Below are positions 1 to 64,000 of a DNA stretch of 64,000 nucleotides, piece after piece. This DNA comes from Paeniglutamicibacter terrestris. GTDB lineage: Bacteria; Actinomycetota; Actinomycetes; Actinomycetales; Micrococcaceae. The translations under genes and the position numbers were made by a program. Each line of letters starts with the position of its first letter. Position 1 is the first letter of the stretch. A model generated the notes under the pieces. That model saw nothing but the letters and a program-made list of their open reading frames with translations. It was not told the origin of the DNA and made no database searches. Location: assembly GCF_012271785.1 (NCBI RefSeq), contig NZ_JAAWVT010000010.1:1-64000 (forward strand), given 5' to 3'.

Positions 1-59
1 AGCCGCTCATCTATGACTCTTGACAAACCTTCTTACATATCAGTCTGTGAGAAGCTTGG

Positions 60-1259
60 ATGGTGTCAGAACAAATTAACTTGATCATTGTCCTCGTTGC
101 AGTGGTTGCCGTCATTGGTATTGGTGCTGCGTTTTTCCTTGTTCGGGGCCGTAAGGCACCCAAGGGAACGTTCACCGGTCCCCGTGACGCCAACGACCCA
201 GCGCCCACGCTCACCACAGACGAACCAGTCGCCGAGGCCCCAGAGGTCGCCGTCCCAGTGGAGCTACCCTCCACCGAGGAAGCAACCCTCGCCGAGGAAT
301 CGCTCGGTACGGTACGTGTACCCACCGACATTCCCGAGCCCGTTCAAGGACGACTGGCCAGGCTGCGCGCCCGGTTGGCGAAGTCCAACAACGTTTTGGG
401 CAAGGGACTGCTCGCGTTGCTCAGCCAAGACAAGATCGACGAAGACGTCTGGGACGAAATCGAAGAAACGTTGCTCCTCGCGGATCTTGGAACCGAACCG
501 ACCCTAGAACTCGTTGATGCCTTGCGCGAACGAGTTAAGGTTGAGGGCAGTCGAGACCCGCAGCGCGTTCACGACATGCTGCGAGAAGAACTTCTGAAGC
601 TTGTGGATCCGACCATGGATCGCAACTTCATCCCGGTCCGCCATGCCGATCGTCCCAACGTCATCATGGTTGTTGGTGTTAACGGGGTCGGCAAGACCAC
701 CACCGTTGGTAAATTGGCACGTGTTTTTGTTGCCGAAGACAAGGATGTTCTTCTGGGGGCCGCTGACACCTTCCGTGCCGCCGCCGCCGAGCAATTGGCT
801 ACCTGGGGCGACCGAGTCGGAGTGCCGACGGTCAAGTCGGATGTTGATGGTGCCGATCCGGCCTCCGTCGCTTTCGAAGCAGTGAGCGCTGGCATCGATC
901 AGGAAGTCGACATTGTCATGATCGACACTGCCGGTCGCCTGCAGAACAAGGTCGGTTTGATGGACGAGCTTGGCAAGATCAAGCGAGTCATCGAAAAGAA
1001 GGCAAGTGTTGATGAGGTCTTGTTGGTCCTTGATGCCACCACCGGGCAGAACGGCCTGAATCAGGCCAAGGTCTTCTCGGAGGTTGTTAAGGTCACCGGT
1101 ATCGTCCTGACCAAGTTGGACGGCACCGCCAAGGGCGGCATTGTTGTCGCCATCCAACGTCAGCTCGGTGTCCCTGTGAAACTCATTGGTCTGGGTGAGG
1201 GTCCGGACGACTTGGCACCCTTCGATGCCGCGGCCTTTGTCGACGCATTACTGGACTAA
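60..1259 (+). CDS. ftsY: Signal recognition particle receptor FtsY
   Basis: FtsY is the membrane-bound SRP receptor GTPase that docks SRP-ribosome complexes for co-translational insertion of membrane proteins. The 399-residue product begins with one hydrophobic segment (about residues 7-27, ending FLVRGRK), as is usual in actinobacterial FtsY. An acidic linker, the helical N domain and the GTPase G domain follow. Visible motifs are GVNGVGKTT (P-loop), DTFRAAA, DTAGR and TKLDGTAKGG. The ATG at 60 follows GAGAAG at a suitable distance. Only 6 bases separate its stop from the next gene, so the two are probably co-transcribed. The partner ffh is about 15 kb downstream. Confidence 0.97.
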   Translation: MVSEQINLIIVLVAVVAVIGIGAAFFLVRGRKAPKGTFTGPRDANDPAPTLTTDEPVAEAPEVAVPVELPSTEEATLAEESLGTVRVPTDIPEPVQGRLARLRARLAKSNNVLGKGLLALLSQDKIDEDVWDEIEETLLLADLGTEPTLELVDALRERVKVEGSRDPQRVHDMLREELLKLVDPTMDRNFIPVRHADRPNVIMVVGVNGVGKTTTVGKLARVFVAEDKDVLLGAADTFRAAAAEQLATWGDRVGVPTVKSDVDGADPASVAFEAVSAGIDQEVDIVMIDTAGRLQNKVGLMDELGKIKRVIEKKASVDEVLLVLDATTGQNGLNQAKVFSEVVKVTGIVLTKLDGTAKGGIVVAIQRQLGVPVKLIGLGEGPDDLAPFDAAAFVDALLD

Positions 1260-1265
1260 GGATTT

Positions 1266-3419
1266 ATGATCCAAGATACCAACACGGCTGCTCCCTCGGT
1301 TGGCAGACATTTCGCGGCACCAAGTCGTTTTAAGCAAGGCTTAGTGCCACGAAAATCCGATGCCGGCACGAAGGCCAAGAATTTTCGTGGGGACATCCAA
1401 GGGCTGCGCGCCATCGCCGTTTCCCTCGTGGTCATCTACCACCTGTGGCCCCAGCGGCTCACCGGTGGTTTCATCGGCGTGGACGTCTTCTTCGTTATTT
1501 CGGGATTCTTGATCACCTCCCATTTGCTGAAGCGTCCACCCACGTCGTTCGCCGATGTGATGACCTTCTGGATTCGACGCATCAAGCGCCTCTTGCCTGC
1601 GTCGTTCCTGGTCTTGGCAGCATCGCTCGCGGCCATACCGCTGCTGGCGCCCGCCACGGTGTGGAAGGAGTGGGCAACCCAGATTGTTGCCGCGACGTTC
1701 TACGTCCAAAACTGGAGGCTCGCTTCCACCAGCGTGGATTACCTCGCTGCAGATAATGCGACCTCGGCGGTCCAACACTTCTGGTCGCTTTCCGTCGAAG
1801 AACAGTTTTACCTCTTCTGGCCCATCATCATTGCCGCATTGGTAGCGCTGGCCGTTGTGCTGCGTAAGAAGCGAATGGTGGTGGTAACCGCCGGCATCGG
1901 GCTGATCGTTGTGGTTTCGCTGGTGTACTCGGTATCCCTGACAAACAGCGAACCCGGAATTGCGTACTTCTCCACCTTCACCCGTGCCTGGGAACTGGCC
2001 ATTGGGGGACTGGTTGCGACGCTCCCGGCCCTGTCACCGTTGGTCCGACGCTGGAAATTGGATGCCATCCTTGCTTGGATCGGTCTGCTCGCGGTTCTTT
2101 ATGCCGGTTTCACCTTCACCGGGGCAACGGTGTTCCCTGGTTATGCTGCCGCTCTGCCCGTAGTGGGTACCGCGCTGGTTATCTGGGCTAACGCATCGCG
2201 CGGCGTTTCACCCACAGGGTTGCTGAGTCATCCGGTGGCTCGGTTCCTGGGTGATCACTCCTATTCGATCTACCTGTGGCACTGGCCGTTGCTGGTCTTC
2301 CTGCCGTTTGTCAGTGGCGAATTAGGCATCCTGGACAAGGCTGGAGTTGTGCTGGTTACGATCCTGCTGGCGATGCTCACCAAGCGGTACGTGGAAGATC
2401 GTTTCCGTCTTCACCTAGACACCAGCAAGGTGCTGACCGGTGGACGCTTCCTGATCGTGGGGACCCTCATTCTTGGCTTGCTCGGCGCTACTCTGATCAA
2501 CGTTGGTAGTAAAGGCGAAGAGACGGGCGACAAATTGGCGCAGGAAGTTCAGAGGGTTCAGAAGCAAGTTGGCATCGATTGTTTCGGTGGTCCGGCGATG
2601 GAGAATTCCTGCACCAATACCGGATCCACACCGATGGTTCCCACGCCTGCTGCAGCCAAGAACGACAAGTCTCAGGCTTACGCGGATAAGTGTTGGTCGG
2701 GTGATGACTTTAAGGGGCGCCCAACCTGCACCTATGGAACAGGCGATACGAAGGTTGCACTCACCGGCAACTCACACGCTGGACAGTGGTTGCCTGCCCT
2801 GGCAAAAATTGCCGACGAGCGAGGGTGGACCATCACGACCTATCTCGCGTCGAACTGTGCTCCCACCAGTGCGCCGGCAGATTACGACAGTGACATCAAG
2901 ACCGAGGGCTGTCTTGACTATGGCCGTTGGGTGCAAGAACAGACGGCCGACGGGAAGTATGACCTGATCATCACCTCCAACCGGCAAAGCAAGGCCGTCA
3001 AGGGATTCAATATTGAGAACACCGAACGTGCGGCAGTTGCTGGTTATGCCAGCTACCTCACCGCATGGAAGTCGGCAGAGACTCCGATCGTGGTCATTCG
3101 GGATACCCCATTCCCCGGAAACACGCTAAAAAACGTACCTGATTGCCTGGCGGGTAGTACGGATCCTCTCAAGGATTGTTCGGGAAATCCGACGTCGTGG
3201 AAATCCTTGGACCCCCTAACGACTGCTGCTCAAGACGAGAATCTTCCCTATGTGAAGACCATCGACATGACGGAGTTCTTTTGCGATACGAACAGTTGTC
3301 CCGCGGTTATCGGTTCGGTGGTTCCGTACTTTGATGCTTCGCACATCACCGCGACCTTCGCCAGCACGCTAACACCCGCGCTGGAAAAGAAGATCTACGA
3401 GGCGGTTCCGAGCTTCTAG
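1266..3419 (+). CDS. OafA/YrhL-type membrane acyltransferase with SGNH domain
   Basis: This 717-residue protein combines an acyltransferase-3 membrane domain (about residues 40-400) with an extracytoplasmic SGNH hydrolase-like domain (about 450-717). The membrane part opens with RGDIQGLRAIAVSLVVIYHLWP, including the family R-x10-H pattern, and contains GVDVFFVISGFLI and FWSLSVEEQFYLFWP. The C-terminal domain has GNSHAGQW (block I, with Asn where GDSH is commoner) and a late DASHI containing the Asp-His pair. Such proteins O-acetylate or otherwise acylate peptidoglycan, exopolysaccharide or glycolipid; the substrate here cannot be read. The ATG has AAGGA just upstream and lies 6 bases after ftsY. 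Confidence 0.9.
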   Translation: MIQDTNTAAPSVGRHFAAPSRFKQGLVPRKSDAGTKAKNFRGDIQGLRAIAVSLVVIYHLWPQRLTGGFIGVDVFFVISGFLITSHLLKRPPTSFADVMTFWIRRIKRLLPASFLVLAASLAAIPLLAPATVWKEWATQIVAATFYVQNWRLASTSVDYLAADNATSAVQHFWSLSVEEQFYLFWPIIIAALVALAVVLRKKRMVVVTAGIGLIVVVSLVYSVSLTNSEPGIAYFSTFTRAWELAIGGLVATLPALSPLVRRWKLDAILAWIGLLAVLYAGFTFTGATVFPGYAAALPVVGTALVIWANASRGVSPTGLLSHPVARFLGDHSYSIYLWHWPLLVFLPFVSGELGILDKAGVVLVTILLAMLTKRYVEDRFRLHLDTSKVLTGGRFLIVGTLILGLLGATLINVGSKGEETGDKLAQEVQRVQKQVGIDCFGGPAMENSCTNTGSTPMVPTPAAAKNDKSQAYADKCWSGDDFKGRPTCTYGTGDTKVALTGNSHAGQWLPALAKIADERGWTITTYLASNCAPTSAPADYDSDIKTEGCLDYGRWVQEQTADGKYDLIITSNRQSKAVKGFNIENTERAAVAGYASYLTAWKSAETPIVVIRDTPFPGNTLKNVPDCLAGSTDPLKDCSGNPTSWKSLDPLTTAAQDENLPYVKTIDMTEFFCDTNSCPAVIGSVVPYFDASHITATFASTLTPALEKKIYEAVPSF

Positions 3420-3452
3420 TCCGACGGGTTAAACCAGCGGCTATGGCATCGA

Positions 3453-3483
3453 GTCGGCCACGGGTATCCGTGGCCGACTTTTT
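3453..3483 (+). terminator. Intrinsic terminator after the acyltransferase gene
   Basis: A perfect 11-bp stem (3453-3463 with 3468-3478, arm GTCGGCCACGG) has a GTAT loop and is followed by five T. It closes the ftsY-acyltransferase unit. Confidence 0.85.
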
Positions 3484-3554
3484 GGACTTCAAACAGTCTC
3501 GGAAACAAAGCGGCAATGTTGCAGACACGCGCCTTTTACCTGAGTGAAGATTCG

Positions 3555-3570
3555 GTAACCGCGACGAAAT
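3555..3570 (+). promoter_or_regulatory. Possible GlnR-type nitrogen box upstream of amt
   Basis: GTAAC, six bases, then GAAAT lies about 85 bases before the amt start. The actinobacterial GlnR consensus is GTNAC-N6-GAAAC, so this is a one-mismatch match. It sits where a nitrogen-control site for amt-glnK would be expected, but short motifs like this also occur by chance. Confidence 0.35.
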
Positions 3571-3655
3571 CAAGGATCGCCACGGGCGTAACACCGTCAC
3601 GGAATTCTTGAATCAGACGAGAAACACTCGCAAATGATTCAGGGAGGCGTTAGAC

Positions 3656-4987
3656 ATGGAGCTAACAACGACTCAAGTGTGGATGATGGTGTGTGCCGCA
3701 CTGGTCCTGCTGATGACACCGGCGCTCGCATTCTTCTACGGTGGCATGACTCGAGCCAAGAGCGTATTGAACATGATGATGATGAGCTTCTCGGCCATCG
3801 CATTGGTCACCGTCGTCTGGGTGCTTTGGGGCAATTCAATGTCGGGTGCCGGCGCGAACCTCGGCGGACTGACCGGCAATCCGTTCGACGGCTTCGGCAT
3901 GGCTAATATGCTCGGAACCGATGGTTTCATTGCTGCAGGCTACGGGGCTACCTTCGCCATCATCACCGTCGCGCTGATCTCAGGGGCCATTGCAGATCGT
4001 GCGAAGTTCAGCGCCTGGATGGTTTTTGTGCCCATCTGGGTGACTCTCGTCTACGCTCCTATCGCCTTCTGGGTCTGGGGTGGCGGCATTCTGGGTGAAG
4101 AAGGCGCCATCGGCTCGGTGGTTGGGGAAGCCATCGACTTTGCCGGCGGCACGGTAGTTCACATCAACGCCGGTGTAGCCGGGCTCATCCTCGCCCTGAT
4201 TCTTGGCAAGCGTAAGGGCTTCGCCAAGGATCCAAGCCAGCGCCCCCACAACATTCCCTTCGTCATGCTAGGCGCAGCACTGCTCTGGTTCGGCTGGTTT
4301 GGATTCAACGGAGGCGCAGCAAGCACCGCCGAAGAAGCCGGCTTGATTTGGGTCAACACTCTCGCCGCTCCGGCCGCCGCATTGCTCGGCTGGATCTTGG
4401 TAGAACGCATCCGCGACGGCCACAGCACCTCCCTGGGCGCAGCCTCGGGCATTGTTGCCGGACTCGTTGCCATCACCCCGGCTTGCGCCAACATCAGCCC
4501 CGTCGCAGCCATCTGCCTCGGCGTTGTCGCCGGTGTCGCCTCGGCACTGGCCGTGGGCCTGAAGTACCGCTGGGGTTATGACGATTCCCTCGACGTGGTC
4601 GGTGTACACCTGGTCTCGGGCATCATCGGTACCCTGGCACTGGGCTTCATCGCTCTCCCCGTTGACGGCGAGGGTGGCGGACTCTTCTACGGAGGCGGCG
4701 TTGGCCAGCTCTGGGCTCAGATTGTTGCCTGTGTAGTTGTCATGGCTTACACCGCCATCATGACCACCATTATTGCCCTAGGTATCCACAAGACCATGGG
4801 CTTCCGCATCAGCACCGAAGAGGAAATCACCGGCATCGACGTCATGCAGCACGCCGAAACCGGTTACGAGTTTGGCGGCTTGGGCACCGGCGGGACTTTC
4901 GTTCCGCACCCGGCAACCTCTTCACACCTGAAGCCCACAAAGAACACATCGGATAGCGATCGAGTCAAGGAAGAGGTCAACGCATGA
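3656..4987 (+). CDS. amt: Ammonium transporter (Amt family)
   Basis: The 443-residue polytopic channel conducts ammonium/ammonia across the cytoplasmic membrane. The N-terminus carries the family signature PALAFFYGGMTR. FAGGTVVHINAG (conserved pore His), WFGWFGFNGG and the late GVHLVSGIIGTLALG (second pore-His region) are all visible. About eleven membrane segments are followed by a polar cytoplasmic tail ending KEEVNA. The ATG follows a strong GGGAGG site. The stop overlaps the glnK start by four bases (ATGA), so channel and PII regulator are translationally coupled. Confidence 0.96.
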   Translation: MELTTTQVWMMVCAALVLLMTPALAFFYGGMTRAKSVLNMMMMSFSAIALVTVVWVLWGNSMSGAGANLGGLTGNPFDGFGMANMLGTDGFIAAGYGATFAIITVALISGAIADRAKFSAWMVFVPIWVTLVYAPIAFWVWGGGILGEEGAIGSVVGEAIDFAGGTVVHINAGVAGLILALILGKRKGFAKDPSQRPHNIPFVMLGAALLWFGWFGFNGGAASTAEEAGLIWVNTLAAPAAALLGWILVERIRDGHSTSLGAASGIVAGLVAITPACANISPVAAICLGVVAGVASALAVGLKYRWGYDDSLDVVGVHLVSGIIGTLALGFIALPVDGEGGGLFYGGGVGQLWAQIVACVVVMAYTAIMTTIIALGIHKTMGFRISTEEEITGIDVMQHAETGYEFGGLGTGGTFVPHPATSSHLKPTKNTSDSDRVKEEVNA

Positions 4988-5322
4988 AACTAGTCACGGC
5001 TATCATCAGGCCGGAAAAGACCGACTTGATCAGGGACGCTCTCGAGACCTACGGGGTCCAGGGAATGACTATCAGTCAAGCTAGCGGGTACGGCCGACAG
5101 CGTGGACACACACAGGTCTACCGCGGAGCCGAGTACACCGTTGATCTGCTCCCCAAGGTTCGCCTTGAGATCCTGGTGGAAGAAAGCTCCTGCGACGACA
5201 TCCTTGACGTTTTGATCTCCACGGCCAATACGGGAAGCGCGGGTGACGGAAAAATCTGGGTCACCCACGTGGAGGAAGTCATCCGGGTTCGTACCGGAGA
5301 GCGCGGCATGGCAGCTGTCTAG
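4984..5322 (+). CDS. glnK: Nitrogen regulatory protein PII (GlnK)
   Basis: This 112-residue PII signal protein senses 2-oxoglutarate/ATP/ADP and blocks or releases the Amt channel. The T-loop reads GHTQVYRGAEYTVDLLPK and keeps Tyr51, the residue uridylylated in proteobacteria and adenylylated by GlnD/GlnE-type enzymes in actinobacteria. The C-loop region GKIWVTHVEEVIRVRTGERG is intact. The gene starts inside the amt stop codon. Actinobacteria usually carry glnD immediately downstream, but here a strong terminator follows and no glnD appears in the window. Confidence 0.97.
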   Translation: MKLVTAIIRPEKTDLIRDALETYGVQGMTISQASGYGRQRGHTQVYRGAEYTVDLLPKVRLEILVEESSCDDILDVLISTANTGSAGDGKIWVTHVEEVIRVRTGERGMAAV

Positions 5323-5338
5323 AACAAAACATCGGTGT

Positions 5339-5387
5339 AGCGGGTTGGTTCATTTCTCACGAATGAACCAACCCGCTTCTTCGTTTT
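5339..5387 (+). terminator. Intrinsic terminator after glnK
   Basis: A perfect 16-bp stem (5339-5354 with 5362-5377) has a 7-base loop and is followed by TCTTCGTTTT. It ends the amt-glnK operon. Confidence 0.9.
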
Positions 5388-5696
5388 GGAACTGAGGTCG
5401 CGCGTTCGCGCCGGGGGCCATCACCGGAGGTACTGATCTCAAGTCGGAACAGCACGCCGGGATGGGCGGCATGATGGATAGCAAAGCCTCGTCGATCAAC
5501 CTGCGCTCCGATATTGGCAAGGGAGGATCAGAGCCTTTCCTCCGTGGCGCTAGGGCCGCACACGAGCCCTCAGTGCCCGGCGAGGGCGAAGAACGCATAA
5601 ACGCCTGCCGGGTGAGCTTGTTCGCGCTCACGAATCGACGCTCGCCTCCGGCAGGATGGCCCAAAGCCAGGTTTGCTTCCGGTTCGTCATCAACTT
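5388..5696. other. Intergenic stretch without a recognisable gene
   Basis: Small open frames exist on both strands, but none has a plausible start signal with protein-like composition. No RNA gene was recognised. It separates glnK from the convergent glycan-enzyme gene, at the place where glnD would be expected. Confidence 0.5.
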
Positions 5697-5760
5697 AAAA
5701 AATGCTCCCAATCGGCCGATAACAGGTTTCATACCTATTACTCGGACCGATTGGGAGCAT
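5697..5760 (-). terminator. Intrinsic terminator of the pyruvyl-transferase/GT8 gene
   Basis: Read on the minus strand, a perfect 14-bp stem (5747-5760 with 5702-5715, arm ATGCTCCCAATCGG) encloses a 31-base loop and is followed by six T (5697-5702 complement). It lies 63 bases past the stop of the 898-codon gene. Confidence 0.85.
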
Positions 5761-5823
5761 CTCTATGTAGCGGTTCCCTTGTCCTTGACGTTCTTTTCAG
5801 AATCGCCGGGGCGAACGGGGTGG

Positions 5824-8520
5824 TTAGGAAGCTTTCCATTCATCGGCAAATGGCGTTGCCAAAGCGTTCCACGGTTTGCTCGTATCACGCCAATTCACGA
5901 GGGCCGGATCTTCCTGGACCTCATAACCTGGCGCGTGATTCCAAGCAATGTCGAGTTCCGTACGGTTGGATCCTACGGCTACATTGATGGCTTCACGGTA
6001 GCTCATTCCGTAATCGAGAATGAGCGGAATCAGGCGACCGCTCAGGTTCTCGCGTTGGGCCAAGTCAAGATTCATCACCATGACGTTGGGGTCGAATGCC
6101 ACAAAGTCGCTGCTGTGCTCCCGGTGCGTTGCAAATACGAGTTCAAGGGCCTTGCGGTTGTCTTCGCCCTGGCGACTTGAGACTCGTCGGATGAGTGCTA
6201 GTCCACTTTGGCGTCCATGATTCCTGTCATGACTGGCAGTTACCAAATTGTTCGTAGCTGGGCGTTGTTGCGCCAGAGCAGAAATATCGGACCGAAGCAG
6301 AGCTGCGGCGGGAACAAATACGGCCTGCTGTGCCTTCGGAAGCGCTTCCGAGACCAGGGCCAGCATCAGTTCGTGCTTCGTAGCGTATTTGAAGCCACTT
6401 CCGAGCGATTCGAAAGACGATGCAACGGGACTTATCCAATTGATGGGCAGAGGAAGATCCTGATCCAGTAAGTCTTTGCGCTCGGTTGCTGATGGGTTGA
6501 GGTAAGCAATCCAGATCTGAACGGTGCCCGTATTGTGTGCCGCAATGGATCTCACCAAGGTGGGTACATGCTTCAATTCACCGCGGCGCACGTCAATGAC
6601 GACGTTGAGGGTGTTGGCGTCGGCATCATTGGCCGCCGACGTCGTGGTAGCAAACGTTGAAACTATGCGGGCGACTTCTGCGAGGTCAAGGACCCGGGTC
6701 TTCGCGGACGCCAGGTACTCGTCAGCTTCGGCCATGGCCGGGGCACAGATTTCAGCCCACTTTGAATAGACATCGTTTTCACTGGCACCCGTCGCGATGG
6801 TTTGAAGCATCGTCGAAGCCTTGTCCAGAATGCCTTGGCGAATTTTCTCAAAGGCCTCGTCGGTCGTATCGATCAACCCACCAAAACGATTATCCGAGCG
6901 GTTCTTTGGCAGGAAGGTCACCGATGAGCCAACCGAACGTGACGGGAGGAAACAATGGAGACGTGAAGTTACCACGGTGCTGTACTCAAGGTGGTAATGA
7001 GATACCCACTCGCGGGCCAGCCTGAGGTTCTCCACAAAGGAGAGTGATCGGATCCCGGTTTGAACCTGTGTTCGTGACTTACCGGGACCGGTTTGTGGAG
7101 AATCCACAAAGATGGTGGCGTCCCTCGTATCCTCACCTTCGCGGCGGAAGACCGTATCAATGGTGGTGGTCATGCAACCCGAGAAGAACGCGGGAACGCC
7201 GACAGCACGTAGCAGGGCAACAGTCTGCCAGTCGCGGCACCCTACCGGCGCATACTTGCGCAGGTAGTCGATGGCGTCGGGAGTTAACATCGCTGGGAAG
7301 CGCACGTAGACGGAAAGCAGGATTGGCCGAAGGTTCTTGTGGAACGGGATGCCGAAGCCCTGTTGGAACGTGTCGTGCATCAACCAACCAAATGTCAACG
7401 CCCAAGTTTTCTCAGGAAGGGCCTGATAGGGATTGCCATCACGGTTGAGTTCAAGAAGGTTTAGCGTGGCAGTCGGACCATCTACGACGCGCTCAGGCTT
7501 GGTTGATGCCCGCAATTCTTCAGCAAATCGGACGATCTCCGGATCGCCGGTAAAGCTGAAATTGCTCTGGCGGACAATATGTCCCATTGATGCCACAGTT
7601 TGGATGTAGTCACCGATATTGCGCGAGGTAATATCCGGTTGCTGGTAACCAACGATGCCGTAATTGATTGCTTCTTTCGAGTGCGGGATTTCTGCCCGCT
7701 GAGTGCCTTCGGGAAGCCAAGTAGCCAGACGTGCCAGTTCTCTGCTGATTGGTTTGCTCGAGGCTTCCTCAGGGACTTGTTGTGCCACACCGATCAGGAT
7801 TCTCGCTTGATCGGTCAGGCCTCGTGCGAGCGCCTTTTGGGCCACATGCAGCAGAGCCGCGGCGCCCCACCGTTGAATGCGGCCAGATTCAATATCAGCG
7901 TCAAGAAGAGGCGCTGCCCGCGCACCCAGCGCACCAAATGCAGCGGCATACAGTTCGTCAGCTACTGGTTCCGAGAGAGACGTATTGGCGATTTCGGAGA
8001 AGACGGCCCAGGCGTTGATGGGGCCCGAGCTGGCGAGCAGCCCGACGCCGAGAACGGCTGCACTCATATCGTGGGTAGCGGGATTCTTTCGGAGAGAATG
8101 TCCGACAGCCACGGCCTTGTTTCGTTCGCCGTTGCTGACAAGGTGGCGAACTCCAACCAGGACGGGCTCGACTAAGGATGAACCGCGAGCGATCTGATCG
8201 AGGTTCAGCGCACTGGATTTCGCCTTCCGGGCAGCGTCAACCTTCAACTGCACCGCGACCTTGGTTGGTGGCGTTGACTCTTTGCCATTGCCAGGCGAAT
8301 CCGCTTCAGGAAATTCCTGTTCAAGGGCGCGGTAGCCACGGACAAAACCTTTATGCGCGGGGGGAGTTGCCGCTGCAGAAGGTTTTGTGTTCGTGCTAGT
8401 AGTACCCGCGATTCGTGACAATGTTGGCAAGGCTCGCAGTGCTACGGGAGCCAACACTTTCTTGAGGCGTTTTTTTAGCGGTGGAATTACTGGAACGGGG
8501 GACCAGCTCTTGGGGCTCAA
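5824..8520 (-). CDS. Three-part glycan enzyme: helical N-region, polysaccharide pyruvyl transferase-like domain, GT8-like domain
   Basis: The 898-residue protein has a basic, Pro/Ala-rich N-terminus and an alpha-helical, repeat-like region to about residue 280. A polysaccharide pyruvyl transferase-like domain (about 285-590) follows, supported by INYGIVGYQQPD, RNIGDYIQTVA, PVGCRDWQTVALLRAVGVPA and VVTSRLHCFLPSRSVG. The last 250 residues resemble a GT8-type glycosyltransferase (LNVVIDVR at the start, FVAFDPNVMVMNLD, final LVNWRDTSKPWN). No signal peptide or membrane helix is evident, so it probably acts in the cytoplasm on an envelope-glycan precursor. It stands alone with its own terminator. 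Domain limits and substrate are inferred. Confidence 0.75.
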   Translation of the reverse strand: MSPKSWSPVPVIPPLKKRLKKVLAPVALRALPTLSRIAGTTSTNTKPSAAATPPAHKGFVRGYRALEQEFPEADSPGNGKESTPPTKVAVQLKVDAARKAKSSALNLDQIARGSSLVEPVLVGVRHLVSNGERNKAVAVGHSLRKNPATHDMSAAVLGVGLLASSGPINAWAVFSEIANTSLSEPVADELYAAAFGALGARAAPLLDADIESGRIQRWGAAALLHVAQKALARGLTDQARILIGVAQQVPEEASSKPISRELARLATWLPEGTQRAEIPHSKEAINYGIVGYQQPDITSRNIGDYIQTVASMGHIVRQSNFSFTGDPEIVRFAEELRASTKPERVVDGPTATLNLLELNRDGNPYQALPEKTWALTFGWLMHDTFQQGFGIPFHKNLRPILLSVYVRFPAMLTPDAIDYLRKYAPVGCRDWQTVALLRAVGVPAFFSGCMTTTIDTVFRREGEDTRDATIFVDSPQTGPGKSRTQVQTGIRSLSFVENLRLAREWVSHYHLEYSTVVTSRLHCFLPSRSVGSSVTFLPKNRSDNRFGGLIDTTDEAFEKIRQGILDKASTMLQTIATGASENDVYSKWAEICAPAMAEADEYLASAKTRVLDLAEVARIVSTFATTTSAANDADANTLNVVIDVRRGELKHVPTLVRSIAAHNTGTVQIWIAYLNPSATERKDLLDQDLPLPINWISPVASSFESLGSGFKYATKHELMLALVSEALPKAQQAVFVPAAALLRSDISALAQQRPATNNLVTASHDRNHGRQSGLALIRRVSSRQGEDNRKALELVFATHREHSSDFVAFDPNVMVMNLDLAQRENLSGRLIPLILDYGMSYREAINVAVGSNRTELDIAWNHAPGYEVQEDPALVNWRDTSKPWNALATPFADEWKAS

Positions 8521-9169
8521 AGATTGTGCCTTCGTTTCGCTAGAAGTTGATGGAAGTAGTCCTCAAGTCTATCTGGGTCTAGTCCTCTGGTATGAGAGAT
8601 TCATGGCTTCAGGCGCGCCGTTGACCCATGAAGACGTCTCTGGATCGGGAGCTGCGGTTGTAGTGGGCAAGGCCTGCGCTCGATCCATGTGGGGGCAGAA
8701 AATTTGAGGATTTCAGGCTTCACTCAACCGTGCGACTGGGTACCTCTGCGGGGACTCGGTGAAGAAAATCGGGGACAATGCCTTTGTGACAAGTCTTGAT
8801 GATCCGTCAACGGGTGCACTGGAACGCTCATGTCTGGCCATCCTGACTTGCCACGACATGGGTGCTATGGCATTTGCACCGCTTCAATGGCGTTGGATGA
8901 TGCCGATCGACGGGTGATGCTGCTGGATGCCTGCTATCAACCACGGGAGGCGGTGCTCATTTGATCCGCGATGTTGGTGAACTACTGAGACCAGAGTTTT
9001 CCCGCGGCGGTGAACTCGGCAACGGCGGCCTCCGGCGTCGTCAACAGATGCGCATGTTGTGACTGCGCCTCCGTTCGCACAACAGCAATTCTTTTGCTGC
9101 CGTGGAAAGCCAGAGGCACCGGTGACCACCGCGCCGACTGGACCCCAACGGAGTCCAAAGAACAATTCG
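8521..9169. other. 650-base intergenic stretch, no gene supported
   Basis: The stretch lies between the start of the glycan-enzyme gene and the stop of oleD, both on the minus strand. It should contain the promoter of the former. Open frames on either strand show no familiar motif. A possible 43-codon GTG frame beginning near 8786 cannot be supported. Confidence 0.5.
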
Positions 9170-10201
9170 TTAGTTTGAGTTGCTCTTCATGGACGCTGCG
9201 CCGTAGTGGGCAGCAAGTCGCTCGAGCCCCTCATCAAGGCTGACCGCGGGAACCCAGTCGAGCACCTCACGGGTTTCGCGCTGGTCAAACCAGTGGGCGG
9301 TGGAGAGCTGTTCGGCCAGGAACTTGGTCATCGGCGGTTCATCGTTCACCAGGTGCGCGGCTCCGACGGCCGCCCAGATGCGCTCGATGACCGACCCAGC
9401 ACCGCGTGCCAACCAGCCCGGGACGCTGAAGGCTGGAGCCTTGGCGCCGCCAGCCACACAAATCCCCGCCATGAGCTCGCCCACCGGCCGTGGTTCGCCA
9501 TTGGTGACCACCAGGGCTCGCCCGTGGGCCTGATTCATCCGCTCAAGTCCGCGCACGATGGCCGATGCCGCATTGTCGATGTAGGTGGTATCAATCAGCG
9601 CTGCCCCGCCGTCAAGCAACGGAAGACGGGAATCCTTGGCACGCTGGATCACGCGCTCCACCAACTGGGTGTCCCCGGGACCCCAGACCACGTGTGGCCT
9701 AATGGCCGTCACCCGGAAATCGGCGCGGTCAGCGGCCAGAGCGGCCAGCTCTGCCGCCGCCTTAGAACGCGCATAATTCCCGTGCGCCAGATCGGGATTT
9801 GCTACCCCGGCTCCGGCCCCGGAGATCGCTGTACCAAAGTGCGCCACCGAAGGGGAGGAAACGAACACGAAGTCGCGTACGCCCGCGTTCTGCGCCGCCT
9901 GAAGCAGGGTGGTGGTTCCGGTGATGTTGGTGGCCACGAAGTCGTGCCAGGAGCCGGTGAAGGAAACCTTCGCCGCCAGGTGGATGACCGCGTCCATGCC
10001 GCTTACTGCACGACGGACGGCGGCCGGATCGGTCAGGGAACCGAGCACATCATCCGTGGCGCCGGGGGAGGGGCGGCGCTGAAAGGTGCGCACCCGGTGG
10101 CCCTGGGCGCGCAATAGTGCCGCGACGGCGCCACCGAGTAGCCCGCTGGCGCCGGTGACCAAGACGTTTTTTACGTTGTTATCGCCGGTATTTTCGCTCA
10201 T
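9170..10201 (-). CDS. oleD: OleD, NAD(P)-dependent 2-alkyl-3-ketoalkanoate reductase
   Basis: OleD reduces the beta-keto acid made by OleA to a beta-hydroxy acid in long-chain olefin synthesis. The 343-residue product is an extended SDR with the Rossmann motif VTGASGLLGGAV, VIHLAAKVSFTG, the active-site YARSKAAAE (YxxxK) and IRPHVVWGPGD. The ATG at 10201 was chosen because it overlaps the OleBC stop as ATGA, the arrangement expected for translational coupling; an upstream in-frame extension would run into oleBC. It is the last gene of the three-gene operon. Confidence 0.9.
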   Translation of the reverse strand: MSENTGDNNVKNVLVTGASGLLGGAVAALLRAQGHRVRTFQRRPSPGATDDVLGSLTDPAAVRRAVSGMDAVIHLAAKVSFTGSWHDFVATNITGTTTLLQAAQNAGVRDFVFVSSPSVAHFGTAISGAGAGVANPDLAHGNYARSKAAAELAALAADRADFRVTAIRPHVVWGPGDTQLVERVIQRAKDSRLPLLDGGAALIDTTYIDNAASAIVRGLERMNQAHGRALVVTNGEPRPVGELMAGICVAGGAKAPAFSVPGWLARGAGSVIERIWAAVGAAHLVNDEPPMTKFLAEQLSTAHWFDQRETREVLDWVPAVSLDEGLERLAAHYGAASMKSNSN

Positions 10202-12786
10202 GGGTTGCGGATCCGTCCGCCGGCCAAGGTCTGCGTGGCCCATCGGGCCAGCGCGGCCCGATCGATCTTGGAGTTGTGCCTGATGTCAGTGGGCAACTCG
10301 GGTACCACCAAAACGGCCGAGACGCTGGTGCCGGTGGCCGCGACGGCCGCGCGAACTGCCCGGGCCAACTCGGGCGTTGCGGGGGCGGAGCGTTTGGCCG
10401 GTGGCACCGTTTCCATGATCAATACCGCGGCCTGAGTGCCAGCGGGGCCAACGCCCACCAGCGCCGCCCGGCCGGTACCGTTCACCGATTCGGCGGCGTG
10501 TTCTGCCGCAACAGGTGTGGTGGGACCGTTGGGGGTGAGCAACACATGGCCCAGTCGGCCTTCCACCCAGAGACGTCCGGTCGCATCCAGGTGACCTACA
10601 TCCCCGGTGCGGTGCCAGCCGGGAATGGAGGTGCTGATGTTTTCGGTGATCCAGAGCCTGTCATAGCGATCCTTTACATGCGGTGCGCGCACCAGGATTT
10701 CTCCGGTCACGTTCGGGCTATTGTGTGGTTCAGTCGATGCAGAACCATCGGCATTCAGCGCGGCGATGGCCACCTGGGCACCGGAGACCGGGGTCCCGAC
10801 ACAGACACCATTTCCAGTACCTGCGGCACGGATGCCGGGCAGATCGATGTCTGTGACGGGAAGTGCCTCGGTCATCCCGTAGGGGGTGTGTACCGCGGCT
10901 GCTGGTACCAATGCCTGGACCTTGTCCAACAGCGGTTCCGGGATGGGAGCCCCGGCCGAAAGCAACAGCTCTACCTTGGCCAGAGACGTCTGCTGTGCGG
11001 CGGTGAGCTGATCTGCTGTTGCCAAGACATTGGCCAGTGCGGCGGGTGAAGCGAAGATGGTGGTGGCATCCACGGCTGCCGCGGCATTGGCCAGGGCCTG
11101 CGCGGTGAGCGTGCGCGGGGCCGTGACATCCATGTCCGGGGTCACCGAGGTGGCACCCAAGGCCGGACCCAGCAGGGCAAAGGGTGCAAAGCCAGCCACC
11201 AGCGCGGAGCCGGCCCGCAGGTTGTAGGTCTGTGCCAGGGTGTCCCGCATGGCGGCGAGCTGGCGGTGGGTATAAACCACGCCCTTGGCCGGGCCGGTGG
11301 AACCGGAGGTGAAGAGCACCGCGGCATCGGCATCCGGATCAGCGGCCGGGATCTGCTGCTGCGCAGCTTCGCTTGTCGCGCCGGCGGTGAGCAGCTCGTT
11401 GATGGTGTGCTTTACGCCCAGCAGTTTGCGCTTGGCCGTCGGCAGCTCATTCACGCTGATCCGAATCCCGGGCCAGTTCAGCAACCGTGCCCCGGACAGC
11501 GCCCGGTCGATGCCGATCAGATAGCTGGGACCGGCGCCACGGATGGCACGGCCCAGACCCTTGGTGCCCAGGCCCGCATCTGCGACCACGATGACGGCGC
11601 CCAGACGCAGACAGGCATAGATCAGCGAGGTGAGTTCGATGCCCGGGGGGACCAGGAGATTCACACGCTTGCCGGGGCCGACGCCGATCTGGGACAAACC
11701 GCGAGCCAGAGAATTAACCCTGGTGCCCAACTCGGACCAGGACAGAGACATGGGTGGGTTGATGTCTAGTACCGCGAGGCTTTGATCCGTCGTGCGTTCA
11801 TCCAGTTCGGCCAGCATCGGGCGGTAGTTAGTTAATGCGCTGGCACGGTTTCTCTCGTGCTGCTGGGTGCTATGGCTGAGCCAGTCGAAAATTGGGGAGG
11901 CGACGTCGCGGTCCTCAGGCAGCAGATGCCCGGCACCCTCAAAACGGTGCACCGACGCGTGGGGGAGCCGGAAGATCAGATCGCGGAGGTAGCGGTCGGA
12001 GAATACCGGGTCCTTAGGCCCCCAGAGCAGCAGGGCGGGGACGGTGAGCTGGCGGATACCTTCGGAAATATCGTTCAGCGCCGGTCGGCTCGGGTGATCT
12101 TTGGTGAAGGGGATATCTGCCACGAAGTTTGCCACGCCGGTACGTCGTGCCGATGACACGTAGGGAGACATGAAGCTGCGGCGAATCTGTGGTTCCAGGG
12201 CCGGATTGGCTAAGGAATGGGTGGTGCGCAGGAAGGCGTCGGTGGTTTTGGTGCCCCATGGGTGAACCGCGGGGTGTGAGGCCAGCTTCAGTGCGGCGGG
12301 AAGTTCGAAGCCCGCCGGGTGCACCGCGGTATTGGTGAGCACCACATTGGCCAGCAGCTCGGGGTGTTTCAGGGCCCAGCCCAGCGAAATAAGGCCTCCC
12401 CAGTCGTGTCCCACGGTGGTCACCGGTCCGGCCAGATCCAAGGCGTTGGTGAGATCGGACAGGTCATTAACCCGATCTGCGAGGCGGCGGAAGACTCCGG
12501 TGCGGGTGGAGAATCCCATGTCCAGCTGGTCAACTGCCACCACGCGCCAGGGCAGTTGGTGTTCGCGAACGTGGTTCAGGAGGCTGCGCCACAGGTAGGA
12601 CCAGGTGGGATTGCCATGCACACAGAGAAAGGTGCCGATGGGACTTACCCCCGCTGCGGCAAGCTCGTCTGCATTGTCCAAGAGGTGCCACTGGTGGATG
12701 GTTCCGGGTGCGTCCACGGCGGTGGTCGACGGAACCATGAGCGTGCGCGAGGAAGAGCGCAACACGCCGGGAAAAATCTCAGTCAC
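10198..12786 (-). CDS. oleBC: OleBC fusion: beta-lactone decarboxylase plus beta-lactone synthetase
   Basis: The 862-residue product fuses two olefin-pathway enzymes. Residues about 1-300 are an alpha/beta hydrolase of the haloalkane-dehalogenase type (OleB) with HGNPTWSYLWR and the nucleophile motif VGHDWGGLI; it decarboxylates a cis-beta-lactone to a cis-alkene. Residues about 310-860 form an AMP-binding ligase fold (OleC) with LFTSGSTGPAKGVVYTHRQ, PYGMTEALPVTDI and a C-terminal WVEGRLGHV; it makes the beta-lactone from a beta-hydroxy acid and ATP. The GTG at 12786 overlaps the oleA stop (GTGA). Longer in-frame extensions only shadow oleA. OleBC fusions are known in actinobacteria. Confidence 0.92.
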   Translation of the reverse strand: MTEIFPGVLRSSSRTLMVPSTTAVDAPGTIHQWHLLDNADELAAAGVSPIGTFLCVHGNPTWSYLWRSLLNHVREHQLPWRVVAVDQLDMGFSTRTGVFRRLADRVNDLSDLTNALDLAGPVTTVGHDWGGLISLGWALKHPELLANVVLTNTAVHPAGFELPAALKLASHPAVHPWGTKTTDAFLRTTHSLANPALEPQIRRSFMSPYVSSARRTGVANFVADIPFTKDHPSRPALNDISEGIRQLTVPALLLWGPKDPVFSDRYLRDLIFRLPHASVHRFEGAGHLLPEDRDVASPIFDWLSHSTQQHERNRASALTNYRPMLAELDERTTDQSLAVLDINPPMSLSWSELGTRVNSLARGLSQIGVGPGKRVNLLVPPGIELTSLIYACLRLGAVIVVADAGLGTKGLGRAIRGAGPSYLIGIDRALSGARLLNWPGIRISVNELPTAKRKLLGVKHTINELLTAGATSEAAQQQIPAADPDADAAVLFTSGSTGPAKGVVYTHRQLAAMRDTLAQTYNLRAGSALVAGFAPFALLGPALGATSVTPDMDVTAPRTLTAQALANAAAAVDATTIFASPAALANVLATADQLTAAQQTSLAKVELLLSAGAPIPEPLLDKVQALVPAAAVHTPYGMTEALPVTDIDLPGIRAAGTGNGVCVGTPVSGAQVAIAALNADGSASTEPHNSPNVTGEILVRAPHVKDRYDRLWITENISTSIPGWHRTGDVGHLDATGRLWVEGRLGHVLLTPNGPTTPVAAEHAAESVNGTGRAALVGVGPAGTQAAVLIMETVPPAKRSAPATPELARAVRAAVAATGTSVSAVLVVPELPTDIRHNSKIDRAALARWATQTLAGGRIRNP

Positions 12787-13808
12787 CAGGCCAGCTCCAA
12801 CATGGCGGTGTTCAGCCCGGAGCCGACACCCATGCAGAGCACCCGATCGCCGGGCTTCAGGGTCTTGGCTTCTTGCGACAGTGTCATGGGTAGGGACGCG
12901 GGTCCGACATTGCCCCACTTGGGGAACGTGATCGGCACTCGGTCGCGGACCAGGCCCACGGCCTTGATGATGGCATTGGTGTAGGAATTTGATACCTGGT
13001 GGGTCACGTAGCGATCCATCGACTTCCAGTCCCACCCCGATTCGTGGGCCTCGTCCCAGGCGTTCACCACCAGTTCCAGACCGTTATCCAGTAGGCCCTT
13101 GGTGTCGGTGTACATGCCCGAGGGGCCACCAACACAGAGTTCGTGGTGCTCGGTACCCGCGCGGGACACGCCGCCAAGGATACGGTGTGCGCCGGGGTGA
13201 GCATCGGCCGGGCCGATCACCGCGGCAGCGGCTCCCGAACCCAGGGTGAGGGTGGCGAACTCGCGGAGGTAGTCCTCCCGGGTGGAGGTTTCGGCGTTGA
13301 GTCGAGCAAACGTGGTTTCCTGGGTCGGCTGGGCATCTTCGCCGGCGACCACGAGGGCGTATTTGATCTGTCCGGAGTCGATCATGTTGGCGGCCAGATT
13401 CATGCCATTCACAAAGCCGAGGCAGGCGTTGGCCACGTCGAAGTTCATCGCGGAGGAGGGCAAACCGAGTTCATGGTGGACCCTGGAAGCCACGGACGGT
13501 TCGAGGTTTTTGCGGGTGACGGAGGTATTGATCAGCAGACCAATTTGGCTCGGATCGATGCCGGCTTCGGCCATCGCTTTGCCACCGGCCTCAACTGCAG
13601 CATCATCAAAGGTGGTCCCCTCGGCCCACCACCGGCGTTCCATTACGCCCGCAACACGTTCGAGCAATCGTTTTGAGAGGCGCAGCCGTTTCAGGCTAGG
13701 GGCCAGGCGTTCGTCAAAGGCCTTGGAGGTCATGACCACCGGAGCTTGCACGCTGGTGACGGCAAGAAGAGCCGAGTTATGGTGCCGAAACGTTGCGTTG
13801 CCGTTCAA
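12783..13808 (-). CDS. oleA: OleA, acyl-CoA head-to-head condensing thiolase
   Basis: OleA joins two fatty acyl-CoAs by non-decarboxylative Claisen condensation to a 2-alkyl-3-keto acid, the first step of long-chain olefin synthesis. The 341-residue thiolase-fold protein has the nucleophilic Cys129 in NACLGFVNG, a THQVS motif (catalytic His), FPKWGNVGPASLP and the C-terminal GVGSGLNTAMLEL. The start is a TTG preceded by AAAGG at good spacing; the N-terminus NGNATFRHHNSALL matches the family better than the internal ATG 25 codons in. It heads oleA-oleBC-oleD. Confidence 0.93.
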   Translation of the reverse strand: MNGNATFRHHNSALLAVTSVQAPVVMTSKAFDERLAPSLKRLRLSKRLLERVAGVMERRWWAEGTTFDDAAVEAGGKAMAEAGIDPSQIGLLINTSVTRKNLEPSVASRVHHELGLPSSAMNFDVANACLGFVNGMNLAANMIDSGQIKYALVVAGEDAQPTQETTFARLNAETSTREDYLREFATLTLGSGAAAAVIGPADAHPGAHRILGGVSRAGTEHHELCVGGPSGMYTDTKGLLDNGLELVVNAWDEAHESGWDWKSMDRYVTHQVSNSYTNAIIKAVGLVRDRVPITFPKWGNVGPASLPMTLSQEAKTLKPGDRVLCMGVGSGLNTAMLELAW

Positions 13809-14373
13809 AATCTAGCCTTTGTGTCGGGGCTGTCGCGCCCGTAAAGGGCGTGATGAAATAGGGACTTCGATAGCGTCGGGGATGCCAACTGAAAAGTGTC
13901 CTTAACCTACCGTATTGCCTCCGTGCCCTTGGCGCACATGTGGACGCGCCACATGGCGGCGAGGCGTGGGCAGCAGAATTCTTGTGGGCACGGTCCACCA
14001 AACCCCACAGATTAGCGGTATTTGCTTCGTGTAGTGATTTCCGAGTGGCCAACCGCACTCGGTGGGAGTTTCCCTAAGAGCGTCAGCCGATTGGTGCTTA
14101 ATCACGTTTCCTGCGCTGCTCCACCGAGGCCCGCAGCGCTCTCTTAGGCCGGAGCTCTTGGCTGCCGGGGAGGGTTAGTTGACGATGCTGGGTACCGGAA
14201 TCCGGTGCCCAGCATCGTGCTGGCCATTGCTCGCGGGCCATGGTGACCCTCAATAGGCGTTTCAACCAGCGTTGTAGGTGCTAACCATCGTCGCTGACCA
14301 CGGCCGCGGTGACCACTGGCGTGCAGTAAGTCGCAGCGGATCACGAAGTTTGGTTGTGACACCGCGCTGCGAG
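13809..14373. other. 565-base intergenic stretch between oleA and zwf-like gene
   Basis: It must contain the ole promoter and the 3' end of the zwf-like transcript. Apart from the hairpin at 14182-14218 no element was recognised, and no open frame in it looks coding. Confidence 0.5.
14182..14218 (-). terminator. Strong hairpin downstream of the zwf-like gene
   Basis: A 17-bp stem with one wobble pair (14182-14198 with 14202-14218) and a 3-base loop lies about 155 bases past the stop. It lacks a clear T tract, so it is either a U-tail-less actinobacterial terminator or an mRNA 3' stabiliser. Confidence 0.5.
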
Positions 14374-15798
14374 CTACTTCTTCTTAGCTCCGTTGGTTTC
14401 CCACGCAGTGGGGCCATTGGAACCGGCACTGTATTCATCTAGCGGAACATCATTTTTGGCCCAGGCGGCCAGGATGGGATCCACGATGCGCCAGCATTCC
14501 TCGGCCGTATCCCCGCGTACCGAAAGCGTCGGATCTCCGGAGAGCACACCGAGCAAGACTTCACCGTAGGGCAGTAGATCGGGGGAGTTGAGCTCGGCGA
14601 CCATGGTCACAGCATCCAGGGTGTACAAATCGCCGGGCCCATTCACGTCCAGATCCAATTCCAGAGTGTCGGGTCCAAAACCGATCCGCAGCGTGGTGGG
14701 TGCGTCTGAGCCCTTGAACCCGGTCGGTAGGTGCGACACCGGACGGAAGGTGATGATCGCTTCCTTTCGCGCCTTTCCTAACGCCTTGCCAGCGCGCAGG
14801 ATGAAGGGCACACCGGCCCAGCGTGAGTTGTTGATGTTCAGTGTTACCTCGGCCAGGGTCTCGGTCTGCAGGGTTGCATCCACACCCTTCTCGGTGGCGT
14901 AATCGGGAACGGCTCGGCCCATCGAGGTACCAGCGGTATACCTGGCGCGACGGGTGGAATTTTCCGGGGTGCCGGCCAAGGCGGTCGCCCGGAGGACCGA
15001 GCCGAGGTGATCACGGACATCACGCTCGCCCAGTGTTGCCGGGGCATTCATGGTGAGTAGACCCAGGATCTGGAGCAGATGCGACTGGATCATGTCGCGC
15101 AGGGCGCCTGCCTTGTCGTAATAACCGGCACGCTCCTCGAGGGCCAATTCCTCGTCGTAGAAGATCTCGATCTTCTCTACATGTTCGGCTGTGAATAGTG
15201 GTTCCAATAAGCGGTTGGCAAAGCGAAGGCCCAAGATGTTAAAGACGGTGCCCTTGCCCAGGAAGTGATCAACCCGGTGAATGTTTTCTTCGGGAACCAA
15301 ACGGATGAGGGTACGGTTCAACTCCTGTGCCGAGCGTTGGTCCGAGCCGAACGGCTTCTCCATCACCAGCAAGGTGGTCTCGGGCAGCTCCCCGGGTTCC
15401 AAGACCTCACACGCCTTCTGGCTCACGGCCGGGGGCAAGGCAAAGTAGATGGCTACCGGGCCATCAAGCCGGGACACCAAGTCGGCCAGTTCTCCCGGCT
15501 TGGTCACATCGAGTTCCGCAAAGTGCGTGTCGTCGGCGATCTGGCCCAGCTCGGGGGCTCCCGAAGTCGTGGCGTTCTTCTTGGCTTCCGCACAAATCGT
15601 GTTCACCCGCAGCTGCCACTGCTCTTGGGAATAGCCGGGACCACCGGCTCCGGCCAGCTTGATGCCGGGAGCTCGGCCCGATCCGATGAGCCTGGCGAGG
15701 CCCGGAAGAAGCAGTCTTCCGGTCAAATCGCCGGAGGCTCCGAGGATCAATAATGTGCGTACATGGTTGCCTGCATGGCCACTTGTTTCAAGGTTCAC
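14374..15798 (-). CDS. zwf: Glucose-6-phosphate dehydrogenase-like protein
   Basis: This 474-residue member of the G6PDH family would oxidise glucose 6-phosphate to the 6-phosphogluconolactone with NAD(P). The N-terminus has the dinucleotide motif LGASGDLTGRLLLPGL. The active site reads RVDHFLGKGTVFNILGLRFAN, and the later GALRDMIQSHLLQ holds the second catalytic His. The canonical motif is DHYLGKE, so the Glu is replaced by Gly here, marking a divergent subfamily. It stands alone, without tal, tkt, pgl or opcA beside it, unlike the usual pentose-phosphate cluster. The GTG at 15798 is preferred (GGAGA just upstream); longer extensions look non-coding. The true substrate may differ. Confidence 0.75.
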   Translation of the reverse strand: MNLETSGHAGNHVRTLLILGASGDLTGRLLLPGLARLIGSGRAPGIKLAGAGGPGYSQEQWQLRVNTICAEAKKNATTSGAPELGQIADDTHFAELDVTKPGELADLVSRLDGPVAIYFALPPAVSQKACEVLEPGELPETTLLVMEKPFGSDQRSAQELNRTLIRLVPEENIHRVDHFLGKGTVFNILGLRFANRLLEPLFTAEHVEKIEIFYDEELALEERAGYYDKAGALRDMIQSHLLQILGLLTMNAPATLGERDVRDHLGSVLRATALAGTPENSTRRARYTAGTSMGRAVPDYATEKGVDATLQTETLAEVTLNINNSRWAGVPFILRAGKALGKARKEAIITFRPVSHLPTGFKGSDAPTTLRIGFGPDTLELDLDVNGPGDLYTLDAVTMVAELNSPDLLPYGEVLLGVLSGDPTLSVRGDTAEECWRIVDPILAAWAKNDVPLDEYSAGSNGPTAWETNGAKKK

Positions 15799-15912
15799 TC
15801 TCCAAGACTGCCACGTGTTGAGAAAACTGGGGCGTGTTGTTGGTAATCTTGGATGTTGAGTCCAGCGGGTTAGACCGCGCCTAACGCCCACAACGAAAGA
15901 AGTGCACGGCAC

Positions 15913-17466
15913 GTGTTCAATTCACTCTCCGACCGCCTGACATCCACCTTCAAGAATCTTCGCGGCAAGGGACGGCTTTCCGAGGCCGATATCGACGGCA
16001 CCGTCCGCGAAATCCGCCGTGCCCTGCTCGACGCCGACGTCGCCGTTTCGGTGGTGCGCGCGTTCGTGGCGCAGGTCAAGGAACGCGCCCTGGGCGAAGA
16101 GGTCTCCGCCTCGCTTAACCCGGGACAGCAGATCGTTAAGATCGTCAACGAGGAACTTGTTGGCATCCTTGGCGGGGAAACCCGTCGACTGAACCTCGCC
16201 AAGGTTGCTCCCACCGTCATCATGCTCGCCGGCCTTCAGGGTGCGGGTAAGACCACGCTGGCCGGAAAGCTGGCCAAGCACCTCAAAGCGCAGGGTCACA
16301 CCCCGCTGCTGGTGGCCTGCGACCTTCAGCGTCCCAACGCCGTTAAGCAGCTGCAGGTTAACGGCGAACGTGCCGGCGTGCCGGTCTACGCACCGCACCC
16401 CGGTGTCTCCTCCGAATTTGAGGCTGCCACCGGTGATCCGGTAGCAGTGGCCCGTGATGGTGTTGCCGAGGCAAAGGCCAAGCTACACGACGTGGTGATC
16501 GTTGATACCGCCGGACGCTTGGGCATCGATACCGAAATGATGGAGCAGGCTGCGAACATTCGCGCCGCCGTCAACCCGGACGAGGTCCTCTTTGTCATCG
16601 ACGCCATGATTGGTCAGGACGCGGTTAACACCGCCCAAGCCTTCAATGACGGCGTCGGAGTCACCGGCGTGGTGCTCACCAAGCTTGATGGTGATGCTCG
16701 CGGTGGTGCGGCACTTTCCGTCGCCTCGGTCACCGGCAAGCCGGTCATGTACGCCTCCACCGGTGAGAACCTCGATGATTTCGAAATCTTCCACCCGGAC
16801 CGTATGGCCTCCCGAATCCTGGACATGGGTGACATCCTCACCCTGATCGAACAGGCCGAAGCCAATTGGGACAAGGGCGAAGCCGAGCGCATGGCGAAGA
16901 AGTTCGCCGACCGCGAAGACTTCACCTTAGAAGACTTCCTGGCCCAGATGGCCCAGATCCGCAAGATGGGCTCGATGAAGAAGATCCTGGGCATGATGCC
17001 AGGATCACAGATCTCCCGTCAGCAGCTCGAGCAGTTCGACGAGTCGCAGATGGATCGGATCGAGGCCATCGTTCGCTCGATGACCCCGCACGAGCGTGTT
17101 GCTCCGAAGATCATCAACGGCTCACGCCGCGCCCGCATCGCCAAGGGCTCGGGCGTTCACGTTTCCGAGGTCAACTCGATGCTTGAGCGCTTCGGTGAGG
17201 CGCAGAAGATGATGAAGAAATTGGCCTCCGGCGGAGCCATCCCGGGTATGCCCGGTGGCCGCGGCGGAGCCAAAAAGGCTGCCAAGTCAAATGCAAAGAA
17301 GAAGCAGCAAAAGTTCGGCAATCCGGCCAAGGCAGCCCAGCTAGCCGCAGCGGAAGCCAACAAGGCTAAGGCGCCCTCCGGAGCGGCCTTTGGTGCCGGG
17401 AACAAGGACTTTGATCCCGCGGATCTGAACTTGCCGAAGGGGTTTGAGAAGTTCCTTGGTAAGTAG
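15913..17466 (+). CDS. ffh: Signal recognition particle protein Ffh
   Basis: Ffh (SRP54) binds signal sequences and 4.5S RNA and delivers nascent chains to FtsY. The 517-residue protein has the N domain, a GTPase domain with GLQGAGKTTLAGKLA, DTAGRLGID and TKLDGDARGGAALS, and a Met-rich M domain from about residue 300 (QMAQIRKMGSMKKILGMMPG). The tail is Ala/Lys-rich. The start is GTG, with AAAGAAG about 12 bases upstream. It is transcribed away from the zwf-like gene across a 114-base gap and ends in its own terminator. Confidence 0.97.
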   Translation: MFNSLSDRLTSTFKNLRGKGRLSEADIDGTVREIRRALLDADVAVSVVRAFVAQVKERALGEEVSASLNPGQQIVKIVNEELVGILGGETRRLNLAKVAPTVIMLAGLQGAGKTTLAGKLAKHLKAQGHTPLLVACDLQRPNAVKQLQVNGERAGVPVYAPHPGVSSEFEAATGDPVAVARDGVAEAKAKLHDVVIVDTAGRLGIDTEMMEQAANIRAAVNPDEVLFVIDAMIGQDAVNTAQAFNDGVGVTGVVLTKLDGDARGGAALSVASVTGKPVMYASTGENLDDFEIFHPDRMASRILDMGDILTLIEQAEANWDKGEAERMAKKFADREDFTLEDFLAQMAQIRKMGSMKKILGMMPGSQISRQQLEQFDESQMDRIEAIVRSMTPHERVAPKIINGSRRARIAKGSGVHVSEVNSMLERFGEAQKMMKKLASGGAIPGMPGGRGGAKKAAKSNAKKKQQKFGNPAKAAQLAAAEANKAKAPSGAAFGAGNKDFDPADLNLPKGFEKFLGK

Positions 17467-17481
17467 CCCACAAGGCACGCA

Positions 17482-17530
17482 GGGAGGCGAAGAGCCAAAA
17501 TGGCTGATCGCCTCCCTTGCACTGATTTTT
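17482..17530 (+). terminator. Terminator after ffh
   Basis: The outer stem GGGAGGCGA/TCGCCTCCC (17482-17490 with 17508-17516) encloses an inner AGCC-AAAA-TGGCT hairpin. A T run follows at 17526-17530. It argues that the next gene starts after about 17540. Confidence 0.7.
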
Positions 17531-17563
17531 GAGGATCCCAGTGGGGAAGAATCCCACCGACGC

Positions 17564-18709
17564 GTGAGACAAAACCTGCAAGCGCGCCATAGCGTGTCCT
17601 TGCTGGCCGCTCCCGTTTCTTGGGGAAAACTCTCGGTCATCGAGATGGCACTTGCGGTGAGCCCCGATGGGTACATCGTCATGGCCGATGAGGCCGGCGA
17701 GATCAGCTTTGGGCAGCAGATCGAGGGCTTCGCCATTGCGTTGAAGCGTGGTACCGGCGCACGCTACGCCGACTTCGAAGGCGTGGATGCCGAAAGCGGC
17801 GAACCCATCAACGACGAGGCACTCGAGCAGCCCACCGGTGGGCGTTCGGTGCTGTTGGGGTCCTTCAGCGAATCTGACGTGGCGAGCTTTGCTGGTGTTA
17901 CCAAAACAGCGTGGCACTACTTCCGTACCGAACACGCTGACGTGGCTATCCACGAGGGCTACATGCCCGAAATCATGCTGTCAAAGTCTTTATTCCCGGC
18001 CATCATGCTCTCTCGGATGGGCCCGCGGTTCTCGATGGTCTTCTGGTTTAAGGGCCAAAGTAAGAAGCTGCATGGCTATCCAGGATTCGGCCACGGTTGG
18101 TCAGTTGCCGCCCACCCCGTGCTGGACCCGCCTGTGGGCACCGAATCTGCCGAGGTCGCTGCGTTCCTCGCGCGTGAATGGCTGGCACCGGATCTTGAAT
18201 CCATTTCCCAACTTGCCCAATATGGCATCCCGGAATCGACGATCACCCAACTGAATGACGCTCTGAGCGGCAGTGGGTCAATCGAGAAATTGAGTACTGT
18301 CCTAGAAATTTTTGGGCGTCCCGGGTCGCTGGCGGACTATGCCGAGAAAGACGAGCTACCGCAGGCCGCACGCCTGGTCGCTCCGCGCGGAATAGGTGCA
18401 ACGGTCGCCACCTCGATGGGCGCCGAAGCGCGCGGGAATGGAACCGCCACTAATTCAACTCGTGCCGAAACTCAGGCCATGACGCGCTTCCGAAAGTTCT
18501 TTAACCCGCTGCGGTGGCGTCCGCGAAGCCAACTGATCTGGGGCGTATTGCAGGCGTTGGTGGCCATCGCACTGGTGGCACTCACCGACTGGGACGAGCC
18601 CCGTTTCCCGTTGTGGGCATCGATTGTTGTTACCGCACTCTGGGCCCTTGACGCGGTGTCCAACATCGGGATTGGTATCTGGCGTTCTTCGCGAAAGAAC
18701 GGAAAATAA
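17564..18709 (+). CDS. Unrecognised protein with C-terminal membrane hairpin
   Basis: The function was not recognised. The product (about 381 residues from GTG 17564) has a soluble N-terminal region of about 270 residues, rich in Gly, Ala and acidic residues, with early strands such as VSPDGYIVMADEAGEISF. A polar linker and two closely spaced hydrophobic segments near the C-terminus follow (LIWGVLQALVAIALVAL and FPLWASIVVTALWAL), then the tail SSRKNGK. The start is uncertain: GTG 17564 follows GGGGAAGA, with alternatives GTG 17594 and ATG 17645. All lie beyond the ffh terminator. No operon partner is visible. Confidence 0.6.
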   Translation: MRQNLQARHSVSLLAAPVSWGKLSVIEMALAVSPDGYIVMADEAGEISFGQQIEGFAIALKRGTGARYADFEGVDAESGEPINDEALEQPTGGRSVLLGSFSESDVASFAGVTKTAWHYFRTEHADVAIHEGYMPEIMLSKSLFPAIMLSRMGPRFSMVFWFKGQSKKLHGYPGFGHGWSVAAHPVLDPPVGTESAEVAAFLAREWLAPDLESISQLAQYGIPESTITQLNDALSGSGSIEKLSTVLEIFGRPGSLADYAEKDELPQAARLVAPRGIGATVATSMGAEARGNGTATNSTRAETQAMTRFRKFFNPLRWRPRSQLIWGVLQALVAIALVALTDWDEPRFPLWASIVVTALWALDAVSNIGIGIWRSSRKNGK

Positions 18710-19406
18710 CCATATCTGAAAACCGAAATGATCAGCTTTCTGCCTCTGCTTGAGGGCGTTTGCCCAACTTTCCCTTTTTGATGGGGATCACTTATCGGTG
18801 TGCGGGCGTTAGGCAAAGACGCTGCGGAAAGTTGGCGGCATTTGAGGCAACCAGATCTTCCCAAAGAATCACCATTGCCAAGAGCAATGCGTGCGTCAAG
18901 GCACCGGGGTAGCGGCTGCCGAACGGCCGCAATAAATGTTGATCGTGAAGATCAAACAATTGATGCGGTACCAGCCGTGGGGACTTTCAAGTCGTGCGTG
19001 TCCCATGGACTGGGGCGCCAGCAGTTAGATAGGGGTGCGTTATGGGCAATTGCCTTCCGCCATTGCTCTATTCTTATTTGCCCTACTTGCGATCGTCCCG
19101 CCCTACCAACGACATCAGCCACTGTGCCGCGAGCGTGCGTTCATGATGATCTCCATGACCTGCAGTCGGGCCGACAAATATCCGAGCCTTTGCTCGGTCG
19201 TTGCGAGGCGGTGATCGATCGGAGGCCGCGATCTAGCGGCACACAGGATCATCGAGTTGACCAGATTGTGTCTGGCCGGAATCCAGCCCGTGGTCAATCA
19301 CGCATGAGAGTTAACACGTGGAAGCCATACGGAAACGAGTGCGGGATCCTGCCAGATAATAGAGTTTGCAACGCAACCTCGTGGGCTAGTCAATAGGTGC
19401 ACCCCG
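18710..19406. other. 700-base intergenic stretch between convergent genes
   Basis: The flanking genes point into it. A long plus-strand open frame (18800-19396) shows no motif, no ribosome site and unusual composition, so it is not called. Neither an RNA gene nor a strong terminator was recognised; it may be a decayed gene. Confidence 0.45.
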
Positions 19407-20387
19407 TTAGCCCAAGCTGCCGACGCGCTTTGCGCGCATGGCTGTGTCTCTGCGGACCTTGCGCAGTGGATCGATCAGGTTCCAGATCACGACGCCGATC
19501 GTGATGATGATGATCGTTACATTCAGGTGTAGAGACGCATCTAACCACCCCTCGGTGACCAAGCGGCCGATAAAACGTGGCTCAAACAAGGAATCGGTGG
19601 CGGCTAGCCAAACCACAGGTACGGCAACCAACAGTTCCAGGATGGCGTTGATGGCCACGAAGCGCCACGACCAGCCGCCGGCACGATAGCGGATGAACTC
19701 CAGCACGGCGGTGGCCAACAGACCTAGCATCAGCAGGGGAATCCAGAATGGCCAAAGTTCGGTGTTGAGAGTCGGCATCGATTGGCCCTGCGCATCAGTA
19801 AAGGGCGAGTTGAAGTGTTGCCATGGCAGGTAGGCTACCGCGACGAGTGCCACGAGTATCGCCGCGATGGTGTCGCCCAGACGGACTCCTCCCGGCGGGG
19901 TGTCAGGAAGCGTCGTCGGGTCCCACTTCGGTTTCGCCTCCTTGGAACCGGGGTTGCGCTCAATGAGCGCAAAGATGAGGGTGACCCAGAAGAACATGTG
20001 CATGGCCACACCCAGTCCGGCGATGATTCCACCGGAAGCGATTTCGCCGGCATCACCACCGCTGAGTAACTTACCCAGCATCACCGCGAAAGCAACGACC
20101 GGCAATACTGTGGCCGCAAGGATCTTAAGCAGGCGGATGTAGGTGGGGAAGTAGTCGGGGCCAATGAGGTGAAGAGGTTTGTTTGAATAGTCGGCCGCCA
20201 GACGCATCGGATCACCGAGTTCCAGCAGCACGGCGCGCTCGACGTCCTCCGGCGGGGTCCCGGCATCGAGGCGTGCCTCTCTCAAGTCTGCGATGGCCGC
20301 AGCGACCTCGGCCTCCACATCTTCGCGTTGGGATTCGGGCACGGAACGGGACACGGCCGTGACGTATCGGCTGGACAAGCTGCTCAT
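19407..20387 (-). CDS. PadR-linked multi-pass membrane protein with permease-prefix-like N-terminus
   Basis: The 326-residue protein starts with a short cytoplasmic helical region (SSRYVTAVSRSVPESQREDVEAE, then LELGDPMRLAADY) of the type found in HAAS/DUF1700 'permease prefix' proteins encoded next to PadR regulators. About six hydrophobic segments follow (VLPVVAFAVMLGKLL, MHMFFWVTLIFALIE, TIAAILVALVAVAYL and others). The start ATG overlaps the padR stop as ATGA, so the pair is co-translated. In such pairs the membrane protein is thought to sense envelope stress or modulate the regulator's target; its activity here is unknown. Confidence 0.75.
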   Translation of the reverse strand: MSSLSSRYVTAVSRSVPESQREDVEAEVAAAIADLREARLDAGTPPEDVERAVLLELGDPMRLAADYSNKPLHLIGPDYFPTYIRLLKILAATVLPVVAFAVMLGKLLSGGDAGEIASGGIIAGLGVAMHMFFWVTLIFALIERNPGSKEAKPKWDPTTLPDTPPGGVRLGDTIAAILVALVAVAYLPWQHFNSPFTDAQGQSMPTLNTELWPFWIPLLMLGLLATAVLEFIRYRAGGWSWRFVAINAILELLVAVPVVWLAATDSLFEPRFIGRLVTEGWLDASLHLNVTIIIITIGVVIWNLIDPLRKVRRDTAMRAKRVGSLG

Positions 20388-20746
20388 GGCAACTCCTTGA
20401 GGGGTGTATTTGGTTCTTCGGAACGCAGTGCGTTGAGGGAAGTGGCCAAGTAGTTCCACTCGGCAGTGAGCGAGTCAAGCAGGCTTCTGCCGGACTGGCT
20501 GGTCTTGTACATCTTGCGTGGACGGGACTCGGTGGTGTCCCACTCGGCGTCCAATAGTCCCTGTTTTTCCAAGCGACGCAACAGTGGGTAGAGCGTGTTG
20601 GCATCCACGCTCAGCCCAGATTTCTCCAGCACCGCTAGCAGACCGTAACCGTAGCCTGGGGTTTCCAGGGTTGCCAGCGCGGCCATCACCACGGTTCCGC
20701 GGCGAAGTTCTTGCTGGTGTCCGGACAGGACCTCTTCATAGATCAT
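20384..20746 (-). CDS. PadR-family transcriptional regulator
   Basis: This 120-residue PadR-type winged-helix protein contains ELRRGTVVMAALATLETPGYGYGLLAVLEKSGLSVDANTLYPLLRRLEKQGLLDAEW, the classic PadR DNA-binding domain, and a short C-terminal dimerisation helix (SLLDSLTAEWNYLATSLNAL). It is translationally coupled to the downstream membrane protein. An inverted repeat 11 bases before its start is a candidate autoregulatory operator. Confidence 0.92.
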   Translation of the reverse strand: MIYEEVLSGHQQELRRGTVVMAALATLETPGYGYGLLAVLEKSGLSVDANTLYPLLRRLEKQGLLDAEWDTTESRPRKMYKTSQSGRSLLDSLTAEWNYLATSLNALRSEEPNTPLKELP

Positions 20747-20756
20747 GTTTCACACG

Positions 20757-20777
20757 ATACTGTGTCACGCACACTAT
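20757..20777 (-). promoter_or_regulatory. Candidate PadR operator
   Basis: The inverted repeat ATACTGTG-TCACG-CACACTAT has 7 of 8 positions paired. It is centred about 21 bases upstream of the padR ATG, where binding would block initiation. PadR sites are typically such A/T-flanked dyads. Confidence 0.5.
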
Positions 20778-21178
20778 TGTCCATGGCAAGGAGATTGGAA
20801 GTTTCCAGCTAATTCCTTGACGCGCCACGGATCAATGGCTCGATGCCAACGTTCGTCGGTGGCGCGCGACGGCGCCCAATGGCCTCGGCGCGCAGTTGGT
20901 AGGCGGTCCCGGCGACGACCGCATCGATGACGAAAGTTCGGTTTCCCGGTAACAGCAGCGCGGTGGATGCTGAGCTGGATACCGCGTGCGGATCGACCCT
21001 CCGTCGTGACGCGGTGCTAATCGTTCCCGTGGCAAGTCTCTGCGCACTACCCGGCCGGAAAGTGGCCGCCGGGGTGGACCTCGGGGGCGCCCTTGAGCCT
21101 CTTCACACCCGGGCTGGCGCAGCTAGGGAACTCAAAACGAATCATTACCTCATGTTTCACTACGCTAAATTTTACAAA

Positions 21179-21197
21179 TAAGGTAAGGCTAAGTTTA
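21179..21197 (+). promoter_or_regulatory. DtxR/IdeR-type iron box
   Basis: TAAGGTAAGGCTAAGTTTA matches the actinobacterial iron-box consensus TTAGGTTAGGCTAACCTAA at 14 of 19 positions, including the central GGCTAA. It lies 10 bases before the first gene of the siderophore transport operon, so Fe-loaded DtxR/IdeR should repress the operon. Confidence 0.75.
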
Positions 21198-21206
21198 TGA
21201 TGATGC

Positions 21207-22055
21207 GTGAATGATCGCAAAACCGGATATGGGCTCAGTGCCCAAGACCTTGACCTAGGCTATGGGACTCGACAGGTGGTCCATGGTGCCCACCTGACGC
21301 TTCGCCCTGGCCGCATCGTGGCCCTAGTGGGCCCCAACGGCAGCGGGAAATCGACGCTGCTGCGCGCCATGGCGCGCTTGCACGAGGTTGACGCGGGAGG
21401 ACTCCGGCTGGGGAAACTCGGCGGGGAATCCCTGGACGCCTTATCCATGAAGCGCAGCGAGTTTGCGCGGCGGGTCACCCTGCTGTCGCAAAGTCGTCCC
21501 GTGCCGCACGGCCTCAGCGTGCGCGAGGTGGTCGAGTTTGGCCGCCATCCGCATCGCGGACGGTTCCGCTCCGCGGACCCGTCGGGCCAGGCCATGGTCG
21601 AGGGCGCCATGGCGATGACGGGAGTCGAAGCACTTGCCGACCGCGGGGTGCACGAGCTCTCCGGCGGACAGCTGCAGCGCGTCTGGATGGCCAGCGCTCT
21701 GGCGCAGGACACCTCCGTCCTCCTGCTGGACGAGCCGACCAACCACCTGGACCTGCGCTACAAGGTCGAGATCTTCGACCTAGTCCACGACCTGGCCCGC
21801 GAACACGGGGTGGCGGTTGGGCTGGTGCTGCACGACCTGGACGAAGCCGCTGGGATCGCCGATGACATCGCGGTGCTCAGTGGCGGGCGCATCATGGCGG
21901 TGGGCCCGGCCCATGAGGCGCTTGATGCGCAGCTGCTGTCCCGGGTCTATGGCATCGAGATCGAGACCCGGCTGGATCCGTTCACCGGGCGGGTGCAGAC
22001 ACGTGCCCTAGGCCGGCGCCACGGGAATTCACAACCCATCCTTGAAACCATCTAG
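21207..22055 (+). CDS. Iron-siderophore ABC transporter ATP-binding protein
   Basis: This 282-residue ATPase of the FecE/FepC/FhuC family energises siderophore import. Walker A GPNGSGKST, signature LSGGQLQRVWMASALA, Walker B VLLLDEPTNHLDL and the switch His in LVLHDLDEA are all present. The GTG at 21207 lies directly behind the iron box and has a weak ribosome site, so a very short leader is likely. The lipoprotein gene follows 10 bases after its stop. Confidence 0.95.
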   Translation: MNDRKTGYGLSAQDLDLGYGTRQVVHGAHLTLRPGRIVALVGPNGSGKSTLLRAMARLHEVDAGGLRLGKLGGESLDALSMKRSEFARRVTLLSQSRPVPHGLSVREVVEFGRHPHRGRFRSADPSGQAMVEGAMAMTGVEALADRGVHELSGGQLQRVWMASALAQDTSVLLLDEPTNHLDLRYKVEIFDLVHDLAREHGVAVGLVLHDLDEAAGIADDIAVLSGGRIMAVGPAHEALDAQLLSRVYGIEIETRLDPFTGRVQTRALGRRHGNSQPILETI

Positions 22056-22065
22056 AAGGAGAACC

Positions 22066-23046
22066 ATGAACAAGATTCACTCGCTCACCCTTGCCCTCGT
22101 GGCCGCCGGCGCCCTGGCGTTGACCGGCTGCGGTACCACCGAGGCTCCGGCCTCCGCAGAAACCGCTCCGACCGAGGCGGGCGGAGCCGTCTCGGTGACC
22201 GATGCGCGCGGCAAAACCATCACCCTCGAGGCCCCCGCCACCCGGCTGGTCGGCACCGAATGGAACGTGCTGGAGAACATCGCCTCGCTGGGCACCATGC
22301 CAGTGGGGGCCGCCGACGTGAAGGGCTACAACGCCTGGGTCAAGGCTGCTCCGCTGTATGCGGGCGTCAAGGATATCGGCACTCGCGGAGAACCGAGCAT
22401 CGACACCGTCGCCGCACTGGATGCCGACGTCATCGTGGCCACCACCGACCTGCCCGAGGCCGCCGTGGCACAGCTGGAAAAGCTTGCTCCGGTGGTGGTG
22501 CTGAAGTCCGCCGACGGAACGAATCAGATCGGTCAGGCCATCGAAAACCTGAACACGGTCGCCACACTCACCGGCACCCAGACCAAAGCCGCGGAGGTCG
22601 TCTCCGGCTACGAGGCAGCCATCACCGCCGGGCGCAGCGCGCTGGAAGCCGCCGGGCTCAGCGGCACCCGGGTGGCATTTGCCGACGGCTGGGTTGCTGA
22701 CGGGGCGGTGTCCATCCGCCCGTACGTTGCCGGCTCGCTGCTCGCTGACATCAACACCGAGCTTGGGCTGGTAAGCCCTTGGTCGCTGAAGGGCGACCCC
22801 GCCTACGGGCTGGCCGCCACCGACGTCGAGGGCCTGACGGCCCTGGACGCCGAGCACTTCGTCTACATCGCCAACAAGAACGACGGCAACTTCGTTGACG
22901 AACTGACGACAAATGCCATCTGGAGCTCACTGGACTTTGTCAAGGCAGGGCACGTCCACCGCCTTGACGACGGCATCTGGATGTTCGGCGGCCCCGCCTC
23001 GATGACAGCGTACGTCAACGCGCTCGTGGCCGAACTGACCAAGTAG
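22066..23046 (+). CDS. Iron-siderophore-binding lipoprotein
   Basis: The 326-residue solute-binding lipoprotein begins with a signal peptide and lipobox (ALALTGC) and a Ser/Thr/Ala linker. The FecB/FepB-type fold follows, with VTDARGKTITLEAPATRLV and VIVATTDLPEAAVAQLEKLAPVVVL. It captures the ferric siderophore outside the cell for the permease encoded next. The ATG at 22066 follows AAGGAG; the gene lies 10 bases after the ATPase gene in the same iron-regulated operon. Confidence 0.94.
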   Translation: MNKIHSLTLALVAAGALALTGCGTTEAPASAETAPTEAGGAVSVTDARGKTITLEAPATRLVGTEWNVLENIASLGTMPVGAADVKGYNAWVKAAPLYAGVKDIGTRGEPSIDTVAALDADVIVATTDLPEAAVAQLEKLAPVVVLKSADGTNQIGQAIENLNTVATLTGTQTKAAEVVSGYEAAITAGRSALEAAGLSGTRVAFADGWVADGAVSIRPYVAGSLLADINTELGLVSPWSLKGDPAYGLAATDVEGLTALDAEHFVYIANKNDGNFVDELTTNAIWSSLDFVKAGHVHRLDDGIWMFGGPASMTAYVNALVAELTK

Positions 23047-23111
23047 CAGACCAACCCCTGCCCGGTGCCCAGAGCACCGGGACCGCCCAAAGACAGCAGG
23101 AAGCAAGAATC

Positions 23112-25229
23112 GTGAGTCAATCCGTCCGTCAAGACACCGCAGCCCCTGAAGTGGCCCCGGTCATCGCCTCCGCGGCGCGGGTTCCGTGGTGGCGCTCGGT
23201 CGGTGCTCTGGCTGCGATGCTGCTCGGGAGCCTGGCGGTGCTGGCCGCCGTGCACCTGACCCAAGGCACCGCGACGCTGGGGATTGGGGAGCTCTGGGGC
23301 GTGCTCGCTGGCCGCGGCGCGGAACAGGACTCCGCGGTGCTCATCGCCTCGCGCGTCCCACGTTTGCTAGCCGGGCTGCTGGTAGGTATCGCGCTGGGGG
23401 TTGCCGGGGCGGGCATGCAGTCCGCCAGTGGAAACATCCTTGCCTCCCCGGACACCCTGGCGGTGAATGCCGGGGCACACCTGGCCATCGTCTCGGTGGC
23501 GGTACTGGGCTTCACCATGCCACCACTGGTCTCCGGGTCGGTCTCATTCCTGGGCGGACTTGGTGCCGCGGCCCTAGTTCTCGCGCTCTCCGGGGCCGGG
23601 ACTCGTGCCGCGAGCGGACCGATCCGCCTGGTGCTGGCCGGATCCGCCCTAGCACTGGGACTGGGCTCGGTGACCAGCGCCCTGATCCTGCTCTACAGCC
23701 AGGAAACCACCGGGCTGCTGGCCTGGGGCAGCGGCAGCATCGTGCAGTCGCGCAGCACCGAACTGGTGCAGCTGGCCCCCGTCATCGCGATCGGAATTCT
23801 GGCGCTGTGTGCCCTCTCCCGGCGACTTGACCTGCTGGGCCTGGGCGAGGACGCCTCCCGGCTGGCCGGGGCCGACCCGCGCGTCGCGCGTCTGTGCGCG
23901 GTGCTCGCCGCGGTGCTCCTCTCGGCCGCCGCCGTGTCCCTGGCCGGCCCCATCGGTTTTGTGGGGTTGTGTGCCCCGGCCATTATCCGCCTGCTCAGTG
24001 GCAAGATCCCGGGGTTGGGACGGCACCGGGCGTTGTTGCCGCTGTCGGGGATCACCGGTGCGCTGGTGGTCGTCGGGGCCGACGTCCTGGTGCGCGTGGT
24101 GCTCGGGGCCAAGGCGGGGGTCGAGGTCCCCACGGGCGTTGTCACCACGCTGCTCGGCGCGATTTTTCTGGTCGTCCTGGCCGTGCGCATGAGCGACGGG
24201 TCGATGGCAGGCGGCGGCGACGCACTGGCGAAGATCCGCAGTTTCCGCACGTTCCTCGCGGTGCTGCTGGCCCTAGTCTTGCTGCTGACCGGGCTAGTGA
24301 TTGCCGGAGTCTTGCTGGGGGATGCCAAGCTGCTGCTGGGGGACGTCCAGAACTGGATTTCCGGCCGGGCCGGGGACACCGTCTCGGCCGTGCTTGGCAC
24401 CCGCCTGCCGCGGGTGCTGGCGGCGGTGCTGGCTGGTGTGGCTCTGGCGCTCGCTGGCACCCTGGTGCAGGGCGTTTCTCGCAATCCGCTGGCCGACCCG
24501 GGCATTCTGGGCGTCTCCGGAGGTGGTGGGCTGGCGGCGATTCTCGTGTTGACTTTGGCGCCAATGGCCGGCGCCTGGGCCGTGAGCGGTGCCGCGCTGG
24601 CTGGCGCGGGGTTGGTGGCGGTGCTGGTCTTCGGCCTGGCGATGCGCGGCGGGTTGCAGCAGGGCAGGCTGGTGCTCATCGGCATCGGTGTCTCCGCCGC
24701 GCTCTCGGCATTGATCAACGTGTTGCTGGTTACCACCAACCCCTATTCGCAAACCAAGGCGTTGACCTGGCTCTCGGGTTCCACCTACGGGCGTTCTCTC
24801 ACCTCGGTGCTGCCCGTGGCGCTGGCCATCGCTCTGGTCATTCCGCTGCTCATCTGGATGCGCCGGGACCTAGATGTGCTGGCGCTGGATGATGACTCCC
24901 CACGGGTGTTGGGCATCGCGCTGGTGCCGGCCCGGCTCTGGCTGCTGGGCGGCGCGGTGTTACTGACCGCCGGTGCCGTGTCCACGGTCGGGGTGATCGC
25001 CTTCGTGGGGTTGGTGGCCCCGCATGCCGCTCGTTCGCTGGTTGGTGCCCGCCACACCCGGGTGTTGCCGGTGGCGCTGCTCATCGGCGCATGTACCGTC
25101 TCGATCGCCGACACCGTCGGGCGTACCGTCATCGCCCCGGGGCAGATCCCGGCCGGAATCATGACGGCCTTGGTCGGTGCCCCCTACTTCATGTACCTAC
25201 TGTGGCGCTCGCGCAGCCCCAGCCACTAG
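23112..25229 (+). CDS. Fused double FecCD-type siderophore permease (FhuB-like)
   Basis: The 705-residue permease contains two tandem FecCD domains in one chain (roughly residues 20-355 and 380-705), as in FhuB, instead of two separate subunits. Each half repeats the family pattern R(V/L)PR(L/V)LAG.LVG.ALA.AG ... NPLADPG (NILASPDTLAVNAGAH in half 1; NPLADPGILGVSGGGG in half 2) and the late GPIGFVGL / GVIAFVGLVAPHAAR motif that contacts the ATPase. The start is GTG. Together with the upstream ATPase and lipoprotein it forms a complete importer. Confidence 0.94.
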   Translation: MSQSVRQDTAAPEVAPVIASAARVPWWRSVGALAAMLLGSLAVLAAVHLTQGTATLGIGELWGVLAGRGAEQDSAVLIASRVPRLLAGLLVGIALGVAGAGMQSASGNILASPDTLAVNAGAHLAIVSVAVLGFTMPPLVSGSVSFLGGLGAAALVLALSGAGTRAASGPIRLVLAGSALALGLGSVTSALILLYSQETTGLLAWGSGSIVQSRSTELVQLAPVIAIGILALCALSRRLDLLGLGEDASRLAGADPRVARLCAVLAAVLLSAAAVSLAGPIGFVGLCAPAIIRLLSGKIPGLGRHRALLPLSGITGALVVVGADVLVRVVLGAKAGVEVPTGVVTTLLGAIFLVVLAVRMSDGSMAGGGDALAKIRSFRTFLAVLLALVLLLTGLVIAGVLLGDAKLLLGDVQNWISGRAGDTVSAVLGTRLPRVLAAVLAGVALALAGTLVQGVSRNPLADPGILGVSGGGGLAAILVLTLAPMAGAWAVSGAALAGAGLVAVLVFGLAMRGGLQQGRLVLIGIGVSAALSALINVLLVTTNPYSQTKALTWLSGSTYGRSLTSVLPVALAIALVIPLLIWMRRDLDVLALDDDSPRVLGIALVPARLWLLGGAVLLTAGAVSTVGVIAFVGLVAPHAARSLVGARHTRVLPVALLIGACTVSIADTVGRTVIAPGQIPAGIMTALVGAPYFMYLLWRSRSPSH

Positions 25230-25261
25230 GCAAAACCGAACCGCAACGAAAGCAGGAGAAG

Positions 25262-26089
25262 ATGGCCAGAACCAACATGGCGGCAGCACGCGTGGCGGCC
25301 CAAACCCCGGGACTTATCCACGCGCAGGTGCTGCGCAGTCTGCGCCTGGGCCACAGCTTCCAGCGGGTGACGCTGGGGCACGGAACGCTGAGGGACTTCG
25401 TCCCTCTGGGGTTCGACCAGTGGTTCCGCCTCTTCCTGCCTTCCGCCGCTGGCAGCTTAGAGCGCCTGCCGCAGAAGCTCGACACCCTCGCCTACCTCAA
25501 GTATCTGGCGCTGCCCAAGGGGGCGCGGCCGATCCTGCGCAACTACACCGTGGCCGAATTCCGGCCCGCGGGGCTGCAGGGACCGGAGCTGGATGTTGAT
25601 TTTGTGCTGCACTCGGCGCCCGACGGATCCCTGGGCCCCGCCGCACGGTGGGCCCGAGATGCCCTCCCGGGGGAGAAAGTGGCGTTCATCGACGAGGGCC
25701 TGGGTTTTAACCGCCCCGGGCATCTCGAGAGCGTTTTCATCGTTGCGGACGAGACGGGCCTGCCGGCCGCCGCAGGGGTGCTCGCTGCCCTGCCGCGGCA
25801 TATCACGGGCACCGCGCTGCTGGAGGTTCCCGATGTAGCGGATCGCCGGGATGTTCCTGCCCCCGCAGGGGTCGAGGTGCGCTGGCTCCCGCGGACGGGA
25901 ACCGCGTTGCCTGGGAGCGTGGCCCTTGATGCGTTGCGGGCACTGCAGATTCCGCGGGAGCCGTTTTACGGCTGGGTGGTGGGGGAGTCCTTGCTGGCCA
26001 GCGGCGTGCGCCGGCATTGGGTCGGCGCTGGTGTTCCCAAGTCACACATCACCTTCTGTGGCTATTGGAAGAATGGTGCCCGGCACTAA
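25262..26089 (+). CDS. Siderophore-interacting FAD-binding reductase
   Basis: This 275-residue protein of the siderophore-interacting (SIP) family, related to ViuB, reduces imported ferric siderophores to release Fe(II). Visible features are an N-terminal FAD-binding barrel (GFDQWFRLFLP, then RNYTVAEFRP, the RxYT flavin motif), GPAARWARDALPGE, VFIVADETGLPA and the C-terminal WVVGESLLASGVRRHWVGAGVPKSHITFCGYWKNG, typical of the family. The ATG at 25262 follows AGGAG. It is the last gene of the operon and gives a route from uptake to iron release. Confidence 0.93.
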   Translation: MARTNMAAARVAAQTPGLIHAQVLRSLRLGHSFQRVTLGHGTLRDFVPLGFDQWFRLFLPSAAGSLERLPQKLDTLAYLKYLALPKGARPILRNYTVAEFRPAGLQGPELDVDFVLHSAPDGSLGPAARWARDALPGEKVAFIDEGLGFNRPGHLESVFIVADETGLPAAAGVLAALPRHITGTALLEVPDVADRRDVPAPAGVEVRWLPRTGTALPGSVALDALRALQIPREPFYGWVVGESLLASGVRRHWVGAGVPKSHITFCGYWKNGARH

Positions 26090-26172
26090 ACCCGATGCGG
26101 GCTCGCGCGCGGACATGATGCCACCAGCTTGTTCCGGCCGTGATGGAGGGAACACGCATTATGGTTGTAGCT

Positions 26173-26196
26173 TCAAGTATTTGGTGCCATACTTGA
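26173..26196 (+). promoter_or_regulatory. Perfect inverted repeat upstream of the VOC dioxygenase gene
   Basis: Half sites TCAAGTAT and ATACTTGA are perfect complements separated by 8 bases, about 40 bases before the start codon. This is the layout of a MarR- or TetR-type operator controlling a quinone/catechol-responsive gene. No regulator gene adjoins it. Confidence 0.5.
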
Positions 26197-26236
26197 GGAA
26201 GAGCAGCCCATCCCCGTCGTCCAAGGAGTCACCGCC

Positions 26237-27106
26237 ATGAGCACCAGCACCCGAGATCAACTGTCAGCCGAGCTGGCCATGGGCACCGTCATGCTCAAGG
26301 TAGGGGACATGAAGAAAATGAGCGCCTACTATCAACAGGCGCTGGGCCTCGAGATTCTCTCCGAAGGAGCGGCCGGGACCGGCCTGGGACGCCGTGGACT
26401 TGAGCTTGTCCACCTCTCCGACGGCAAGGGCCTGAACCTTCCAGCTCGCGGCGAGGCCGGGCTTTTCCACACCGCATTGCTCTTTGACTCGCAATCGGAT
26501 CTCGCTGCCACGGTGCTGGCCGCCGCGCAGTTCGACGGCTCGCTGTTCACCGGCAGCTCAGATCACTTAGTTTCCGAAGCCTTCTACTTCAACGACCCCG
26601 AGGGCAACGGCATTGAGCTCTACTGGGACCGGCCCCGCGATACCTGGAGCTGGAACGGGGATACCGTAGCCATGGACACCATTTACTTGGATCCGAATGA
26701 GTACCTCAACAAGCACGTCAACGAGGCTGCCGTCAGGGGACTGAGCACCGCCAACGCCGGCATCGGTCACGTGCACCTGCAGGTTGGCGACGTCGCCACG
26801 GCAGAGAAGTTCTACGTTGACACCCTGGGCTTCGCCAAGACCACGAGCTTCCACGGCCAGGCGCTCTTTGTTTCCGCTGGCGGATACCACCACCACATGG
26901 CCATGAATGTGTGGAACTCCCGCGGTGCGGGACCCCGCAAGGACACTTTGGGCCTCGGCGAAGTTGTCATCACCGTGCCGAACAATGACGAGGTTGGTGC
27001 CCTGGCCGACCGACTGAATGTTGCCGGCGTCGCGAATCACCACACCGGTGCGGAACTTCGTTTTGATGATCCGTGGGCCAACAAGATCCGCGTGGCCGTC
27101 GGCTAA
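26237..27106 (+). CDS. Two-domain VOC-family ring-cleavage dioxygenase (CatE-like)
   Basis: The 289-residue protein has two vicinal-oxygen-chelate modules (about residues 10-130 and 165-285). The first includes GTVMLKVGDMKKMSAYYQQALGL and ends FNDPEGNGIELYWDRP. The second includes GIGHVHLQVGDVATAEKFYVDTLGF with the metal-binding His and YHHHMAMNVWNS. This is the architecture of CatE-type catechol-2,3-dioxygenases that detoxify catechols and quinones. The ATG follows AAGGAG. It is monocistronic and ends in a terminator. The exact substrate is not readable. Confidence 0.87.
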   Translation: MSTSTRDQLSAELAMGTVMLKVGDMKKMSAYYQQALGLEILSEGAAGTGLGRRGLELVHLSDGKGLNLPARGEAGLFHTALLFDSQSDLAATVLAAAQFDGSLFTGSSDHLVSEAFYFNDPEGNGIELYWDRPRDTWSWNGDTVAMDTIYLDPNEYLNKHVNEAAVRGLSTANAGIGHVHLQVGDVATAEKFYVDTLGFAKTTSFHGQALFVSAGGYHHHMAMNVWNSRGAGPRKDTLGLGEVVITVPNNDEVGALADRLNVAGVANHHTGAELRFDDPWANKIRVAVG

Positions 27107-27127
27107 GACCGAAAGGCCAGCGCGGCT

Positions 27128-27178
27128 GCGGGTCGGGGAGCGGTGTATTCTGCACAGCTCCCCGGCCCGCATTTTCTT
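27128..27178 (+). terminator. Terminator after the VOC dioxygenase gene
   Basis: A 14-bp stem with one G-T wobble (27128-27141 with 27157-27170) is followed by ATTTTCTT, 22 bases past the stop. Confidence 0.8.
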
Positions 27179-27483
27179 GCGCTGCGTGTTTTGCCTCTTT
27201 TGGCGGTGGGAGACACGGACAGGTGGGACCCATGCCGTTGAAGCACCAACGCGCCGTGCCCCCACGCTGAATTCCTGCGCACTGGTCGTTGCGCCGACGT
27301 GTCTGCCGCCCTCCACCGGGCAGCAGCCGAATAATCCCCGTGGACACCGGTGCCATGTTAACCAACGCGACAATGGGCTGTGACGCTACAGCGGCACGTC
27401 GTCTGCGGTGAGGAGCTGTCGCCGAGGACCTGGCTGCCAGCGGCTGCTAGATGCATCCGCCCGCCTCCGCAGGCTACTGCGCG

Positions 27484-28470
27484 CTACGGTGTAACCAATC
27501 GGCCAGCTCCCGGAAGCGCCCGGATGGCTTCACGCTCAACGCGATCGCCGAGTGCGGCATCAACACGCCCCCGGCCAGCGACTCGCCGGTGCCGCTGGAG
27601 GCTGACCTGTGCCCCCACCGTCCCGTTTCTGGTGATGGTGATCGACTCGACGGTCGCCTCGTTCAGGGATCCGTCGCACACGTTAATGCCGAACGCCCCG
27701 AACCCGATGGTTTTGATAGGGGCCTTCGACGCTGAGCACATCGATGGCCCCGAAGTTCACGAACCCGATGCCGCTGGGGTGTTCGAAGAGACGTTGCCCA
27801 AGGCCATATCGTTCTGCCCGTAGGTGGTAGTCGTTTCGAGGTTGAGCACCTGCTTGGCTCGGGTGCGGCTAATAATGAGGACGCCGTCGCCGATCAAATC
27901 CGGGATCCCGGCGCAACGCGTGCGTCGAAAATGCCGCAGGCATAAACGGTCCGCCGACAGATATCCCGCCTCCACGCACCGAGGGACCTACTGAGTTGTC
28001 CGCGACGTTATTCAGCCGAACAGTCAAAACCACCGGGCGCTCGGCCCACCGGTTCCACAAGGTGAAGGCGCTCTGTTTGGCCATAACCCCGAAGTCAGCT
28101 GGCCGGTCCGTTCGCCCCTTACCCTCGGACTCGGCCCCATGGACTGCGTTGGCCTCAACGCGGCCGGCGAGGATGTTGCCCTAAATACTGAGGTAGATCT
28201 GTCAGTGGGTGGTGACGTTGCGCAGGCGCAGCGTGCCAAGGTCGGCAATGGTTGGATCGTTGTAGATCGCCCGTTCATGGGGGGGAGCTCCGCAAGGCCA
28301 CGCTCGACAGGGGTTTTTGCAGGTCAATTTCGGGCCTTTGGCAGAGACTGCCGATTCACCGCCGCGCAGGCTGACTCCCGGCTGCAAGCTCAGCGAGGCG
28401 ATGCCCCGGATTCCCCCAGTGACCTCAATTTCCGCGGAACCGGAGGCTAGGACCTCGTTGAGCTGGGCAA
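27484..28470 (-). pseudogene. Decayed beta-helix repeat protein gene
   Basis: No intact frame spans this stretch, but minus-strand fragments in several frames line up in order with a widespread family of parallel beta-helix proteins. They are SLQPGVSLRGGESAVSAKG, then IADLGTLRLRNVTTH, then FGVMAKQSAFTLWNRWAERP, VRGGGISVGG, IPDLIGDGVLIISR, TTTTYGQNDMALGN, SGIGFVNFGAIDVLSVEGP and TIGFGAFGINVCDGSLNEATVESI. They are separated by at least three frame changes and an in-frame TAG near 28180. Family members are secreted or surface-associated and of unknown activity. The order of fragments makes a chance match very unlikely; exact ends are approximate. Confidence 0.75.
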
Positions 28471-28809
28471 CATGACTTGCCTTAGTGCCGCGGCATCTGG
28501 CCTATCTCCCGTCGTGGGGAATCCTCGTGTCGCTGAACAACTCGGGCATTCGGGCTGACCCCTGGATCCGCCGCCCGTGACCATCGTGGCCAGACGTGAG
28601 TCGGAGGGTCTGTAGCTCGATGCTGTGATCCCCGTCCGGCGGCGGCGAGCTGAAGAACCTGCTGGAAGTGATGCACCGAACACCTGCAGGTTTTCTTGCT
28701 ACGTTCCTGTTTCAGTCCTGTTCCTTTGCTGCGGATTTCTTGCCGTTGAGTTGAGATACCCATGTCAAAGTTGAAAAACAGCAAGGAAACACGATCAGGG
28801 GAGGACCCG

Positions 28810-29958
28810 ATGCGTCACGAAAACACCATTGAAGCAAGGAATCTCGCTTCAATATTGCAGGCTTCCAATGCGGAGTCCTCCCGCGCTTCACACCGGGCCA
28901 CTGGCGGCGTGGTAACCGTGCTGGTACCGGCACACAATGAATCCGAAGCAATCATTGAGACCCTGGAATCGTTGGGACAACAAACCCGACGTCCAGACCG
29001 GGTGATCGTCATTGCCGATAACTGCACCGATAACACGGAGCAACTTGCCCTGGCTCAGGGTGCGGAAGTCATCTGCACGGTGGGCAACACGGACAAGAAG
29101 GCCGGCGCGTTGAACTTCGCGCTCGGCCGACTGCTCGAGGGAGCTGACCCGGATGACCTGATCCTGGTCCAGGATGCGGACTCGCAGCTGGCGCCAGACT
29201 TCATCGAGAACGCGGTCAGCCATCTCGGTTCCGACGACAAGCTCGGTGCGGTTGGCGGCGTGTTTCGCGGCGGTCCGGGCGGAGGCTTCGTCGGCCACCT
29301 ACAGCGCAACGAGTATTCCCGATACGCCCGGGACGTCAAGCGCCTGAATGGGAAATGCCTCGTCGTGACCGGAACAGCAGCGCTGTTCCGGGTGCGGACG
29401 CTGCGGGGCGTCTCGCTGGCCAGAATCCAGGGCTCGCTGCCGGCGGGCAACGGACGCGGCGGGGTCTATGACACCTCGGTGCTGACTGAAGACAATGAAC
29501 TTTCCTTCGCACTACTCACCCTGGGATTCAACATCCTTTCGCCGGCCGACTGCACCCTGGTCACCGAGGTCATGCCGACCTGGCGCGAGCTGTGGGCCCA
29601 ACGCCTGAGGTGGAAAAGGGGTGCGGTGGAAAACTGCGTGCAGTACGGCTGGACCAAGGTCACCCGACCCTACTGGGGGCGCCAACTCCTGTCCATGGTC
29701 GGCGTACTGGTCACCGTGGCGTACTTGGCCTCGATCGCCTACGCAGTGGGGTCGGGAGCAGGACTTCACCTCCATGCCTTCTGGATGGCGGTGACCGGAG
29801 TGTTTGTCCTCGAACGGGTCGTGACAGTGCGGCTCAGGGGATGGAAATACATGCTGTTGGCGGCGACCATGTACGAAACGGTCATTGACCTCTTCTTACA
29901 GGCTGTCCACGCCAAGGCATACATGGATGCAATGTTTAACAAGAAAAAGGTTTGGTAG
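28810..29958 (+). CDS. Processive GT2 glycosyltransferase (polysaccharide synthase type)
   Basis: The 382-residue family-2 glycosyltransferase likely polymerises an exopolysaccharide while moving it across the membrane. Visible motifs are VLVPAHNESEAI, IADNCTDNT, VQDADSQL (DxD), VVTGTAALFRV, LTEDNELS (TED) and QRLRWKRG (QxxRW), the last being typical of processive synthases. Three to four C-terminal membrane segments follow (LLSMVGVLVTVAYLASIAY and others). The ATG at 28810 has a strong GGGGAGG site; an ATG 48 bases earlier is less likely. A 54-codon gene begins 4 bases after the stop. Confidence 0.88.
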   Translation: MRHENTIEARNLASILQASNAESSRASHRATGGVVTVLVPAHNESEAIIETLESLGQQTRRPDRVIVIADNCTDNTEQLALAQGAEVICTVGNTDKKAGALNFALGRLLEGADPDDLILVQDADSQLAPDFIENAVSHLGSDDKLGAVGGVFRGGPGGGFVGHLQRNEYSRYARDVKRLNGKCLVVTGTAALFRVRTLRGVSLARIQGSLPAGNGRGGVYDTSVLTEDNELSFALLTLGFNILSPADCTLVTEVMPTWRELWAQRLRWKRGAVENCVQYGWTKVTRPYWGRQLLSMVGVLVTVAYLASIAYAVGSGAGLHLHAFWMAVTGVFVLERVVTVRLRGWKYMLLAATMYETVIDLFLQAVHAKAYMDAMFNKKKVW

Positions 29959-29962
29959 AAAA

Positions 29963-30127
29963 ATGTACAACAACCCAACGATCCCCATGGCCGCAGGCGC
30001 CGGTTCGGCGACCCTCGCGATGACTGGTGCGGGACAAATATTCTGGTTCGCCCTGGCAGGCTTCGCCATGCTGGCCCTCGGCCTGGCCATCAAACGGATC
30101 GTCCCGGTCCGCGCGCGCAAGTCCTAG
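29963..30127 (+). CDS. 54-residue membrane protein with LAxTG sorting-like tail
   Basis: The small protein has a short polar N-terminus, then LAMTG (residues 18-22), a hydrophobic stretch IFWFALAGFAMLALGLA and the positive tail KRIVPVRARKS. That is the three-part layout of a class E-type (LAxTG) sortase signal, but with almost no exported portion and no separate signal peptide. It starts 4 bases after the glycosyltransferase stop and is surely co-translated with it. It may instead be a small membrane subunit of the synthase. Function unknown. Confidence 0.75.
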   Translation: MYNNPTIPMAAGAGSATLAMTGAGQIFWFALAGFAMLALGLAIKRIVPVRARKS

Positions 30128-30143
30128 GTACACCACTGGCTCT

Positions 30144-30194
30144 TGATGGCGCCGGGAACCGTAGTCAATTGACCAGCGATTCCCGGCGCCATCA
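30144..30194. terminator. Shared hairpin between convergent genes
   Basis: A perfect 15-bp stem (30144-30158 with 30180-30194, arm TGATGGCGCCGGGAA) and a 21-base loop lie between the small-protein gene and the GH16-like gene, which converge here. No T tract follows on either strand. Confidence 0.6.
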
Positions 30195-30199
30195 GCGGG

Positions 30200-31339
30200 T
30201 TAAGACACCGGAGCGGTGGCCGCCGAGTACTTGGACACCGTCGTGTAACCGGTCTTGGAACCCGTGACGCGGACCTTGATGGTGTCCCCGGCATCGATGG
30301 CCGCGAGCTTGTAGGTCTTGGCGGTGGCCCCGGAGATGGCGGCTCCCGAGCGGTACCACTGGTACTTCAGGGTGGTGCCCGAGGTCCAGGTGCCGGGGTT
30401 CGCGGTGAGCGTGTTTCCGGTGATAAGTGTCCCGCTGATTGTTGGTGTCGGCGCGGTGAGCGTACTTAGGGGAGCATAGGAGAAGTCGCGGATGACCACC
30501 GTCTCGGGCGCAACATGCAACGGGTCACCGCCGCCTCCGCCGGTGACCCACAAGTTAAAGTGGACGGCTTCCTTGGCCGGAATCGGAACCGTGGCGCCTT
30601 GCATAACGGTTCGCTTGAGTAGCGTCCCGGTGAAACCCGTGCCGGCATAGGTCTCAAAGGTTAACTTGGATGGTTCCCAGAAAAGCCGGTGCGTCGTCAC
30701 CACATTGGTCGTGGTGGGAAAGGTGATGGTGCTATTTCCCTCGCCCGGTGGCAGCAAGGCATCGAACCAGTAGCCGTGGCCTTGGGTCACCGGCCAGTTC
30801 TCGCCATAGGCTCCGCCACCTCCCCACGCGGACGCCTCGCACAGATCAATTTCGTTGTAGCCCGGATCCGCCTCGGGGTCGTAGGTGAATAGGCATCCCC
30901 AGACGACTTCGGGCTGCAGGGCGCTGACGTTCTTGGCGACGGTGGTGCTGTAGGTTCCATAGCCGAAACCCTCCCGCGTTGACTGGATCTCCGCGCCGGC
31001 CGGCGCCGAGCCGGTGGGGTTGGACAGCTTCAGGGTGACATATCCGTTGGCATCCGGGCTGCTGACATTCGCCGGATCGAAAGCACCGTTGAACTGCGGT
31101 CCCCCGCTCCAGAAGCGCTTCTGCCAGTTGAAGCCCTTCCATTCAAAACTGCCGACCGGTCCGGGATCCTCCGCCATCTGCACGGTCACGGCCGCCCGTG
31201 CAGGAATGGCGCCCATCGCTAGGCACAGGCCGGCGGCCAGCAGCAGGCTGAGTGCGCGTGGGCCCGTGGCCCAATGCCCCCGTCCGGGAGGGAGCACTGG
31301 GAGTTTCTTTGGGACCAGCGCATTGACCGTTCGTGACAT
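30200..31339 (-). CDS. Secreted GH16-like protein with C-terminal Ig-like domain
   Basis: The 379-residue exported protein has a long signal peptide (hydrophobic LSLLLAAGLCLAMGAIPARA at about 30-49). A jelly-roll domain (about 50-290) carries YNEIDLCEAS, matching the glycoside hydrolase family 16 catalytic pattern E-I-D-x-x-E. The last 80 residues are an Ig-like repeat (ISGTLITGNTLTANPGTW ... YQWYRSGAAISGATAKTYKL) common on actinobacterial surface proteins. It is probably an endo-acting beta-glucanase or exopolysaccharide-trimming enzyme. It faces the glycosyltransferase unit convergently, so a shared polysaccharide is plausible but inferred. Confidence 0.8.
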   Translation of the reverse strand: MSRTVNALVPKKLPVLPPGRGHWATGPRALSLLLAAGLCLAMGAIPARAAVTVQMAEDPGPVGSFEWKGFNWQKRFWSGGPQFNGAFDPANVSSPDANGYVTLKLSNPTGSAPAGAEIQSTREGFGYGTYSTTVAKNVSALQPEVVWGCLFTYDPEADPGYNEIDLCEASAWGGGGAYGENWPVTQGHGYWFDALLPPGEGNSTITFPTTTNVVTTHRLFWEPSKLTFETYAGTGFTGTLLKRTVMQGATVPIPAKEAVHFNLWVTGGGGGDPLHVAPETVVIRDFSYAPLSTLTAPTPTISGTLITGNTLTANPGTWTSGTTLKYQWYRSGAAISGATAKTYKLAAIDAGDTIKVRVTGSKTGYTTVSKYSAATAPVS

Positions 31340-31610
31340 GGCAAGACCTCACTTTTTTCATTACCGGAGACCACCGTGGCCCCGTGGCTGGCGCTCCGGG
31401 TCCCGCCCGATGCGCCGCAAGGATTGGGCAGAGGCCCGTTCCCGTCGCCGCACGTCCCACCCAAGGCGTGCAACTCCTCGATTATCTTTCATGTCCCCGC
31501 GAACTGATGCGTGACACGAGGTTCTTCCCCGGACGGGACGTGAAGACGCTCCGTGGCGCATGCTCTGAGTGGACATCGAAAGGTTGTGGACTGCCCATTC
31601 TGCTGCGGGC

Positions 31611-32513
31611 TCAGGTGAAAACCGGGGAATTTTTTGGCACCAGCACCTTGAGGGCTGCGGGCAGGATCGTGATCGTTGCCGGCAGCCGGCCGATATTTTC
31701 TCCGTCGGCAAAGATGTCCAACGGCTTGCTGGCGTCGATGGTGATCACTCGGCCGCGGGTGAAGGAGACGTTTTCCTGGCGCAAATGGGTGCCCCGGTAG
31801 GAGCGCAGGAAGGTCAGGACCACGCCCATGATGCCGGCCCTGCCCAGGGTGACGATGTCCAGCAGGCCGTCGTCGACCGTGGCCTGCGGACAGATGCGCA
31901 GCCCTGCGCCGTACTGCCCGACGTTGCCCACGGCGACAAACCAGCCCGGAACGCTGCTTCTCACCCCGTCCACCTCGAGCGTGAACGTGACATTGCGCCA
32001 TTCGGCGAACGCCCGCAGCCCGCCGTAGAGATAGACGAATGGTCCGAGGTTGATCCGTACTCTGTTGCCGTAGTCATTGGCCAGCGCGTCGAAACCGACG
32101 TTGGCGACGCCTAAGTATGGACGGCCGTTGACCAGCCCCAGATCCATGTCGCGCACCACCAGCTGCGAAAGGCCCCTGACGGTCCGCACCGGGTCCAGGC
32201 CCAGACCGATGCGGCGGATCGTGTCGTTCCCACGGCCCCCAGCCAGAGGCAGCAGCACGGCTCCGGATTCTTTGGCTCCGGCGGCCGTTGCGCCGAGGAA
32301 CCCGTCCCCGCCCAGCGCCGCTATCAAGGATCCGGGTGCCGCTGTGCGTGCCCTCTGCGTGGCTTCGGTAAGGTTTTCGGTCAGGTGCACGGTGGGGGTG
32401 TATCCCGCCGCGTGCAGGGCGGCGGCGGTTTGCTCCCAGAGCCTGCGGCCGCGGCCGCGGCCCGAGGTCGGGTTGACTAGTAGCAGGGCGGGGCCGGGGG
32501 CGGGAGGCTTCAT
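31611..32513 (-). CDS. dagK: Diacylglycerol kinase-family lipid kinase
   Basis: This 300-residue soluble lipid kinase (DagK/YegS/LCB5 fold) phosphorylates diacylglycerol or a related alcohol with ATP. The nucleotide-binding N-domain has LLLVNPTSGRGRGRRLWEQ, IAALGGDGFLG (GGDG motif) and LAGGRGNDTIRRIGL. The beta-sandwich C-domain has VGNVGQYGAGLRICPQATVDDGLLDIV and IFADGENIGRLPATITILP. The ATG overlaps the glpD stop by four bases, so it is the third gene of the tetR-glpD-dagK operon. It fits phosphatidic acid (or alkyl analogue) formation in glycerolipid metabolism. Confidence 0.92.
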   Translation of the reverse strand: MKPPAPGPALLLVNPTSGRGRGRRLWEQTAAALHAAGYTPTVHLTENLTEATQRARTAAPGSLIAALGGDGFLGATAAGAKESGAVLLPLAGGRGNDTIRRIGLGLDPVRTVRGLSQLVVRDMDLGLVNGRPYLGVANVGFDALANDYGNRVRINLGPFVYLYGGLRAFAEWRNVTFTLEVDGVRSSVPGWFVAVGNVGQYGAGLRICPQATVDDGLLDIVTLGRAGIMGVVLTFLRSYRGTHLRQENVSFTRGRVITIDASKPLDIFADGENIGRLPATITILPAALKVLVPKNSPVFT

Positions 32514-34084
32514 TCGGTGGTTCCTGTGGCGAGTTGGGTGTCGGCGGCCAGAGCCAGGATTTCAGCGGCGCGGCCGCGTGCCCTATCCGCGTCTTCGGGA
32601 ACGAGGGAAAGCCGGGTTCGGCGCTCAAGTAAGTCTTCGAGGCTTGTTGCAGCCTCAGCGCGGATGGCGAAGAGTAGTTCGGCCCCGGTGATCTGTGTGC
32701 CGGTAAAGAGCGGTTCGGCCAGCAGGCGGTGTGTTCCAGCGAGCTGGTGGACGGCCGGTGCCTCGGTGCCGTATTTGGCAAGCAGTCGTGCCGGTGCCTC
32801 CAGGGTGGCCAGCGTGGCGCGCGGTGCGGCGCCGATCAGCGGAAGCTTCTTGGTTCGGCTCGGAGTGGAGCTTCCGAGTCGAGCGGCGGCGGCGTCCACC
32901 GCGTCCTGCGCCATGCGGCGGTAGGTGGTGAGTTTGCCGCCCACCACGGTGATCGCTTCTCCGGGGACATCGCGCACCAGATGGTTGCGGGAAATATCGG
33001 AGGTGGGATCGGTTTCCCCGGGCCCGGAGGAGCGCACCAGCGGGCGCAACCCGGCAAACGAACCGACCACGTCGGAGCGTTGCAGCGGGACACCAAGTAC
33101 CCGGTTGATGGTGCCGAGCAGAAAATCGATGTCGTGCGTCGGCACGGCGGGGTGGTGGCCGTCCGCGGCGCGGTCCTCCTCATCGGTGAGCCCGATGTAC
33201 ACCACGTCATCGGGCTGGGGCAGCACAAATACGTACCGGCCGAAGTGCCCGGGCACCGCCACGGTGTGTGCTGCATGCGGGTTGCCCAGGCGTTCGGCGC
33301 GGACAACCAGGTGGGTGCCCCGGCTTGGGGTCATGGTCAGTAAAGGATCAAAATCCGCTGCCCATACACCCGCCGCATTGATGACCGTGCGGGCGTGCAC
33401 CGTCATGGCCTCACCGGTGCGGGTGTTGCTGGCCGCTACGGAGGTAGCGGTGATAGCGGTGGCGTGCACATCGCGCAGAACGTGGGCGCCAAGCCCGGCG
33501 GCGGTGCGCAGAACGCCCATGACCAGGCGGGTATCGTCGATGACCTGGCCGTCCCAGTAGAGTAGCCCGCGGCGCAGCCCCGGGTTATCCAGCGCCGGCG
33601 CCATGGCCGCGACGGCCTGTTTCGAAAGTAGTTGGGGCCGAGGCATGATACTGCTGCTCAGACCCGAGGCTCGGCGCAGCAGATCATAGAGTGCCACACC
33701 CACCGCGGCCGCGGCGGTTTCGGTGCGTTGGGTGCCGACGGTGTCCGGGATGATGAATCCCAGCGGGCGGATCAGGTGCGGGGCGATCGAATCCATGAGC
33801 CAGCGCCGCTCCATCGCTGATTCCCAGGCCACCGAGAAATCGCCCCTAGCCAGATAGCGTAGACCGCCGTGGATCAGTTTGGAGCTGTATCCGCTGGTGC
33901 CGGAGCCGAAGTCTTTGGACTCGAGTAATGCCACGGAGAATCCGCGACTCACGGCGTCCAATGCCACCCCGGCGCCGGTGATTCCGCCGCCAATGACCGC
34001 TACATCCACGGTGTGTGCGCGCAAGTGCTCCAGCGAGTGGAGCCGGGTGGCGTCGTTGATCCAGGTCTTATCCCCGGGGCTCAC
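32510..34084 (-). CDS. glpD: Glycerol-3-phosphate dehydrogenase (FAD, GlpD)
   Basis: The 524-residue FAD enzyme oxidises glycerol 3-phosphate to dihydroxyacetone phosphate at the membrane. The FAD Rossmann motif DVAVIGGGITGAGVALDAVSRG is followed by LLESKDFGSGTSGYSSKLIHGGLRYL, the GlpD signature. TPSRGTHLVV, YVFVLPQPDDVVYIGLTDE and VVGGKLTTYRRMAQDAVD follow, then an alpha-helical C-terminal cap. It overlaps tetR upstream and dagK downstream by four bases each. It would supply DHAP, the backbone needed by the divergently encoded alkyl-DHAP-synthase-like flavoprotein. Confidence 0.95.
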   Translation of the reverse strand: MSPGDKTWINDATRLHSLEHLRAHTVDVAVIGGGITGAGVALDAVSRGFSVALLESKDFGSGTSGYSSKLIHGGLRYLARGDFSVAWESAMERRWLMDSIAPHLIRPLGFIIPDTVGTQRTETAAAAVGVALYDLLRRASGLSSSIMPRPQLLSKQAVAAMAPALDNPGLRRGLLYWDGQVIDDTRLVMGVLRTAAGLGAHVLRDVHATAITATSVAASNTRTGEAMTVHARTVINAAGVWAADFDPLLTMTPSRGTHLVVRAERLGNPHAAHTVAVPGHFGRYVFVLPQPDDVVYIGLTDEEDRAADGHHPAVPTHDIDFLLGTINRVLGVPLQRSDVVGSFAGLRPLVRSSGPGETDPTSDISRNHLVRDVPGEAITVVGGKLTTYRRMAQDAVDAAAARLGSSTPSRTKKLPLIGAAPRATLATLEAPARLLAKYGTEAPAVHQLAGTHRLLAEPLFTGTQITGAELLFAIRAEAATSLEDLLERRTRLSLVPEDADRARGRAAEILALAADTQLATGTTE

Positions 34085-34689
34085 GATTCGACTCCTGCCG
34101 TAGGAGCAGCGGAGGGTGTGAGGTGGCGGGTGATCATCGTTTCGAGCTCCACGAGCGATTCTTCGAAGTCACCAGTCTTACGCAGCAGTCGAGCCGAGAG
34201 CGCCACACCTTGCAGGGCGAGCAGCAATGTTGTGGCGGTAGCGGGTGTCGCCCGAATACTCTCATCCGCCAGCCCAGCGGTTATCAAGCCCTGGAACTCA
34301 TCAAGGATCAGTTGCTGGCTCGCACCAAATCTGTCGGTCACATAGGGGATGAGGAACTCGGGGTCACGCTCGGCAATGGAGTCTAGAAGTTCGGAGGTGG
34401 CAAAGACGCGCACGCAGTGAATGGCGAAATGCACTAACTCGTCGCGACCGGTGCCAGTGGGGGAGCTCGAGCGGACATCGGCAGCGACGGTGCGGAACTC
34501 CCGGGTCAGGGTGGCCAATACCGCGTTTTCAACCGAGCCCATGCGCCGGTAGAAGGTCATGCGGGAGACCCCTGCCCGTTCGGCAATATCGTTGGCGGTA
34601 GTCCGACGTACCCCGTGGCGGACTACCGACTCGCGTGTGGCGATCAGGAGCTTGTCATCGCCGGGGCTACTGGTACGTTGTGACGGCAT
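34081..34689 (-). CDS. TetR-family regulator of the glycerolipid locus
   Basis: This 202-residue TetR-type repressor has the helix-turn-helix region TTANDIAERAGVSRMTFYRRMGSVENAVLATL in the first 60 residues. A ligand-binding helical domain follows, which is likely to sense a lipid or acyl compound given its neighbours. The ATG at 34689 (PSQRTSSPG) is preferred over a GTG nine bases upstream. Only 17 bases separate its start from the divergent flavoprotein start, so both promoters must overlap and are likely controlled together. Confidence 0.88.
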   Translation of the reverse strand: MPSQRTSSPGDDKLLIATRESVVRHGVRRTTANDIAERAGVSRMTFYRRMGSVENAVLATLTREFRTVAADVRSSSPTGTGRDELVHFAIHCVRVFATSELLDSIAERDPEFLIPYVTDRFGASQQLILDEFQGLITAGLADESIRATPATATTLLLALQGVALSARLLRKTGDFEESLVELETMITRHLTPSAAPTAGVES

Positions 34690-34706
34690 GTGTAACACTG
34701 TATCCC
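34690..34706. promoter_or_regulatory. 17-base divergent start-to-start gap with GTGT-A-ACAC dyad
   Basis: The whole non-coding gap between the two divergent start codons is 17 bases and contains GTGTAACAC, a perfect 9-base dyad. One or both transcripts are probably leaderless or start inside the opposing gene. A TetR site here would control both arms. Confidence 0.4.
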
Positions 34707-36428
34707 ATGGTGACGCAGAACACAGAGGAGATTCCCCGCTCGGTTTGGTACGGGTGGGGAGACCCCTCTCGAGCCCGGCCGCTGACTGAGGGTGCCCTCG
34801 AATACCTGCGCACCACCCTGGGCCTTCACAGTGTGGATCTCTCCCATCCGCCCGTTGACTTCGCTGAAGTACACGTTGGCGAGGGGCATCTTGATGGCGA
34901 AGTACTGGAGGAATTGCGCGAGCTGCTCGGGGACGCTCACGTTTCTACTGACCAAACCGAACGTCTACTCCACTCGGGCGGCAAGAGCACCCCGGACCTG
35001 CTGCGCATCCGCGCCGGGGACGCGCGGCAAGCACCCGACGCGGTGCTCTTCCCCGGCAGTGAGACGGACGTCCGTCGGATTCTGGAATTGTGCGTTCGGC
35101 GGCGTCTGGCCGTGGTGACCTTTGGCGGCGGCACCTCCGTGGTCGGGGGCGTAGAACCCCTGCACGGGCAGCTCGAGGGTGTGCTCACGCTGGATATGCG
35201 GCGCATGGACAAATTATTGAAGTTCGATGGGCTCTCGTGCACCGCTACCTTTGAGGCGGGCATCCGGGGACCGGCGATCGAGGCAGCACTGGAACCGCTG
35301 GGCTTCACGCTTGGTCACTTCCCACAAAGCCATCAGGAGGCGACCCTGGGTGGCTACCTGGCAACACGTTCCGCCGGACAAGCCTCCACCGGTTACGGCC
35401 GCTCCGATGATGTGGTCAAGTCCGCGCATGTAGAAACCCCTGCGGGTCCGCTCGACGTTGGCTCGCTGGCCCCCGGAACCGCGGCCGGGCCGAAGCTGCT
35501 AGATGTGATCCTGGGATCCGAGGGCACTCTTGGCGTGATCACCTCCGCCACCGTAGTCATTCAACCGTTGCCCCAACATAAGAGTCACGGCGCGTGGTCT
35601 TTCCCGTCGTTTGCCGCCGGGGCCGAGGCCCTGCGGAAGCTGCGCCAGGAGGGTGTCCGCGGGGACATGCCCCATGTCTGCCGGCTCAGCGATACCGACC
35701 AGACCGCAGCGACCTTCAAGCTCGGAGGTACCAAGACCGCGGTTCTGGCCGCGTACCTCGGGCTGCGCTCTCAGCAAAGTCCCGCGCTGGCTCTCTTTCT
35801 GTGGGAGGGAGAAGCTCGGGAAACGGCCGCCCGCCGGCGGCGCAGCGCGAGGATCCTGCGCGCCGCCGGCGGGATCCCGCTCGGTCCCATGCCGGCGCGG
35901 GCCTGGGAACGCGGGCGCTTTTCCGGACCCTATCTGCGTGATGAATTGCTCACTCGCGGCGTGTTGGTTGAGACCCTAGAAACTGCCGCCACGTGGAGTC
36001 AACTCCAGAGCACCTACACCGCGGTGCGCGGCGCGATCCTTGACGCGCTGGCGGCCAACGGCGGTTCCGGATATGTGCAGACGCACATTTCCCACGTCTA
36101 CCCCGACGGCGCCTCGCTCTATTTCACCTTCCTCGGTGGCTTGGAGCGCGATGGGCTGGCACAAAATGCCCGTGTCAAGAAGGCGGCCTCCGCGGCCATC
36201 GTCGCGGCCGGGGCCACCATCACCCATCATCACGGGGTGGGCATCGAGCACGCCCCCTACATGAGCTCAGAAATCGGCAGGCTGGGACTTGAGGTGTTAA
36301 GAAGGATCAAGGAAAGTCTTGATCCCACGGGCATCATGAATCCCGGAAAGCTCATCCCCGCAGCTACTGCCGAGGCACCGGCCGTCGGGGAAGCTTCCAG
36401 TGCATCACCACAAAAGGAGAAACCATGA
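34707..36428 (+). CDS. FAD-linked oxidase of the alkyldihydroxyacetonephosphate synthase family
   Basis: The 573-residue flavoprotein has a PCMH-type FAD domain with TFGGGTSVVGGVEPL, GHFPQSHQEATLGGYLATRSAGQASTGYGRSDD and VILGSEGTLGVIT. A cap domain ends in TITHHHGVGIEHAPYMSSEIG; the His cluster HHHGVG is the active-site signature of alkyl-DHAP synthase, which exchanges the acyl chain of acyl-DHAP for a fatty alcohol to make ether lipid precursors. The start ATG at 34707 lies 17 bases from tetR. Its stop overlaps the SDR start (ATGA). Some family members may be other FAD lipid oxidases, so the ether-lipid role is inference. Confidence 0.82.
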   Translation: MVTQNTEEIPRSVWYGWGDPSRARPLTEGALEYLRTTLGLHSVDLSHPPVDFAEVHVGEGHLDGEVLEELRELLGDAHVSTDQTERLLHSGGKSTPDLLRIRAGDARQAPDAVLFPGSETDVRRILELCVRRRLAVVTFGGGTSVVGGVEPLHGQLEGVLTLDMRRMDKLLKFDGLSCTATFEAGIRGPAIEAALEPLGFTLGHFPQSHQEATLGGYLATRSAGQASTGYGRSDDVVKSAHVETPAGPLDVGSLAPGTAAGPKLLDVILGSEGTLGVITSATVVIQPLPQHKSHGAWSFPSFAAGAEALRKLRQEGVRGDMPHVCRLSDTDQTAATFKLGGTKTAVLAAYLGLRSQQSPALALFLWEGEARETAARRRRSARILRAAGGIPLGPMPARAWERGRFSGPYLRDELLTRGVLVETLETAATWSQLQSTYTAVRGAILDALAANGGSGYVQTHISHVYPDGASLYFTFLGGLERDGLAQNARVKKAASAAIVAAGATITHHHGVGIEHAPYMSSEIGRLGLEVLRRIKESLDPTGIMNPGKLIPAATAEAPAVGEASSASPQKEKP

Positions 36429-37258
36429 ACCAAAGCATCGGAACCTTGGCCGGATCAACGGTGTTGATCACCGGAGCGGCGATGGGCATGGGCAGGATGT
36501 ATGCCGATCTCGCGGTACGTGATCACGCCAGCCATGTCATTCTCTGGGACATTAATGCCGAGCAGCTCGAGAAAGCCGCGGCTGAGTTGAGCGGTCAGGG
36601 CAGTGAGATTCACACACAGGTAGTAGACGTGGGTCGGCTCGAATCCATCGAGGCGGCCGCCAGTCAGGTGCGCAGCGGCGCCGGGGCGCCGGACGTGTTG
36701 ATCAACAATGCGGGGATTATTCGCGGTAAGTACTTTTGGGAACACGACCAGCGCACTGATATTGCTGCGACCATGAATATCAATGCGCTTGCGCTGATGC
36801 ATATCACTCGCGAATTCCTTCCTGCCATGATCGAACGCGGGCGCACCTCACGGATTGTGAATGTCGCGTCGGCCGCGGGGCTGCTTTCGAACCCAAGGAT
36901 GAGCGTGTATTCCTCCTCCAAGTGGGCGGTCATCGGGTGGAGTGACTCGTTGCGTCTGGAGTTGGAGCAGGCGGGGCATCGGCACATCAAGGTGACGACA
37001 TTCTGTCCCTCGTATATCAAGACCGGAATGTTCGAAGGAGTGCGTGGTCCACTATTAACTCCTTTGCTTGAACCGAAAGCTGTGACCGACCGAGTGTGGC
37101 AGGCCATGAAGGATGGTCAGCCCATGCTGATGATGCCCTGGACGGTGAAACTGAGCACCGCATTGCGCGGTGTGTTGCCGGTTGCCGCCTGGGACGTGGT
37201 GGCGGGGCGGGTCTTCGGGGTTTATAAGTCCATGGAGCACTTCACTGGGCGCCGCTAA
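36425..37258 (+). CDS. Short-chain dehydrogenase/reductase coupled to the AGPS-like gene
   Basis: This 277-residue classical SDR has VLITGAAMGMGRMYADLA (cofactor motif), NNAGIIRGKYF, IVNVASAAGLLSNPRMSVYSSSKWAVIGWSDSL with the Ser-Tyr-Lys triad (YSSSK), and a hydrophobic C-terminus that may touch the membrane. It is translationally coupled to the flavoprotein. A keto reductase here could reduce alkyl- or acyl-DHAP to the glycerol 3-phosphate form, which would complete an ether-lipid route with GlpD and the flavoprotein; that role is inferred from position. Confidence 0.85.
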   Translation: MNQSIGTLAGSTVLITGAAMGMGRMYADLAVRDHASHVILWDINAEQLEKAAAELSGQGSEIHTQVVDVGRLESIEAAASQVRSGAGAPDVLINNAGIIRGKYFWEHDQRTDIAATMNINALALMHITREFLPAMIERGRTSRIVNVASAAGLLSNPRMSVYSSSKWAVIGWSDSLRLELEQAGHRHIKVTTFCPSYIKTGMFEGVRGPLLTPLLEPKAVTDRVWQAMKDGQPMLMMPWTVKLSTALRGVLPVAAWDVVAGRVFGVYKSMEHFTGRR

Positions 37259-37291
37259 ACAACGTTTTTGACATCGGAGATGCCGGGGTCC

Positions 37292-37320
37292 CGGCTGGGG
37301 CCAGATGAATGCCCCAGCCG
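37292..37320 (+). terminator. Hairpin after the SDR gene
   Basis: A 10-bp perfect GC-rich stem (37292-37301 with 37311-37320) and a 9-base loop lie 33 bases past the stop. There is no T tail, as is common in high-GC actinobacteria. Confidence 0.5.
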
Positions 37321-37353
37321 CGGGTGGTGGACTCGGGAGTGAATCCCAAGAAT

Positions 37354-37375
37354 ACTAAGTTGTGCACAACTTAGT
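37354..37375 (+). promoter_or_regulatory. OhrR operator (perfect 22-bp palindrome)
   Basis: Half site ACTAAGTTGTG is followed directly by its exact complement CACAACTTAGT, ending 8 bases before the ohrR ATG. The AGTTGT core is the type of site recognised by OhrR. Position and symmetry strongly suggest peroxide-relieved autorepression of ohrR and probably ohr. Confidence 0.85.
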
Positions 37376-37383
37376 TGTGTGCA

Positions 37384-37836
37384 ATGATAATGAACATGTC
37401 AGTTGTTGATGAAATGGTCTGCTTTTCCCTCTACTCGGCCACGCGCGCCACCACGAGGGCATACACCGAGCTATTGGCCCCATGGGACCTCACCTATCCG
37501 CAGTACCTGGTATTGGTTGTCCTTTGGCGTGAAGGCGAGAAACCGGTACACGAACTGGGGGACATGCTCCAGCTCGATTCCGGGACGCTTTCGCCACTAT
37601 TGCGCCGAATGGAAGCCAAGGACCTGGTGGCGCGTCATCGTGCTTCAAAGGATCAGCGGATTGTCACCATCGCTGCCACGGCCCGTGCCGATGCACTGCG
37701 CGAAGAACTCGGGCACATCCCCGGGGTCATCGCACGCTGCACCGGACTGCCTGATCTGGCCGCCGCCCGCGAGTTGATCAGCACACTCCAGCAACTGACT
37801 ACCACCATGCGCAATGGTGTTCCGGCAGGTAATTGA
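37384..37836 (+). CDS. ohrR: Organic-peroxide-sensing MarR-family repressor OhrR
   Basis: The 150-residue MarR-type regulator carries VCFSLYSATRATTRAY, with the conserved N-terminal Cys that is oxidised by organic hydroperoxides. The winged-helix DNA-binding segment PVHELGDMLQLDSGTLSPLLRRMEAKDLV follows. Several ATG codons cluster at the start (37384, 37390, 37396); the first is given. The gene sits directly behind a perfect palindrome and 121 bases before ohr, so sensor and effector form one unit. Confidence 0.92.
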   Translation: MIMNMSVVDEMVCFSLYSATRATTRAYTELLAPWDLTYPQYLVLVVLWREGEKPVHELGDMLQLDSGTLSPLLRRMEAKDLVARHRASKDQRIVTIAATARADALREELGHIPGVIARCTGLPDLAAARELISTLQQLTTTMRNGVPAGN

Positions 37837-37957
37837 ATACCTGTTTACACTGCGCCGCTGTGAACCATGGCTGAAAAGTAGCCGTTTGATCAAGAACCAA
37901 CCACTAACTTCAGCGCCACGCGCTGAGCAAACCATCAACCGCTGAAAGGCAAACGCC

Positions 37958-38380
37958 ATGAACACTCTTTACACAGCCGAAGCACTCTCCACCGGCCAGG
38001 GACGTGAAGGACGAGTCTTCACTTCCGACGGTACCCTCGACGTGGCCATGACTCCACCGAAGGAATTGGGTGGCTCCGGAAACGGCACCAATCCAGAGCA
38101 GCTCTTTGCCGCAGGCTTTGCTGCCTGCTTCCATTCGGCATTGCAGCTCGTTGCTCGAACTCAAAAGGTCAAGGTGGAGAATTCCACCGTCGGCGGCCGC
38201 GTGCACTTCGGGCAACTAGAAGCCGGCGGCTACCAGCTGGCCGTTGAGCTCGAGGTCATCATCCCGGACATGCCCCACGAACAAGCTCAGGCTCTCGCCG
38301 ATGCGGCACACCAGGTCTGCCCCTACTCAAATGCGACCCGTGGCAACATCGAAGTAACGGTTCTGGTCTCCGATGATTAA
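37958..38380 (+). CDS. ohr: Organic hydroperoxide resistance protein Ohr
   Basis: This 140-residue thiol peroxidase reduces organic hydroperoxides. Both family cysteines are present, in FAAGFAACFHSAL and in HQVCPYSNATRGN, and the N-terminal LYTAEALSTGQGREGRVFTSDGTLDV is typical. The ATG follows GAAAGG. It lies downstream of ohrR on the same strand and ends in a long hairpin. Confidence 0.96.
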   Translation: MNTLYTAEALSTGQGREGRVFTSDGTLDVAMTPPKELGGSGNGTNPEQLFAAGFAACFHSALQLVARTQKVKVENSTVGGRVHFGQLEAGGYQLAVELEVIIPDMPHEQAQALADAAHQVCPYSNATRGNIEVTVLVSDD

Positions 38381-38388
38381 GCCTTCCG

Positions 38389-38432
38389 GGAGGTGGGTCC
38401 ACTGGCTCCGAACGGCCAGTGGACCCACCTCC
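38389..38432 (+). terminator. Long hairpin after ohr
   Basis: A perfect 18-bp stem (38389-38406 with 38415-38432) with an 8-base loop starts 9 bases after the ohr stop. No T tract follows. Its presence argues that the next gene starts after it, at 38448. Confidence 0.7.
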
Positions 38433-38447
38433 TGGCCGCGCTCGATC

Positions 38448-38861
38448 ATGCGCATCCTGCTGGGTATATTCCTCTTAGCCGCCGGGACAAGTCATCTTTC
38501 GATTGCGCGAGCCGAATTTCGGGCGCAGGTTCCGGAATTTGTGCCGTTGAACGCGGATCTGGTGGTCCTAGGCTCCGGAATAATCGAGATTCTTCTGGGC
38601 CTGGCGCTGCTAATTCTTGCCCGGTGGCGGGTGCCCGTAGGCTGGGCGGTTGCGCTGTTTTTTGTTGCCGTGTTCCCCGGGAACGTGGCGCAATGGCTTC
38701 ACGGGCGGGACGGATTTGGACTGGATACCGATGCGCAGCGGTTCATCCGACTCTTCTTCCAGCCGCTGCTGATCATCCTGACTTTATGGTCCACCGGAGC
38801 CTGGCGAGATCGAAAACGCGTTGACGAAGATGACTCAACTGGACCTGCCACCGGGGCGTAG
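38448..38861 (+). CDS. DoxX-like small membrane protein
   Basis: The 137-residue protein has four predicted membrane segments (IMRILLGIFLLAAGTSHL, LVVLGSGIIEILLGLALLIL, VGWAVALFFVAVFPGNVAQW, QPLLIILTLWST). GTSHL and FPGNVAQW are the pattern of DoxX/DoxD-like proteins. It is often found beside peroxide-defence genes and may be part of a membrane oxidoreductase system; its activity is unknown. The ATG at 38448 is preferred, because longer versions would begin inside ohr and span the ohr terminator hairpin. Confidence 0.75.
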   Translation: MRILLGIFLLAAGTSHLSIARAEFRAQVPEFVPLNADLVVLGSGIIEILLGLALLILARWRVPVGWAVALFFVAVFPGNVAQWLHGRDGFGLDTDAQRFIRLFFQPLLIILTLWSTGAWRDRKRVDEDDSTGPATGA

Positions 38862-39015
38862 CCCACGACCCAATATCTGAGGCTTCGCCGGCATCGTTTT
38901 ATCCGACCCCTGCTTCTGCCGTTCCGGTCTCGAAAAGCCTGACTGCTTGTTGGAAAGGTGTGTCTATACTTGGCTCCAAGACGTGGGGATCGAAGAATTG
39001 CATCGGGGGAAATTA

Positions 39016-40194
39016 ATGCGCGTGCCGCAGCGTTCGGGGCAGCTATCCGTGAGCCATTTCGGGAAGATGGTTCTATGTCTGGCCGTCGTGTCTCTGGCCG
39101 CAACAGCCTGTACCCAGGTGGCGCCGCCGCGGGCCGACGGAAGCGACGGTGAAGCCACGATCATCCGCGTCATTGACGGCGATACGGTCGTGGCCGCTGT
39201 GTCTGGAAAAGAAACCACGGTTCGACTCTTGAACATTGATACCCCCGAAACTAAGGCGCCAGATCGGCCCGTGCAATGCCTAGGCAACGAGGCAACCACA
39301 TTCACCGAGTCGTTGCTGCGACCCGGTGACAAGGTAAACCTCGAGTACGACGTCACCCGCCTAGATCAATATGGGCGCACGCTTGCCGGCGTATATAAGG
39401 ATAAGAGTTTGGTAAATGCCGATATCGCCGCCGCCGGGCTCGGGGTGGCGGTGCTTTTTGAACCCAATGATCGGTTCTACGCAGAGGTGCTGGCTGCCCA
39501 AGAAGAAGCTGAAGAGAACAGTGCGGGTCTCTTTGCAACGAACATTGAGTGCACGGTTCCGGCCATGGCAGACACTGCGGTGGAGGGTCTGAGCGCACTG
39601 TCCGATACCGTCCCCGCTACCGCAGCGGATGTTGACTCGTCCTTGACCGTTGTTACTGCCGCCATCGCGGTGGGCAAAGCCAAGAGCAAGACTCTCGGGG
39701 CACTCGCGGATTCTTCTGACGTGGCTGCCTCAGCCGTCTGGGCGGTGAAGAAGGTCAGCTATACCGCGTTGATCAATTCCGGTATGGAGCGAGCAACAAC
39801 AATTAGAACCAAACTCGTTGCCAAACAAGCGGCGCTCGTAGAGGTCAAAAAGGAAAAGGCTGCGGAGGCAGCTCGGACCAAGGCCAAAGCAAAGGCCAAA
39901 ATTCAGGCGAAGGCCGAAGCTCAGGCCAGGGCCGAACGCATAGCGGTTGCCCAAGCGGAAGCCGAACGCACCGCGGTGGCGAAAGCCGCAGCTGAGCGCA
40001 AGGCAGCAGCTCAGCGGGCAGCCGAGCGCGAGGCCGCTGCGGCACGAGCGGCCGAACGTCGTCGTCAGGCGGCGCCACCAACGACGTACCGAGCGCCGGT
40101 GAAAGAAAAGAAGGACAGTGGTGGTTCATATCCTGGATATACCGGACCACGTTGTTATGCACCCGGCGGCCAAAGCTGGAAACCTTGCACATAA
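39016..40194 (+). CDS. Secreted thermonuclease (SNase-like) lipoprotein with long helical tail
   Basis: The 392-residue exported protein has a signal peptide ending in a lipobox-like AATAC, then a staphylococcal nuclease domain (about 45-175). All catalytic motifs are intact: VIDGDTV, VRLLNIDTPE and QYGRTLAGVY. It should hydrolyse extracellular DNA/RNA. A helical module, about 100 residues of Ala/Lys/Glu/Arg-rich coiled coil, and the C-terminal YPGYTGPRCYAPGGQSWKPC follow; the last is a Cys-containing ending common in actinobacterial nucleases. The ATG at 39016 follows GGGGGAAA. A diverged paralogue lies 1.1 kb downstream. Confidence 0.88.
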   Translation: MRVPQRSGQLSVSHFGKMVLCLAVVSLAATACTQVAPPRADGSDGEATIIRVIDGDTVVAAVSGKETTVRLLNIDTPETKAPDRPVQCLGNEATTFTESLLRPGDKVNLEYDVTRLDQYGRTLAGVYKDKSLVNADIAAAGLGVAVLFEPNDRFYAEVLAAQEEAEENSAGLFATNIECTVPAMADTAVEGLSALSDTVPATAADVDSSLTVVTAAIAVGKAKSKTLGALADSSDVAASAVWAVKKVSYTALINSGMERATTIRTKLVAKQAALVEVKKEKAAEAARTKAKAKAKIQAKAEAQARAERIAVAQAEAERTAVAKAAAERKAAAQRAAEREAAAARAAERRRQAAPPTTYRAPVKEKKDSGGSYPGYTGPRCYAPGGQSWKPCT

Positions 40195-40294
40195 GGGTGT
40201 TTGATTTCCGTTGTATTCAGCGTTCCGCCGAGTGCAGTTCCTGTAGCCGGTGGATTCACGCCATCAAATTGCTCAATTGTCGCTCGGTACTCGC

Positions 40295-40696
40295 TTAATC
40301 TTTGTAGAGCAGTGCCAACGGGGCCACCTCCACGAGTTCGCGGGCATGCGCGATCAATACCGGATCAAGCGCTACCAGTGCATCAGCTTGGAGTCGCGTG
40401 ATGGCCAGATATTCGGCGTGGTGAAGACTCTCCCACCCCTGCTCTTGCGCCATGTTCCAGGCGGTTCGCCTCGATACCCTGTCGCCTAGGAGGCGAATCT
40501 TCAGTGCCGTGCCACGCTCGTGAGCTTCCAATGCCTGAGCCTCGCTCATCAATCCAGCGCACACTCGCTGGAACAATAGCTCGAGGTGAGCCGAACGGAT
40601 CGAGTTCGGCGCCACTAGTTGATGGAGCGGATCCACTGCGTTTCCACCATCGGTCAAGGCCAGCAACGCCAAGGGGTCGATTACAAATCGCGTCAT
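40295..40696 (-). CDS. PIN-domain protein (VapC-like)
   Basis: The 133-residue PIN-fold protein has MTRFVIDPLALLAL with the first acidic residue, AHLELLFQRV, LKIRLLGDRVSRRTAW and YLAITRLQADALVALD with the later acidic residues. Such proteins are Mg-dependent ribonucleases, usually toxins paired with a VapB-type antitoxin. No antitoxin frame is visible next to it. The ATG at 40696 begins the recognisable domain; a longer in-frame version is less likely. Confidence 0.75.
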   Translation of the reverse strand: MTRFVIDPLALLALTDGGNAVDPLHQLVAPNSIRSAHLELLFQRVCAGLMSEAQALEAHERGTALKIRLLGDRVSRRTAWNMAQEQGWESLHHAEYLAITRLQADALVALDPVLIAHARELVEVAPLALLYKD

Positions 40697-40867
40697 GCGC
40701 TCAAGGTAGCACCGCGTCGCGCACCAGCCCAGGTTTAACAGGTACGCCCGAGCGACATTGATATTCACTTCACGATCCACCGCCGTGAAGCATCGTGGAT
40801 TTGCCCCAGCCCGGTGCGTCAGAACCTGGTTAATGTGTGCGTTGAACATCAGAACTCTCGTATCCAA

Positions 40868-41338
40868 CTAATTTCCTCCACTGCTCTACCGAGCGGGGCG
40901 AAGATACCGCAAAGCGCGACCTAGAATTCACTGTCAAGAAAATCCACCGCAGCGACGTAGTCAGGCTCGCTGATTCGGTCCCGCCCGGCGGGAAAACGAC
41001 GTGTCACGGCGCCCCTTAATACGAAGTCAACCTTCGGCCTGACGGTTCACCAGCATCATGTTGTGAGCGTTAAGCATTGTGCAATGCATCATGAAGGTGG
41101 CTGCGTTGTCACTTCTCAATGTCTGATTTTTGGTTACCGTCAGGTAAGAAAACTGCTGGTGTCACACGGGAACCACGGAGGATTCTTGTTGGTCACCGTG
41201 AATCCGGTACGGGGAAATGTTTATATTTCTCCTGCGTCGGAGGGGTGTTCAAGGACGCCGTTGTGACGCTAGACTGTTCGCTTGTTCGCTCATACCTTCA
41301 ACCTATGTTGGGAAATAGCTTTGCTCGCGCAATCAAAA
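40868..41338. other. Intergenic stretch with a palindrome, no gene supported
   Basis: About 640 bases lie between the PIN ATG and the nuclease paralogue. GCATTG-TG-CAATGC at 41074-41087 is a perfect 14-base dyad flanked by CATCATG on both sides (41056 and 41087 regions). It could be a promoter element of the paralogue, but no coding frame is convincing. Confidence 0.45.
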
Positions 41339-42439
41339 ATGGCCTTTGGGGCTCAGGGTCGACTGGTCACGATAGCTGCCAGCGTGCTCGCCTTCGGCCT
41401 CATTGCCACGGGTTGTACGCAGACTCCATCGCAGGCGAAGGACTCGGATCAGGTCCATACGATTGTCCGTGTGATCGACGGTGGCACCGTCTTGGCCAAC
41501 GTATCTGGCATAGAAACCACCATTAGACTTTCGAACGTCGACACACCCGCTCCGGCGGCAAAGAAGCAGCCGGCCGAATGCCTGGGTGCCGAGGCTGCGG
41601 CGTTTACCAAGACCCTGCTCGCCCCCGGGGACGTTATTAAACTTGAGTATGACGTGAACCGACTGAACCCATTAGGGCAAACACTTGCCGGGGTTTACAA
41701 GGGTGGGAAACTCGTCAACGCTCAGATTGCCGCCGGGGGCTACGGCGTGGCCGTCACCTATGAACCCAACGACCGATTTTACGATTCGGTCAACAAAGCA
41801 GAACAGAATGCTAAAAAGGCTTCCAAGGGACTGTACGGCAAGGTCGCTAAGTGCACCGTCGCTTCCCGCGTTGCCGATGCGGTGGCTCAGCTGAATGCCC
41901 TGGATCCGAAGATACCATCATCATATTCCGAGGTTGAGAAGGCCTTGGAAAAGGTGAACAAAGTTATCGATCAGGCCAAGGCCAAGGCCGTTGAGCTGCG
42001 CTTGCTGGATTCCACGGGCGATATCGTTAGTCGGGCCATTTGGGACGCTCGAAAGTCTACCGACGAGCCGGTGATCACCGCGGCAGTCAAGCGAGCCACT
42101 GACATCGCGGACAACCTCTCTGCAAAACAGGCCTCGATCATTCGGGCCCAGAAGGCAGCAGAAGCTAGGGCCAAGGCAGCAGCTGAGGCCCGAGAAGAGG
42201 CGCGCCAAGAAGCACGTGACAAGGCCAAGGCCAAAGCCAAGGCGGAAGCCGCTGCTGAAAAGAAGGCTGACGAAGCAAAGGCTAAGGCCGAAGCGAAAGC
42301 TAAGGCCGAGGCAAAGAAGAAAGCCGAAGAAGCCAAGAAGAAGGCTGAAGAGGCTAAAAAGAAGGCTGCGCTGGAGAAGAAGAAAGCTGCCGAGGCTCTC
42401 AAAAAGAAAGCTGAAGAGCTGAAGAAAAAGCAAGGTTAA
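41339..42439 (+). CDS. SNase-like lipoprotein paralogue with degenerate active site
   Basis: This 366-residue exported protein is built like the upstream nuclease: signal peptide with lipobox (IATGC), SNase domain, helical module with shared DRFYDSV/VEKALEKVNKVIDQAKAKA features, then a very long Ala/Lys/Glu coiled coil ending ELKKKQG. Key residues differ. VIDGGTV replaces DGDT, VDTPAP replaces DTPE, and LGQTLAGVY replaces YGRTLA. Three residues needed for metal binding and catalysis in staphylococcal nuclease are therefore lost while the fold is kept. It is probably a non-catalytic nucleic-acid- or wall-binding protein. Confidence 0.83.
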   Translation: MAFGAQGRLVTIAASVLAFGLIATGCTQTPSQAKDSDQVHTIVRVIDGGTVLANVSGIETTIRLSNVDTPAPAAKKQPAECLGAEAAAFTKTLLAPGDVIKLEYDVNRLNPLGQTLAGVYKGGKLVNAQIAAGGYGVAVTYEPNDRFYDSVNKAEQNAKKASKGLYGKVAKCTVASRVADAVAQLNALDPKIPSSYSEVEKALEKVNKVIDQAKAKAVELRLLDSTGDIVSRAIWDARKSTDEPVITAAVKRATDIADNLSAKQASIIRAQKAAEARAKAAAEAREEARQEARDKAKAKAKAEAAAEKKADEAKAKAEAKAKAEAKKKAEEAKKKAEEAKKKAALEKKKAAEALKKKAEELKKKQG

Positions 42440-42496
42440 TCAAGTCTGGCGCCGTCTCGTCCTCGGATGAGCGCACCGGATGATCGTGAGCTTAAC

Positions 42497-42562
42497 AAAT
42501 CCCGCACCCCGTTCCACCTCGGCAGTTCTGTCCGAGCAGTGAAACCGGGTGCGGGATTTTTT
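42497..42562 (+). terminator. Terminator after the degenerate nuclease gene
   Basis: The stem AAATCCCGCACCC (42497-42509) pairs with 42547-42559, encloses a smaller CTCGG/CCGAG hairpin, and runs into six T. Confidence 0.85.
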
Positions 42563-42676
42563 ATGCTTAGATCCGGTTTCACGATGGAGAATGCTCGGGG
42601 TAGGTATTCCATATCGTCGTCACCGACGCGTAGGTTAGATTCTGCAAAGCAAAAGCTCGTCAGCAAAGGACTAACA

Positions 42677-43231
42677 GTGAGCACCTTTACCGATCGATTC
42701 AACACCGCACTTTTGGTCATCGATGCACAGACGGACGTGCTCGCCGACGGCTACCTCCGCGATGAGACCATCAGCAACATCCAGTTGTTGGTGACCCGGG
42801 CCCGAGAGTTGGGCGTGCCGGTCATTTGGGTGCAGCATTCGGATGACGAACTCGTACTCAACAGCGAAGGCTGGAAGATCGTCCCCGAGTTGTCGCCGGC
42901 GGAGTCCGAAGAAATCATCAACAAGTTGTACGGTGATGCCTTTGAAGCCACTGCTCTCGAATCGGTGCTGTCAAAAAATGGGGTGGGCAGGCTGGTCGTT
43001 AGTGGCGCACAATCCGATGCCTGCATCCGATCCACAGCCCATGGAGCGTTCACGCGCGGGTACGACGTCACCCTGGTTTCCGATGCACATACCACCAGCG
43101 ATATGACCGAATGGGGTGCTCCACCTCCGGAGATGGCTATCTCGCACATCAATCTCTACTGGCAATTTCAGGGTGCACCCGGTCGCACTGCCAGCGTTTC
43201 CAGTGCCGCGGAGATCAACTTCGGGGCCTAA
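42677..43231 (+). CDS. Isochorismatase-family cysteine hydrolase
   Basis: The 184-residue isochorismatase-like hydrolase shows the Asp-Lys-Cys triad pattern: ALLVIDAQTDVL (Asp), EIINKLYGDAF (Lys) and VVSGAQSDACIRSTAHGA (nucleophilic Cys). Members cleave isochorismate, nicotinamide or small amides; the substrate is not evident here. The GTG at 42677 follows AAAGGA; longer in-frame versions would contain the preceding terminator. It stands alone. Confidence 0.87.
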   Translation: MSTFTDRFNTALLVIDAQTDVLADGYLRDETISNIQLLVTRARELGVPVIWVQHSDDELVLNSEGWKIVPELSPAESEEIINKLYGDAFEATALESVLSKNGVGRLVVSGAQSDACIRSTAHGAFTRGYDVTLVSDAHTTSDMTEWGAPPPEMAISHINLYWQFQGAPGRTASVSSAAEINFGA

Positions 43232-43280
43232 ACCCCACGTTGATGCCAGGGGCCTTAACTACCTGATCCCCGCTGGCCAG

Positions 43281-44147
43281 CTATTTTCGTCGTGCTACCC
43301 AGACCGTTCGGCTGCCGCGCATCATTAGGTCGGTGCGTTTGCCCAGTGAGTGAGGAGCGCGCTCATCCAATAATTGATCCACTGCACTGAGATCGTCCGT
43401 AGTGAGATGATCGTTGAGGGACTCACGCGTCCGTGACAGGAAGGAGCGGGCGGCGTCGGCGATCAGCTGCTGATTTTCCGATTGTTCGTAGCTGAACGTT
43501 TTCTGCTCGGCTACAGTGAATCCGGCCTGTTCGAGGGCTGGGCGCCAGTCAGGGTGCGCATTCCAACCCAACGCCGCTGCTACATCGTGGCAGCGCTGCT
43601 CAAGACCTGGGACACCCCACCCGAGATCGTCGGGCAGGTAGCGTGGCAGGCTGTCCATTTCAACGACTACCAATAGACCATCGGGAGCCAAGCTCTGGTA
43701 GATGTCGCTAAAGGTCCGAGAAGCATCTGACATGTGGTGCATAGAAGATGCCGCCCAGATCATGTCCAGCTCACCCAGGGCCGGCCAGGATTCGTCAAGA
43801 TCTGCCTGCCGTGTGGTGACTCGACCCTCCAGCCCGTGACGAGTCACCGAGGCGGCCAATCGGCCAAGCATGTATTCGGAGATATCTAACGCCGTGACGG
43901 TGGCCCCCGGGAAGGTATGTGCCAGAGCAAATGTCCCTGTTCCGGTACCAGCGCCAACATCGAGTATTCGTTCGGGAGTGCCGGCTAGGGGTTTGGTCCA
44001 GTCAAGGATTTCTTGCAGATGACCCTTGAGTACTTGGGCATCTCGATCGAGCATTTCCGCCATCGCTGCGTCGTCTGAATGCGGGTGTGTCTGGTGGTTC
44101 GACGGTGCGTGCTGGTGCTGGTGCTGATGTGGGTGGTGTGAAGTCAT
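43281..44147 (-). CDS. SAM-dependent methyltransferase with His-rich N-terminus
   Basis: The 288-residue class I methyltransferase opens with a metal-binding-like His/Gln stretch (SHHPHQHQHQHAPSNHQTHPHSDD). The SAM motif ILDVGAGTGTGTFALA, ALDISEYML, ADLDESWPALGELDMIWAASSMHHM and LLVVVEMDSLP follow. The ATG at 44147 is preferred over a start 13 codons upstream. It is divergent from an HTH-cupin regulator across about 50-65 bases, and the two are probably co-regulated. The substrate is unknown; the His tail suggests metal handling or metalloid methylation. Confidence 0.85.
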   Translation of the reverse strand: MTSHHPHQHQHQHAPSNHQTHPHSDDAAMAEMLDRDAQVLKGHLQEILDWTKPLAGTPERILDVGAGTGTGTFALAHTFPGATVTALDISEYMLGRLAASVTRHGLEGRVTTRQADLDESWPALGELDMIWAASSMHHMSDASRTFSDIYQSLAPDGLLVVVEMDSLPRYLPDDLGWGVPGLEQRCHDVAAALGWNAHPDWRPALEQAGFTVAEQKTFSYEQSENQQLIADAARSFLSRTRESLNDHLTTDDLSAVDQLLDERAPHSLGKRTDLMMRGSRTVWVARRK

Positions 44148-44188
44148 GGTTCCAGCATAAGCATGTCGTGCGTAAATGGCATACACTT

Positions 44189-44203
44189 TTGCGTATGACG
44201 CAA
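44189..44203 (+). promoter_or_regulatory. Inverted repeat over the HTH-cupin gene start
   Basis: TTGCGT-ATG-ACGCAA is a perfect 15-base dyad containing the first possible ATG (44195). TACACT just upstream is a plausible -10 element. If translation really starts at ATG 44213, this dyad is an operator in a short leader between the divergent genes. Confidence 0.5.
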
Positions 44204-44788
44204 GAAGTGACCATGGATACGGTAATTCGGCAGCGCCTCAAGGGACTTCGGCTGGCCAAAGGGTGGTCTTTGGACGCGCTAGCGGCGCGTTGCTATCTGA
44301 GTGCCTCGACGTTGAGCCGCATCGAAACGGGCCACCGCAGGATTGCCTTGGACCAACTCGTGCCGTTGGCCAAAGCCCTAGGCACCACACTTGACCAACT
44401 CGTGGAACCAACCGCGGACGAGGACGTGGTGATTCGACCCGAACCCGAACATCAACCGGGCATCACCACCTGGCTGCTCTCGCGGGAACATTCCCATGAC
44501 GGTAGGGCCGTGGCCAAGATGCGCATCACTCCGGAGCGCTCGCTTGAGAACCGTGAACTGAGTGTGCACCCCGGTCGCGAGTGGTTTACCGTGCTGACGG
44601 GAACCGTGTCACTGCTGCTGGGCGAACGCACCATTTTGGTACACGAGGGCCAAGCTGCCGAGTTTTCAACGATGGTCCCGCACCGCATCGGCGCGCATCG
44701 TGGGCCAGTGGAGATCTTGACGATTTTTGACCGTGAGGGAGAACGTGCCCACTTACCCGGTAGCCATGCAACGGCCCTCGAGCAGTAG
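44195..44788 (+). CDS. HTH (XRE-type) regulator with cupin domain
   Basis: The 197-residue regulator has an N-terminal XRE helix-turn-helix (LRLAKGWSLDALAARCYLSASTLSRIETGHRRI) and a C-terminal cupin barrel (about 110-190; VHPGREWFTVLTGTVSLLLGERTILVHEGQAAEFSTMVPHRIGAH) that probably binds a small ligand or metal. Two starts are possible: ATG 44195, within an inverted repeat, or ATG 44213, which has AAGAAG at ideal spacing. It is divergent from the His-rich methyltransferase, its likely target. Confidence 0.9.
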   Translation: MTQEVTMDTVIRQRLKGLRLAKGWSLDALAARCYLSASTLSRIETGHRRIALDQLVPLAKALGTTLDQLVEPTADEDVVIRPEPEHQPGITTWLLSREHSHDGRAVAKMRITPERSLENRELSVHPGREWFTVLTGTVSLLLGERTILVHEGQAAEFSTMVPHRIGAHRGPVEILTIFDREGERAHLPGSHATALEQ

Positions 44789-44826
44789 CTGCAGGCGTTG
44801 GCCCGCGGCGTGTGAGGCCTAGCGGC

Positions 44827-46050
44827 TCAGGCCGCCCGGATGCGTCGACGTCGGCGTAAGACGAGGTAGAGACCCAGCATCACGCTGAGCGCGTAGATGC
44901 CCGCAACGACCGTCCAGCCCAGTGTGAAGCCGCCGGGTGAGCCAACAATCGTTCCCATGACCAACGGGCCAATGGTGAATCCGCCGAATTGACCGGCGGA
45001 CACCATCCCTGAGGCCATGCCCATCGACGAGGAAGGGACGCCGCGCACCACCGCGGCCATCAGCACGACCGAAACGCCCAGCGCCGATGCGCCGTGCATG
45101 GCCACCGCCAGCCACAAGAGCGCCGCGGAATGGATAGCGCCGGCAGCCAAGAAAACTCCGGCCCCGGCGAGCGCCAGGGTGGCAAGCAGCAATAATAGTG
45201 GCGGGGCAGCCATGCCACGGGACATCATTCGGCCCCAGCCCACGCGTGCCGCCACACCGATGGCGCCAGCCACCGCTGCGGCCGCACCGCCAAGCACCAG
45301 AGAGAAGTTCAGTTCACGCACCGCATAGAGCGAGAGATAGATGTTCGTGGCTTGTACGCCCATGCCGTTGATGAAGCCGAAGGCTGCCAGTGCCCAGATG
45401 GTGAACCTGATGCTGGTGGGGGCAGCTGTCGGTAACCCCGAGGCTGCCGAATCCACTGAGATGGGTGTTGGCGGCAGCAGCGGGACGGCACTGAGTACTC
45501 GCAGTGCGATCACACCCAGTAGTATCGCGACGACCGCGCCCACTCCGCTGGCTCCGCGCCAGCCGATCCAGGCCGCCAGCGCCGGGAAACCCAGGGAGGC
45601 GACCAGCTGGCTCACCTGCACCCCGGATTGTTTAATCCCAATCCAGCCAATCCGTCGGTCAGCCGGTACCCGTTGGGCCAAGATCCGATTGGTCACCCCA
45701 TTGGGAAAGGACTGGGCAAGCCCGGCACAGCCGGAGGCCACCAGTAGCAACACGTAGCCGCCGGGAATCATTGCCAGCACTAGGGCCATGCTAGCTAAGG
45801 CAAAGACCAAGACCAGTAGACGAGAATCGGGCTGCCTGTCGGTGAAGCGGCCGAACACCGCGTTGCCGATGGCTCCGGCTCCGAAGCAGACAGTGGCAAT
45901 GAGGCCAAATTGGGCCTCGCTAATGGCCAGCTCGGTGATGACCAGTTCACTCACGGAGCTCAATCCGTAGGTCAGCAGGGGGCCGATGCCGACTGCCACC
46001 AGCAAGATAGCCAGCAGTGAATATCCGGGGTGTCGAGCAGCTGCCTTCAT
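44827..46050 (-). CDS. MFS transporter
   Basis: This 407-residue major facilitator protein has about 12 membrane segments. After TM2 the loop GNAVFGRFTDRQPDSR resembles the MFS G-x-x-x-D-R-x-G-R/K motif, and AQSFPNGVTNRILAQRVPADRRIGWIGIKQSGVQVSQL lies near TM5. It is a probable drug or metabolite exporter or cyanate-type permease; the substrate cannot be read. It converges with the HTH-cupin gene with a 38-base gap. Confidence 0.87.
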   Translation of the reverse strand: MKAAARHPGYSLLAILLVAVGIGPLLTYGLSSVSELVITELAISEAQFGLIATVCFGAGAIGNAVFGRFTDRQPDSRLLVLVFALASMALVLAMIPGGYVLLLVASGCAGLAQSFPNGVTNRILAQRVPADRRIGWIGIKQSGVQVSQLVASLGFPALAAWIGWRGASGVGAVVAILLGVIALRVLSAVPLLPPTPISVDSAASGLPTAAPTSIRFTIWALAAFGFINGMGVQATNIYLSLYAVRELNFSLVLGGAAAAVAGAIGVAARVGWGRMMSRGMAAPPLLLLLATLALAGAGVFLAAGAIHSAALLWLAVAMHGASALGVSVVLMAAVVRGVPSSSMGMASGMVSAGQFGGFTIGPLVMGTIVGSPGGFTLGWTVVAGIYALSVMLGLYLVLRRRRRIRAA

Positions 46051-46353
46051 CTAGGCTCTTCGCTCCTGATAGGGGTAGATTCCGGGGACCCGGGGCTGAT
46101 CACCAGTGTTTCATGTCGCGAGAGGTGAAGTGGAACCGTATGACGGGCAGTGGCGCCCCGGGCACGTACCAGGGGCGCTCATGCACCAACAAACCCAGAA
46201 GAACGGGGGAGCATGCCCATGAAGTTGCGGCCCCGGGCCGATTGAACCTCGCAAAAACCGGGCTAATCGTCGAATGACCTCAAGGTATCTGGCTCGCAAA
46301 GCGACACGCGCTAATTATTTACGCATCGCCTACGCCGGGCATAAGCTCGTTTA
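46051..46353. other. 303-base divergent intergenic region
   Basis: It lies between the divergent MFS and amidohydrolase starts and must contain both promoters. No gene, obvious dyad or RNA element was recognised. Confidence 0.5.
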
Positions 46354-47571
46354 ATGAGCATTGACGTCGAAAGCCTATATCGAGACCTGCACACCAACCC
46401 CGAACTTTCCTTTCAGGAACATCGCACCGCAGCACTGGTGCTTGAGCACCTGACCGCGCTGGGGCTAGAGGTTCAAAGTGGCATTGGCGGCACAGGGGTG
46501 GTTGGTGTCCTGAAGAACGGCAGCGGGCCAACGGTCCTGCTGCGTGCCGACATGGACGGATTGCCGGTACTTGAGGCCACCGGCCTTGACTACGCCAGCG
46601 CTGCCATCGGTACCGACGCCGACGGCCAGCCCGTCCCGGTGATGCATGCCTGCGGCCACGACGTCCATGTCACGTGTCTGCTCGGTGCCGTCGAAAAGAT
46701 GGTCGCCGAGGTCACGACCTGGTCCGGGACGTTGATAGCGCTCTTCCAGCCTGCCGAGGAAGCCGGCGGTGGAGCTGCGGCGATGGTGGCGGACGGGCTC
46801 TATGAGAAGGTGCCGCAACCGGACGTGGTCCTGGGCCAACACGTTGCGCCTTTCCCCGCCGGTTGGCTCGGCCTGCATGCCGGTGTTGCCATGGCCGCAG
46901 CCGATTCGCTGAGCATCACACTGCACGGTGTTGGTGGCCACGGTTCGCGTCCCGAAACCACCGTCGACCCGGTGCTTTTAGCCGCTGCTACCACCATGCG
47001 CCTGCAGGGCATCATTTCTCGGGAACTTGCGTCAAGTGATCAGGCGGTGCTGACGGTGGGGCAGCTTCATGCCGGCACCAAGAACAACGTCATTGCCTCC
47101 GACGCTACCCTTGGATTGAGCCTGCGCACCTTCGATGAGGGCGTGCGAGCCACGGTTCTTGGAGCCATCGAACGAGTCGTCAACGGCGAAGCCGCGGCAT
47201 CGGGATCACCGCGTCAACCGGTGATCACGCTGGAGGATCATTTCCCCATCACTTTTAATGAGCCCGAGGCCTCTGCGCGAGTGGCAGCGGCGCTCAGTGC
47301 ACGTTTTGGCGCCAACAATCTTATTGACCCGGGACCGGTTTCGGGCAGTGAGGATGTGGGAGTACTGGCCACGGCCGCGAAGGTTCCACTGGTGTACTGG
47401 TTATTGGGTGGAGCTGATCCGGAATTGTTCGCTGACTATGCCACGACCGGGCGGATGCCGGAGAACGTACCCTCGAATCACTCGCCGTATTTTGCCCCGC
47501 TGATCCAGCCGACGTTGGACGTGGGTATCGATGCGTTGGTTACGGCGGCGCGTGTCTGGCTGGCCAATTAG
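46354..47571 (+). CDS. M20-family amidohydrolase
   Basis: This 405-residue metal-dependent peptidase/amidohydrolase of the M20D type (hippurate or N-acyl amino acid hydrolase) has LHTNPELSFQEHRTA, LLRADMDGLPVLE, MHACGHDVHVTCLLGA (metal ligands), LFQPAEEAGGGA with the catalytic Glu pair, GQHVAPFPAG, and a dimerisation domain GVGGHGSRPETTVDP. The late GPVSGSEDVGVLA and NHSPYFAP complete the site. It is monocistronic; the product probably hydrolyses an N-acyl amino acid or indole-acetyl conjugate. Confidence 0.93.
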   Translation: MSIDVESLYRDLHTNPELSFQEHRTAALVLEHLTALGLEVQSGIGGTGVVGVLKNGSGPTVLLRADMDGLPVLEATGLDYASAAIGTDADGQPVPVMHACGHDVHVTCLLGAVEKMVAEVTTWSGTLIALFQPAEEAGGGAAAMVADGLYEKVPQPDVVLGQHVAPFPAGWLGLHAGVAMAAADSLSITLHGVGGHGSRPETTVDPVLLAAATTMRLQGIISRELASSDQAVLTVGQLHAGTKNNVIASDATLGLSLRTFDEGVRATVLGAIERVVNGEAAASGSPRQPVITLEDHFPITFNEPEASARVAAALSARFGANNLIDPGPVSGSEDVGVLATAAKVPLVYWLLGGADPELFADYATTGRMPENVPSNHSPYFAPLIQPTLDVGIDALVTAARVWLAN

Positions 47572-47729
47572 GAACCAGTTTGCCCCCGGTATGAGCCGCA
47601 GCCTTGAGCCGTGAGCGGATTCCGGTGGCTCTGGCCCGCCGCATAGGAATACAGCGTATGGTGAAGCCGTAGGGGTACTTTCCCCTAAAACGTGGGAATG
47701 CAGAGCATTCCCGGCTAGGACGGCACAAC

Positions 47730-47855
47730 ATGTCGAAGTCACCGCGCAAGGCAGAAACCAAGAAACCATCGAAGTCGATCAAGGAAAAGCGCGCCGAAAA
47801 GCGTACGAAGGCCGGGGAAACCATTCTTGATCCCGTGCGCAAGGTTTCAAAGTAG
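47730..47855 (+). CDS. 41-residue basic protein
   Basis: A short frame encodes a Lys/Arg-rich protein (MSKSPRKAETKKPSKSIKEK ... ETILDPVRKVSK) with the look of small conserved actinobacterial proteins that often lie near genome-maintenance genes. TAGGA precedes the ATG and a strong terminator follows the stop. No function can be assigned. Confidence 0.6.
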   Translation: MSKSPRKAETKKPSKSIKEKRAEKRTKAGETILDPVRKVSK

Positions 47856-47903
47856 TCGCGAAGCTCCGTGGCTAGGACCATCGGCCACCACCCAAAGCTT
47901 ATG

Positions 47904-47956
47904 AAAAATGCCTGTTTGGGAAGGAAGGATCCTTCCCAAACAGGCATTTTTTGTCT
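47904..47956. terminator. Bidirectional terminator
   Basis: A perfect 22-bp stem (47904-47925 with 47930-47951) with a 4-base loop is flanked by A and T tracts. It terminates both the small plus-strand gene and the minus-strand UDG-like gene that converges on it. Confidence 0.93.
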
Positions 47957-47976
47957 CGGGGTGGGACCCTGAGCCC

Positions 47977-48861
47977 TTAGCGGATACCCGCGCCGCGATA
48001 AACGCGGACCCATGTATCGGGGCTGACGCCCAGTGCACGGCGCGCCCCGGCAACGTCCACCGTCAGGGTCACCCGCCACTCGGGGCTCGGCTGGTAGGCC
48101 TTGAGCAACGGGCCGTGTAGCGTTTGGTTGCCATCGCTGACCTCAATGACGCGGCTCAGGTGCTCCGGTCCCAAATCTTCGGCGCGCACCATCGATTCAC
48201 GGCGGGGCCCCATAGGACCGCGCGGTGCGCGGACGATCGAGCGGGCCTCACGCATGGCTTCGGAGCGCCGAGCGATGCGCTGTTCGCGCTGCGCCGCGGT
48301 GCCGCTCAATGAGAGCGGGGCCGGCGAGAAGCTGGGGATGGCGGTGATGCGGGTAATCGCCTGGGGGTACTTTTTGGTGATCTTGGCCCAGAATTCTTCC
48401 GGACCCTTTCCCATGAGAATGACAGCACGCAGGTTGGGCACCAGTCGTAGCATTTTGCTCATGGGCTCAAGCCCGGCGGTCATTTCTGCGCCGGTAAGGC
48501 GTCCGGAAGCTTCTTCGCTGCGGTACCAGGGGTAGGCGTGTGCGACGAGCACCTCCTTGGCGTCGATGTTCGAGCCTTCCAGCAGCGTGGTCAGGGCCTC
48601 GGAGGCGACATTGTCATCCTCGGTGGAGACGAGGTCTTCGCCCTCGGAGGGGCGTTGCTCAGCATCGGGTGCCGGCATGAGGCACAGGATGGTGGCGTCG
48701 GTACCGCCGTTGAGGGGTGCGAAATAGGGTACGGAGCCGGAATTCTCTGGTGTAGCTGCACGCAGGTCCTCAACGAGGGAGTTAAGTGGTGCAACGTGTT
48801 CGGCCCACAACTCCGATTCCTGCGAGTGCCTGAAATCGGGGTCAATCATCTTGCGGGGCAT
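47977..48861 (-). CDS. Uracil-DNA glycosylase-fold protein, paralogue A
   Basis: The 294-residue protein is related to the protein encoded just upstream and to UDG-superfamily proteins. It has a conserved opening APLNSLVEDLRA, PYFAPLNGGTDATILCLMPAPDAE, EVLVAHAYPWY and LRAVILMGKGPEEFW. The usual motif-2 S-x-HP is replaced by SFSPAPLS, so glycosylase activity is doubtful. A C-terminal extension of about 90 residues (PRGPMGPRRESMVRAEDLG ...) is specific to this copy. Whether it repairs DNA is unknown. Confidence 0.65.
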   Translation of the reverse strand: MPRKMIDPDFRHSQESELWAEHVAPLNSLVEDLRAATPENSGSVPYFAPLNGGTDATILCLMPAPDAEQRPSEGEDLVSTEDDNVASEALTTLLEGSNIDAKEVLVAHAYPWYRSEEASGRLTGAEMTAGLEPMSKMLRLVPNLRAVILMGKGPEEFWAKITKKYPQAITRITAIPSFSPAPLSLSGTAAQREQRIARRSEAMREARSIVRAPRGPMGPRRESMVRAEDLGPEHLSRVIEVSDGNQTLHGPLLKAYQPSPEWRVTLTVDVAGARRALGVSPDTWVRVYRGAGIR

Positions 48862-49040
48862 GAAATTCTTTCATGAATATTTCGAGGGAGGGGAGCCCTA
48901 AGCATGGCACGGCTGGACGGCAAATCGATAGCCCCGGGGCCCTGAGGTAGCGGGGGTCACGTGAATCTGCGTTTTTCCCGGTGAAGTGGGCACCGGTTGA
49001 TTCGATTTTTAGCCCCTGTGCTGTGCCCGTTAGCGATACC

Positions 49041-49682
49041 TTATGAGGCTGGAGCGTGGAGGTATTGGGCAATTGCCGCCCAGACGCGTTTTTGTTCCTC
49101 GCGATCAACGGTGCGCTTGGCACCGAGCGGGTGAAGCGAACGAACGATGTGCACCCGGGGGTGCTCCGCCTGAAGCTGGGGGAGTACGGCGTCCGCTGCG
49201 TCCTGTGCCTTGCGGCCCAGGAGCAAGAGCATCTTCAGATCCCGCATCAGTCCCATGACCTCCAACAGGGCATGGCCTCCGGCGAGAGCCTGCTCGGGTG
49301 TCAGGTCTCGTTTTGGATCAAGCCGGGGCCACGGGTAGCCGTTCCAGTGGCAAAAGTCCGTCGGGCTGATATCAAATTCTGTCATCAGATGGCGTTGGCG
49401 GTCCGCTGCCCGGTCCGGGTTCCTGATGCACATGAAGCTGGTCTCTTCGCGTGGTTCTCCCGCGTCGTTGAGCACGATGAGGGCCGGTGCGTTGATCCCA
49501 CCGTGCCAGGGCGCGGCAAGCGGCAAACGGACGCCGTCGTGGTGTGTGCGCAGGGACTCAATGAGCTGATTTATGGGTGCCACATGAGGATCGTTTTGTC
49601 CGGCGAGCTGAGTGCCCCAAAAGGGGTCGCCGGCTTGGGCGCGCTTCCAGTGATCTGCCGGTGCCATGCGTGCCTCGTTCAT
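49041..49682 (-). CDS. Uracil-DNA glycosylase-fold protein, paralogue B
   Basis: This 213-residue UDG-superfamily-like protein has VAPINQLIESLRTH, LPLAAPWHGGINAPALIVLNDAG, ISPTDFCHWNGYPW, MLLLLGRKAQDAADAV and VRSLHPLGAKR, where SLHPL matches the H-containing motif 2 of glycosylases. It lies 179 bases upstream of paralogue A in the same direction. It may remove damaged bases or, like some superfamily members, act as a DNA-binding factor. A second ATG at 49667 is an alternative start. Confidence 0.7.
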   Translation of the reverse strand: MNEARMAPADHWKRAQAGDPFWGTQLAGQNDPHVAPINQLIESLRTHHDGVRLPLAAPWHGGINAPALIVLNDAGEPREETSFMCIRNPDRAADRQRHLMTEFDISPTDFCHWNGYPWPRLDPKRDLTPEQALAGGHALLEVMGLMRDLKMLLLLGRKAQDAADAVLPQLQAEHPRVHIVRSLHPLGAKRTVDREEQKRVWAAIAQYLHAPAS

Positions 49683-49825
49683 CGTTCTTTGATCCCTGGG
49701 ATGACGGTCTCAGCCAGGAGCAGGAATCGAATATACCAAGGTGCGCTGGTTGCGGCCTGCGAAACCAGCGCACGATGGGTGGGCCGTCACCGGCAGAGGT
49801 GAGGCCGCGAAATTTCGGGTGATGC

Positions 49826-50605
49826 TCAGATAGCGGACCAGCCGCCGTCCGAAGGCAGGATCACACCGTTGAGGTTGGTGCCGTCGTCGCTGAGCAGGAA
49901 CGTGATGGAGGCTGCCAGCTCGTGTGCCGCCACAGGGGCGGGAATGATGGTGCCCATGATGGGTCCCAGAACTTGCTGGGCGTGCACCGAATCCATGGGT
50001 GCCTCGATATTGGTGATCGTTGCACCCGGCGCCACGGCGTTAAAGCGTAGGCCGGCCTTGGCGTACATGACGGCCGAGTTTTTGGTGATGCCAACGACCG
50101 CGTGCTTTGAGGCGGTGTAGGCAACGCCCGCCGCCGAACCGCGGATCCCTGCCTCCGAAGCGATGTTCACCACCGAGCCGGTGCCCGCCGCGAGCATGAG
50201 CGGGACGACCGCACGGCTCAGGCGCAGGATGGAGGTGACATTGACGTTGAAGACACGTTCCCAGGTGGAGTCCTGGATTTCGTGGATTGGTTCAAACTTG
50301 TCCATGATGCCAGCGACGTTGGCCAGGCCGTGAACGGTACCTTGCGTCGCGGCAATCACCTTCGCCACCACCTCTTCGCTGGTGATGTCGCCCGCTACAG
50401 GTAGCAGATCCAAGGTGGGGTGTTCGTTGATCAGTGCATCAAGGCGTTCGGCGCTGATGTCGGCCGCGATGACTTTTCCGCCCTCTTTGGCGATGCGCAG
50501 GGCTGTGGCTTGGCCGATACCCGAGCCGGCGCCCGTCACGATGATGGTCTTACCCGCGAAGCGTCCGGGGGTGATCTGTTCCTGCCAGGTGGTTTCGGTA
50601 CTCAT
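49826..50605 (-). CDS. SDR oxidoreductase under divergent TetR control
   Basis: The 259-residue classical SDR has IIVTGAGSGIGQATALRIAKEG, LANVAGIMDKFEPI, SVVNIASEAGIRGSAAGVAYTASKHAVVGITKNSAVMYAKAGLR (Ser-Tyr-Lys with YTASK) and SDDGTNLNGVILPSDGGWSAI at the C-terminus. It is FabG-like in form. It is divergent from a TetR regulator with a perfect operator between them, so it is probably induced by its substrate, likely a small alcohol, ketone or xenobiotic. Confidence 0.92.
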   Translation of the reverse strand: MSTETTWQEQITPGRFAGKTIIVTGAGSGIGQATALRIAKEGGKVIAADISAERLDALINEHPTLDLLPVAGDITSEEVVAKVIAATQGTVHGLANVAGIMDKFEPIHEIQDSTWERVFNVNVTSILRLSRAVVPLMLAAGTGSVVNIASEAGIRGSAAGVAYTASKHAVVGITKNSAVMYAKAGLRFNAVAPGATITNIEAPMDSVHAQQVLGPIMGTIIPAPVAAHELAASITFLLSDDGTNLNGVILPSDGGWSAI

Positions 50606-50631
50606 GCTGTGGTCCCTAACGTATAAAAATA

Positions 50632-50670
50632 TTTATGACACACCTAGGTTATGACACTCTGTGTCATAAC
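50632..50670. promoter_or_regulatory. TetR operator between SDR and tetR (perfect palindrome plus extra half site)
   Basis: GTTATGACAC-TCT-GTGTCATAAC (50648-50670) is a perfect 10+3+10 dyad. A further half site TTATGACAC lies just before it at 50633. It lies between the divergent starts, closer to tetR, and should repress both genes. Confidence 0.85.
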
Positions 50671-50692
50671 TCAATGGTTCATACTTGTTGAT

Positions 50693-51286
50693 ATGCCAGA
50701 GCAGACGCAACGACCATCACTCCGCGCGTCAGGACGCCCCGTGACCATTGATCCCGAAGCTGTCGCGCGCCAAGCCCTCGAGCTTTTTGCCACCCGCGGT
50801 TACGACGCCGTGTCGATGGCGGAAATTGCTGCCGAAGCCGGGATTGGACGCAAGAGCCTCTATCGATATTTCGAGAGCAAGGCCGCGATTGTCTGGGGAG
50901 GCGCCCTGGGTGCGTCGGACGTTTCGGATCGCGTGCTTGAAGAGTCGGTGCGAAACGGTGTTGCAGTTGAGGTGGGATTGCTGGCCTCCACCGCTGCCAT
51001 CGTGGATTCACTGCCAGACCTCGAGGTGACTCGCGGACGCCTGCGCTTGATATCCGAACATGCCGAACTCATGGCGCAATCACCACTGATCTTCGAAGAA
51101 CAGCGCGGGCGGGTCGAGGATTACCTCGTGCAATGTGGGGCGCCGCAAGAAGAGGCGCACTACTTGTCGGTGGCATATTCCACCGTCAATTTCGCCGCAT
51201 GGATTCGTTGGGCGCGCGGTGTTGAAGACTCGCCCGTTAACTGCCTGGCTCGGGCGCTGGAAGTTCTGCGTTTTCCGCAGCAATAA
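50693..51286 (+). CDS. TetR-family regulator
   Basis: This 197-residue TetR-type repressor has the DNA-binding region VARQALELFATRGYDAVSMAEIAAEAGIGRKSLYRYFESKAAIVW, followed by a helical ligand domain. The ATG at 50693 (PEQTQRPSL) was chosen; a longer frame would run through the operator. Divergent from the SDR gene, its likely target. Confidence 0.92.
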   Translation: MPEQTQRPSLRASGRPVTIDPEAVARQALELFATRGYDAVSMAEIAAEAGIGRKSLYRYFESKAAIVWGGALGASDVSDRVLEESVRNGVAVEVGLLASTAAIVDSLPDLEVTRGRLRLISEHAELMAQSPLIFEEQRGRVEDYLVQCGAPQEEAHYLSVAYSTVNFAAWIRWARGVEDSPVNCLARALEVLRFPQQ

Positions 51287-51516
51287 ATGACCTGCTTTGA
51301 CCCGGTGTCGCTGGCGATTACGACACGGCCACAGACGTGATGCCCCGGTGGTCTCCGGAAGCCGAAACTTTCTGGCATAATAGACAAGTACTCGATTTGA
51401 TGTGGCCCCTCTTTCCGCGTTAAATCCTGTCCTTTTGAAGATCTGCGGTATGGCCCGCCCCACGGGTGCAGAAACAGAGCTTCGCACACGTTGAGAAAAC
51501 AGGAGTGACCACTACC

Positions 51517-51924
51517 GTGGCCGTTAAAATTCGTCTGAAGCGTTTCGGCAAGATGCGCGCCCCTTACTACCGTATCGTCGTCATGGATGCGCGCTCCAAG
51601 CGCGATGGCCGTGCGATTGAAGAAATCGGCAAGTACCACCCGACCGAAGAGCCTTCGTTCATCGAGGTCAAGTCCGATCGTGCACAGTACTGGCTCTCTG
51701 TCGGCGCACAGCCGACCGAGCAGGTTGCCGCTATCTTGAAGATCACCGGTGACTGGCAGAAGTTCAAGGGCCTCGAAGGCCAGGAAGGCACCTTGCGCGT
51801 CAAGGAAGCCAAGCCTGCTTTCGTTATCCCGGAGAAGGGCTCGGTCATCTTGCCCGAGGCCATCACCAAGAAGGCCGAAAAGCCTGCTGCCGAGGTTGAA
51901 GCAGAAGCAACCGAGGCTGAGTAA
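51517..51924 (+). CDS. rpsP: 30S ribosomal protein S16
   Basis: S16 is a small-subunit assembly protein. The 135-residue product opens [31 protein letters not shown], the family signature, continues to [18 protein letters not shown], and has an acidic C-terminal extension ([18 protein letters not shown]) usual in actinobacteria. The GTG at 51517 is chosen to begin with AVKI; a GTG 12 bases earlier sits directly on AGGAG and is less likely. It heads the rpsP-KH-rimM-trmD block. Confidence 0.97.
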
Positions 51925-51927
51925 CCA

Positions 51928-52167
51928 GTGCTCGTTGAGGCGCTGGATCACCTGGTTCGTGGCATCGTAGACACCCCCGAAGACGTACAGGTTGCGTTGA
52001 AGGGGAATCGTCGCGGTGACACCCTTGAGGTGCGAGTGCACCCCGAGGATCTCGGTCGGGTCATTGGTCGTCAGGGTCGCACCGCTAAGGCTTTGCGCAC
52101 CGTGGTAGCCGCACTGGCGGAGGAACCGATTCGTGTTGACGTAGTCGACACGGACCGACGCCGGTAG
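51928..52167 (+). CDS. khpA: KH-domain RNA-binding protein (KhpA/YlqC type)
   Basis: The 79-residue single-KH protein contains LGRVIGRQGRTAKALRTVVAAL, the GxxG RNA-binding loop. It lies 3 bases after rpsP and is translated with it from a GTG. KhpA-type proteins bind RNA and affect ribosome assembly and small-RNA activity. This rpsP-KH-rimM-trmD order is conserved in actinobacteria. Confidence 0.92.
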   Translation: MLVEALDHLVRGIVDTPEDVQVALKGNRRGDTLEVRVHPEDLGRVIGRQGRTAKALRTVVAALAEEPIRVDVVDTDRRR

Positions 52168-52193
52168 CCAGCCTCACCAAACACGTTTGTGTA

Positions 52194-52240
52194 ACTTTGG
52201 TCCCACCATCCGTCAAGGATTGTGGGACCAAAGTGGTTTA
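52194..52240 (+). terminator. Hairpin between the KH gene and rimM
   Basis: A perfect 13-bp stem (52194-52206 with 52222-52234) with a 15-base loop is followed by GGTTT. It probably terminates or attenuates rpsP-KH transcription before rimM. Confidence 0.65.
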
Positions 52241-52408
52241 ACGCCCAAAGTGCGACGCAACCGTCAGCGCTTCAAGGGGAGGTCTGTGCCCGCCCCCACG
52301 TAAGATTGACAATAGAAAGTGCCGGCGGGGATGCCCATCCCTTGAGGACACGCCCCGTGCCGGTCATTCTTGGCACACCCCACCAATTTGTATTCAAGGA
52401 GAAAACGC

Positions 52409-52954
52409 ATGCGCCTCCAGGTCGCCCGCATTGGCAAGCCCCACGGTATTCGCGGCGAGGTGACCGTCCAGGTGCTCACCGATGCACCCGAGGATCGTTT
52501 TGCGCCAGGTGAAGTATTTGAGGTTGAACACCCCACGTTCAAGACGCTCACCGTCGAGGGCGCGCGCTGGAACAAGGAAATTCTCCTGCTGGCCTTTGCC
52601 GAGCTGCTGGACCGCAATGCCGCCGAGACGGTCCGTGGCGCCAAGCTCTTCATCGAGACCGAAGAGGTCGAAGACGAGGGTGAGGGCTGGTACGAGCACG
52701 AACTCGTGGACCTCGAAGCCCGCGTCGGAGCGAACGTGCTCGGCAAGGTTTCCGCGTTGCGTACGGGCAACGTTCAGGACCTCTTGGTCATCAAGACCAC
52801 CGATGGCGAAGAAGTCTACGTCCCGTTTGTGGAGAGCATCGTCCCGGAGGTAAACATCGAGGGTGGCTACATCCTGATGACCCCGCCGGCTGGTCTCTTC
52901 GAGATCAACCGCGAAGACGGCACCGAGACCGACGCTCCGGCCCAGGAAGCCTAG
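52409..52954 (+). CDS. rimM: Ribosome maturation factor RimM
   Basis: RimM helps 30S head assembly by binding S19 and processing 16S rRNA. The 181-residue product has [24 protein letters not shown] at the N-terminus and a C-terminal PRC-barrel ([22 protein letters not shown] ... [21 protein letters not shown]). The ATG at 52409 follows AAGGAG. The gene lies 5 bases before trmD. Confidence 0.96.
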
Positions 52955-52959
52955 GCCCC

Positions 52960-53772
52960 ATGCGCATTGATGTTGTCTCGATCTTCCCCGAGTACCTAGC
53001 AGCCCTTGATCTGTCGCTGATCGGCAAGGCCCGACGGGAAGGGGTGCTAGATCTGAACGTGCACGATCTGCGCGACTACACCTCGGACCGCCACCGCACC
53101 ACGGATGACACCCCCTACGGTGGTGGCGCCGGCATGGTGATGAAGCCGGAACCCTGGGGCGCGGTGCTTAACCGCATCGCCACCGAGTCGCCGGTTGTCC
53201 GGACCACCGGCGAGAAGCCGATCCTCATCGTCCCCTCACCGGCCGGTGCGGTCTTCGACCAGGACATGGCCTACGACCTCGCCGAAGCACCACACCTAGC
53301 GTTCGCCTGCGGACGGTATGAGGGAATCGACGAACGCGTCCTGGAATTCGCTTCCGAAGCCTTTGACGTCCGTCCCATCTCCATCGGCGACTACGTGCTT
53401 AATGGGGGAGAAGTAGCAGTCTTGGCCATGGTTGAGGCGATCGGTCGACTCATCCCCGGCGTCATTGGTAACCCCGCCTCCTTGGACGAGGAATCGCACT
53501 CCGATGGATTGCTTGAATACCCGGTGTACACCAAGCCCGATACGTGGGAAGGCCGCGAGGTCCCCGAGGTCTTGCTTTCCGGACACCACGGCAAGATCGC
53601 GCGCTTCCGCCGAAACAAGCAGCTTGAACGCACCGCCATCCGACGACCGGACATGATTGTTCAGCTGGATGGATCCACGCTGAACCGCCACGACCGCGAC
53701 ACGCTCTGGCACAACGGCTTTGCCGTGGTTGAGGGACACATCATTCCCAAGGACCAGCTCGATCAAGACTAG
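52960..53772 (+). CDS. trmD: tRNA (guanine-N1)-methyltransferase TrmD
   Basis: TrmD methylates G37 of tRNAs to prevent frameshifting. The 270-residue SPOUT-class protein has [86 protein letters not shown] (the SAM-binding knot) and a C-terminal domain with [13 protein letters not shown]. It ends the block. Confidence 0.98.
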
Positions 53773-53790
53773 GTTCCACAACGAACCATG

Positions 53791-53830
53791 AAGGCTCCCG
53801 GCTGCCACGAAAGTGGGAACCGGGAGCCTT
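53791..53830. terminator. Terminator between trmD and thiC
   Basis: An 11-bp stem (53791-53801, arm AAGGCTCCCGG, with 53820-53830) and an 18-base loop lie between the convergent genes and are followed on the plus strand by CTCTCATTT. Confidence 0.7.
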
Positions 53831-53852
53831 CTCTCATTTCTAGGCCTTGGCG

Positions 53853-55752
<1,900 letters not shown>

Positions 55753-56128
55753 CAAAACGAAACTATCACAGCTTTGCTGCGCACACCGCTTATGACATTG
55801 GGCACCACAAATCCACCCGGAATGAGCCCGAAGAGGTAATTTGCCGCCGGGATGGGGCTATTGGCAGCATCCCGCAAGCCCGTCGACCCACAGAACGTGG
55901 CGATGAGCCGTAGTCTGTGGCAAAATAGATTCTTGGGTCTACTGGGTTCTGCTCCTGCCGCAGGGGGAACGAACCAACAGCCGGGCCTACTGCCGATCCG
56001 CAAACGGATCGCGGTACCAAGCTCCGGACCGCCACATCTTTCCCTCGATGGCCTTGTGCCTCGTGAGGAACATCAACGGTCCGTTTCTAAGGTAGGTGAC
56101 CTGCGGCGTCTATCTAGGAGATGCATTC
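55753..56128 (+). promoter_or_regulatory. Leader and promoter region of rplS
   Basis: The 375 bases between the riboswitch and rplS carry no gene. It must hold the divergent thiC and rplS promoters and probably a long rplS leader, with a stable GCCGATCCGCAAACGGATCGC-type hairpin near 56000. An L19 leader could be here, but I cannot confirm a match. Confidence 0.4.
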
Positions 56129-56488
56129 ATGCATATTCTCGACTCTGTCGATGCAGCCTCGCTGCGCAACGATATCCCCGACTTCCGCGCCGGTGACACC
56201 GTCAAGGTTTTCGTAAACATCATTGAAGGCAAGAACTCCCGTGTCCAGGTCTTCCAGGGCTTCGTCCTTGGTCGCCAGGGTGACGGCGTTCGCGAAACCT
56301 TCACGGTTCGCAAGGTCTCCTTCGGCGTCGGCGTGGAGCGTACCTTCCCGGTACACACCCCGGTTCTCGAAAAGATCGAACTGGTAACCCGCGGCGACGT
56401 TCGCCGCGCGAAGCTGTTCTACATGCGCGATCGCCACGGCAAGGCCGCGAAGATCCGCGAAAAGCGCGACTTCCGCGCCGCCAAGTAG
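56129..56488 (+). CDS. rplS: 50S ribosomal protein L19
   Basis: The 119-residue L19 sits at the 30S-50S interface. It has [79 protein letters not shown] and the basic C-terminus. The ATG at 56129 follows AGGAG; a start 8 bases earlier is out of frame. It precedes lepB, as in other actinobacteria. Confidence 0.98.
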
Positions 56489-56543
56489 CAAGAAAAACGA
56501 GAACCCTCCTCGAAAACCTTCGGGTAAAAGGGGAGGATCCATC

Positions 56544-57233
56544 GTGGATCAACCTACTGAATCGGATAGTTTTTCCGCTTCGACAAAGCGCCGGTCCCGT
56601 TCTCGGGTCTGGCGCTTTGTCGTTGGTGCGCTCGTGGCCGCTGCGGTCATCACTCTTGTTGTTCGCGCCACCGTCGTGGACTTCTTCTACATCGGTTCAA
56701 CGTCGATGGAATCGACGCTCAACCCGGGCGACGGACTGTTGGTGGACCGACTTGCCTACAAGGACGCCGAGATCCAGCGCGGCGACGTTGTGGTCTTCGA
56801 CGGTCGGGGCTCCTTCCTTCCGTATCAACGACCCAACGCCATAGATTCCTTCGCCAGATCTCTGCGTTTGTCGGGGAATGACTCCATTTATGTCAAGCGC
56901 ATAATCGGAGTCGGCGGGGACACCATCAACTGCTGTGGCTCGGATGGTCGTCTCAGCGTTAACGGATTCCCGGTTGATGAGCCCTATGTGTTTACCGGCG
57001 ATAATCCCAGCGACATGAACTTCACCGTTCACGTGCCGCAGGGGCGTCTGTGGGTCATGGGCGACCATCGGTCGGTATCCGAAGACTCCCGTTCACTGCT
57101 CGGAGCCCCGGGTGGTGGAATGATCGATGTTGATCGAGTCCTTGGCCGGGTCACCGAGGTGATTTGGCCCAGGAATAGCAACCGAACACTTGAGCCAGCC
57201 AGCGATCTGGCTGAAGTCCCAAGTTTGAAATAA
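56544..57233 (+). CDS. lepB: Signal peptidase I, copy 1
   Basis: This 229-residue membrane serine protease cleaves Sec and Tat signal peptides. After a basic cytoplasmic N-terminus and one membrane anchor (VVGALVAAAVITLVVRA) it has IGSTSMESTLNPGD (Ser nucleophile), VKRIIGVGGDTI (catalytic Lys) and LWVMGDHR. The GTG start lies 55 bases after rplS. A second lepB follows 4.5 kb downstream, flanking the wall-anchored protease. Confidence 0.93.
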   Translation: MDQPTESDSFSASTKRRSRSRVWRFVVGALVAAAVITLVVRATVVDFFYIGSTSMESTLNPGDGLLVDRLAYKDAEIQRGDVVVFDGRGSFLPYQRPNAIDSFARSLRLSGNDSIYVKRIIGVGGDTINCCGSDGRLSVNGFPVDEPYVFTGDNPSDMNFTVHVPQGRLWVMGDHRSVSEDSRSLLGAPGGGMIDVDRVLGRVTEVIWPRNSNRTLEPASDLAEVPSLK

Positions 57234-57235
57234 TG

Positions 57236-57268
57236 AGGTGGTCCGCCAATCGGCGGACCACCTTTTTT
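57236..57268 (+). terminator. Terminator after lepB copy 1
   Basis: A perfect 12-bp stem (57236-57247 with 57252-57263, arm AGGTGGTCCGCC) with an AATC loop is followed by six T. Confidence 0.95.
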
Positions 57269-57834
57269 CATTTATGGGGTCGATGCTGAAAAATGCCGAG
57301 GCGAGAGCCTCTGCGGGGCAAAGAACGTAATCATCACGTTCAAGAGACGCTTTATCAACTGGGGGACGCGTCGATTAGTTTCGCTTAATGGTGGATTAAA
57401 TTTTCGGGACGTCCACTTCAAGTCTTCCGACTTCCGACCGCTGAGAATTGGACGTCGAAACGTGTTGATGTTCCGGCGCCTGTGACGCACCGTTGAACCC
57501 TCACGTTTCACACCAACCTGCATGAAACCTGTAAATTACGGAATAATTCGGCATGGAGACGTGAAAATTTCCGCCCGGGCGTGTCGATAAATGTGACCAC
57601 GACCTCTTTCCCATTTAGCCCCGGAATGGCGCGGAATTTCGATTGATAGTTGATACGTCAAATACTCCATCTGGTGGATTTTAGGCACCCCGGATGTTTG
57701 TGTCTGGATATATAAACAGGTTAGTGTTTCGTTTCGGTAACACTCATTGCTCGCGGTGTGCCCAACTGATGTCTCAGAGACATTTTTGGCGCACACACCT
57801 GCGAGGTTCCACACCTTGAATTGGGAGACCCTAT
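57269..57834. other. AT-richer 566-base upstream region of the wall-anchored protease
   Basis: No gene is supported. The composition is visibly lower in G+C than the neighbours. Close to the protease start, ATGTCTC-A-GAGACAT (57769-57783) lies within a larger imperfect stem of GGTGTGCCCAA and TTGGCGCACAC, implying a structured 5' leader or an operator. Confidence 0.5.
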
Positions 57835-60800
57835 ATGCACGATTCATCACGTGCGCTCTTGAAGCGGGGCAGTATCGCTGCCGCAACCGCACTAGTGATT
57901 GGCAGCAGCTTCATGGCCGCCCCGGCTATCGCTACCGCGACTGCCACCCCAGAACCGACGTCCAGCGAATCTGCCGCCGTGCCGAGCCCGGAGTCTTCGA
58001 CCGCTCCGGATGTAGCGACGCTTCCTGAAGGACTTGAAGAAGCTGTTGAGCGCGATCTTGGCATCAGCATCGAAGAGTTCTACGAAAATGGTGAGCTCAA
58101 TGAGGTTGTTGAGACACTGTCTAAGGAATTGAAGCAGGCCAAGCTGGTAGCCGACTTTGCGATTGCCGATAAAAAGATCAACGTCACCGTTGCTGCATCG
58201 TCACTAAAAGCCGTCACCGAGAAGCTTGACGAGCTGACTAAGGACACGGGCGTCGAAGTCGACATCGTTGCCGAGGAAGAAGCCGAGACGAAGGTCGATA
58301 CCTCTTCGGCCCCAGTTGCGGATGCAAGCGGGGAAGCTAAAGCATCCATCGCGCCGGAAGCTACGGCTCCCAGTACTGCGGAAGCCAAAGCATCCAGCAC
58401 TCCCAAGTCCAAAGACCTGAAGGTTGCCGAAAGCCCGAAGATCAAGGCCGAGGTTGCTCCGGAAGTTCAGGCCAAGGCGAACCCGAAAAACGTTGACGCC
58501 CTCTTAGACGCCTACGTTGCGGCAGTTGAGCCAGAAGCTGTTTCGCAGCTGCAGGCCATCATGAAGAGCTCGGACGGCACCTTCGTCATCCGCACCGGTG
58601 GCGTAGCTGAGACCGAAAAGAAGAAGACTTCGGATAGCCCGAAGGCCTCGTCCCTGCGTTTCAGCGACAAGCTGACGGCCGAAGAGTTCGCAGAGCAATA
58701 CACCAAGGTCACCGTCGAGGTAGCCGACGGACCGGCAAAAACTGCTGCGTCCACCGATGTACTCGGCGGCATGGGCTACGGTGCTCCAAATGCCAACGGT
58801 TACAGCGTTTGTTCCATTGGTTTCACCGGCTATAACGGCGGCGGCGACGAAGCAGCCATTTCGGCAGGTCACTGTGAGCACGACGGCGACATCACCGATG
58901 TGCAGATCCTTGAGCACAGTGCCCCCAATGAATTCTCCGGACCGGGTGCGGCTCTTGGAACCTTTGGGTTCTCCCAATTTGGCGGACCTAACAACAGCTC
59001 GGTCACCGGTCTTGATGATGCACAGAGCGTAGATGACCTTGGCAACGTCGGTACCGATATCTCGGTCATCGACCAGATCAATCCGGCTCTGACCCTGAAG
59101 GCCTTGGTTTCCGACTGGACGACGGCGGATGTTCGTGACCACGGCACCAAGGTCACCGGCGTTGCTGCGGCAGTCGCAGGTACCGATATCTGCAAGTCGG
59201 GTCGAACCACCGGCTGGACCTGCGGAACCGTTGACGAAGTCGGCATCTTCCTGGTTGGTGGCTACAACGGTGCTGACGATGCCCGCGGCGTACGCGGCTT
59301 CGGCATGCCAAACGTCGACTACGCCAAGGCCAACGAGGGTGACTCGGGCGGATCGGTGATTTCCGGCGGTACCGCTGTCGGCGTCACCAGCGCCATTGCA
59401 CCCGCCGAAGGCGGACGTGCATACTTCACCGACATCGTTGATGCTCTGGACCACACCGATAACTACTCCATCGCGATGTTCCTGAACGCGCCGGTTGTCA
59501 AGGCACCCGCTCAGGGATCTGATGTTGCCGCCGGTTCAACCATCACCGGCACCGTTGCCGGAGCCCCCACGGGCTCCACCGTCAAGGTCATGTCCGGCGG
59601 CAAAGCAGTCGCGACCGCTAAGGTCGCCTCCGGAGCGTTCAGCTTCAAGGTACCGGCGAACTACGGCAAGTTCGACTTCACCCTGCAGACCATCAAGGGC
59701 TTCAATGAGTCGGAGATCACCGCAGGGTCGGTCAACGTAGTTATCGGCGCACCGGTCATCAGCACCCCGAAGAACGCCGCAACGCTTAACACCCCGGTTT
59801 CGACCGTTTCGGGTACCGGCGTTGTCGGAGCAACGGTTACTCTCGCTGGCGATGCCACGGGAACCGCCGTTGTGGATGCCGACGGAAAGTGGAGCATCAA
59901 GCTTCCCACCGCGCTGTCCTATGGCGAGCACACGATCTCGGCTACGCAGGCAAAGGGCGGCGAAACCTCTAAGGCAGCGACCAGTTCCTTCACTGTCCAG
60001 CTGGTTTCACCGGCCATCACCGCTCCGGCCGATGGCAAGACCTACACCTCCGCCCGGTCGCAGATCTCGGGCACCGGCGTTGCCGGTGCCACGGTGAAGC
60101 TGACCGGCTCGGTCACGCAGGACGTTGTTGTTGCAGCTGACGGAACGTGGACGATCAAGCTCACCGAAATCCTTGGCTACGGTTCGCACAGCATCACCGC
60201 CGTGCAGACCTCGGGGGAGAATACCTCCGCATCGGTCAAGAGCGACTTCAAGGTTGTTCCTGCTGCCCCGTCGATTGATTCCCCGGCCGATGGCCAGGAT
60301 TTCGCCTTCGACAAGGCCCCGACCTCGATTAGCGGTTTCGGTATCAACGGTGCCACCGTCAAGGTGACCATTGGTGATGTTGAATTGACCGCTGAGGTTG
60401 CCAACGGCGCCTGGACCGTGATGGTTCCGTCCGATCTTGGCGAGGGTGACCACAAGGTCACTGCCGTCCAGGTGATCGACGAGGCTACCTCGGCCGCTGT
60501 GAGCATTACGTTCAACGTTGCCGCAGAGCCTAAGCCTGAGCCGACTGAGGAGCCGACTACCTCGCCTGAGCCGACTGAGGAGCCGACTACCTCGCCTGAG
60601 CCGTCTGAGGAGCCGACCACGTCGCCTGAGCCGTCTGAGCAGCCGACTACCTCGCCTGAGCCGTCTGAGCAGCCGACTACCTCGCCTGAGCCGACTCAAG
60701 AGCCGACCAAGGCACCAGTGGAACCCCAGGGCAACACCAACAACAATGGTGACAAAGATCCTCTGGCCAACACCGGTCCGAACGTCGCTTTGCCGTTCAT

Positions 60801-60876
60801 CGCTACCGGTGGTGCCCTGTTGGTTGCAGCGGGTGCATTCCTGCTCTTCCGCCGCAAGGGCAGCCACGGAGCATAA
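57835..60876 (+). CDS. Wall-anchored S1-family serine protease with Ig-like repeats and LAxTG tail
   Basis: The 1013-residue exported protein has a signal peptide (to about residue 35). A pro-domain (about 60-150, with VERDLGISIEEFYENGEL) is followed by an Ala-rich acidic linker. An S1 (alpha-lytic/streptogrisin-like) protease domain (about 310-550) has the triad His346 in SAGHC, Asp408 in GTDISVID and Ser504 in EGDSGG. Four bacterial Ig-like repeats of about 85 residues (VSGTGVVGATVTLAGDA and similar) follow, then six EPxEEPTTSP repeats, then LANTG (977-981), a hydrophobic span and RRKGSHGA, a class E-type sortase signal. It is probably displayed on the cell wall. The substrate is unknown. 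Confidence 0.88.
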   Translation: MHDSSRALLKRGSIAAATALVIGSSFMAAPAIATATATPEPTSSESAAVPSPESSTAPDVATLPEGLEEAVERDLGISIEEFYENGELNEVVETLSKELKQAKLVADFAIADKKINVTVAASSLKAVTEKLDELTKDTGVEVDIVAEEEAETKVDTSSAPVADASGEAKASIAPEATAPSTAEAKASSTPKSKDLKVAESPKIKAEVAPEVQAKANPKNVDALLDAYVAAVEPEAVSQLQAIMKSSDGTFVIRTGGVAETEKKKTSDSPKASSLRFSDKLTAEEFAEQYTKVTVEVADGPAKTAASTDVLGGMGYGAPNANGYSVCSIGFTGYNGGGDEAAISAGHCEHDGDITDVQILEHSAPNEFSGPGAALGTFGFSQFGGPNNSSVTGLDDAQSVDDLGNVGTDISVIDQINPALTLKALVSDWTTADVRDHGTKVTGVAAAVAGTDICKSGRTTGWTCGTVDEVGIFLVGGYNGADDARGVRGFGMPNVDYAKANEGDSGGSVISGGTAVGVTSAIAPAEGGRAYFTDIVDALDHTDNYSIAMFLNAPVVKAPAQGSDVAAGSTITGTVAGAPTGSTVKVMSGGKAVATAKVASGAFSFKVPANYGKFDFTLQTIKGFNESEITAGSVNVVIGAPVISTPKNAATLNTPVSTVSGTGVVGATVTLAGDATGTAVVDADGKWSIKLPTALSYGEHTISATQAKGGETSKAATSSFTVQLVSPAITAPADGKTYTSARSQISGTGVAGATVKLTGSVTQDVVVAADGTWTIKLTEILGYGSHSITAVQTSGENTSASVKSDFKVVPAAPSIDSPADGQDFAFDKAPTSISGFGINGATVKVTIGDVELTAEVANGAWTVMVPSDLGEGDHKVTAVQVIDEATSAAVSITFNVAAEPKPEPTEEPTTSPEPTEEPTTSPEPSEEPTTSPEPSEQPTTSPEPSEQPTTSPEPTQEPTKAPVEPQGNTNNNGDKDPLANTGPNVALPFIATGGALLVAAGAFLLFRRKGSHGA
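60538..60717 (+). repeat. 30-bp tandem repeat encoding Pro/Thr/Ser/Glu stalk
   Basis: Six in-frame 30-base units encode EPTEEPTTSP and variants (EPSEEP, EPSEQP, final EPTQEPTKAP). The first five units are nearly identical at DNA level. It forms an extended stalk before the sorting signal; near-identity suggests recent slippage expansion and length variation between strains. Confidence 0.95.
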
Positions 60877-60912
60877 CCATCTGGCGCAAAGCTAGTCGCG
60901 CCCGATAACCGA

Positions 60913-60966
60913 GGGGGGTCTTGTACGAAATCCACAAGGGATTTACGTACAAGACCCCCCTTTCTT
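60913..60966 (+). terminator. Terminator after the wall-anchored protease gene
   Basis: A perfect 14-bp stem GGGGGGTCTTGTAC (60913-60926 with 60947-60960) has an inner AAATCC/GGATTT pairing and is followed by TTTCTT. Confidence 0.9.
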
Positions 60967-61039
60967 AATTCCCCGGCGATTATCAGCCAATGCCCGGGTT
61001 CGGCCCATAGAATCGGTCCAAATCAAAGGTGGTTTAGCC

Positions 61040-61579
61040 ATGCAGAAATCTCAAGCCCGCACCATGCTGGGGGCAGCAGCTTTGATAGGAGCCTTCGCGC
61101 TCACGTCCTGCGGCAGTGAGGTAGGCACGCAGCCAACCCCCACCGCCAGCACTAGCCAGAATGAGACCCAGGATCCAAAATTGCTTGAACTTAATACAAA
61201 CCTGAAAGATTCGCTCGGCGAGAAATACGCGGAGGGGTGGATCGCGGAAAACAAACTCCATGTCGCCGTCACTGACCAGAAATCCGCGGACGAAGTGACT
61301 GCGGCCGGAGCCGTCGCTCATCTCGCCAGGCACTCGGCCGCCGAACTCGACGCCACGATTTCCAAGATCATGGCCTGGCAGAAGGCACAAGGTGGATCGG
61401 TTGCTACAGCCATCCACAAATACGTACCCTCTGGACGCCACGGGACCATCACGTTGGCAGTGGACCCAGCTCAGCTGGAAACTATCAAGACCGGTCTGTC
61501 TGCAGCTGATGTCACCGGCGATATTGCCCTCAAGTTCATCGAATCCTCCGGCATCGCCAGCCCCGCAGCCTCTAGCTAA
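61040..61579 (+). CDS. Small secreted lipoprotein of unknown function
   Basis: The 179-residue protein has a signal peptide with lipobox (FALTSC) and a Thr/Ser/Gln-rich linker. A compact domain follows (GEKYAEGWIAENKLHVAVTDQKSADEVTAAGAVAHLARHSAAELDATISKIMAWQ ... DVTGDIALKFIESSG). It recalls the pro-domain of S1 proteases and may bind or inhibit the wall-anchored protease encoded upstream; that link is inferred. The function was not recognised. Confidence 0.7.
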   Translation: MQKSQARTMLGAAALIGAFALTSCGSEVGTQPTPTASTSQNETQDPKLLELNTNLKDSLGEKYAEGWIAENKLHVAVTDQKSADEVTAAGAVAHLARHSAAELDATISKIMAWQKAQGGSVATAIHKYVPSGRHGTITLAVDPAQLETIKTGLSAADVTGDIALKFIESSGIASPAASS

Positions 61580-61771
61580 CCGGGCGTCGGAAGCCTCATG
61601 ACGTGCCTCGGGATACCCGCAGGCGCGCCATGAGGCACCGGTAGGCGCCGCGCGACGTAGGGTTATAGCTGAAGGAGCACGATCAGGCTCTGCGTTGACC
61701 GATGGCCGGCAGATACGACCATGTGCCACCTCGGCAACGAATCAGAATTAATGGAAAGGGCCTGCACACAC

Positions 61772-62485
61772 GTGAGCCATGCCAGCGACCCCGCAGCAAC
61801 ACCCGACCGACCGCGCAAGCACCGCAACCCCGTGTGGGCTTCCATTCGGGAGATCCTCATCATTGTCATCGCCGCGCTGGTGATCTCGCTTGTTGTTAAG
61901 ACCTTCTTCTTCCGGGCGTTTTACATTCCCTCCGGCTCCATGGAGCAAACCCTTCAGGTTGACGACAGAATCTTCGCGAACCTCATGGCACCGGGGCTTT
62001 TTGATCTGGAACGTGGCGATGTGGTGGTCTTCCGGGATGAGCTGGGGTGGCTGCCACCGGTGGCAGCGGCTCCCTCCAACCCCGTTCGGGACTTCTTTAC
62101 TTTTGTTGGGCTTTCCCCCGATCCGTCCAACCAACACCTGATCAAGCGCGTCATCGGCATGCCCGGTGACACCGTGGAATGCTGCTCGGCCAATGGCAAG
62201 CTCACGGTGAACGGCGTAGAGATCACCGAGTCCTACATTTACCCCGGGGATAATCCCTCGGACATCAAATTCAGCAAGCTTGTTCCCGAAGGCAAGGTCT
62301 GGGTCATGGGCGATCACCGCGGAGCCTCCGCAGACTCCCGCTACCACGAGGATATTCAGGACGGCTTTGTCGACATCTCCTCCATTGAGGGTCGCGCCGC
62401 AGTAATCTCTTGGCCGCTGAACCGCATCGGCGGGATTTCCGGACACGACGAGGTCTTCGCCAACGTTCCGGCCGCGGTCAAATAG
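61772..62485 (+). CDS. lepB: Signal peptidase I, copy 2
   Basis: The 237-residue protease has a membrane anchor (IREILIIVIAALVISLVVKTFFFRAFYIPSGSMEQTL, Ser nucleophile in SGSME), IKRVIGMPGDTVECCS (catalytic Lys) and KVWVMGDHRGASADSR. The GTG at 61772 is favoured over the ATG at 61751. Its stop overlaps rnhB by one base, giving the standard lepB-rnhB pair. Two type I signal peptidases are common in the family. Confidence 0.95.
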   Translation: MSHASDPAATPDRPRKHRNPVWASIREILIIVIAALVISLVVKTFFFRAFYIPSGSMEQTLQVDDRIFANLMAPGLFDLERGDVVVFRDELGWLPPVAAAPSNPVRDFFTFVGLSPDPSNQHLIKRVIGMPGDTVECCSANGKLTVNGVEITESYIYPGDNPSDIKFSKLVPEGKVWVMGDHRGASADSRYHEDIQDGFVDISSIEGRAAVISWPLNRIGGISGHDEVFANVPAAVK

Positions 62486-63186
62486 TGGCGTCGGTGGCGC
62501 CGACCCTCATCCATGAACGTGCACTGGCCTCGGAGCGTGGTCACCGCTACATTGGTGCGGCCGATGAGGTGGGGCGCGGCTCACTAGCGGGTCCGGTGTC
62601 CGTCGGCTACGTGGTCATTGACCCGGCCGACGTCCCGTTGCTGCCCGGGGTCAGGGACTCCAAATTACTCTCAGATTCGGTGCGCCATGAGCTGGTTCCG
62701 GCGATCAAATCCTGGGTAGCTGCCTGGGGAGTCGGGCACGCCAGTGCCGCGGAAATTGATGCCTTGGGCCTCGTCGCAGCACTGCGGCTGGCGGGACTGC
62801 GAGCGGTGAATTTCGCGCACGAGCAACAAGCGGCGGACGCCGTGTTGCTCGACGGAAACCTCGACTGGCTTTCGGCCACCATCCAACCCACCCTGTTGGA
62901 TTCCCTGCTTCCGGGATTCGGTGACCCCGAAGATGTTGACGGCCTGCAGATACCGGTCCGAACCCTGATCAAGGGCGATCTGCTGGCACTGTCCATCGCT
63001 GCCGCATCCATCCTCGCTAAAGTTGAGCGCGACGACCTCATGGATAGTTATGATCGGGCCTACCCAGCGTACGGTTGGATCCAAAACAAGGGCTATGGGA
63101 CAGAATCTCACCGGCAGGCAATTCTTGAACATGGGGCCACCGATTACCACCGCCGCAGCTGGCAATTAACACCCAAGGGCCAATAA
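62485..63186 (+). CDS. rnhB: Ribonuclease HII
   Basis: RNase HII removes ribonucleotides and RNA-DNA hybrids. The 233-residue product has the catalytic IGAADEVGRGSLAGPVSVGYVV, RDSKLLSD, AVLLDGNLDWL and IAAASILAKVERDDLM. The GTG at 62485 overlaps the lepB stop by one base, which implies co-translation. Confidence 0.96.
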   Translation: MASVAPTLIHERALASERGHRYIGAADEVGRGSLAGPVSVGYVVIDPADVPLLPGVRDSKLLSDSVRHELVPAIKSWVAAWGVGHASAAEIDALGLVAALRLAGLRAVNFAHEQQAADAVLLDGNLDWLSATIQPTLLDSLLPGFGDPEDVDGLQIPVRTLIKGDLLALSIAAASILAKVERDDLMDSYDRAYPAYGWIQNKGYGTESHRQAILEHGATDYHRRSWQLTPKGQ

Positions 63187-63212
63187 CTCTCCTAGGAAGG
63201 TGAAGGAAAAGA

Positions 63213-63539
63213 ATGAGTGCCGAAGACCTTGAGAACTACGAGGCCGACCTTGAGCTCCAGCTCTACCGCGAATACAAGGATGTGGCCGGGCTTTTTGGCT
63301 ACGTGGTGGAGACCGAACGCCGCTTTTATCTCGCCAACGGCGTCGATCTTCAGACCCGCTCGGCCGATGGGGAGGTCTTCTTCGACCTCACGCTGACCGA
63401 TGCCTGGGTCTGGGACGTCTATCGCACCGGCCGCTTCGTGAAATCGGTACGCATCGTCACGTTTAAAGACGTGAACATCGAGGAACTGAACCGAACCGAA
63501 GAGCTCACGATTCCCAAGAGCGGGCTCGAACTGAAATAA
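63213..63539 (+). CDS. DUF2469 protein, copy 1
   Basis: The 108-residue cytoplasmic protein (SAEDLENYEADLELQLYREYKDVAGLFGYVVETERRFYLAN ... FFDLTLTDAWVWDVYRT) belongs to a short actinobacterial family usually found once beside rnhB. No biochemical function is known. The ATG follows GGAAGG, 26 bases after rnhB. Confidence 0.92.
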   Translation: MSAEDLENYEADLELQLYREYKDVAGLFGYVVETERRFYLANGVDLQTRSADGEVFFDLTLTDAWVWDVYRTGRFVKSVRIVTFKDVNIEELNRTEELTIPKSGLELK

Positions 63540-63542
63540 CCC

Positions 63543-63581
63543 AGGTCGGCAAGGTGCCAGTGAGCGCCTTGCCGACCTTTT
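63543..63581 (+). terminator. Terminator after DUF2469 copy 1
   Basis: A perfect 12-bp stem AGGTCGGCAAGG (63543-63554 with 63567-63578) with a 12-base loop runs into TTTT. Confidence 0.9.
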
Positions 63582-63753
63582 GATCGTTCGTGGATCAGAA
63601 GGCAAATAAGACTCGGCTCAATGTCCGCGCTGAGCGGTCCGGCGGCGTACCGTAGGGGGAACAGGCCAGACGGTCCGTTGGCATTCCCGGCGCGAACCAC
63701 CCCCTATGGCCGGGGCGCAACCATCGATTCATAGGGTGAGGGCGGAGTGCATC

Positions 63754-64000
63754 ATGAGTGCCGAGGATCTGGAGAATTACGAGGCCGAACTCGAGCTGCA
63801 GCTCTACCGTGAATATAAAGACGTTGCAAACCTTTTCAACTTTGTTGTTGAAACCGAGCGCCGCTTTTACTTGGCCAATCATGTTGACCTCAAGACCCGC
63901 TCGTCCGACGGCGAGGTCTTCTTCGATCTGACGCTCACCGACGCGTGGGTGTGGGATGTTTATCGCACGGGCCGCTTTGTCCAGTCGGTGCGGATCGTAA
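63754..64000 (+). CDS. DUF2469 protein, copy 2 (cut by window end)
   Basis: The first 82 codons read SAEDLENYEAELELQLYREYKDVANLFNFVVETERRFYLANHVDL and continue unbroken to the window edge. It matches copy 1 at nearly every residue. The ATG at 63754 lies after GCGGAG. A strong terminator separates the copies, so each has its own expression. Confidence 0.93.
   Translation, partial: MSAEDLENYEAELELQLYREYKDVANLFNFVVETERRFYLANHVDLKTRSSDGEVFFDLTLTDAWVWDVYRTGRFVQSVRIV

What the first reader, a model, noticed from the sequence alone, without database searches (positions are those of the whole stretch)
31611..37258. Compact locus that may make ether-type glycerolipids
TetR, glpD and dagK overlap on one strand. 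Seventeen bases away on the other strand, an alkyl-DHAP-synthase-like flavoprotein (with the HHHGVG signature) overlaps an SDR. Together they could make DHAP, swap an acyl for an alkyl chain, reduce the ketone and phosphorylate a diradylglycerol. The order resembles M. tuberculosis Rv2249c (glpD1), Rv2250c (TetR), Rv2251 (flavoprotein) and Rv2252 (diacylglycerol kinase), so an ancient actinobacterial lipid module is likely; the ether-lipid product is my inference.
Basis: partly seen in the sequence, partly recalled or inferred. Interest (0 to 1): 0.65.

Follow-up and report, generated by a model that had tools for sequence, protein, structure and literature searches.

The report
Lipid kinase–GlpD–AGPS ether-lipid gene cassette
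A conserved, self-regulated gene block of soil actinobacteria pairs an ether-lipid enzyme with a lipid kinase and a glycerol-phosphate dehydrogenase, a partnership that fits taking ether lipids apart better than making them; no activity has been measured.

Summary
In detail: dagK, glpD and tetR overlap by 4 bp each on one strand; 17 bp away an AGPS-type flavoprotein overlaps an SDR by 4 bp. The flavoprotein is AGPS by fold (Z 40.9 to mammalian AGPS) and residues: R326, R411, Y472 and H507-509 match the catalytic set and are invariant in 12 aligned sequences. The block is ancient: 59 of the 80 best named loci hold GlpD-TetR|AGPS-DagK, 4 the window's order. An operator motif lies near AGPS in 68 of 80; its full palindrome sits only at this locus in 13 of 13 locus-bearing genus genomes. 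But synthesis partners are missing: no strong PF07993 (fatty-acyl reductase) match in those 13, while a sister genus has a synthesis-type cluster, reductase-SDR-acyltransferase-AGPS, without GlpD or DagK matches. A second cassette (transporter, glycerol-kinase-like, GlpD-like, AGPS-like, alcohol dehydrogenase) looks catabolic. Best reading: kinase and GlpD feed AGPS, most likely towards ether cleavage. Direction is inferred, not shown.

The parts
31611..32513 (-). dagK: lipid kinase of the YegS/Rv2252/BmrU kind, locus-linked group, motif GGDGFLG
   Evidence: Pfam DAGK_cat 62 bits and YegS_C 146 bits; NCBIfam TIGR00147 118.3 bits, just under its cut-off 118.65; PDB 2qv7 5e-21; tree
32510..34084 (-). 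glpD1: FAD-dependent glycerol-3-phosphate dehydrogenase family, one of two copies in the genome
   Evidence: Pfam DAO and DAO_C; below the two NCBIfam aerobic glycerol-3-phosphate dehydrogenase cut-offs, 256 of 360 and 240 of 352; the other copy, at C23, is 33% identical
34081..34689 (-). tetR: local regulator
   Evidence: Pfam TetR_N 33.3 bits; divergent, palindrome at its start
34674..34702 (.). putative operator palindrome TACnnTGTGACn7GTnACAnnGTA, spans the TetR start codon and ends 4 bp before the AGPS ATG
   Evidence: once in the window; only at this locus in 13 of 13 locus-bearing genus genomes, absent from the 2 without the locus; right-half motif in 68 of 80 named loci
34707..36428 (+). 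AGPS-type flavoprotein (alkylglycerone-phosphate synthase fold and active site)
   Evidence: PDB 2uuu 4e-85, 4bby 1e-59; Z 40.9 to 5ae3; residues invariant; AGPS group 100/98
36425..37258 (+). SDR closest among solved structures to 17-beta-HSD 11/13; a lineage addition to the block
   Evidence: PDB 1yb1 1.6e-41; relatives occur away from AGPS in other genera

Best explanation
The locus is an inducible, self-contained cassette for 1-O-substituted glycerols. Proposed steps: (1) DagK phosphorylates a 1-O-alkylglycerol to 1-O-alkyl-glycerol-3-phosphate; (2) GlpD1 oxidises C2 and gives 1-O-alkyl-DHAP; (3) the AGPS enzyme binds that DHAP lipid, forms its known flavin-DHAP adduct and expels the sn-1 chain as a fatty alcohol, water (or a fatty acid) then releasing DHAP (or acyl-DHAP); (4) in this lineage the SDR oxidises the alcohol; (5) TetR holds both arms shut at one operator until a pathway lipid appears. 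Shown here: gene identities, AGPS fold and active site, conserved linkage, joint absence in two relatives, a single conserved palindrome, no strong PF07993 reductase match. Inferred: all substrates, the direction of the AGPS step, the SDR role, TetR binding and its inducer. My confidence that kinase and GlpD act with AGPS as one unit is about 0.85; that the physiological direction is ether cleavage, about 0.5.
For: Linkage: GlpD-TetR|AGPS-DagK in 59 of 80 named loci plus 4 in window order; the kinase stays in the block although it changes sides. Joint presence: 13 of 15 genus genomes have AGPS and GlpD1, 12 of those 13 the locus kinase; the 2 without AGPS lack GlpD1 and that kinase but keep another GlpD and another lipid kinase. 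Local control: the palindrome, up to 2 mismatches, occurs only at this locus in 13 of 13 genomes; right-half motif near AGPS in 68 of 80 named loci against 2 hits in 970,588 bp elsewhere in them. In a BCG table the four homologous genes carry values of 2.1 to 2.3, though Rv2247 and Rv2248 beside them rise too (PMC4564863, table passage, column meaning not read). The order kinase, GlpD, AGPS uses every conserved enzyme with no missing step. Missing synthesis partners: no PF07993 match at E<=1e-20 in 26 of 28 window-type family genomes; in G107 it is a CAR-like 1194-aa ORF, in G123 it was not read; the best own-genome match looks like OleD. Contrast: in 15 of 15 genus-g6 genomes with an AGPS hit a strong PF07993 match lies 1.8-3.1 kb away; SDR mapped in 7 of 7 loci read, acyltransferase confirmed by Pfam in one, no tblastn match to the window's GlpD, DagK or TetR. 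Analogue: cassette 2 joins MFS, glycerol-kinase-like, GlpD-like, AGPS-like, GlpP and Zn-alcohol dehydrogenase in 4 loci, a shorter set in 3 more. Chemistry: the AGPS adduct scheme (PMC3509576, passages) should by microscopic reversibility allow an alkyl group to leave (my inference).
Against: No AGPS is shown here or in the passages read to cleave ethers. The matching residues are those of a synthase and do not set direction. Rv2252, the kinase of the mycobacterial block, is cited as a diacylglycerol kinase for phosphatidylinositol lipids (PMC3229680, passage). GlpD1 keeps the usual GlpD motifs and I found no sign that it takes a 1-O-alkyl substrate (inconclusive). The block has no lipase, transporter or aldehyde dehydrogenase. 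No SDR match in 73 of 80 named loci, and only distant ones in 3 more. G001 lacks the locus kinase, G107 and G123 show none in the stretch read. AGPS of the same tree group stands unlinked in deeper classes. PF07993 is not a clean marker: weak matches occur in all 15 genus genomes (best 68 bits, only the own-genome one read), and at E<=1e-20 it rings in E. coli. Rv2250c is listed elsewhere as a regulator of iniBAC, against a purely local role (PMC4564863, passage). AGPS without a FAR1 gene is noted for Leptospira (PMC9131029, passage), so its lack alone proves nothing. AGMO and HMG-CoA-reductase-like alcohol formers were not searched.
Confidence: 0.5

Rival explanations
1. De novo ether-lipid synthesis: GlpD makes DHAP, an unlinked enzyme acylates it, AGPS swaps acyl for a fatty alcohol, the SDR reduces alkyl-DHAP, and DagK feeds phosphatidic acid.
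For: AGPS fold and active site; an SDR beside it; three PF01553 acyltransferases in the genome could include a DHAP acyltransferase.
Against: No strong PF07993 reductase match; no acyltransferase in the window block; a synthesis-type cluster in the same family and the Myxococcus operon with AGPS have reductase and acyltransferase in place of GlpD and kinase (PMC9131029, passages, which also say that loss of that AGPS lowered ether lipids only a little); the g6 SDR fits another model best and most named loci have no SDR match.
Confidence: 0.2
2. Synthesis by a detour: DagK phosphorylates monoacylglycerol, GlpD1 oxidises the lysophosphatidic acid to acyl-DHAP, and AGPS swaps in a fatty alcohol from outside. 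This uses the same kinase-GlpD-AGPS order without a DHAP acyltransferase.
For: Explains the conserved kinase and GlpD and keeps AGPS in its known direction.
Against: Needs an external fatty alcohol; most loci have no reductase in the block for the alkyl-DHAP product; cassette 2 looks like an uptake and breakdown operon.
Confidence: 0.15
3. The AGPS-like enzyme does other DHAP- or glycerolipid chemistry, for example remodelling tied to phosphatidylinositol lipids through the kinase; no ether bond is involved.
For: Rv2252 is cited as a diacylglycerol kinase of the phosphatidylinositol route (PMC3229680, passage).
Against: The AGPS group and catalytic residues are kept; the locus is absent from 2 of 15 genus genomes, unlike a core phospholipid step; a single local palindrome.
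Confidence: 0.15

Closest known systems
Alkylglycerone-phosphate synthase (AGPS/ADPS; mammalian and Dictyostelium enzymes)
   Same: Fold over 519 residues at 2.1 A, Arg/Arg/Tyr/HHH catalytic set, N-terminal stretch that aligns to AGPS chains but not to the D-lactate dehydrogenases listed
   Different: More distant than the AGPS of a synthesis-type cluster (L301): 290 against 352 bits to 2uuu and 206 against 273 to 4bby; separate group in the tree; partners are kinase and GlpD
Mycobacterial glpD1-TetR-flavoprotein-DagK block (Rv2249c, Rv2250c, Rv2251, Rv2252)
   Same: Same four families, divergent layout, related operator motif in named Mycobacterium loci; gene order of the Rv block as in PMC4564863 (table passage)
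   Different: Window kinase sits on the glpD side and an SDR was added
Bacterial ether-lipid synthesis operons (Myxococcus MXAN_1676-1674 as described in PMC9131029, passages; genus g6 clusters found here)
   Same: AGPS
   Different: Those pair AGPS with a fatty-acyl reductase and an acyltransferase; the window block has neither
Alkylglycerol monooxygenase (AGMO)
   Same: Proposed outcome, ether cleavage of alkylglycerols
   Different: AGMO uses O2 and tetrahydrobiopterin and was described as the only known cleaving enzyme (PMC3617469, abstract and passages; PMC7911779, abstract start in listing); the proposed route needs neither

Membership tests
AGPS/ADPS flavoenzymes | VAO-type FAD domain plus FAD-linked oxidase C domain | tested here: met
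   PF01565 102.6 bits and PF02913 128.5 bits
AGPS/ADPS flavoenzymes | Catalytic Arg, Arg, Tyr (R352, R447, Y508 of Dictyostelium) and HHH | tested here: met
   R326, R411, Y472, H507-509, counted by hand on the alignments to 2uuu and 4bby (catalytic set from PMC3509576 passages; the R419H and Y578F chains 4bc7 and 4bca change at the columns of R326 and Y472); invariant in 12 and in 29 aligned sequences, window included; in a set of 30 with remote paralogues R326, Y472, H508 and H509 stay invariant, H507 nearly, R411 not
AGPS/ADPS flavoenzymes | Overall fold closer to AGPS than to other VAO enzymes | tested here: met
   Z 37.5-40.9 to AGPS entries, 33.2 to the next family
AGPS/ADPS flavoenzymes | Makes alkyl-DHAP from acyl-DHAP and a fatty alcohol | not testable with these tools
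   needs an assay
De novo ether-lipid synthesis locus | Fatty-acyl reductase of the PF07993 type, linked or in the genome | tested here: not met
   two own-genome matches, 50 and 22 bits, the first OleD-like; none at E<=1e-20. Other kinds of alcohol-forming reductase not tested
De novo ether-lipid synthesis locus | DHAP acyltransferase linked to AGPS | tested here: not met
   none among the block genes; three unlinked PF01553 proteins
De novo ether-lipid synthesis locus | 1-O-alkyl lipids in the cell | not testable with these tools
   needs lipid mass spectrometry
glpD1-TetR|AGPS-DagK block of Actinomycetia | Four related genes in one divergent block with the common operator motif | tested here: met
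   kinase on the other side
GlpD glycerol-3-phosphate dehydrogenase | NCBIfam equivalog cut-off | tested here: not met
   256.4 of 360 and 240.1 of 352; the broader family by Pfam DAO and DAO_C is met
YegS/Rv2252/BmrU lipid kinases | TIGR00147 cut-off | tested here: inconclusive
   118.3 against 118.65 bits; Pfam domains met

The most novel reading that the evidence does not exclude
Actinobacteria carry an oxygen-independent ether-lipid cleavage route: kinase, GlpD1, then AGPS run backwards with water or a fatty acid as acceptor, under a dedicated TetR. A second cassette with a glycerol-kinase-like enzyme does the same to small glyceryl ethers. The conserved mycobacterial glpD1-flavoprotein-DagK block would then be an ether-lipid salvage system.
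Probability: 0.42. Interest if true: 0.85.

Novelty: new variant of a known kind. Interest (0 to 1): 0.6.

Why it matters
Alkylglycerol ethers are described as cleaved by only one known enzyme, AGMO, which needs O2 and tetrahydrobiopterin (PMC3617469, abstract and passages). If AGPS works backwards in this cassette, there is an oxygen-independent route in soil and host-associated actinobacteria, and a conserved mycobacterial block gains a testable role. It also warns against reading ether-lipid synthesis from an AGPS gene alone, as a metagenome survey did with due caution (PMC11868695, passages): in one bacterial family the reductase-linked and the kinase-linked AGPS fall in separate groups.

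Tried and rejected
A substrate clue in GlpD1: I compared 98 locus GlpD with 13 other GlpD of the genus and 5 cassette-2 GlpD. Motifs seen in all three are kept; the 13 rows were cut short at the N-terminus by my start choice, so the list of differing positions says little. Inconclusive.

SDR as a fixed AGPS partner: rejected. In 61 family genomes 29 have a relative at E<=1e-40; 14 such places away from AGPS were read and none gave a match to another block gene.

Context of AGPS in deeper classes: neighbours of L198, L090, L102 and L103 (20 proteins) gave no clear pathway clue; L103 has an AMP-binding ligase two genes away.

A second kinase lineage in the window: rejected. The Leucobacter locus has two kinases; the tree puts one with the window kinase and the other with the other lipid kinase of the genus. 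Trees held mis-framed paralogue rows (genome-search loci are not turned to the match strand) and were replaced. L284 was read in a wrong frame and dropped.

Cassette 2 at large: 1 of 347 order genomes at E<=1e-90, so it is rare; the other loci came from genomes already in hand. Of the 15 stretches, 13 were taken for an AGPS-like gene and 6 of those have GlpD beside it; L273, L278, L280 and L283-L286 do not.

Operator motif: the pattern was drawn from the genus and two mycobacterial loci that are themselves among the 80.

Literature: searches (13 papers listed; 20 of 76 listed; 15 of 56 listed) showed no bacterial kinase-GlpD-AGPS cleavage route in their listings; some searches were the other searches. 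Only open-licence PMC papers are held. Ten papers were opened and passages read; none was read whole.
Full report
Observation. The five ORFs lie at the stated coordinates, the three junctions overlap by 4 bp and the two divergent start codons are 17 bp apart. Pfam gives DAGK_cat/YegS_C, DAO/DAO_C, TetR_N, FAD_binding_4/FAD-oxidase_C and adh_short. The genome is 4.34 Mb in 31 contigs. The closest named AGPS homologues that the scan shows are from an uncultured Micrococcaceae bacterium and two Arthrobacter (70-72% identity), so the window is from an Arthrobacter-like actinobacterium; its own records may be hidden from that scan.

The flavoprotein is AGPS. By sequence the nearest solved structures are Dictyostelium ADPS (2uuu, 4e-85) and guinea pig AGPS (4bby, 1e-59), with D-lactate dehydrogenase far behind (2e-33) (the species names are recalled). 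Counted on those alignments, R326 matches R419 of 4bby, R411 matches R515, Y472 matches Y578 and H507-509 match H615-617. The chains of 4bc7 (R419H) and 4bca (Y578F) differ from 4bby at the columns of R326 and Y472, which confirms two of them. In Dictyostelium the same places are R352, R447 and Y508, described as important for catalysis (PMC3509576, passages and a figure legend). All are invariant in 12 aligned sequences and in 29, window included. The AlphaFold model (mean pLDDT 82.5) matches AGPS chains at Z up to 40.9, rmsd 2.1 A over 519 residues, against 33.2 for the next family.

The locus is an ancient block. Of the best 80 named loci from a genome scan, 59 contain GlpD(-) TetR(-) AGPS(+) DagK(+) in that order, 4 have the window's order with DagK beside GlpD and an SDR after AGPS (one of these, Leucobacter, has a second kinase), and 17 have fewer or differently placed genes, some cut by contig ends. 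These 80 are the closest of at least 588 hits, so they are not a random sample. They include Mycobacterium, Nocardia, Rhodococcus, Streptomyces, Actinomadura and Microbacterium. In a BCG table the four homologous genes carry values of 2.28, 2.11, 2.16 and 2.20; neighbours Rv2247 and Rv2248 rise too and Rv2253 falls, and I did not read what the columns mean (PMC4564863, table passage). The kinase tree joins the window kinase to the kinase of an Actinomycetaceae block in the mycobacterial position (a long branch, place unsure) and to one Leucobacter kinase, and away from the other lipid kinase of this genome.

The genes travel together. Within the genus 13 of 15 genomes have AGPS and the same 13 have GlpD1; 12 of them have the locus kinase (G001 does not). 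G013 and G014 lack all three and keep another GlpD and another lipid kinase. In two relatives a gene of the block is damaged: the GlpD1 frame in G011 and AGPS in G002, which is interrupted by about 1 kb and has no SDR hit. G107 and G123 show no kinase in the stretch read. The block seems dispensable and separate from core glycerol and lipid metabolism.

One palindrome. TACnnTGTGACn7GTnACAnnGTA lies at 34674-34702, across the TetR start codon and 4 bp before the AGPS ATG. With up to two mismatches it occurs in 13 of 15 genus genomes, each time only at this locus, and in neither genome that lacks the locus; the reversed control pattern rang once in all 15. The right half, TGTGTNAYACTGTA with up to two mismatches, lies within -300 to +60 of the AGPS match start in 68 of 80 named loci, against 2 hits in 970,588 bp of the same loci elsewhere; the pattern was drawn in part from these loci. 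A TetR with a single, conserved, local site points to an inducible pathway. Against a purely local role, Rv2250c is listed elsewhere as a regulator of iniBAC (PMC4564863, passage). Binding was not tested.

Synthesis partners are missing. PF07993, the domain of fatty-acyl reductases, has two weak matches in the own genome, 50 and 22 bits; the better is an epimerase-like gene that I read as OleD of an olefin cluster (the Ole reading is recalled). Weak matches occur in all 15 genus genomes, at best 68 bits, and I read only the own-genome one. At E<=1e-20 none of the 15 has a match. Of 245 family genomes 28 carry a window-type AGPS (45% identity or more, my count); 26 of the 28 have no PF07993 match at E<=1e-20. 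G107 and G123 do; in G107 it is a 1194-aa ORF that looks like a carboxylic acid reductase, and G123 was not read. The domain is not specific: E. coli, one of 14 controls, also rings at that level. Other kinds of alcohol-forming reductase were not searched.

The contrast. In genus g6 all 15 genomes with an AGPS hit (32-36% identical to the window) have a 158-165-bit PF07993 match 1.8-3.1 kb from it. Of one such cluster, L301, Pfam reads: reductase with HAD domain, then divergently SDR, PF01553 acyltransferase and AGPS. Seven loci were mapped by tblastn: reductase, SDR and AGPS recur in all seven, and none gave a match to the window's GlpD, DagK or TetR. Nearby are a DUF4032 gene with a weak lipopolysaccharide-kinase match and, in L306, another TetR gene. 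No lipids of that genus were seen, so synthesis there rests on gene content. The published Myxococcus operon likewise joins AGPS to a reductase-acyltransferase protein, although loss of that AGPS lowered ether lipids only a little (PMC9131029, passages). The L301 AGPS is closer to the eukaryotic enzymes than the window's (352 against 290 bits to 2uuu). In the tree the reductase-linked AGPS form one group (100/100) and the kinase-linked rows lie in another (99/98) that they share with unlinked AGPS of deeper classes; both lie in one AGPS group (100/98).

A second cassette. Seven loci in six genomes (L272, L275-L277, L279, L282, L287) pair a GlpD-like with an AGPS-like gene; HHH is kept in the five checked. 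Four have the full run MFS transporter, glycerol-kinase-like FGGY kinase, GlpD-like, AGPS-like, GlpP antiterminator, Zn-alcohol dehydrogenase; L276 shows no match to the last two, L282 has a distant kinase nearby, and L287 is a short stretch. It is rare (1 of 347 order genomes at E<=1e-90). Its AGPS-like enzyme lacks the R411 match and is a remote branch, so it supports the logic, not the identity.

Mechanism. Kinase, then GlpD, then AGPS is a complete chain for a 1-O-alkylglycerol: phosphorylate, oxidise C2, form the flavin-DHAP adduct and expel the chain. The adduct scheme in which the alcohol adds last should also run backwards; ending with water gives DHAP and a fatty alcohol. That is my inference. 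Phosphorylation of alkylglycerol by a kinase is known in animals (PMC9131029, passage). The window SDR is nearest 17-beta-HSD 11/13 among solved structures and could oxidise an alcohol; the g6 SDR instead scores best with a mycolate reductase model (173 bits, cut-off 380). Counter-evidence is the citation of Rv2252 as a diacylglycerol kinase for phosphatidylinositol lipids (PMC3229680, passage) and the lack of any direct test of direction.

Verdict. The AGPS call is right, the de novo synthesis pathway is doubtful, and a cleavage or salvage cassette is the better-supported but unproven reading.

Noticed in passing
window 9170-13035 (-): A 357-aa NAD-epimerase-like gene downstream of a 945-aa ORF with hydrolase- and AMP-ligase-like parts; looks like the oleD and oleBC genes of long-chain olefin synthesis (recalled label, not tested).
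   Followed up: no
window 37375-38380 (+): MarR-type regulator nearest OhrR (125.7 bits, cut-off 200) followed by an OsmC-domain gene: perhaps an organic peroxide pair beside the block.
   Followed up: partly
window 38947-40194 and 41282-42439 (+): Two similar proteins with a staphylococcal-nuclease domain and long Ala/Lys-rich tails.
   Followed up: no
window 28762-31339: A GT2 glycosyltransferase and a 379-aa protein without Pfam match; both also flank the block in G011, G008 and G010.
   Followed up: partly
L301-L306, L104 (genus g6): Synthesis-type ether-lipid cluster (reductase-HAD, SDR, acyltransferase, AGPS) in a Micrococcaceae genus; worth a lipid analysis.
   Followed up: yes
L272, L275-L277, L279, L282, L287: Catabolic-looking cassette: MFS, FGGY kinase, GlpD-like, AGPS-like, GlpP, Zn-ADH; G195 has two copies.
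   Followed up: yes
L075 (G002) and L065 (G011): AGPS interrupted by about 1 kb and no SDR hit in G002; GlpD1 frame broken in G011, the closest relative.
   Followed up: no
L283, L285, L286: Another AGPS-like paralogue group with HHHAVG and RLLDP motifs in same-class and deeper genomes, without GlpD or kinase matches in the stretch read.
   Followed up: partly
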